Source: a virus. Taken from it: a DNA stretch of 24,312 nucleotides. The position numbers and the translations under genes are program-made. Positions 1 through 24,312 of the stretch are shown in pieces. The stretch is taken from positions 1-24,312 of IMG/VR virus record IMGVR_UViG_3300025168_000647, one strand, 5' to 3'. The number at the start of each line of letters is the position of its first letter. Within the stretch, counting starts at the first letter, position 1. A model generated the notes under the pieces. It was not told where the DNA came from and searched no databases. It saw nothing but the letters and a program-made list of their open reading frames with translations.

Positions 1-1229
1 ACGTTCACACCGCTACGGGCATCAGTAACCTGAGTCAAAGGAACCATAGCTCCCTGAATAAAGTCAGATGCACCCAACAATGTAGGATCGTTCAGCAACT
101 TCCAGTCATGCTTGTGGAAAGTGTATCCACCTCTAGTGAATGACTTAAAGCCAAGCTTAACAGCCATGTCAGCGTCGTTGTTAAACGCACCGAACTGACC
201 AGCCAAACCAGCAGTCACACCAGCAGAGATACCTGAAGCAAGCATGTCGTCGATAGCCAAGTCTTGTGCTCTACCGAGGTACATAGCGTACTCAGAAGGT
301 GCACCCTGCTTGTCGAGCTCAAGGATCAAGTCGTCAAACTCAGAGAAGCTATCCATTGGGTTAGTCTTAGAGTTCTGCACAACCAAGCCTCTGTCTTCAA
401 TAGCAGAGAAGTAGCCTTCAGATCCAGCAAACTCGTTGTCGAAGTCTGAACCAGATCCACCAGCGTGTGTTCTCTTCTCACCGAAGAGCATCATGAGCTC
501 TCTCTTGTCCTCGTAACGAGCGCGAGCTTCTTGCTCACCCTTCAAGTACCAGCGGTAGTTACCACCACCGAGGTTCACCCAACCGATGTTGGTTGCTTGA
601 GATCCGTTTACTTCGTAACGATCCTTCACAATCATGTAAGGGTTAGTGAACTTTCTGATACCCATATCGGTGAATGCCGTTGGCTGGTTGGTTCCCTGCG
701 CGTACATGTTACCGATCTTGATGAAGGTACCTGCAGTAGCTGGGTCGATCTCAGTGCCTGAAGTGATATCAGTGCCATCGAGCAACACCAAGCGTGCAGT
801 AGCAGCAGTACCGCTACCAAAGCCACCAGAGAGAACAATGAAACGAGCACCAGTAGAGGCCTCCATCAACACATCGTTCTTCTGAACCTTAGAGGTTACA
901 GCAGAGTCGGTGATGTCAATGTAGTCGTTGTTACCTGCCAAAGTGGCGCCAGCAGCTGTGTAAGCCAAAGTCTCGTGACGACGGCCAAGCTCCCACCAGT
1001 TGATTTCGTCAGAAGATCCGCCAGCGTTGATAGCGCCAGTGAGCTTCAAGAATCCAGTGATACCTTGGTCTCCGTAAGTCTCGACCAACTGATCCATATG
1101 GAAGTCCTTGGTCGTCTTGACGAGGTTGTCAAGAGTAGTATAAGTCTCAGGCGTGATTCTAAACGCCCCAGGATTGTCGCCACCTGCTGTATTGTCAACA
1201 ACAGGTTGCCCTGATTTAATATTAGCCAT
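1..1229 (-). CDS. Major capsid protein, partial (C-terminus beyond left edge)
   Basis: Predicted shell protein of the phage head. The start is the ATG at 1229, and 409 complete codons are visible before the window ends, so the C-terminus is missing. The call rests mainly on context: it is the last visible gene of a leftward terminase, portal, small structural, scaffold-like cluster and directly follows the acidic scaffold-like gene with a 13-base gap. The sequence is globular, without signal peptide or membrane segment. It starts MANIKSGQPVVDNT and has Gly-rich loops in the middle (GGGNYRWY, AGGSGSDFDN), as expected of a large phage structural protein. I could not identify a specific capsid family by sequence. 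An alternative is another abundant virion protein, but position and size favour capsid. Confidence 0.8.
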   Translation of the reverse strand, partial: MANIKSGQPVVDNTAGGDNPGAFRITPETYTTLDNLVKTTKDFHMDQLVETYGDQGITGFLKLTGAINAGGSSDEINWWELGRRHETLAYTAAGATLAGNNDYIDITDSAVTSKVQKNDVLMEASTGARFIVLSGGFGSGTAATARLVLLDGTDITSGTEIDPATAGTFIKIGNMYAQGTNQPTAFTDMGIRKFTNPYMIVKDRYEVNGSQATNIGWVNLGGGNYRWYLKGEQEARARYEDKRELMMLFGEKRTHAGGSGSDFDNEFAGSEGYFSAIEDRGLVVQNSKTNPMDSFSEFDDLILELDKQGAPSEYAMYLGRAQDLAIDDMLASGISAGVTAGLAGQFGAFNNDADMAVKLGFKSFTRGGYTFHKHDWKLLNDPTLLGASDFIQGAMVPLTQVTDARSGVN

Positions 1230-1242
1230 TTTTGTCTAGTTT

Positions 1243-2304
1243 TTAGATTTTAAAAGTCATCTTGCTACGATTGTTAGCAAAGATGTTTTGGAGTTGCTCA
1301 GCCACAGGAGATGCCTGCTCTGGTCGTGACTCTGGAGTAGAAGACGACACATTGGCCGCTCTATCAACTAGGCCTCTTTGTCCGTCACCCATGCCCTGCT
1401 TATACGCAGAAGCCACAATAGCATCAATGTTGTCGATCAATGCTCTGTGTGAGTTAAGGGAGTCGTAGTCCCAGTTTCCTTCGTTATCAACGTAAGGGTC
1501 GAAGAACTCGTCGAGTCTGACATTCTTGTCAATGAGCTGCTGTCTGTAGTTGTCATCCAAACCGTAAGAGAATGACTTTCCATTCCCAAGATCAAACTCA
1601 AGGCCTTCAAGAGCTTCTGTCTCTCTGGCCATAGCTTCAATCCACTGGTCTGTAACGATGTCGTTGCCAACGTCGCTGTCTTCTACATCAGGAAGCGCAT
1701 ATGTCTCACGAATCTCTTCGATGGTCTCTCTTGCGTTCTGAGCGTCAATTTTGAGTTGAAGGTTACCAAGACGCACCTGTTCCTCATCGTAGAGTTCTGG
1801 GTTGGTCTTATACTTGTCGTTGATGAGAATGTCGATTTCTTCGTTCGAAAGGTTTGGGTATTGTGATGCCATATCAACTTTGATGGCGGTCGTATCATCC
1901 ATTTCAGACGAATCCAACGCTTGGTACCTAAACCAGTCTTCTGGGCTTCGATTTGTCTTTTCGACAAAATCTACGATGCCCTTCACTCTATCATCGAGGT
2001 CGTAACCTTGTTCCTCGGCTTGGGAGAGGTCATCAAAAGAATCGACTTTCCTTCCAAGCCTTTCGCTTAGATATTCGAAAACCTGCCCGTCAATGTCCTC
2101 TTCCGAGTCTTGTGTGTATTCAACCTGCTCTTGAGGTTGATAAGTTTCTTCTTGCTGAGGTGCAGATTCCTGCACTACAGGTTCGTATACCGACTGCTCT
2201 ACATTTGAGTCGGTTACTTGTGGCTCAGAAGATTCTGTAGCCATCGCTTCTGCGAGTTGCTCTGGTGTATCAAAGAACTCGGCTTTTTCAAATTGCTCTT
2301 CCAT
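1243..2304 (-). CDS. Scaffold-like acidic protein upstream of capsid gene
   Basis: A 353-aa protein whose first ~90 residues are strongly acidic and Glu/Gln-rich (for example QQEETYQPQEQVEY), low in complexity and probably disordered. A more ordered helical part follows, and the C-terminus is basic (NNRSKMTFKI). Phage scaffolding proteins are typically acidic, helical, encoded immediately before the major capsid protein, and often end in a basic helix that contacts the coat. Position and composition both fit, so I infer a capsid assembly scaffold acting inside the procapsid. It contains no visible protease motif (no Ser/His catalytic pattern of prohead proteases). The start is the ATG at 2304, 21 bases after the preceding gene. 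A different internal head protein is the main alternative. Confidence 0.65.
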   Translation of the reverse strand: MEEQFEKAEFFDTPEQLAEAMATESSEPQVTDSNVEQSVYEPVVQESAPQQEETYQPQEQVEYTQDSEEDIDGQVFEYLSERLGRKVDSFDDLSQAEEQGYDLDDRVKGIVDFVEKTNRSPEDWFRYQALDSSEMDDTTAIKVDMASQYPNLSNEEIDILINDKYKTNPELYDEEQVRLGNLQLKIDAQNARETIEEIRETYALPDVEDSDVGNDIVTDQWIEAMARETEALEGLEFDLGNGKSFSYGLDDNYRQQLIDKNVRLDEFFDPYVDNEGNWDYDSLNSHRALIDNIDAIVASAYKQGMGDGQRGLVDRAANVSSSTPESRPEQASPVAEQLQNIFANNRSKMTFKI

Positions 2305-2325
2305 TGTTATTTAATTAAAGTGTTT

Positions 2326-2697
2326 TTACCCTAAGTACAGAACGGCTTTATCGCCGTCTGATGCGTCTACGGATGTGAACTTTCCGTATACGATTGCACC
2401 AACAGCAATTTCTATTGCCACAGAGGTGGTGTCTAAAGCCTCAAAAAACCCTGCAGCGTGAGTACTCCCCAACACTGCGCCGCTGCTATCAACGTGAGTG
2501 CCATCTCCTCCGTTAGCACCCAAGTACTCAAAGATGCCGAGACCCTTAACGGTGAATGTATCATCACTGCCATCGCGGGCCGCACCCATGTTTTGGATAG
2601 CAATAATGTGTTTATTTGTTGGGGCTGCAAAGGCTCCATTGTTGGAGTCAATGACAACAACCCCTCCTTTTCCTGTGTAGTCGCTTGGATGTGCCAT
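2326..2697 (-). CDS. Small structural protein (possible head decoration)
   Basis: A 123-aa protein of unknown specific function, located between the paralogous beta-rich genes and the scaffold-like gene in the late cluster. It has no signal peptide, membrane segment or cysteines. It is rich in Gly, Ala, Asp and Thr with alternating hydrophobic stretches (VAIEIAVGAIVYGKF) that suggest beta structure. The N-terminus contains a YTGKGG stretch that resembles the Y-x-x-G-G motif found in several other proteins of this window. By position and composition a head decoration or other small virion protein is most likely. This is inference, and no family was recognised. Confidence 0.6.
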   Translation of the reverse strand: MAHPSDYTGKGGVVVIDSNNGAFAAPTNKHIIAIQNMGAARDGSDDTFTVKGLGIFEYLGANGGDGTHVDSSGAVLGSTHAAGFFEALDTTSVAIEIAVGAIVYGKFTSVDASDGDKAVLYLG

Positions 2698-2707
2698 GTC
2701 TTATTTA

Positions 2708-3109
2708 TTATGAAAGTGTTACTGCTGAGCTATCCAACCCGAACACACCGTACTCTACGAGTGTGTCAACCCTAGTTGCATAAGCTTTGATATCTTGGTC
2801 GGGGGCAACTGGTACAAAACAAAACTCCCCGCCAGCAAGCTTAGCAAAAACGTCGTCGTTAGCATCATTGTAAAGGTACACGTACTTCTCTCTCTCTACG
2901 TCTAAGTTCTTTACATACAGGTATGCAGAGGTGACCTTATCGTCAGCCTTATACACTTTAAGTGCAGCAGCATTAACTGCAACCTGTGCAACCTTTGCCC
3001 TAGACAGCAGGCCTGAATCCGCGCTAACGGCAGCAGACACATTGAGTGCAATAGGGCTAGAGAGTACGTCTGAACTAGCCAAAGAAAGAGTGGCCCTAAG
3101 AGTACCCAT
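2708..3109 (-). CDS. Beta-rich structural protein, paralogue of the adjacent 245-aa gene
   Basis: A 133-aa protein beginning MGTLRATLSLASSDV. The opening, and a central pair of strands (LYVKNLDVEREKYVYLY, then GGEFCFVPV), align by eye with the neighbouring 245-aa product, which opens MATTTATLTLSSADL and has VYIKNTSSTASEFMSVYL followed by SGDWMFFPW. The two genes overlap by one base (TAATG type), so this is a tandem duplication within the late cluster. The protein has no export signal. Small beta-sandwich proteins here are most likely virion components (head fibre, decoration or tail). The function is inferred from location only. Confidence 0.65.
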   Translation of the reverse strand: MGTLRATLSLASSDVLSSPIALNVSAAVSADSGLLSRAKVAQVAVNAAALKVYKADDKVTSAYLYVKNLDVEREKYVYLYNDANDDVFAKLAGGEFCFVPVAPDQDIKAYATRVDTLVEYGVFGLDSSAVTLS

Positions 3110-3846
3110 TATTCATAAATTACCATAGACTCAAGAGTCATTGCAGTATGAACGCTTGGCATGATGTAGATGTCGGCAGCAGATTTAGTGCCTTCTACTG
3201 TGGTGGCAATAGTCAAATCACCATTACCAGCTGTAGTGGCTACGATCTCGGTTGTGTCAATCTCCAAGTCAGATCTAGAATCTCTTGCGACAAACGTCAC
3301 CGTAGCTGAAGAAACACTAGTAACCCAGTTTGGGTACTGTGCTGCATCAAGCTGAGCGGCAATGTTTCCGACCGTGGAGTCTGCAGCAACAACTGTAACC
3401 CCGTCAAACACCACCGTGTCTCCAGCGGCCCAAGTGTTACCCACAACGCAAGTGAATGTCTCCTTTGTTCCAGCGGTAGCGTTCCAAGGGAAGAACATCC
3501 AGTCACCAGAGTAAAGCCTTCCAATCTCTACAAGAGATTTTGCGCTTGTGTTTGGAGCTCTATCGCCAGTCAAATACACAGACATAAATTCAGAGGCTGT
3601 GCTTGATGTGTTCTTAATGTATACTTTGTTCGCACCGTTTGTAGTGAAGTCGTCAGCTCTGTATAGAACTGTTGTATCAATAACACCAGAGCTAGCAAAA
3701 GAGAGTGTCTTTCTTGCTACGCCAGTGCTTTGATCAAGACCAGTAAGGGTGCCAGCCTTAGTCAATGTTGCTGTGCTGCTGAGAGACAAAGTGTCCCCAG
3801 TCAGGTCAGCGCTTGACAAAGTTAATGTTGCGGTAGTGGTTGCCAT
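3109..3846 (-). CDS. Beta-rich structural protein with an inserted domain
   Basis: A 245-aa Thr/Ser/Ala-rich protein with an N-terminal part and a C-terminal end (ADIYIMPSVHTAMTLES) that match the downstream 133-aa paralogue. Compared with that paralogue it carries an extra block of roughly 90 residues in the middle. The block contains GDTVVFDGVTVVAAD, an Ala/Gln-rich helix-like piece (NIAAQLDAAQ) and a SATVTFVARDS strand. This pattern, a strand pair, a helix and a strand, resembles small modules seen inside many phage tail and head proteins. It is probably a virion protein. A perfect TATATTTG element lies 26 bases upstream of the ATG at 3846 and may allow separate transcription of this part of the cluster. 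Confidence 0.65.
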   Translation of the reverse strand: MATTTATLTLSSADLTGDTLSLSSTATLTKAGTLTGLDQSTGVARKTLSFASSGVIDTTVLYRADDFTTNGANKVYIKNTSSTASEFMSVYLTGDRAPNTSAKSLVEIGRLYSGDWMFFPWNATAGTKETFTCVVGNTWAAGDTVVFDGVTVVAADSTVGNIAAQLDAAQYPNWVTSVSSATVTFVARDSRSDLEIDTTEIVATTAGNGDLTIATTVEGTKSAADIYIMPSVHTAMTLESMVIYE

Positions 3847-3872
3847 TGTTGCTTATTGTTGTTTTGTTTGTG

Positions 3873-3880
3873 CAAATATA
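3873..3880 (-). promoter_or_regulatory. Putative -7 box of a leftward Bacteroidota-type promoter
   Basis: On the minus strand this reads TATATTTG, an exact match to the Bacteroidota -7 element TAnnTTTG, in a short gap between two genes, 26 bases before the ATG at 3846. The flanks (TGCAAATATAGT on the plus strand) are identical to a site before the portal gene. No clear TTG element is visible at the usual 19-21 base distance, so activity is uncertain. Confidence 0.4.
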
Positions 3881-3881
3881 G

Positions 3882-4076
3882 TCATTTTCCCTTAGGGTGA
3901 TCGGCCATCTTAAACTTGGCCTTAGCTATGGCGCCAGGGTGTGGCTTGTAGTCTCCCTTCATGAGATAGTAGCGTCCACCCTCCTCCATCCAGTGATAAC
4001 CCTTTGGCGGATCAACACTCATGGTTTTGTTTGTTGCTTTGAAGTTTCCTCCCTTCTGGTATTTTTTTGCTTTCAT
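3882..4076 (-). CDS. Small basic protein with YxxGG motif
   Basis: A 64-aa Lys/Gly-rich protein beginning MKAKKYQKGG, with aromatic residues in the middle (GYHWMEEGGRYYLMKGDY) and a basic C-terminus. The N-terminal K-Y-x-x-G-G motif recurs in other proteins of this window (265, 209 and 293 aa), which suggests a shared recognition tag or fold element. It overlaps the stop of the thioredoxin-like gene by one base and so belongs to the same late transcript. It has no membrane segment. A small virion-associated or nucleic-acid-binding protein is possible, but the function is unknown. Confidence 0.6.
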   Translation of the reverse strand: MKAKKYQKGGNFKATNKTMSVDPPKGYHWMEEGGRYYLMKGDYKPHPGAIAKAKFKMADHPKGK

Positions 4077-4414
4077 TAGAAATCGCTCATAAGTATTTCA
4101 TCGACTGCATCTTGCACGTCTGATTTGCTGGCTTCAAGCTGCATCATAATGTTTGCTTGAAATCTCTTCACTTCTTCTCCTTCGTTGAACACAATAACTG
4201 TAGGGACTACAACTATCTTGTACTCAGATTGCATCGCGGGTTCAGAAGCAATATCAACTCTTCTCCCTTTACAATCGCTAAGGTCATCTATCCACCCAAC
4301 ACTGTTTGCCGCATTGAAGCTAGCGTTAAACTCCACAACACAGACGCCTGAATCAGGTATACCCAAACCAAGAGAGATGGCTGCAAAAATCAAGACTTGT
4401 GTTAAATGATTCAT
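4076..4414 (-). CDS. Thioredoxin-fold protein lacking the CXXC active site
   Basis: A 112-aa protein with a hydrophobic N-terminal segment (residues ~6-20, a signal peptide or membrane anchor). A thioredoxin-like core follows: the strand VVEF (26-29), then the active-site loop position, a later cis-proline strand VVVPTVIVF (P71), and a C-terminal helix. Aligned with the classical VVDFWAxWCGPC motif, residues 26-37 read VVEFNASFNAAN, so both catalytic cysteines are asparagines and the Trp is lost. The remaining cysteines (25 and 48) are elsewhere. Redox catalysis is therefore unlikely; a structural or chaperone role facing the periplasm or envelope is possible. It overlaps the preceding gene by ATGA, within the late cluster. 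Thioredoxin-like accessory proteins are known in phages, but this exact role is unknown. Confidence 0.65.
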   Translation of the reverse strand: MNHLTQVLIFAAISLGLGIPDSGVCVVEFNASFNAANSVGWIDDLSDCKGRRVDIASEPAMQSEYKIVVVPTVIVFNEGEEVKRFQANIMMQLEASKSDVQDAVDEILMSDF

Positions 4415-4695
4415 TTTAGCTGATCTATTTTCTCTTCGATACGCTTCATATCTTCTTTAATTTCAGTGACATCTTCCTGAGTGCTCATAATGGTTTGCCT
4501 TACAAGCTGATCTTTCATGTCAAACTCCATGCGTGTAATCTCTGGGGCCAACGGTTCAGGTAATTCTTTTGCCTCTGCTATGTCTGCCTGCAAAGCAAAC
4601 CACATGCTTATCAATACGCCCAGCCCAGTGACTGCCATACCTATAGTCTTTAAGTCTAGTGTGACCTTCGTGTCCTCCCCAATTTGCTGAGCCAT
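4411..4695 (-). CDS. Membrane-anchored coiled-coil protein (holin- or spanin-like candidate)
   Basis: A 94-aa protein with a polar N-terminus, one hydrophobic segment (about residues 17-35, TIGMAVTGLGVLISMWFALQ) and a long charged C-terminal helix rich in Glu/Lys with heptad-like hydrophobics (TEIKEDMKRIEEKIDQLK), predicted to form a coiled coil. One transmembrane helix plus an external coiled coil is the layout of some holins and inner-membrane spanins, but also of tail- or head-associated membrane proteins. No lysis gene lies next to it, since the M15 endolysin is about 14 kb away. It sits two bases after the barrel gene and overlaps the thioredoxin-like gene by ATGA, so all three may work at the envelope. 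Confidence 0.55.
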   Translation of the reverse strand: MAQQIGEDTKVTLDLKTIGMAVTGLGVLISMWFALQADIAEAKELPEPLAPEITRMEFDMKDQLVRQTIMSTQEDVTEIKEDMKRIEEKIDQLK

Positions 4696-4696
4696 G

Positions 4697-5731
4697 TCAG
4701 ATTATTACGTAGTTAATGCCAATAGAGAAGTCGTGCCATGATCGGTCCCAGTACTTGTGGTACTTGCCCTCAGCAAACACGCCAAAACTCCTATTGAATC
4801 TTTTACCAAAGATAAGGCCTCCAGAATAATCCACCCATTGATCGCTCCTTACGAAACGGTGGTAAGAGTATTCCCCGTCTGTGTCTACATGGTAGGGGAT
4901 TAGGTTACCCCAGCTGTGTACCCAGAAGTCCTTTGTGAAGTGGTAGTAGTCGAAGCCTACAACGAATGAATGGACCCACTGGCTAGCTAACTCAGATCTC
5001 TTCTTTGTCACGTAATTGTCAAGTACTTGAGGCACAACTACTTCCTCCCACACCTCGTAGCTGCTAGCCACAAGCTCACCCTCAGGGCTAAAGAACTCAC
5101 CCGTGTTGACGTCTATATTGTAGCCCTCCTGAAGCGCCAAAGATGTGAAGTGAAGCTGGTTGTTGTCCAGCAGCCACTCGTTCAAAGGATCGTACCCGTA
5201 TGGCTCTGAGAGACGCTGCATTATGCCAGCGTTCAAGGACAGCTTACCTAGGTTGGCTCTCACTCTCTGAGACCCCTCGAAGTAGCTTACGTCTGCGAAC
5301 CCGTCCTGAAGGTACTCTACCTTGGTAATCCACCGCTCACCCACGTAGCGTAGGAAGTGGTCTTGGTCTAAGTAGTTGATTCCCTGCTGTCTGCGGTAGT
5401 CACCCTCGAACAAGAACTCGAATCCTTTCACTTTGCCTATCGTAGCAGCATCACCGTAGGACTTCTCTGTGCCGTTGTAAAACGTGTTGGCCCTGTTCTC
5501 GTATCCGAAACGAGCGATCTTACGTACCCCTGCTGTGAACGAGTAGTCGAATGGTGTCTTGAGTACGTCTGTCTGGAGCCCGTTACCCACAGAGAATACC
5601 TCCTGATCTGAGATAGAGTTACCTCCGCTGAACGCTGTGTAGAACGTAGCAAACTTGAGGGCCTTCTTTACTGCCTGTCCTGATGCACTGACGCTTACAA
5701 GCAGAAGCAGTAGTGTTGCTATATATCTCAT
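4697..5731 (-). CDS. Predicted outer-membrane beta-barrel-like protein
   Basis: A 344-aa protein with a clear signal peptide (residues 1-19, MRYIATLLLLLVSVSASGQ). It then has many alternating aromatic/hydrophobic strands (for example HSFVVGFDYYHF, YSGGLIFGKRF, FGVFAEGKYHKYW) and a final strand, SIGINYVII, that ends the protein in the manner of outer-membrane barrels. It lacks the opening motifs of the T9SS barrels PorP/SprF that I would expect (QYMFNP, NPAYAG), so I do not assign that family. The ATG overlaps the stop of the 809-aa T9SS-tailed gene (ATGA), implying translational coupling and joint function, perhaps surface display of that protein. An outer-membrane barrel within a virion gene cluster is unusual. 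Receptor masking or an outer-membrane lysis step are other possibilities. Confidence 0.6.
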   Translation of the reverse strand: MRYIATLLLLLVSVSASGQAVKKALKFATFYTAFSGGNSISDQEVFSVGNGLQTDVLKTPFDYSFTAGVRKIARFGYENRANTFYNGTEKSYGDAATIGKVKGFEFLFEGDYRRQQGINYLDQDHFLRYVGERWITKVEYLQDGFADVSYFEGSQRVRANLGKLSLNAGIMQRLSEPYGYDPLNEWLLDNNQLHFTSLALQEGYNIDVNTGEFFSPEGELVASSYEVWEEVVVPQVLDNYVTKKRSELASQWVHSFVVGFDYYHFTKDFWVHSWGNLIPYHVDTDGEYSYHRFVRSDQWVDYSGGLIFGKRFNRSFGVFAEGKYHKYWDRSWHDFSIGINYVII

Positions 5732-8157
5732 TGCTTGATGATTTTCTTTTTGACTCTTCTGTTCTCGTAGTCTATCACGAACATGTACGCCCCGTTAGGC
5801 AAGTCACCTAGGCTTATAACTTTGTCTTTTGTAGGATCTAACACCCTCTGGCCTAGTGAGTTGTATACGGTTGCAACAGCTCCTGCAGGGGACTGAATCC
5901 TTACTATGTCTCTGGTTGGGTTGGGGTTAACCTCGCAGATGGTGTTGTCTAGGATTGTTACGTTAGTTACCCCGTCACCGCAGTACTCGTACAGGTTGAT
6001 GCAGTACGCATCCCAACCCACCTCACAGCAGTAGGGGTCTACCTCAATCACCCATGAGTAGCAGTAGTCATTGGCCCAGTAGGGGGAACCAGCCCCCGTC
6101 ACGCATCCAGCGTCATACACGCAGTCGTCAGCATCTGTGTTGGCCTCTTCATTGTAGTTGTATGCGTCGATGTCTAGACAGCCTTCGATCACAGGGACGC
6201 AGGAGTCAATGTCTACGTTGGCCTCAGGGTCGTAGTTAAGTGCCTCAGCATCAGTGCATCCGAACAGAGCCAGCGTAACGCATGAGCCGTCATCATAGTC
6301 AGCCTCAAATCCTTGCTCGTAGTACTCAAGGTATCCAGCCTGTGTGCAGCCAGCTGCGTAGTAGCATGTACTATCATCAATGTTCGCCACGCTGCTGTAG
6401 TTCTGGGCTTCCTCGTCTGCGCATCCGTAGACAAACGGGTCGCACGTATTTCCGCAGTACGGAGTCACTGAGTAGGTGTTAGGGTATGGCACCATGCTCC
6501 ACTGAGCTACGTCGATTAGCGTGTCTCCTGTAGGCCCCATCAGCATGAATCCACACTGCTCTACTTGGTTCTGGGACTGAGGTGTTGTAAAGAAGAAGAT
6601 TTCAATCTCTTCCTCAGATGACAGATACACATCAAAGGACTCATCGTTACCGTCGTTAGGCCCCATCTTATATTGAGGTGAGGTCCATCCGTCTTGGTAT
6701 ACTCCGATCCAGCTACCAAACCACCCATCGCCTACCCCGTCTGTAATGGTTAGGGTGTAGAAGCAAGAGTCTATGGCGTCCTCTGTATTGGCCAGAGAGT
6801 CGTAGTTAAAGTATGAGTCGTCAATACACCCGTAAACCTTAAGCGTCTCACACAGTAGGTCTACAGAGATGGTTGCGTCTGGGTTGTACTCAACGTAATC
6901 TGGGTCACCGCATCCCACTACACCATCTACATCCAGGCATAGAGGAGTAGAAAACTGAGACGATACGCTGTATCCAAAGTCAGCCACGGGCAAGGACCAC
7001 AGAGTATCCCCACAGGCCTCGACCATGGCGAATCCGTCCTGACCACCCCACTGTGAAGCCCCCATGCCGTCGCCAAAGCTGTCGTTGATGACAATCTCTA
7101 GCTCGTCACCTGTAGTGGCACACGTAGCAAACAGCAGAGGAACACCTACAATGTCATCAGATAGCTGGCCTACGGATAGATCTATAACCAACTCGCTAGA
7201 GGTGACGTTCTGTATCGTAAAGCTCGTCTCTGATGGGTAGTTGTCGAGGATAAGAGTAGTGACTATCTCTGTCTCCCATGGCTGACACTCAGCTCCCAAA
7301 CCTGTGCAAGACCCATTATTAAGGTTGGCCCAAGGATTCCAGTTGCTGGCGTTAGGATTTGTGCATCCAGGCACAGCACCACAAGGCAGGCAGCTCTCCC
7401 AGCAGAAAGGAGGTAGAGAGACGTGGCCTTCGACCACGAGGTTTCTGTTTACATACCCGAACTCATCGAACAAAAAACAAGGAGACTCAGAAACGCCTAC
7501 TGGCAATTCCTGAACCTCCCATTCATCTGCAGAGAACTTCCATAGGTAGCTGCCCTGCACTATAGAAGCAGTAAGCTCCCAAACTCCATCTCCGTCATCA
7601 TCAGTCATCTGAGAACAACTCCCGCACCATGCGTTCCAAGTTCCGTTTACTTCGGGGATGTCTATCTCAGGCGGATGCGGTCCATTAAGATCCAACCTGA
7701 ACGTCACGTCGTACTGGCAGTTTTCTAGGTCAAGATATGCTTGAGGGTTATAGTTGTTGGCCTCTGGGTCCATGCAGTCTGCAAGGGGTGGAGGGCAAGG
7801 TAGTACTTCGAACGGGATGGTAATCTGAGCTTGAGCAAAGTCATACACAAATGCACTGACACCGCACGTATTCTCTATGCCAAACCACCCCTCTCCAAAC
7901 TCACAGCAGATACCGTCTCCAAACTGATCGCTTACCACGAGATTGTACTCCCCAGCAGGAAGTACCACGAGTTGCTGGTTGTATGATGCGTTCTCAAATG
8001 GTCCGCTAGCAGCGTACACGCTGTCAGCACCCACCATATAGATTTCCCACGTGCTCTCACCGCCGTAGGCGTCAGCCTGGAACTCTACGTTTACCCATCC
8101 TGTCTGCGCTGTGGCAAACAGTGGAAACAAGCAAAGCATAAACAATGAGTGTCTCAT
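5728..8157 (-). CDS. Secreted multi-repeat protein with T9SS type A sorting domain
   Basis: An 809-aa protein with a signal peptide (residues 1-18, ending ATAQ). Visible modules are as follows. Three similar GDG-containing segments lie near 75-93, 352-378 and 467-490. A starch-binding-like/CBM-like module lies at ~151-215 (VTFRLDLNG, MTDDDGDGVWELT, GSYLWKF). About eight Cys-bounded repeats of the form GC-x-D-x-x-A-x-NY-x-x-x-A-x-x-D-x-x-x-C start near 128, 265, 416, 443, 578, 603, 633 and 659. The last ~70 residues (740-809) match the T9SS C-terminal sorting domain: NPNPTRD, YNSLGQRV, LPNGAYMFVI and a basic end. The family knowledge is that such proteins cross the outer membrane through the host T9SS and are anchored or released at the surface. 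It is coupled to the barrel gene by ATGA. Adhesion or glycan binding is inferred. Confidence 0.85.
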   Translation of the reverse strand: MRHSLFMLCLFPLFATAQTGWVNVEFQADAYGGESTWEIYMVGADSVYAASGPFENASYNQQLVVLPAGEYNLVVSDQFGDGICCEFGEGWFGIENTCGVSAFVYDFAQAQITIPFEVLPCPPPLADCMDPEANNYNPQAYLDLENCQYDVTFRLDLNGPHPPEIDIPEVNGTWNAWCGSCSQMTDDDGDGVWELTASIVQGSYLWKFSADEWEVQELPVGVSESPCFLFDEFGYVNRNLVVEGHVSLPPFCWESCLPCGAVPGCTNPNASNWNPWANLNNGSCTGLGAECQPWETEIVTTLILDNYPSETSFTIQNVTSSELVIDLSVGQLSDDIVGVPLLFATCATTGDELEIVINDSFGDGMGASQWGGQDGFAMVEACGDTLWSLPVADFGYSVSSQFSTPLCLDVDGVVGCGDPDYVEYNPDATISVDLLCETLKVYGCIDDSYFNYDSLANTEDAIDSCFYTLTITDGVGDGWFGSWIGVYQDGWTSPQYKMGPNDGNDESFDVYLSSEEEIEIFFFTTPQSQNQVEQCGFMLMGPTGDTLIDVAQWSMVPYPNTYSVTPYCGNTCDPFVYGCADEEAQNYSSVANIDDSTCYYAAGCTQAGYLEYYEQGFEADYDDGSCVTLALFGCTDAEALNYDPEANVDIDSCVPVIEGCLDIDAYNYNEEANTDADDCVYDAGCVTGAGSPYWANDYCYSWVIEVDPYCCEVGWDAYCINLYEYCGDGVTNVTILDNTICEVNPNPTRDIVRIQSPAGAVATVYNSLGQRVLDPTKDKVISLGDLPNGAYMFVIDYENRRVKKKIIKQ

Positions 8158-8158
8158 C

Positions 8159-8344
8159 TTAACTAGGGTTTTTTACAGTTACTTCAAATGAGGATGGTGA
8201 AGACTTAATTGTTAGGGGTACAGCACTTACATCTGAGGGTCGAACCGACACAGATGATTGAGTCGTAAAAAACGAAGTCTGTACTGAGCCAGAAACGCTA
8301 ACAGACACGAGTATGTCATTCGATGTTGATACAGATACCGACAT
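8159..8344 (-). CDS. Small Ser/Val-rich beta protein
   Basis: A 61-aa protein made almost entirely of alternating Val/Ser/Thr strands (MSVSVSTSNDILVSVSVSGS, later SSFEVTVKNPS), with no cysteines and no export signal. It overlaps the stop of the preceding 141-aa gene by one base and ends one base before the 809-aa gene, so it belongs to the late structural operon. It may be a small tail, fibre or decoration protein. No family was recognised. Confidence 0.5.
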   Translation of the reverse strand: MSVSVSTSNDILVSVSVSGSVQTSFFTTQSSVSVRPSDVSAVPLTIKSSPSSFEVTVKNPS

Positions 8345-8769
8345 TAAGAAACCGCTTCAAGTATGTTTCGGTTAAGGGCAAATGAACCTCTAAGCACCGT
8401 TGAGTATGTATCAACAGTCGTGCTGCTTGGAAGCCTGTATTGGATTTCGTAAGAGTACGATCCTGACGATATAGAACTCATGGTTTGAGAAGAAGCAGTA
8501 AACGTAACGTTGCCGCTGTCATCCACCAAAGGAGACTCAAACGTATTTACAGCCCCAGAGATGTTAGGGCTAGCCAAAACAATTCGAGGAGATCTAGAAG
8601 ACTTTCTATTGTTTACCTCTGTAACAACAAAGTAAAACTCGTAGTTAGACGTGGAAAGCGTAAGAGCCGTTCCTGATGAATCCTTAAGCGTCAAAGTAAG
8701 AGAGAAAGTATCCCCTCTTTTTGCGGTGATGTCAAGAACACCTGTTACGTCAAGATTTACGCTGCTCAT
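8344..8769 (-). CDS. Small beta-sandwich structural protein (baseplate/tail-like)
   Basis: A 141-aa protein with the opening pattern of several phage baseplate and tail modules: RGDTFSLTLTLKDSSGTALT, then a strand YEFYFVVTEV, a loop with SPNISGAV, and a pair DDSGNVTFTAS and GSYSYEIQYRL. The order (GDT strand, turn with DSSG, later DSGNVTF) resembles the N-terminal domain of upper baseplate proteins such as BppU, but I see this only by eye. It directly follows the portal gene with a one-base gap. The likely role is a tail, adaptor or fibre-attachment protein in the virion. Confidence 0.55.
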   Translation of the reverse strand: MSSVNLDVTGVLDITAKRGDTFSLTLTLKDSSGTALTLSTSNYEFYFVVTEVNNRKSSRSPRIVLASPNISGAVNTFESPLVDDSGNVTFTASSQTMSSISSGSYSYEIQYRLPSSTTVDTYSTVLRGSFALNRNILEAVS

Positions 8770-8770
8770 T

Positions 8771-11236
8771 TTATCTCATTATTTTATCTAGTAGTCCACT
8801 CATTATGTCTTGCGGGTCTTCTTTTGTTTCGTCCTGGAGTTCTCCTCTCTGACCCTGCCTTTGAGATATTAACTTGCTCTGCTCGACAGCCTGCTTCTTA
8901 ACCCTGTCGTCCTTTCTGTCGTCCTTCATTTTCTCGACCTCCACTTTGACGTCTTTATCTGAAGAGATTTTTATCCCCATAGCTTCAGCTCTTATTATCT
9001 CAATCTCTTTGTTGAACGTGTGCTGGGCTTTGGCCAACCGCAACTCCATCTCACCTTTCATCTGAATCTTCTGCTGTTCAATCTGAGCCATCATCTGAAG
9101 CTCTTGTTGTTTTGATTGAGCCTCCATCTGTTGAGCCTGTTGCTGTTGCTGGCCCTGAGCTTGTATCTGTTGCATCTGCTGCTCCTGAGCCTTCTGCATT
9201 CTTTTCTTTCGTCTTACAATCAGAAGCCGTTCAGCCTGATTGATATCCTTCATGTTTCGTATAGCCAAAGCGTCCTCCAGGTCTATTTCTTTCTGAGCAA
9301 TCGCAGCCTGGATGTTTTGTTCCAGGTAGGCCTTGTCTTCGTCCTCCATCTCCTTGACGACCTGAACACCGAAGTTGTACATGGGTAGATCGTTAAAAGA
9401 AGAGAGCACCTTCATGTTCTCCTTGCCCACAGCATTCTGATATGTTGAGTAGATCACCGAGTCCTCTGGAAGTATCTGTAGACACTTGACGATATCCTCG
9501 CACACCTTTTTGTAAAGGACCATGGCGGAGTTCGTGATGTCGTAGATAGCATTGTTGCCAGCATTGATGGCTTGCTGCTGAACACCAACCAAGGCTTCTC
9601 CCTTTGGGGACGAAGCATCCATAGCCTCGTTGATGCCCGTTGTGTCTCGGATCATCTGGAGGTAGTGGTTGTACAGCCTTATCAGTTCGTTTATGTTTCT
9701 GATGCTGTTTCCAATCTCACGAACTGGAGGGTTTTGGAATCCGCCCTCTGGGTTCTTGCTTCTGTAGTAAAACACACCAGTCTGCTCGTAGATGTCATGA
9801 AGCTCCAAAGGCTGCAGCTCGCCACCCTTTCCAAGCTGCACGTTTTCTAGACCTTCGATATCAATGATGAGTCCATCAGGCTTAGCCTTTGCTATCGACT
9901 GCTGTATCTTCAGGTGAGTGATCTGAAGCATGTCTGCAAATCCAACGCAGCTGTCAACCATGGACTTAGGCATCATGTCCCTTAGGTTAGTAGCGACAAC
10001 GGAGTAAGACATCCTGGCCTTAGAGATATCATGCACGTTCTTGGGAACGTTCTTTGCTCTACCGTAGTTAAAGAGGTAATCTTTTGTTCCAAGCACGTAA
10101 GACCCCTTGTATACGGTCTTGATATCCATCTTGTGAGGCTTTCTTTCAAATACAGAGTTCTGCTTCTCTTTGTAGTCAAACCCCTTGTAGTAAAAGCCTT
10201 TGTTGCCGAATCGGTTCTCTTTTTCTTCAAAGAACACGCAATCTACAGAGATGTATTCAAAGTCTAGGACATCAACTAGATACTCGTCGTATCCAAACTG
10301 AGTTCTACCAGTGATAGTGTTGTATGTGGACCTTCCGTAGTTGGCGGAATTGTTTCCATATTTTCCTTGATACTTCTTTGCAATCTTAGCGTACTGCTCT
10401 TCTGAAAACTGCTCACCAGCCATCCTCTTCAGCTCCTGGATTGGAATAGTTTTAACGTGACCAGCATATACCAAATCATCGAAGTTCGGGTCTTCAGTTC
10501 TGCTATGAATAAACTTATTGGGGTCTACATAAGATGTAGCAATCCCGTAGTTTGGGTCGTTGAATCTCTGGACAACAGCCATACCTAGAGTAGCAAGGTC
10601 ATTGACACACCTTCTAAAGATGTTGTCATTGAAGTTGTTCCAAGATAGCGTCATGTTGGTTGCTATCTGAGCAGATATCTCAGCATCAGTTTTGATGTTG
10701 GTGTCCATCAGGATCTCAGCCTCCTCAAGGGTCTCTGGCAATTTTTCTGGGTCCTGGTCTAGCACAACCCCCGTCTTCTTTTTTAGCTCTGCTAGTTTCT
10801 CTCTAGCCTGAACCTGCATCTTGATCTTATTCTTCTCTCTGTTCTTTTCTGAAGAAGACAGAGGGTCAATAGCCTCAAGGTTTGGGTATGGGTTCCTAGA
10901 AAGGATTTTGTTTACCACAATCCTAACGAACTTAGGTAGGATAGGGACTGGAGTAAAATCAACGTTCATCAAGCTACCTTCCCCAGCATTTGGGTCCATG
11001 GAGTTGAGAAGTCTTTTGTATATGTTTGTGTCCTGAGTTCCGTTTGCGTAGCTTCTACACCTGTCAAAAACTCTGTTTCTTTCGCCGTGCAGAGAGTTGC
11101 TTTCTTGCATCTTACCCCACTGTCTCTCAATAGCTTTGGCGTACTTTAGTCCGTACTCCTTGCTTTCCTTTACCTCCGTGGAGGCAAGAGGGTCGGGGAA
11201 GCCCCCTTTTAACTTTTGCTCTGCGTTGCTGTACAT
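8771..11236 (-). CDS. Portal protein
   Basis: An 821-aa protein encoded directly after the large terminase, the standard place for the portal: the dodecameric head vertex through which DNA is packaged and ejected. The N-terminal ~640 residues are a mixed alpha/beta globular region with typical portal features: an early helical clip/wing region, a VVNKILSRNPYP stretch near 107-118, and the long-helix region NINELIRLYNHYLQMIRDTT (~514-533) with MDASSPKGEA following. Residues ~670-790 are an extended Gln-rich, then Lys/Glu-rich coiled coil (for example QQMQQIQAQGQQQQQAQQM), longer than in many portals and comparable with barrel or tail extensions. The ATG at 11236 is only five bases from a perfect TATATTTG element. 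Confidence 0.8.
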   Translation of the reverse strand: MYSNAEQKLKGGFPDPLASTEVKESKEYGLKYAKAIERQWGKMQESNSLHGERNRVFDRCRSYANGTQDTNIYKRLLNSMDPNAGEGSLMNVDFTPVPILPKFVRIVVNKILSRNPYPNLEAIDPLSSSEKNREKNKIKMQVQAREKLAELKKKTGVVLDQDPEKLPETLEEAEILMDTNIKTDAEISAQIATNMTLSWNNFNDNIFRRCVNDLATLGMAVVQRFNDPNYGIATSYVDPNKFIHSRTEDPNFDDLVYAGHVKTIPIQELKRMAGEQFSEEQYAKIAKKYQGKYGNNSANYGRSTYNTITGRTQFGYDEYLVDVLDFEYISVDCVFFEEKENRFGNKGFYYKGFDYKEKQNSVFERKPHKMDIKTVYKGSYVLGTKDYLFNYGRAKNVPKNVHDISKARMSYSVVATNLRDMMPKSMVDSCVGFADMLQITHLKIQQSIAKAKPDGLIIDIEGLENVQLGKGGELQPLELHDIYEQTGVFYYRSKNPEGGFQNPPVREIGNSIRNINELIRLYNHYLQMIRDTTGINEAMDASSPKGEALVGVQQQAINAGNNAIYDITNSAMVLYKKVCEDIVKCLQILPEDSVIYSTYQNAVGKENMKVLSSFNDLPMYNFGVQVVKEMEDEDKAYLEQNIQAAIAQKEIDLEDALAIRNMKDINQAERLLIVRRKKRMQKAQEQQMQQIQAQGQQQQQAQQMEAQSKQQELQMMAQIEQQKIQMKGEMELRLAKAQHTFNKEIEIIRAEAMGIKISSDKDVKVEVEKMKDDRKDDRVKKQAVEQSKLISQRQGQRGELQDETKEDPQDIMSGLLDKIMR

Positions 11237-11241
11237 TCGTG

Positions 11242-11249
11242 CAAATATA
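11242..11249 (-). promoter_or_regulatory. Putative -7 box before the portal gene
   Basis: TATATTTG on the minus strand, in the 17-base gap between terminase and portal, with the same flanks as the site at 3873-3880. A transcript from it would begin at or very near the portal ATG, so the message would be almost leaderless. No TTG element is present at the expected distance. It may be a weak internal promoter, or conserved for another reason. Confidence 0.35.
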
Positions 11250-11253
11250 GTGA

Positions 11254-13365
11254 TTAACCGATTACGTCGTATCTGCGATAAAACTTCTTGCTTTTGAAGT
11301 CAGACTTCTTTTTAGGCTTTGTTTTTTGAGCAGCAAGAAGAGCCATTCCAGCGCTTATTGTAAGGTCAAACTTTGTTCTCTTATCTATTTTAAATCCAAT
11401 CCAATCCTCCAGGGTTTTATTGAAGTACATCCTCCCCATAGCTCCTGAGTCATAGTTCACTCCTACATGGTCGTGTATGTATGTCTCTATGGCTTGAGCA
11501 TGAGCCTGTATTACTTCTTGAGAGTTAGAAGGTATGCCCTTTGTCTTTGTCTTAAACTTTGCCCCTGTGGTTGTCAAGTGCTCAGGCCTATCCATTAAGT
11601 AACCGTCGTAACCTCTTGATTCAAAGTATCTTGCGATACCGTACTTATTGTTTTCAATTAAGACTGGGTATCCGTAGTAGAACGCACACATTAGAACGTC
11701 TTCATAAAATATCTTAGCTAGGTCGGGCCTGGATGCATACTCAACGACAAACATGTTCGACGGATGATCCATATGAAACTTATTGTACATGTGCAGAGCC
11801 CCCTTAGATCCCCTGCCGTCCACTGTTGCGTCGATGTCATACGAGTCAACGCCACCGCACCCCCAGTTGTGAGGAGGCACCCGCTTGCCCCTATCTAGAA
11901 CCATAACGTTTCTTTGCTCTGGCGGGGGCATCCAAGCCACGTTAAATCTTCCGTTGGGGTCTGGAGAGAACGTCACCTCTTTGTCCTTCTGAACCCATAT
12001 GAAGTTACCCTTTACAACAGGGTTTGGGAACAGCTCCTCGTTGTGCTCTATCTGCTCGTATATCTTACCTATGTTAAACAAGCTACCCTCGATGCTATCG
12101 CGGAATGCTTCATCCTCTGTAAAAGGGAATTGCCTTGTAACCTCGTTAAGTTCAGAAGGGTCGTCCTTTAGTGCTCGTCTTTCGTTTTTAAGATACGTCT
12201 TAGCTCCGATATTGACCAGCTCGCCATCAAGACCGTCCACAGGCGAAACAGGATCTTCAATGATTGGATCTCCGAATATATCGAAGAAACCCTCCATAGA
12301 CACGTATGAAGGCATGAAAAGCCTATACAATCCAGATCTAGTCCTCCCATTCTCGTTCCTCATCCTTGGATCTGAATCCTTCCATAGATCCTTGTATTCT
12401 TGACCACCTTTGTCCATAGGATTTACCGTGCTTCCTACCAGAGCCTTTCCGACTATTTTTCGCCCTACGATCAAACACGTCCTCTGTATCCTCCAAGCGT
12501 CTCTTATGTCTGTAGGTTTTTCCCATTTTCCTGCCTCATCTAAATACATGATGTGGAGCTTCTCCCCATCGTATGCATTGTTCGTTGTGTTTTTCCAGTT
12601 GATTACAGTGTTAAGGGCCTCTCCCTTTTGAGCTGTTTTGTTTTTCTTGGTAATTCTCTTGCTGGGCTCTCTGAAAGCCAGCTCCATACGAGGGTTTGTT
12701 GTTCCGTCTTGAATGGGCTTAAAGAAGAAGGGGTAGTGTCTAAACATGTAGACGACTTTCTTCATAAAAATATTCTCCTGAGCGTCTTTACCAGTTTTCG
12801 ATTGTATGCCGAGAAGCTTGTCTTTAACTTGTGTAGCTTCATCAACAAGAACAGAGCTACAGATATTAGTATACCCAGAGCGGCGACACTTAGTATATAG
12901 CTGACCGATACAACGGGGATCAGCTTCGCACGCAGCCATGTGGATAAAAATTTCACGTTGGAACGCAAGATAGTAAGGATTTCCTACATCCATCATACTC
13001 CACTGGAGCATCATGTAGTGCCTACCCGTAATATATGTAGGGACACCATTATTGAAAAACCAAAAGCCCTCACGCCTACGGCGAAACTCTTCTTCGATAT
13101 ACGGACGAAACCTTTGTCGAAACTCCCTTGGCATCTCCCCCCACTCATCCATAGACTTAATCCTAGACAGCTCCTCTGGCATAGAAACTCTCTTCCACAA
13201 CTGCATGTCGTTTGGACTTCCATATCCTTTAATTTCTTTTTCGGGAGGCTGAGCGGGAAGTGCAATGAATAGCCCACCGAGTTCAACAACTTCACCTTTT
13301 GTACCCTTGGGGCAAATTGAGACAACAGGCTCATCATGATTCTCTATTTCTAACAGTATATTCAA
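11254..13365 (-). CDS. terL: Terminase large subunit
   Basis: A 703-aa DNA-packaging motor with ATPase and nuclease halves. The ATPase has a deviant Walker A, K159-CRRSGYT-166, with the lysine at the start of the motif and Tyr where the usual Lys stands. This is the arrangement known from phage lambda gpA (KSARVGYS). Walker B is IMYLDE (272-277), and a coupling-type motif GSTVNP lies at 311-316. The RNase H-like nuclease part shows candidate acidic metal ligands D507 (GGVDSYD), E542 (FVVEY) and D667 (KFDLTISAGMALL). The C-terminus is basic. The best start is TTG at 13365, which overlaps the stop of the 48-aa upstream gene as TTGA; the next in-frame ATG is at residue 54, inside conserved-looking sequence. 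Confidence 0.92.
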   Translation of the reverse strand: MNILLEIENHDEPVVSICPKGTKGEVVELGGLFIALPAQPPEKEIKGYGSPNDMQLWKRVSMPEELSRIKSMDEWGEMPREFRQRFRPYIEEEFRRRREGFWFFNNGVPTYITGRHYMMLQWSMMDVGNPYYLAFQREIFIHMAACEADPRCIGQLYTKCRRSGYTNICSSVLVDEATQVKDKLLGIQSKTGKDAQENIFMKKVVYMFRHYPFFFKPIQDGTTNPRMELAFREPSKRITKKNKTAQKGEALNTVINWKNTTNNAYDGEKLHIMYLDEAGKWEKPTDIRDAWRIQRTCLIVGRKIVGKALVGSTVNPMDKGGQEYKDLWKDSDPRMRNENGRTRSGLYRLFMPSYVSMEGFFDIFGDPIIEDPVSPVDGLDGELVNIGAKTYLKNERRALKDDPSELNEVTRQFPFTEDEAFRDSIEGSLFNIGKIYEQIEHNEELFPNPVVKGNFIWVQKDKEVTFSPDPNGRFNVAWMPPPEQRNVMVLDRGKRVPPHNWGCGGVDSYDIDATVDGRGSKGALHMYNKFHMDHPSNMFVVEYASRPDLAKIFYEDVLMCAFYYGYPVLIENNKYGIARYFESRGYDGYLMDRPEHLTTTGAKFKTKTKGIPSNSQEVIQAHAQAIETYIHDHVGVNYDSGAMGRMYFNKTLEDWIGFKIDKRTKFDLTISAGMALLAAQKTKPKKKSDFKSKKFYRRYDVIG

Positions 13366-13508
13366 ATCCAGGGTTGATTAGACAAGAACTCAAGCCAATC
13401 AAGAACGGTAACTATTCCGTCACCGTCGTAATCATAGGCCTTATTGTCTGTGCCAAAGGAGTTGTAAAAGCCAGCAACCTCCTGCATAAAGTCTAGGAAA
13501 TCTTGCAT
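13362..13508 (-). CDS. 48-aa mini-protein with EF-hand/dockerin-like calcium loop
   Basis: A short ORF, MQDFLDFMQEVAGFYNSFGT followed by a DYDGDGIVTVLDWLEFL motif. The latter is a D-x-D-x-D-G-x-I-x-x-x-D calcium-binding loop as in EF-hands and dockerins, followed by a hydrophobic helix. Very similar loops occur in the C-terminus of the nearby M43 protease (DYNGDGYIGNTDVLELL) and in the 265-aa basic protein (DLTGDGKVTMADIL). The stop codon overlaps the TTG start of the terminase (TTGA), so the two are probably translationally coupled. It could be a small calcium-dependent partner, even a reduced small-terminase substitute, but no DNA-binding motif is visible. Its function is unknown. Confidence 0.55.
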   Translation of the reverse strand: MQDFLDFMQEVAGFYNSFGTDNKAYDYDGDGIVTVLDWLEFLSNQPWI

Positions 13509-13527
13509 TGTTTTAAATTTAATTTAG

Positions 13528-13601
13528 TACCCCTGATAGGATTCGAACCTATGACCTACGCATTAGAAGTGCGTTGCTCTATCCAACTGAGCTACAGGGG
13601 C
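13528..13601 (-). tRNA. tRNA-Arg(TCT)
   Basis: A complete 74-nt cloverleaf on the minus strand. It has a 7-bp acceptor stem (GCCCCTG with CAGGGGT, first pair G-U), a D stem GCTC/GAGC, an anticodon stem ACGCA/TGCGT with loop CTTCTAA, and a T arm ATAGG-TTCGAAT-CCTAT with discriminator A. The anticodon TCT reads AGA and AGG. CCA is not encoded. It sits between the 310-aa T9SS-tailed gene and the 48-aa gene. AGA/AGG are the main arginine codons in the leftward arm, so the tRNA probably supports late gene translation. Confidence 0.95.
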
Positions 13602-13612
13602 AAAGGTAAGGA

Positions 13613-14545
13613 CTATCTAAACAATGTTACATGTCCTTGCATGCTGACAACCTTAGTTGATCTATAGGTGGTCCCCCTGATCGTCCATAGGTAAACACCG
13701 TCAGGCACATAGGCAAGGCCTCCATCTCCCAACCACTTGTCACGGGGGTCATAGCTCTCCCACACTACAGCACCCCATCGGTTGTAAACCCTACACTCCC
13801 ACTTCCACCAGCAATCAGGCTTTGTAACAGGCCTCCACGTATCGTTCACGTAGTCACCGTTAGGGGTAAATACGTTGGATACGTATATGCACGGGTCCTT
13901 GCAGTCGTCTACGTTGGGTGGCTCAGGTGGTGGAGGTCCATATGTGTCTGTTGTGTCCGTTGTTTCTACAGGCTCCCAAGGCTGTGGTTCGTTAGGCACG
14001 GGAGGCGGAGGAGGTCCACAGTCGGCCTCCATAGAAAACTCCAACCAACTGTTCGGTATGTTCTCGTCTGGGTAGTCGCAACCTGCAATGCCTGCGCTGC
14101 TACCGTCTAACGTCTCACTGTCGTTGATCTGCCAGACCGTGATGACCATGCAGTCTTCCATGAATATACCTTCCTGAAGAGCTTGCACCCAGCATTGTAG
14201 TGTGCCGCTTCCAGCCAAAGGCGTGTCTTCGACAATATTAAAGGCTATGGTGTCTCCAGCCTGGAAGATGTTGTCGGGGCCCTGCCCCATCTCAAAACCA
14301 GGAAAGTCTAGAGGGTAGAGCAACAGCATCCAGTCACCTTGAAAGCAAGGCCAAGGACTCTCGTCTTGAGGAGGGTTGAAGCCAAGGGCTAGGATAAACT
14401 CTCCAATGCTGTCAGACTCAGTGCAGCATGCACCTCCGTTAACAACCATCATGATGTCAGTAGATATAGGATCGAACCCTAAGATCTCTATGTCACACTG
14501 CCCGTAGCTGAGCAGAGGTATGAGGAAGAAGATAAGTTTTTTCAT
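13613..14545 (-). CDS. Secreted protein with T9SS type B (gliding-motility CHU_C-like) sorting domain
   Basis: A 310-aa protein with a signal peptide (residues 1-15, cleavage before Q16). It has a Cys-containing N-terminal region (~16-176), a Pro-rich linker (~177-212, runs of PPPP), and a C-terminal domain at ~220-310. The C-terminal domain shows the type B T9SS signature: YVSNVFTPNGDYVNDTWRPV, VYNRWGAVVWES, VPDGVYLWTIRG and the final HVTLFR. The family knowledge is that this domain targets proteins to the Bacteroidota type IX secretion machinery, often for surface attachment. The N-terminal region matches nothing I recognise. The ATG overlaps the stop of the M43 protease gene (ATGA), so the two are co-translated, and a joint surface function is plausible. 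The tRNA follows. Confidence 0.85.
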   Translation of the reverse strand: MKKLIFFLIPLLSYGQCDIEILGFDPISTDIMMVVNGGACCTESDSIGEFILALGFNPPQDESPWPCFQGDWMLLLYPLDFPGFEMGQGPDNIFQAGDTIAFNIVEDTPLAGSGTLQCWVQALQEGIFMEDCMVITVWQINDSETLDGSSAGIAGCDYPDENIPNSWLEFSMEADCGPPPPPVPNEPQPWEPVETTDTTDTYGPPPPEPPNVDDCKDPCIYVSNVFTPNGDYVNDTWRPVTKPDCWWKWECRVYNRWGAVVWESYDPRDKWLGDGGLAYVPDGVYLWTIRGTTYRSTKVVSMQGHVTLFR

Positions 14546-16299
14546 TCCTTAGGGCATGGGCCAGTACTTGCCAACATCAGCAGCAGGTCTTGGATATTTA
14601 CAACATTGTCATCGTTTGGATCGGTATAGCATGCACCAAGGCATCCCATATCTACAAGCAACTCAAGGACGTCGGTATTGCCTATGTATCCGTCACCATT
14701 GTAGTCCATATTGCACTGAGACAGTGAGTTACAGAACTCAAACTCAATGACAGAGAACTGAAGGCCGAAGCCTGTGTTTACTAGAGTATCAAGCCCCACG
14801 GTAGCAAGGACTCCATCGCCTCCAATATCACAAACCCCATCATTGTCGAAATCAACCGTACAGAAGCCATCTCCTGCAGTATCTTCTATCTCAAATACAT
14901 AGCAGTCATCAAAGATACAGGCGGAGTAGTAGAAGGTTTCATTGCTGCTCGTTCCGTATCCTCCATCAGACAGCAAAACCTCATCATCGCTGTCTCTCAG
15001 CTCCCAAGACGTCTCGTTGCCAAAAACATCGGGAGTCACCCATACTTCCATAAGGTCGCCTTCTATTATGTCTAAAGCCCACCAAGATGCGTCGTTGTCT
15101 GCAAACTGATCAAGGCTGGAGATTGTTTGAACGGTAAACTCCTCTGCACCCTCTACGTATACCGCCTCAAAGAATACCTGAGTAGATCCAGGTTGTAGAT
15201 CATACAAAGAAATCACTTCCTGCGGCCCGTTGCAAAACATCTCTACATCTACAAGCGGAATGGTCTGCGTGCCTTGATTGATTACGTCAACCCAAATGTC
15301 TTGATATGGAGTGCACCACTCTTGTTGATAGTAAGCAGCCCCAGCAGTCACATCGAAGTCTACGACAGGCACACAAGCTAGGTTGTCTACAAGGCCCTGT
15401 CTGCTGCCCTGAAGCATCTCGTGCATACGCTCAGCCTGCCCCACAGTAAATGCGTCCTTACAGGTCTCAGAGGTATAATCCATAAAGTTGTTTACCAAAG
15501 CGCCTGGACATACACCCCCGTCACATTGAGCTGTTGAGTTAGAGAGGGTGGTTGGAGTGTCACATACTTGATCCCCTTGGGACTCACAGTTACTTTCTGA
15601 AGTGCATGAGGATGTGTTGGAGAACGTATGCCACAAAGAAAGGTGGTGCCCCACTTCGTGAACCCCTGTAAACCCCAACGTCCTTCCTGGTTTCTGTACT
15701 CCAACCGTACCTGTAGCGTTGTATAGTACAACCACCCCGTCCCTGCAATCACCTGTTGGGCCTAAGTATGCGAAACCTTGTACCCCGTTGTTCCCGTTAT
15801 TGTCGTTGATCTCTGATACCACATAGTAGTTGATGTACTCGTTAGGATTCCAACAACCTGCAGCTGACTTGAGTTCTGTCTGCTCCCATCCTACTGGATC
15901 AATATTCGAAGGGGTGTTGCCTATGCCTCCAGTCACGTAGTCCTCGTTCCAGCTAGCGTCGTATCGAGTGATACCATTTGTGGGATTGCCATCAGGATCA
16001 CGCACAGCCATGCAGAACTGAATCTTGCTGTCAGAGAACTCTTCGTTCAGCACATCCACCTGAGACAGTATCTGCTCATCAGAAATATTGTTGGGTTCAC
16101 CCGCTCCAGTATGTACAACATGAAACACAATGGGTAGGGTCTGAACCTCTACATCTTCAAGGGTTAAGTCGAATTTCTTTTGAAGCCCCATAACCTGAGA
16201 CTTGGTGTGCATAATCTGGCACTCTTGCCCAAACATCTCATCTAGCTGCACAAACCATAAGGTGATGAGTATGAAATAAATGAATCTTAAATTAAACAT
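14542..16299 (-). CDS. Secreted M43-family (pappalysin-like) metalloprotease with dockerin-like C-terminus
   Basis: A 585-aa protein with a signal peptide (about residues 1-24). The catalytic domain carries the zinc motif HEVGHHLSLWH (H214, E215, H218, H224) and a downstream Met-turn NNFMDY (M273), as in M43/pappalysin-type metzincins. The usual Gly of HExxHxxGxxH is Ser221. The many cysteines fit an extracellular enzyme. Residues ~310-520 are beta-rich accessory domains. The end (~529-583) has two dockerin-like calcium loops: DYNGDGYIGNTDVLELL and DPNDDNVVNIQDLLLML. It has no T9SS tail of its own, but the coupled 310-aa gene does. Likely action is protein cleavage outside the cell; the substrate is unknown. 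Cell-surface remodelling or matrix release during infection is inferred. Confidence 0.85.
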   Translation of the reverse strand: MFNLRFIYFILITLWFVQLDEMFGQECQIMHTKSQVMGLQKKFDLTLEDVEVQTLPIVFHVVHTGAGEPNNISDEQILSQVDVLNEEFSDSKIQFCMAVRDPDGNPTNGITRYDASWNEDYVTGGIGNTPSNIDPVGWEQTELKSAAGCWNPNEYINYYVVSEINDNNGNNGVQGFAYLGPTGDCRDGVVVLYNATGTVGVQKPGRTLGFTGVHEVGHHLSLWHTFSNTSSCTSESNCESQGDQVCDTPTTLSNSTAQCDGGVCPGALVNNFMDYTSETCKDAFTVGQAERMHEMLQGSRQGLVDNLACVPVVDFDVTAGAAYYQQEWCTPYQDIWVDVINQGTQTIPLVDVEMFCNGPQEVISLYDLQPGSTQVFFEAVYVEGAEEFTVQTISSLDQFADNDASWWALDIIEGDLMEVWVTPDVFGNETSWELRDSDDEVLLSDGGYGTSSNETFYYSACIFDDCYVFEIEDTAGDGFCTVDFDNDGVCDIGGDGVLATVGLDTLVNTGFGLQFSVIEFEFCNSLSQCNMDYNGDGYIGNTDVLELLVDMGCLGACYTDPNDDNVVNIQDLLLMLASTGPCPKE

Positions 16300-16301
16300 G
16301 T

Positions 16302-16442
16302 CTATTGCTTTTCTTCATTCCAAGAGTCTTCCCAGAATCTGTAATCAGTTTTATTGTATTGCCAAACTACTGTCTTCCAGTCATTTAGAGAATCTTTCAG
16401 CGAAACCTCCGCTGTAGTCTTTTGCTTCTTCAATTCCTCCAT
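16302..16442 (-). CDS. 46-aa overlapping small ORF, Trp-rich
   Basis: The ATG at 16442 opens a 46-aa frame, MEELKKQKTTAEVSLKDSLN and then a Trp/Tyr-rich end with four tryptophans. It ends at 16302, two bases before the protease start. The first ~60 bases overlap the 3' end of the 96-aa gene in another frame. It is the only frame that fills the 81-base space between the two larger genes. Amphipathic, with no signal peptide; function unknown. It could be a chance frame. Confidence 0.4.
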   Translation of the reverse strand: MEELKKQKTTAEVSLKDSLNDWKTVVWQYNKTDYRFWEDSWNEEKQ

Positions 16443-16671
16443 TTGTCTTTAAGTCTTTGATCATTTGATCTAGTCGCTGTCTCTCAACGATTAGCTCTTT
16501 ACAGTCGGTCGCTGTTTGCTTTATCGACTGCAGCTCTGCTTTTCTAGCGCTTCCGTTTATCTCTGGATCTACGGGCTTTTTGATTTCATCAATCATGTTG
16601 TTGATTGCGATCTCCATAGAGGCCATTAGCCTTTCTGCAGCGTTAGCTGTTGTGAACTTAGCCTTCGACAT
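16381..16671 (-). CDS. Helical hypothetical protein
   Basis: A 96-aa protein predicted to be almost all alpha helix (NAAERLMASMEIAINNMIDE, later QSIKQTATDCKELIVERQRL). It ends in a Gly/Phe-containing tail. I chose the ATG at 16671 (MSKAKFTT) because a longer upstream start would run into the GroES-like gene, which it already overlaps by 14 bases. No membrane segment or known motif is visible. The context between co-chaperonin and protease gives no function. Confidence 0.6.
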   Translation of the reverse strand: MSKAKFTTANAAERLMASMEIAINNMIDEIKKPVDPEINGSARKAELQSIKQTATDCKELIVERQRLDQMIKDLKTNGGIEEAKDYSGGFAERFSK

Positions 16672-17251
16672 ACAAGAAGTCTTCTGATCGGGTCCTGTAA
16701 TATTCCTGCCCGTCAATGGTTATCCTGTAGTCTCGATTCTCTTTGAACCCCACGACATCCCCAACAGCAACGCCTAGATCTTCAATCCAAGGAGCCGTAA
16801 AAGCGACACGACCCTTTGTTGGTAGCTTCTTTTCAAGTTCGATAATTTCGACCACATCAGATTTTGTTTTTAGTTCTTCCTGCTCAATCGGCTCAAGCAA
16901 TGACCATCCAGCCAAGGGCTTTACATCACCATCCTTATTCTTGTAAGCAATAGCTTGATTGTTAATAGTGTGCTCTGGATCATACCTTACTAGGTAATGA
17001 TTGTCGTGACCCGTAAGGACCTGTCCTTCATTCATCACAACGAGATGATGAAAGTAAAGAGTGTCTCCCGCTTCCACCCCTGTGTCATGCCTTAGTGGGG
17101 CGGAGACAACAGGCCCTTCAGTTACTCTGTGCTCAAACTGACTGTTCTCAAAGTTCTTAGAATCTATGTACAGTTCCAAACCACTTTCCGTGGTGATAGT
17201 GTCGTTGATAGCTTTCTCTAGCTCAACAACAAATAAGTCAAGTGTTTTCAT
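16658..17251 (-). CDS. Two-domain GroES-like co-chaperonin
   Basis: A 197-aa protein from the ATG at 17251 (MKTLDLFVVE); a longer start would overlap the Cys-rich gene in full. The C-terminal half (~111-196) closely follows the Cpn10 plan: PLAGWSLLEPIE, KTKSDVVEIIELEKKLPTKG, GVAVGDVVGFKENRDYRITI, GQEYYR. The N-terminal half repeats parts of the same plan (EGPVVSAPLRHDTGVEAGDT, YLVRYD, AIAYKN). The product therefore seems to be a tandem pair of GroES folds, about twice normal length. GroES proteins cap GroEL. Phages such as T4 (gp31) encode their own to fold the capsid protein, so a role with host GroEL in folding the capsid is inferred. The mobile-loop region of domain 1 diverges. Confidence 0.75.
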   Translation of the reverse strand: MKTLDLFVVELEKAINDTITTESGLELYIDSKNFENSQFEHRVTEGPVVSAPLRHDTGVEAGDTLYFHHLVVMNEGQVLTGHDNHYLVRYDPEHTINNQAIAYKNKDGDVKPLAGWSLLEPIEQEELKTKSDVVEIIELEKKLPTKGRVAFTAPWIEDLGVAVGDVVGFKENRDYRITIDGQEYYRTRSEDFLYVEG

Positions 17252-17252
17252 T

Positions 17253-17534
17253 TTAGTATCCTGAAGAACCTGAAGAACCTGATGACGATGTAGACGTCTG
17301 GGGTGCCCGCATTGCAGCAGACCCTCCAGGGTTTTCCCCACCTTGTTTCGATTTCCATTTAGCGCAAAGATACGCGCCTCTCACATTAGCCCCCCAAAAA
17401 GTGCAGTACTTCTGTTGATAAAACAAACAGTTAGAGCAGTTTTTCAAGTTGTTTCCAAGCGCATAGGCTTTTGGTAAAGCTTTTGGTATTCGCTTTCCGT
17501 CTGGGTATTTATTACCCTCTCTTCCTTTAGTCAT
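17253..17534 (-). CDS. Small Cys-rich protein with Gly/Ser tail
   Basis: A 93-aa protein with four cysteines in the order C33-x2-C36-x7-C44-x12-C57 (NCSNCLFYQQKYC, then AYLCAKW). The spacing could bind zinc or an iron-sulphur cluster and resembles small Cys-rich proteins of phages and high-potential iron-sulphur-like folds. The N-terminus is basic, and the last 15 residues are a repetitive Ser/Gly tail (GSSGSSGY). It is located between the 78-aa gene (one-base overlap) and the co-chaperonin gene (one-base gap). The function is unknown; a small virion or DNA-binding protein is possible. Confidence 0.6.
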   Translation of the reverse strand: MTKGREGNKYPDGKRIPKALPKAYALGNNLKNCSNCLFYQQKYCTFWGANVRGAYLCAKWKSKQGGENPGGSAAMRAPQTSTSSSGSSGSSGY

Positions 17535-17770
17535 TAGAAATTACAGTCTAGTTCGGTTATACATGGCATATCATCGACAGCTTTCCAAAGTGTTTGAGAG
17601 TTGTCAGACTCAATGTAAATTAGATATCTATTTTTACCATAGCGATGCAGGTGCTTATCGTCTTGGACGATGGCGCTAACCCTGCCACTCCCAGCCTTCA
17701 TTCCAACATAGTAAGCCATCGCGTCCTTAGGATCACGACCCACCACTATCTTTCTTATTATTCCTTCCAT
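17534..17770 (-). CDS. Hypothetical protein, 78 aa
   Basis: A small mixed alpha/beta protein beginning MEGIIRKIVVGRDPKDAMAY, with a His/Arg/Tyr-rich centre (KHLHRYGKNRYLIYIES) and two cysteines near the C-terminus (CITELDC). It overlaps the DCGC gene by 38 bases and the Cys-rich gene by one base, so it is part of the same operon. It has no export signal. I do not recognise the family. Confidence 0.6.
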   Translation of the reverse strand: MEGIIRKIVVGRDPKDAMAYYVGMKAGSGRVSAIVQDDKHLHRYGKNRYLIYIESDNSQTLWKAVDDMPCITELDCNF

Positions 17771-17909
17771 AAGGGAAAAGTTGATTTAATTTGTTTTGTC
17801 TGCGCTTGCACCCACAATCCGATGTTATGGCTTCAACAGCATCCTTTATTCTAGTGGCCTTTGTGATTCTGGCTATGGTGTCGCCAAGACCTTTATCTCC
17901 GTTTTTCAT
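17733..17909 (-). CDS. 58-aa small protein with DCGC motif
   Basis: The ATG at 17909 opens a 58-aa frame: MKNGDKGLGDTIARITKATR, then SDCGCKRRQNKLNQLFPYGR. The pattern of GLGDTI, a basic helix, a C-G-C motif, then RxxxLNxxFPY is familiar to me from small proteins of marine phages, but I cannot name a function. The start overlaps the stop of the upstream gene as TAATG, and the end overlaps the 78-aa gene by 38 bases. It fills a gap otherwise without a gene, so I regard it as real. Two cysteines and basic residues would suit nucleic-acid or metal binding, which is inference. Confidence 0.65.
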   Translation of the reverse strand: MKNGDKGLGDTIARITKATRIKDAVEAITSDCGCKRRQNKLNQLFPYGRNNKKDSGGS

Positions 17910-18220
17910 TAGTTCAAAGATATGCCACTTCCTTCAAACAGGTCATCCAAGTCAACATCATCGTCTGGACCCTTGTAGCTTTGTCGGATAAAATCCAAGA
18001 TCTCTTCAAGTTCATCCCTGTTGCTTATGTCGTAGCTGTATATAGCCTTGAGCCTGGGCTTGTCGCCCTCGACGTCCTCAAGAATCCCAGTCATCATTAC
18101 TGAAATGACCTCTCCTCTGAGATCATAGTCGTCGATGAGCTGGTCAAGTTCTATGGCCAATCGCTGCACATCGAATAAAAAGCCTTCTTTCTCCATATCT
18201 TTGAGCTTATTGTAATTCAT
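17909..18220 (-). CDS. Acidic hypothetical protein, divergent to the winged-helix gene
   Basis: A 103-aa protein from the ATG at 18220 (MNYNKLKDMEKEGFLFDVQR); a longer start would run into the oppositely oriented gene. It is helical and acidic, ending GPDDDVDLDDLFEGSGISLN. The central part has two helix-strand elements (LAIELDQLIDDYDLRG, LKAIYSYDIS). Its start codon is separated from the rightward gene's start by a single base. A leftward promoter would have to lie inside that rightward gene, and a TATCTTTG element at 18279-18286 is a candidate. The function is unknown. Confidence 0.65.
   Translation of the reverse strand: MNYNKLKDMEKEGFLFDVQRLAIELDQLIDDYDLRGEVISVMMTGILEDVEGDKPRLKAIYSYDISNRDELEEILDFIRQSYKGPDDDVDLDDLFEGSGISLN
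18196..18203 (+). promoter_or_regulatory. Putative -7 box for the rightward regulator gene
   Basis: TATCTTTG matches TAnnTTTG and lies 18 bases before the ATG at 18222, a usual distance for Bacteroidota genes. It sits inside the divergent leftward gene. No TTG element was found 19-21 bases upstream. Confidence 0.4.
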
Positions 18221-18221
18221 T

Positions 18222-18650
18222 ATGCCAAAAAGTAAAGTTTCTAAGAACAAGCTGTTCAGAGAGTTTTCTCGTCTCAACCAAAGATACATCAAAAACAACT
18301 ACCTCAAGGACCTAAAAAGGGTGCTTGCGTCCACACGCGAACAACACAATATCTTTGAGAAAGAGCTCATGTTTATGTTGTGGGCATATGATCTAGAGTT
18401 TTGGACCCTTGATCATGCGGCAGAGGAATATGGGTACAGCAGAGGTAAGATAGGAGATCGGCTTGTATACCCGCTCATGAATGAAGGGTACATATACAAG
18501 CACTTCGATAAGCTTACGCCTTCAGAGACCTACGAGGACCACTTGTTCAGAGATGAAACAAAATTCAACTACAGGGTTAGGTATGCACTAACTCAGAAAG
18601 CAAGGAACATGGTTCAAAGAGTGTACAGAAACTTAGAAGGGGTAGACTGA
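18222..18650 (+). CDS. Predicted winged-helix DNA-binding protein
   Basis: A 142-aa protein, the only rightward gene inside the leftward arm. The N-terminus is basic (KSKVSKNKLF). The core looks like a winged helix: helices EKELMFMLWAYDLEF and LDHAAEEYGYSRGKIGDRLV (a helix-turn-helix-like pair), then LMNEGYIYKHF, and the wing/last helix RYALTQKARNMVQRVYRNLE. MarR-type proteins share the elements LxxxGxI-Y and YxLTxKGxxLV. A role as a transcriptional regulator of the phage is inferred. The orientation and its divergent partner suggest autoregulation or a late switch. Its stop meets the stop of the endolysin gene with no gap, leaving no room for a terminator in between. Confidence 0.6.
   Translation: MPKSKVSKNKLFREFSRLNQRYIKNNYLKDLKRVLASTREQHNIFEKELMFMLWAYDLEFWTLDHAAEEYGYSRGKIGDRLVYPLMNEGYIYKHFDKLTPSETYEDHLFRDETKFNYRVRYALTQKARNMVQRVYRNLEGVD
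18279..18307 (-). promoter_or_regulatory. Putative leftward promoter inside the winged-helix gene
   Basis: On the minus strand: TTG (18307-18305), 18 bases, then TATCTTTG (18286-18279). The spacing is one base shorter than the usual 19-21. It would drive the 103-aa gene at 18220 and those downstream with a leader of about 50 bases. Confidence 0.4.
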
Positions 18651-19130
18651 TTAAAGAGCCTTCCCAAACATCACTTCGTAGTACGTCTTTCCCTTATCAT
18701 CACGACAAGCTTTGAGGCACCGACCACGATTAACGCCATCATAAACGTAAGACACGTGAACCCAATCAGGATTGTCATCATCACCAAACTCCCAAATGAT
18801 TTGATCAAACTCCAGATTCTCACGAATGTACTGGAAGATCTCAGCGTTTGAAACCCTTCCGTATACATCGCCGTCAAGATCGAGTGCTCTTCCTTCCACA
18901 TGCTGACTGCGCTTTGAGCCGCCGATCGCAACATTGAGATCAGCCGAACGATAGCCACTCGACACATATATAGGCTTTCCGAAATGCTCGCGCAAAGGCT
19001 GGAAGATATGCTCTGCAATCGCTTTGAGATTTTCTTGTACCCACTCATCTGGTGTGTTGTCTATGTTAAGGCGCTTTGCCGTGTTGCTTTTTGTCACTTC
19101 TGCGAGTGACAGATTTTTTGATAGCTTCAT
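18651..19130 (-). CDS. M15-family peptidase, probable endolysin
   Basis: A 159-aa protein of the M15_3 type (D-Ala-D-Ala carboxypeptidase / L-Ala-D-Glu endopeptidase-like). The zinc ligands fit H77 and D84 in SQHVEGRALDLD and H125 in DWVHVSY, with E114 (IIWEFG) as the catalytic base candidate; YVSSGYRS is also typical. It has no signal peptide, so release to the periplasm would need a holin or another route. The role is cleavage of peptidoglycan stem peptides at lysis. The stop abuts the stop of the convergent winged-helix gene. The ATG at 19130 follows an 85-base region without a convincing gene. Confidence 0.88.
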   Translation of the reverse strand: MKLSKNLSLAEVTKSNTAKRLNIDNTPDEWVQENLKAIAEHIFQPLREHFGKPIYVSSGYRSADLNVAIGGSKRSQHVEGRALDLDGDVYGRVSNAEIFQYIRENLEFDQIIWEFGDDDNPDWVHVSYVYDGVNRGRCLKACRDDKGKTYYEVMFGKAL

Positions 19131-19215
19131 TGTTGAGGCGTATTAGTTCTGACTCCTTGGCGGGGTCCTTTCTCTTTTTCTTGGTGTTAAAGTAGTGCTT
19201 GTTCAAGCCTACTTA

Positions 19216-19671
19216 TCACGTTATAGCCGCAAAAACCTCAACATCGCATGCACCCCCACTTCCTGTAGCAGCGATCTTATCTATATCGGTCATATCACCC
19301 TCTGCCCCTATGCTGGAGTCTCCCGTTGCATTGGCATCCATCTTAGAGTTGTTCAGTATGTAGCTCTCTCCAGGTGCAAGAAGGACCGCGTACTCTTCTG
19401 ATGACGAGTCGGTTACTTCTACCACCACATCGTTGGACCCATCAAGGTTTGTGATGCGCAGGTATTGCATCCCTGAAGCTAGAACCTTGGACCCTGTGGT
19501 ATGGGCCGCATTGGTGGTTAGCTCAAGCAGGGTGTGCTCTACGTTCTGCGTTACGCTGATGATTCTGTGATACACCTCTGAGATAGATGCGATGCTTTGC
19601 GTTAGCTCAGAACCACGAGACCTACCATTCAGGGTGATGTCTTCTGATATGCTTACTGTTAATGTAGCCAT
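19216..19671 (-). CDS. Beta-rich structural protein, third member of a paralogous group
   Basis: A 151-aa protein opening MATLTVSISEDITLNGRSRG. The central strands QYLRITNLDGSNDVVVEV and EYAVLLAPGESYIL resemble the VYIKNT.../GDWMFFPW and LYVKNL.../GEFCFVPV pairs of the 245- and 133-aa proteins some 16 kb away, and the C-terminus again is a short strand (CDVEVFAAIT). Probably the same small beta-sandwich fold, and so another virion component. It overlaps the upstream gene by one base (TAATG). The similarity is by eye and weak over most of its length. Confidence 0.6.
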   Translation of the reverse strand: MATLTVSISEDITLNGRSRGSELTQSIASISEVYHRIISVTQNVEHTLLELTTNAAHTTGSKVLASGMQYLRITNLDGSNDVVVEVTDSSSEEYAVLLAPGESYILNNSKMDANATGDSSIGAEGDMTDIDKIAATGSGGACDVEVFAAIT

Positions 19672-20552
19672 TAGTTTCTTTTAATAGGTCTCATCCCTCT
19701 GTTGACTGCTCTTTGCACTGGAGGGTTAAAGTCACCATACTCTCTTCCTGGGTAGCTTACGCTAGAACCATCGCTTTTTTCAAAGCGTTGCTGGCCCATC
19801 TGCTCCATCTGCTTGAGTAGGTTCCCAACAGGTGGGTTTCTTTCTCCTTGCTGTGGCTCTGATCTGCTAGTCATCTCTTGATCATAGGTGCCAGCATCGA
19901 GCTGATACTCGCCAGACTCTTTGTTGAACACAACAGGGTAATCAACATCAGTGGAGATAGACATAAACTTACCCATGCCCTGCTCGTCTCTCATGGCAGC
20001 CCCCTCAACTTCACCCCAGCCGTAGTCATCGGAGTACACCTTGACAAGCTCTCCGTTGATCTCCATGTTCACATAGTCCCTTCCGCTAGGGTCTTTCATC
20101 ACTTCCCCTTCATCGGCAACAACCTTGCCTCTGATTGGATCGCCTTGAACTCTTCCCCCTTGTTGAAAGATCTGTCCTGGAACAAGAACGGTCTTGTCTC
20201 CAATCTTAGCTGTTTTGAAATCGTCATCACGAAGCATTTGCCTACCCCCTACATCAACAAGAGGCATCCTTTTATCTGCAATCTGCCCTCTTCCCCCTGT
20301 CGGTAGATAGATTCTTTCTGCACCCGCGTCCTCTAGTTGTTTGAAATCCATATCAGTCATCTCCAGCACATTTCCGCTGTAGTCAGGAAGGTACAAAACG
20401 TAATCTCTGAAGTCCGCATCTGAAACAATAGGCGAAAAGAACTGACCAGCATAAGTCGGTTCTGGTTGCTTACCGCCTTGCTGATACGCACGACCGCCAC
20501 TCATCATTCCCATGACCCCTTTAGGTCTGTTGAATTTCATGCTGTTCATCAT
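19671..20552 (-). CDS. Hypothetical protein with MKFN and YxxGG N-terminal motifs
   Basis: A 293-aa protein starting MMNSMKFNRPKGVMGMMSGG, with AYQQGG shortly after and IFQQGGRV further on. The middle contains GDPIRGKVVADEGEVMKD and many Asp/Gly/Pro turns; the C-terminus is polar and basic (NRGMRPIKRN). The MKFN opening is shared with the 100-aa protein and the GDP-rich pieces with the 209-aa protein. The ATG overlaps the stop of the 209-aa gene (ATGA). It has no signal peptide. It is likely a virion or virion-associated protein, but this is inference from repetition and operon position. No family was recognised. Confidence 0.6.
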   Translation of the reverse strand: MMNSMKFNRPKGVMGMMSGGRAYQQGGKQPEPTYAGQFFSPIVSDADFRDYVLYLPDYSGNVLEMTDMDFKQLEDAGAERIYLPTGGRGQIADKRMPLVDVGGRQMLRDDDFKTAKIGDKTVLVPGQIFQQGGRVQGDPIRGKVVADEGEVMKDPSGRDYVNMEINGELVKVYSDDYGWGEVEGAAMRDEQGMGKFMSISTDVDYPVVFNKESGEYQLDAGTYDQEMTSRSEPQQGERNPPVGNLLKQMEQMGQQRFEKSDGSSVSYPGREYGDFNPPVQRAVNRGMRPIKRN

Positions 20553-21178
20553 CCTCCAAACATATCTCTAAGTCCGCGTCTTGCAGGTTGGCTCATAACC
20601 CTGCCACCTGCATTGAACTGACTTCCTTCTCTTCCTTGTTGTCTCTGAAGTTGCCTCAAACCGCGTCTCAGTTGACCAGAACGCATATCTTCCCGCCCTG
20701 GTCTACTGTCGATAATCTTACCTCTAGGGTCTCCGCTTCCAGTAATCAACTCATTCTTGTGAATCATAGTGCCTGTAGGACCTTTTGGTTCAGCACTCTT
20801 TTGCTCCGTGGATTTGCGAACCATATCATAGTAATCATCGCTATGCTCCGCACCCTTGCTTTTTAGATAGCTGAACATATCGCCGTATCCATCACCAAAC
20901 TCACCAGGTCCATCAGTCTTGTAGTCTCTTTCTGCAGAGAAAGCGTTTCCGTTTTGATCAATAAATACAAGACCATCGTCATCCATGCCGTAAAACTTGA
21001 TGCCGTCTAGGTCATATCTAAAGTCATAACCACCGAATCCTGAGGCTTGATTCACCTCACTCTCGTAGTTAGACCCTATAAACTTTACGTTTTGAAACTT
21101 AGGGTCGGATTGAATGATTGCAGGGGGTATTGGATCCCCAGGGGCTACGCCTCCGTTTTGATATCTAAGAGTTCTCAT
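20549..21178 (-). CDS. Hypothetical protein, YxxGG/GDP-rich, 209 aa
   Basis: A protein opening MRTLRYQNGGVAPGDPIPPA, with an Asp/Gly/Tyr-rich middle (GGYDFRYDLDGIKFYGMDDD) and a strongly basic Gln/Arg tail (LRRGLRQLQRQQGREGSQFN). The C-terminus again has GGRVMSQPARRGL. GDPRGKIIDS in the middle resembles GDPIRGKVVADE of the 293-aa neighbour. ATGA overlaps join it to the genes on both sides. No family was recognised; a structural or packaged protein is plausible. Confidence 0.6.
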   Translation of the reverse strand: MRTLRYQNGGVAPGDPIPPAIIQSDPKFQNVKFIGSNYESEVNQASGFGGYDFRYDLDGIKFYGMDDDGLVFIDQNGNAFSAERDYKTDGPGEFGDGYGDMFSYLKSKGAEHSDDYYDMVRKSTEQKSAEPKGPTGTMIHKNELITGSGDPRGKIIDSRPGREDMRSGQLRRGLRQLQRQQGREGSQFNAGGRVMSQPARRGLRDMFGG

Positions 21179-21477
21179 TTGTTTTTTGTTTTACCGCCTT
21201 TTTTGAAGTTGTCGCTTCGTTGTCCTGGCTTATCGGTCTCTCCGAAATTGCCTTTTTTTGGTTTCATGTTTACTGTCATCTGAACGTTATCCCAGCTCAC
21301 ATCGTGAGTCCTGGAGACACCGCTTTTCTTCAGGTATGAATTGATCTCTTTGTCAGAAGCTCCGCCCTCAAGCATAGACTTGATCTTTTTCTTTGGATCA
21401 CCAGGTCCCTTCCCACCTTTCTCCAGCATCTTTACCTTATCGCCTTTCTTGGCGTTAAACTTCATAACGTTCTTCAT
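21175..21477 (-). CDS. Small basic protein, MKFN motif, 100 aa
   Basis: A Lys/Gly-rich protein beginning MKNVMKFNAKKGDKVKMLEK. A KGGKGPGDPKKKIKSMLEGG stretch and a short helix-like segment (DKEINSYLKKSGV) follow, then a strand pair around DVSWDNVQMTVNMKP, and a KGGKTKNK tail. Net charge is strongly positive, suggesting nucleic-acid association. ATGA overlaps join it to the flanking genes. Function unknown. Confidence 0.6.
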   Translation of the reverse strand: MKNVMKFNAKKGDKVKMLEKGGKGPGDPKKKIKSMLEGGASDKEINSYLKKSGVSRTHDVSWDNVQMTVNMKPKKGNFGETDKPGQRSDNFKKGGKTKNK

Positions 21478-22271
21478 GCTTTTCTTTTAAGTCTTTTGTT
21501 GATGCGAGCTGCCTTTCTATCACCTCTCACATCAGCTTTGTCGGCGCCCTTAGCCACGTACTTTTTCTTCTTAACCTTTGCTCCGTTCTTAGCAACCACA
21601 CCCCTACCCTTGAGTATGTCAGCCATGGTTACCTTCCCGTCTCCTGTGAGATCTGGGAACTTCTTGGCTTTCCCGCCCTTTTTGTAGGACATCATGGAGC
21701 TCCGTGCTGCTTTACCCTCACCAGTAGCTCTTCTCTTATCGTAGTTGGCTCTCTGCTTACCAATGATCTTAGATGCCTTCTTCCCTTTTCCTTCACTTTT
21801 TCCTTCACCTGCAGGGACTTTTGCCTCATCAGCAGATTCGGTTACTGCTTTTGCGTTAGATGCTTTTGGGATAGCCGCATCAAGCGCGTCACCAGCTCCT
21901 AGCGGATCGTCACCCTTGACATCACCACCGTTTGCGTAGACCTTAGCACCCTTCATGGCCTTGAACATAGATCTGTACTTCTTTACTAGAGGCTTGGCAG
22001 CGGGTGTGCCCTTAGCCTTCTTGATTTGAGCCTCAAGCTTAGCTTTTGCTGCCTCTGACTTAGAAGAGAACGCCTTCTTTGGGTCACCCTTCCCTCCTTT
22101 GTTGTACTTCTTGACCTTCATACCCTTCTTAGCTTGATTCTCCTCCTTCTTCTTCTTGCTTGCCGCCTTCTGTGCGGTACTAACTGCTTTTCTCTTGACA
22201 GCTTTGGCAGCTGCTTTCTTTAACATCGGGGCTGCGGCCTTTGCTGCAGCAGCTAGTAGTGGTGTAGGCAT
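21474..22271 (-). CDS. Lys/Ala-rich histone-like protein with EF-hand-like loop and YxxGG motifs
   Basis: A 265-aa protein, extremely rich in Lys and Ala (histone H1-like; for example KAVKRKAVSTAQKAASKKKK). It contains three Y-x-x-G-G motifs (YNKGG 56-60, YANGG 112-116, YKKGG 196-200) and a calcium-loop-like FPDLTGDGKVTMADILKGRG at 205-224. Low complexity suggests disorder and DNA binding, perhaps as a protein packaged with or condensing phage DNA. A TTG-19-TATATTTG promoter lies 16 bases before the ATG at 22271. I cannot exclude another role. The EF-hand-like motif is the clearest local feature. Confidence 0.65.
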   Translation of the reverse strand: MPTPLLAAAAKAAAPMLKKAAAKAVKRKAVSTAQKAASKKKKEENQAKKGMKVKKYNKGGKGDPKKAFSSKSEAAKAKLEAQIKKAKGTPAAKPLVKKYRSMFKAMKGAKVYANGGDVKGDDPLGAGDALDAAIPKASNAKAVTESADEAKVPAGEGKSEGKGKKASKIIGKQRANYDKRRATGEGKAARSSMMSYKKGGKAKKFPDLTGDGKVTMADILKGRGVVAKNGAKVKKKKYVAKGADKADVRGDRKAARINKRLKRKA

Positions 22272-22287
22272 AGTTTTTACTTTGGAG

Positions 22288-22317
22288 CAAATATACTCAG
22301 ATAAAATTTAACCACAA
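22288..22317 (-). promoter_or_regulatory. Bacteroidota-type promoter driving the leftward arm
   Basis: On the minus strand: TTG (22317-22315), 19 bases, TATATTTG (22295-22288). Both elements and the spacing match the Bacteroidota housekeeping sigma consensus, and the -7 box is 16 bases before the ATG at 22271. It lies in the gap between the 77-aa and 265-aa genes and is the best promoter match of the leftward arm. Confidence 0.65.
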
Positions 22318-22337
22318 GGGTAGACTACTCTGCGTAA

Positions 22338-22571
22338 TCACCCCTTGCCTTTCGACTCCCTGCGCTTAAGGACCGATTTGATCTTTTGACTCAAGTTACT
22401 GCGCCTACTGCGCCTTTTGTCCTGACGCTTCTTCATAGCCTGCACCCTGGGGCTGCCTGTATACGTTACTACCTCTGCCTCGGGCAGGAGATTACCCTTC
22501 TTATTCTTAATGGGGTTGTATTTTACCGCTTTGGTGCGCTTTTTACGAACCCGTATCTTTTTTTCTGACAT
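22338..22571 (-). CDS. Very basic small protein, 77 aa
   Basis: A Lys/Arg-rich protein (MSEKKIRVRKKRTKAVKYNP, later AMKKRQDKRRSRRSNLSQKI) with only a short neutral stretch in the middle (LPEAEVVTYTGSPRV). Probably nucleic-acid binding by charge. It is the first gene of the leftward arm, next to the large intergenic region, and is separated from the 265-aa gene by 66 bases holding a promoter. No family was recognised. Confidence 0.55.
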   Translation of the reverse strand: MSEKKIRVRKKRTKAVKYNPIKNKKGNLLPEAEVVTYTGSPRVQAMKKRQDKRRSRRSNLSQKIKSVLKRRESKGKG

Positions 22572-23123
22572 TACACAGCTATCCTTTGATTTAACCTTGT
22601 ATCTGACGTGTTATCTTCATCAAACACCAAACAAAGACTCAGCATGCTAACACGCTTTGCTTTAGATAGCGAAGGTATAACCTTTTTCTTTAAAAGTCAA
22701 GACTAAAGTTAACGTTTAATCAACATTAGTTAATGAATTGCTGGTCAGGGGTTTAGGTTTAAAGAAAAGAACACCCGAAAAAACGCTGGGGTTAAAATTT
22801 TGATCAGAAATACGCAGATTGGGGACTATATATACTATACGGCGTCACGTACGCGTACCCGAAACGCATCCGTTTGGGCGTAAATACGTGCATTTCCCGC
22901 GTTTGCGTGTAACTTTCAGCTTTTTGCCAAGTGACTGACAATCACTACGTTGTGGCTGTTGAGTAAAGTACCGCTGGAGTCAATCAATCGCAACCAGTTG
23001 TAGCTCTGTACGGGACACTCCCTCACCTCATGTATCACATCATGTATGCACACACTGCCCAGGGGTCACACACACATCGCATCGAGGCAGGCGTCCCTCG
23101 CGTATGCGTATTCTTCGCGCCTG

Positions 23124-23140
23124 TTTTACCTTCGGTAAAA
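23124..23140. other. Stem-loop TTTTACC-TTC-GGTAAAA
   Basis: A perfect 7-bp inverted repeat with a 3-base loop, nested inside a second pair, ATGCGT (23104-23109) and ACGCAT (23143-23148). It lies upstream of the rightward promoter and is not followed by a clear T-run, so it is less likely a terminator than an operator or structured site. Confidence 0.45.
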
Positions 23141-23167
23141 TCACGCATGGAATAAGTCCCTTCAAAG

Positions 23168-23200
23168 TTTGGAATTTGGATTCTGTTGCCCCCATCTTTG
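23168..23200 (+). promoter_or_regulatory. Putative Bacteroidota-type promoter of the rightward arm, first copy
   Basis: TTTG (23168-23171), 21 bases, then CATCTTTG (23193-23200), one mismatch from TAnnTTTG. It lies 50 bases before the ATG at 23251. The downstream leader shares TTTGTGGTCG and ATCAAACATCAA with the second promoter at 23851. Confidence 0.45.
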
Positions 23201-23250
23201 TGGTCGTCGGTTCGATAGTCGGGCCGCATCAAACATCAAACCTGTGTAAC

Positions 23251-23661
23251 ATGACACAACCTACCAACATCCGTGACGCCAAGAAGGCGTTCAACCAAGC
23301 CCTCTATCGTCCCACTGCCGAGCGTAAGGCGGAAGCCGTCAAGCTCCTGCAAGCCCTCATCACCCAAGTGAACGAGATGGAGGAGACCAAGGCCAAGCCG
23401 AAGGCCAAGCGTGTCAAGCGCAAGTCGAAGGCTCAGAAGCTGGAGGAGGCCCAAGCACGTGACAACGTGAGTGAGACGTACCTCCCTGCTGACAAGCCCA
23501 AGCGCAAGCCGAAGGCTCAACCCAAGCAAGAGTCGGTCCCCTTTGATGTCGCATCCATCCCAGAGTTCTCGGACCTTGTGGCTGATGGGTACAACGTGGA
23601 GGACGCAGTGCGCTATGTCCAGATGCTTGCAATGGGAGCACCCGAACCCATGGAGGCATGA
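23251..23661 (+). CDS. Basic hypothetical protein, 136 aa
   Basis: The ATG at 23251 (MTQPTNIRDAKKAFNQALYR) is preferred over an upstream ATG at 23104 because the promoter and shared leader lie between them. The protein has an N-terminal helical part. A Lys/Ala/Pro-rich linker with repeated KPKA/KRK units follows (KAKPKAKRVKRKSKAQ, KPKRKPKAQPK), then a C-terminal acidic helical domain (FSDLVADGYNVEDAVRYVQM). The middle looks disordered and DNA-binding-like. Arginine is always CGN here, unlike the leftward arm. Function unknown. Confidence 0.65.
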   Translation: MTQPTNIRDAKKAFNQALYRPTAERKAEAVKLLQALITQVNEMEETKAKPKAKRVKRKSKAQKLEEAQARDNVSETYLPADKPKRKPKAQPKQESVPFDVASIPEFSDLVADGYNVEDAVRYVQMLAMGAPEPMEA

Positions 23662-23828
23662 TGACTCTGGTCCTGCTCAAAGCTCTTGCAAGCGTACCCA
23701 CAGGGTGCGAGGTCAAGAACATGGCCTTCTCATACGGGTCGTGCTACTACGTGGCGTTCGAACGTGACGGCTGCTTGGATGCAGTCGATGGGTGCCTTGT
23801 CCTCGAAGAGGATGAGGAGGAACCCTGA
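23658..23828 (+). CDS. 56-aa hypothetical protein
   Basis: The ATG at 23658 overlaps the stop of the preceding gene as ATGA, giving MMTLVLLKALASVPTGCEVK and then a Cys/Tyr-containing middle (GSCYYVAFERDGC) and an acidic end (LEEDEEEP). Three of four cysteines are in the second half. The overlap and the shared C-ending codon style support a real gene. It has no clear membrane segment or family. Function unknown. Confidence 0.6.
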   Translation: MMTLVLLKALASVPTGCEVKNMAFSYGSCYYVAFERDGCLDAVDGCLVLEEDEEEP

Positions 23829-23850
23829 AATGTTAAAAGTGTTAAAATAC

Positions 23851-23881
23851 TTGCAATTAGGAATCTCTTGGCTTAACTTTG
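23851..23881 (+). promoter_or_regulatory. Bacteroidota-type promoter, second copy
   Basis: TTG (23851-23853), 20 bases, TAACTTTG (23874-23881): an exact match to TTG-N19-21-TAnnTTTG. It is 37 bases before the ATG at 23919. The leader ATCAAACATCAACC is nearly the same as that before the 136-aa gene. Confidence 0.7.
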
Positions 23882-23918
23882 TAGTCGAATCAAACATCAA
23901 CCCCCAAACCCATACACC

Positions 23919-24173
23919 ATGGTAAACGACAATTTCTTTTCACAACCCGTAGGACGTGCAGTCCTCTACCTCAACGGCTTCCACTTCGGTGCGAACCTGC
24001 CCAAGCTCAACCGAGCGGCCAGACTTGTACCCAAGGATGTCAAGGGCTTTGCCTCTCTGATTGCCAATGCCCCTGCTGTTGACGCTGACGCGGTGCAAGA
24101 CATCGTGGACCTGCTCGACGACTATGCTCACGACGCAGACAACAACCTCATCTTCAAACTTCAGAACCAATGA
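23919..24173 (+). CDS. Hypothetical protein, 84 aa
   Basis: A small globular protein (MVNDNFFSQPVGRAVLYLNG) with Asn/Leu-rich turns and a C-terminal helical acidic part (DADAVQDIVDLLDDYAHDAD). It has no cysteines or export signal. It has its own promoter and leader, and its stop overlaps the next start (ATGA). I do not recognise it; early or middle phage function is possible from the divergent position. Confidence 0.6.
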   Translation: MVNDNFFSQPVGRAVLYLNGFHFGANLPKLNRAARLVPKDVKGFASLIANAPAVDADAVQDIVDLLDDYAHDADNNLIFKLQNQ

Positions 24174-24312
24174 AATTTACACAACACTTCAAGACCACGC
24201 TACCACACGTGGCAATGACCACGGCCTATGACATCGACACCGACCGAGCCGAGAACGTAGAGATGGACACCACCATCGGCATTGACCCCGACCACGGAAC
24301 GGGCGGGTGGTA
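24170..24312 (+). CDS. Unknown gene, partial at right edge
   Basis: The ATG at 24170 overlaps the stop of the preceding gene (ATGA). Forty-seven residues are visible (MKFTQHFKTTLPHVAMTTAY, later DTTIGIDPDHGTGGW) before the window ends. Its codon style matches the other rightward genes. Too little is visible to assign a function. Confidence 0.5.
   Translation, partial: MKFTQHFKTTLPHVAMTTAYDIDTDRAENVEMDTTIGIDPDHGTGGW

Follow-up and report, generated by a model that had tools for sequence, protein, structure and literature searches.

How phages of Gram-negative Bacteroidota handle the outer membrane and the surface layers of their hosts is, to our knowledge, poorly known. Type A cargo of the type IX secretion system (T9SS), such as NucA, RemZ and RgpB (TIGR04183/PF18962), carries a signal peptide, a seven-stranded C-terminal domain (CTD), a PNP motif and a basic C-terminus. 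Phage-encoded T9SS cargo is already known from two reports (PMC7468147; PMC6949934). In Cryophage, type A T9SS sorting domains were described on the products of three variable genes (endoglucanase, GH39, PA14), which belong to the flexible islands of a single type of phage (Bellas et al., 2020; PMC7468147). For cluster 2 of the gut crAss-BACON phages, a 2019 report places T9SS sorting-domain proteins upstream of the head module, some of them beside head genes (PMC6949934).

Here, a window of 24,312 nucleotides, the whole analyzed stretch of the IMG/VR record IMGVR_UViG_3300025168_000647, was investigated. All features described below are encoded on its minus strand. It encodes T9A (5728..8157), a secreted protein of 809 aa that ends in a type A T9SS sorting domain and shares all the cargo features listed above. 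In contrast to NucA, RemZ and RgpB, T9A is phage-encoded, lies in an operon with a phage-specific barrel and has, as a whole protein, no known host gene. Compared to the variable Cryophage cargo, it represents one conserved family within a fixed four-gene cassette of many phages. The crAss-BACON proteins, compared by description only, possess BACON repeats, and the T9A partner genes OMP, h94 and g112 are not reported as a cassette in the available part of that paper (PMC6949934). No description of the cassette itself was found in the literature. The view of a preliminary description of this DNA that T9SS-tailed phage proteins are little described was thus fair, with mentions found in these two reports.

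The T9A protein and its sorting domain

T9A starts with a signal peptide and ends with the CTD (residues 744-809), in front of which lies a conserved Cys module (residues 685-726). It further contains GDG-containing beta-sandwich domains and 8 Cys repeats. The N-terminus MRHSLFMLCLFPLFATAQ was identified as a signal peptide from the sequence and by a simple heuristic, which called one in 102 of the 107 family members. Of the 41 Cys residues of T9A, 1 belongs to the signal peptide. The repeat motif 'GC.D..A.NY...A.....C' occurs eight times, starting at residues 128, 265, 416, 444, 579, 604, 634 and 660. Residues 744-809 matched TIGR04183 with 35.1 bits (cut-off 23) and PF18962 with 30.4 bits (cut-off 27), and both models matched all 28 aligned T9A proteins (E<=0.1/0.01). 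Solved T9SS CTD structures were matched in a PDB sequence search. In the AlphaFold2 model, residues 742-808 formed a confident seven-stranded domain (pLDDT about 79-89), which Foldseek superposed on the CTD of NucA (8glk_D; TM 0.75 for the target, rmsd 2.5, probability 1.00), a structure solved inside the T9SS translocon. A Foldseek search with the whole protein gave nothing meaningful beyond this CTD match, and no catalytic domain was recognized in T9A. The dN/dS values of 0.06-0.16 for T9A, and of about 0.04-0.05 for its CTD between close relatives, indicate purifying selection. The CTD is a true T9SS sorting domain of type A. Targeting of T9A to the T9SS is well supported by the family models, the homologues of solved structure, the fold match and the CTD dN/dS, and its export by this system is strongly predicted from sequence and model. 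The signal peptide, the eight Cys repeats and the sorting domain of the preliminary description were all confirmed, and from its proposal that the phage uses the host T9SS the targeting part stood.

The host-like cargo domains and the somewhat higher GC content of T9A compared to its flanks might also point to an erroneous fusion of a host T9SS gene with phage DNA during assembly. We consider the chance of such an artefact negligible, and a host/phage chimera was rejected. An independent assembly (L003) was 99.98% identical to window positions 941-13710 (12.8 kb), two further contigs (L002, L004) repeated the junction of portal gene and T9A, and members of the T9A family are present in dozens of viral contigs.

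A four-gene cassette with phage-specific partners

T9A is the lead gene of a cassette with the order T9A-OMP-h94-g112. OMP (4697..5731), whose start and the stop of T9A overlap by 4 nt, encodes a predicted outer-membrane beta-barrel of 344 aa with a signal peptide. OMP is followed by h94 (4411..4695), encoding 94 aa with one N-terminal transmembrane segment and a predicted coiled-coil tail, and by g112 (4076..4414), encoding a secreted thioredoxin-like protein of 112 aa and overlapping h94 by 4 nt. As judged from these coordinates, the cassette genes are translationally coupled. Searching with OMP or h94 gave 50 loci flanked by 5 or more genes on either side; CTD-bearing cargo was present within 5 genes in every case and all four cassette genes in 48. 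Proteins of 2,200-2,650 aa upstream of OMP (L207, L229, L231, L234, L239) were rejected as substitute cargo, having no T9SS CTD; they resemble a giant family of other contexts, where it carries Pfam LPD38. The cassette was found in phages of several terminase lineages, with genomes of up to ~178 kb, and is common among uncultured marine Bacteroidota phages, many of which carry it. It is a conserved, portable four-gene phage operon headed by T9SS cargo and may serve as a marker tying uncultured phages to T9SS-bearing hosts.

OMP, h94 and g112 represent three protein families without a name in current libraries. For OMP, no match was obtained in Pfam, NCBIfam, PHROG or by a PDB sequence search. 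Its AlphaFold2 model shows about 12 strands (mean pLDDT 72), and the 50 listed Foldseek matches were all outer-membrane barrels, with low TM-scores; an amphipathic outer-membrane barrel is therefore predicted by the model. Like the carriers PorV and PorP/SprF, OMP is a predicted beta-barrel beside T9SS cargo, but no profile similarity was seen, and its assignment as a phage PorV or PorP/SprF was rejected (hhalign probabilities of 0.3% and 1.5%, respectively, with both comparison profiles being shallow). OMP is phage-specific, with at least 570 IMG/VR stretches versus 4 matches in ~85,000 bacterial genomes, and is under purifying selection (dN/dS 0.04). The strongest conservation within the cassette was found for h94 (dN/dS about 0.01, purifying selection), with weak PHROG matches to phrog_1009 and phrog_462. 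For g112, matches to PF00085 stayed below threshold, and the aligned members have no catalytic CxxC; the position reads FNASFN in the window and FNAxFN/FNAxWN across the aligned members. Searching INPHARED with tblastn, no convincing match was found for T9A, OMP (best E 0.7) or h94, and the matches of g112 were limited to a short stretch of thioredoxins from Streptomyces phages.

Virion genes, fibre locus and lysis genes around the cassette

In the window, T9A is preceded by the genes for the terminase large subunit (11254..13365; phrog_6681, E 3e-203) and the portal protein (8771..11236; phrog_6547, E 5e-192) and followed by a gene for a capsid-type virion structural protein (3..1229; phrog_13704, E 1e-88). 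The location between portal and capsid genes had been described correctly. Together with the location downstream of the portal gene, in the fibre-gene region, in about 40 portal loci, it would agree with T9A, and perhaps OMP, being carried on the particle as a fibre-like or decoration component acquired outside the cell. We regard this as very improbable. The signal peptide and the T9SS CTD direct T9A away from the site of assembly, and the position is not conserved. In close relatives, whose terminase large subunit is ~80% identical, the cassette comes behind the genes for a giant protein and a holin, and the copy of the window is nested within these holin-adjacent ones. In addition, 87 sequenced phages with a related portal are without the cassette family. 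A functional tie of the cassette to the portal/capsid position was consequently rejected, and the link to the virion gene cluster suggested in the preliminary description was not supported. Elemovirus, Baltivirus, Callevirus and Gundelvirus, infecting Flavobacterium, Cellulophaga and Tenacibaculum, possess a portal homologue (about 29% identity) and a related terminase (31-39%), and none of them has the cassette; in the elemo and Calle phages the terminase gene is directly followed by those for the portal, the scaffold and the major capsid protein.

No cassette was found in 29 of the 69 portal loci; L005, L006 and L008 are cassette-less with full flanks. Several phages with the cassette in portal context carry beside it a stump of 45-61 aa, where relatives without the cassette have a fibre-like gene of 145-1137 aa. 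In the window the stump comprises 61 aa (8159..8344); its position and N-terminus suggest homology to the fibre-like gene. These observations fit superinfection exclusion or debris masking, with Cys-rich T9A and OMP coating or occluding the host surface so that rivals cannot adsorb and progeny is not trapped on ghosts. Proteins for exclusion are typically active early in infection or during lysogeny, whereas the cassette adjoins late and lysis genes. Moreover, exclusion has no obvious need for h94 and g112, yet both are almost invariably kept. In favor of it, T9A is a large repeat-built surface protein with a T9SS tag and has domains in common with host secreted proteins, and the presence of the cassette in only some related phages is expected of an accessory trait. 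The same role was proposed for the Cryophage cargo (Bellas et al., 2020; PMC7468147). Overall, we consider it rather unlikely for the cassette.

Of 56 loci, 26 have a lysis gene at most 2 genes away from the ends of the cassette and 29 have one within 8 genes, the window itself not being among them. Late genes cluster anyway; for ~20% of all genes in cassette loci a lysis gene is no more than 3 genes away. In 19 loci the cassette is surrounded by packaging/capsid genes, and no lysis gene was recognized up to 8 genes away; 8 loci showed neither context. In one group a holin gene (phrog_3427, E 7e-22) immediately precedes T9A, in another PG-binding amidases lie near the cassette. The order T9A-OMP-h94-g112-M15-holin was observed in L226, L227, L232, L233, L236-238, L241 and L242, some with small extra genes. 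In L093 and L149 a T7-lysozyme-like amidase, identified by reading of the sequence, directly follows the cassette.

Possible roles late in infection

The data suggest that, late in infection, cassette phages alter or open the surface of the cell by means of the host export route. We infer export of T9A, localization of the products, interaction of the four proteins and, as the most likely purpose, a role in egress. That the cassette is a phage T9SS-cargo operon serving the outer-surface step of egress is proposed tentatively, with somewhat less than even confidence. Late in infection T9A would reach the periplasm via Sec. There it would be recognized by its CTD, and the host SprA/PorV translocon would carry it across the outer membrane to the outer face. 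OMP would be inserted into the same membrane. The h94 protein would reside in the inner membrane, its coiled coil extending into the periplasm, where g112 would also be located. The T9SS-loaded outer-membrane and surface module, holin and endolysin could then open or loosen the envelope, allowing virions to leave. As the T9SS motor is powered by proton flow (PMC10994853), export should precede holin triggering, which fits a late operon. T9SS-dependent lysis or egress in which surface T9A, held by OMP, performs the outer-membrane release step in marine Bacteroidota with the inner-membrane coiled-coil protein is possible, but doubtful. Like the i-spanin Rz, h94 combines one N-terminal transmembrane segment with a presumably periplasmic coiled coil, and holin or endolysin genes are nearby in many phages; this likeness is limited to topology, and no o-spanin or small lipoprotein partner was seen for h94. 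Besides this, the loci among packaging/capsid genes and the missing catalytic domain of T9A argue against egress. Since many phages with a related portal have no cassette, lysis in general does not depend on it. Borrowing of the phylum-specific T9SS by a conserved operon would mean widespread control of the infected-cell surface in the ocean, and the T9SS would be a host factor for phage fitness.

Finally, the cassette might benefit the host, with the infected cell gaining a secreted adhesin or carbohydrate-binding protein until lysis, in a Cryophage-like manner. Some T9A family members contain a CBM48/AMPK1_CBM-like domain, the cargo bodies have domains in common with secreted proteins of Flavobacteriales, and an M43 protease/T9B pair travels along. 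We judge this improbable, as no free-living copy of the cassette was found in cells, with ~85,000 genomes searched for OMP, and OMP, h94 and g112 are fixed and phage-specific, unlike interchangeable cargo. The T9SS sorting domain of T9B (13613..14545), a secreted protein of 310 aa, is of type B (CHU_C) and scored 34.0 bits against TIGR04131, below the cut-off of 35. T9B accompanies the cassette in L083, L084, L085, L088 and L190 and is paired with a secreted M43-type metalloprotease of 585 aa (14542..16299). Both, as well as the T9A partners at 4076-5731, had been missed in the preliminary description.

T9A and its sorting domain

T9A (5728-8157, minus strand, 809 aa) had been described from the sequence as a signal-tagged protein with Cys repeats and a C-terminal sorting domain (CTD) for the type IX secretion system (T9SS), and this description proved correct. 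Its C-terminal 66 residues matched the sorting-domain models TIGR04183 (35.1 bits, cut-off 23) and PF18962 (30.4 bits, cut-off 27), and the Cys repeats number eight. Among PDB sequences, the T9A family profile matched the solved T9SS CTDs 8glk_D (E 1.1e-6) and 8glj_D; the match to the gingipain R2 CTD 5hfs was weak. In the AlphaFold2 model (mean pLDDT 71.6) residues 742-808 were modelled as seven strands (pLDDT about 79-89). Using Foldseek, this part was matched to the CTD of NucA in its complex with the translocon of F. johnsoniae (8glk_D; TM 0.75 on target, rmsd 2.5, probability 1.00). Selection maintains the sorting domain between the window and its close relatives L083/L084, with dN/dS values of 0.06-0.16 for T9A and 0.04-0.05 for the CTD; the CTD values were higher against more distant relatives (0.17-0.38), where synonymous sites are near saturation. 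Based on CTD family, fold and conservation, export of T9A via the T9SS is considered highly probable.

A chimera of host and phage DNA, raised in the preliminary description, was ruled out. A contig from another IMG/VR metagenome (L003) was 99.98% identical to window 941-13710, the portal-T9A junction was repeated in L002 and L004, and PHROGs labelled the neighbours as phage genes (terminase, portal, capsid-type protein, M15 endolysin).

For two parts of T9A, residues about 147-265 and about 571-680, relatives with 40-54% identity occur in many genomes from the order to which G075, a Flavobacteriales MAG, belongs, but no cellular counterpart of full length was seen. Therefore, the T9A body consists of common host secreted-protein domains put together anew within a phage protein. 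The best match in this search, a 996-aa frame (G075:C32), is probably the phage contig L212 itself, which comes from this MAG and encodes a T9A of 994 aa. An AMPK1_CBM-type domain was found in three T9A family members. Tandem CTD-bearing proteins (about 690-710 and 411-521 aa) precede OMP in L029, L099, L142, L145, and L150, which suggests a duplicated cargo.

The four-gene cassette

Across IMG/VR, T9A was repeatedly found together with OMP (4697-5731), h94 (4411-4695), and g112 (4076-4414), all on the minus strand. The window shows 4-nt overlaps between the T9A stop and the OMP start and between h94 and g112, with a gap of 1 nt from OMP to h94. Co-occurrence was analyzed in loci retrieved via OMP or h94, not T9A, with four more from genome contigs. 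A CTD-bearing protein lay at most 5 genes away in all 50 distinct OMP/h94-derived loci counted, each with at least 5 genes per side, and 48 contained the complete set. For loci with an OMP new relative to the earlier T9A- or portal-derived ones, the values were 42/42 and 41/42. The gene order was nearly always T9A-OMP-h94-g112, with T9A after g112 in a few loci (L176, L198, L209, L222, L223). Given co-occurrence and coupling, the four genes very likely work jointly. For OMP and h94, dN/dS against L083/L084 was 0.04 and about 0.01. Literature searches of open-access journal articles yielded no account of the cassette. Bellas et al. (2020; PMC7468147) reported that Cryophage carries three variable genes of T9SS type A and termed this a unique occurrence, and a gut phage BACON-domain study (2019; PMC6949934) noted, for one cluster of phages, that proteins with T9SS sorting domains are encoded upstream of the head section.

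OMP (344 aa, signal peptide) is strongly conserved, with a mean column identity of 63% in 39 sequences, and is predicted to fold into a beta-barrel with about 12 strands (pLDDT 72). No match was obtained in Pfam, NCBIfam, PHROGs, or PDB sequences, and none that convinced among 50,697 phage records. At least 570 IMG/VR stretches matched, versus 4 in about 85,000 genomes, and by these matches OMP is phage-specific. As L212 carries a whole phage-type cassette adjoining an amidase, and L211 lies in a bin named Candidatus Nitrosopelagicus (an archaeon) yet shows a T9SS-type phage context, the genome copies look like binned phage contigs; L211 and L213 (with L210 and L212) are likely misbinned in MAGs. 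Profile-profile comparison, with shallow profiles for both candidates, detected no kinship of OMP to PorV or PorP/SprF. h94 combines a single TM segment with a nearly invariant coiled-coil-like tail, and g112 a signal sequence with a thioredoxin-like body in which FNAxFN occupies the CxxC position. Often an extra protein of 49-62 aa lies between T9A and OMP (e.g., L165, L146, L178, L180), conserved as MKI.WINSWN..NKKEKYE...GTVTVLEI...C.C..C...RFMILNFGFE; we know of no annotation for it.

Genomic position and proposed role

The placement of T9A in a virion gene cluster holds for the window, where the cassette is located between portal and capsid genes. The significance attached to it does not, as the context differs in relatives and changed many times. 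L083 and L084, with terminases 79-80% identical to that of the window and cassette DNA 87.5% and 83.6% identical over 4.1 kb, carry the cassette after a giant protein and holin. The OMP tree, built from 86 sequences, groups the window with them (support 100/99), nested among mostly giant/holin-context copies (9-row group, support 100/98), and at least 26 context changes were counted, roughly, with contexts labelled automatically. Phages whose terminases are unrelated or very distant also bear the cassette, as in L089 and L093 (E about 1e-6) and in the ~178 kb phage of L218, in which no homologue turned up. The cassette is not tied to the position between portal and capsid genes. At the portal locus it occupies the fibre-gene region; many bearers show only a stump of 45-61 aa (window 8159-8344, minus strand, 61 aa) where relatives without cassette encode fibre-like genes of 145-1137 aa, as if the fibre had been displaced by the cassette.

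Repeated neighbours were a holin (phrog_3427, E 7e-22), PG-binding amidase endolysins, M15 endolysins, and a T7-lysozyme-like amidase. A lysis gene lay within 2 genes of the cassette ends in 26/56 loci and within 8 genes in 29/56; packaging or capsid genes were found instead in 19/56 and neither in 8/56. Since about 20% of the genes in these loci are in any case at most 3 genes away from a lysis gene, the enrichment, uncorrected for kinship, is suggestive but moderate. A role of the cassette in egress is tentatively proposed; exclusion or debris masking is a somewhat less likely alternative. As proton flow drives the T9SS (PMC10994853), T9A would have to be exported before the holin fires, which would fit a late operon readying the surface for release or exclusion. 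In L228, L230, L235, and L236, with lysis-type cassettes, h94 is followed by a secreted protein of 100-120 aa with repeated hydrophobic stretches (DKLLHMGGSYVISS...), possibly an additional lysis factor.

A second T9SS-tagged protein and other window genes

T9B (13613-14545, minus strand) matched the type B sorting domain CHU_C (49.3 bits, cut-off 27), with a TIGR04131 score of 34.0 slightly below the cut-off of 35. With type A T9A and type B T9B, the phage carries two predicted T9SS-tagged proteins, one per known type. The partner of T9B is a secreted metalloprotease of M43 type (14542-16299, minus strand, HEVGHHLSLWH). In L083/L084 this pair is 91-94% identical, lies on the opposite strand and adjoins g112; T9B also occurs in L006 and L008, both without T9A cassette at that place. 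A tRNA-Arg (TCT; 13527-13601, minus strand) lies between T9B and the terminase. A 227-aa protein (16658-17341, minus strand), in which a Cpn10 (GroES) domain scored 24.2 bits (cut-off 21.1), is a usual terminase neighbour in these phages.
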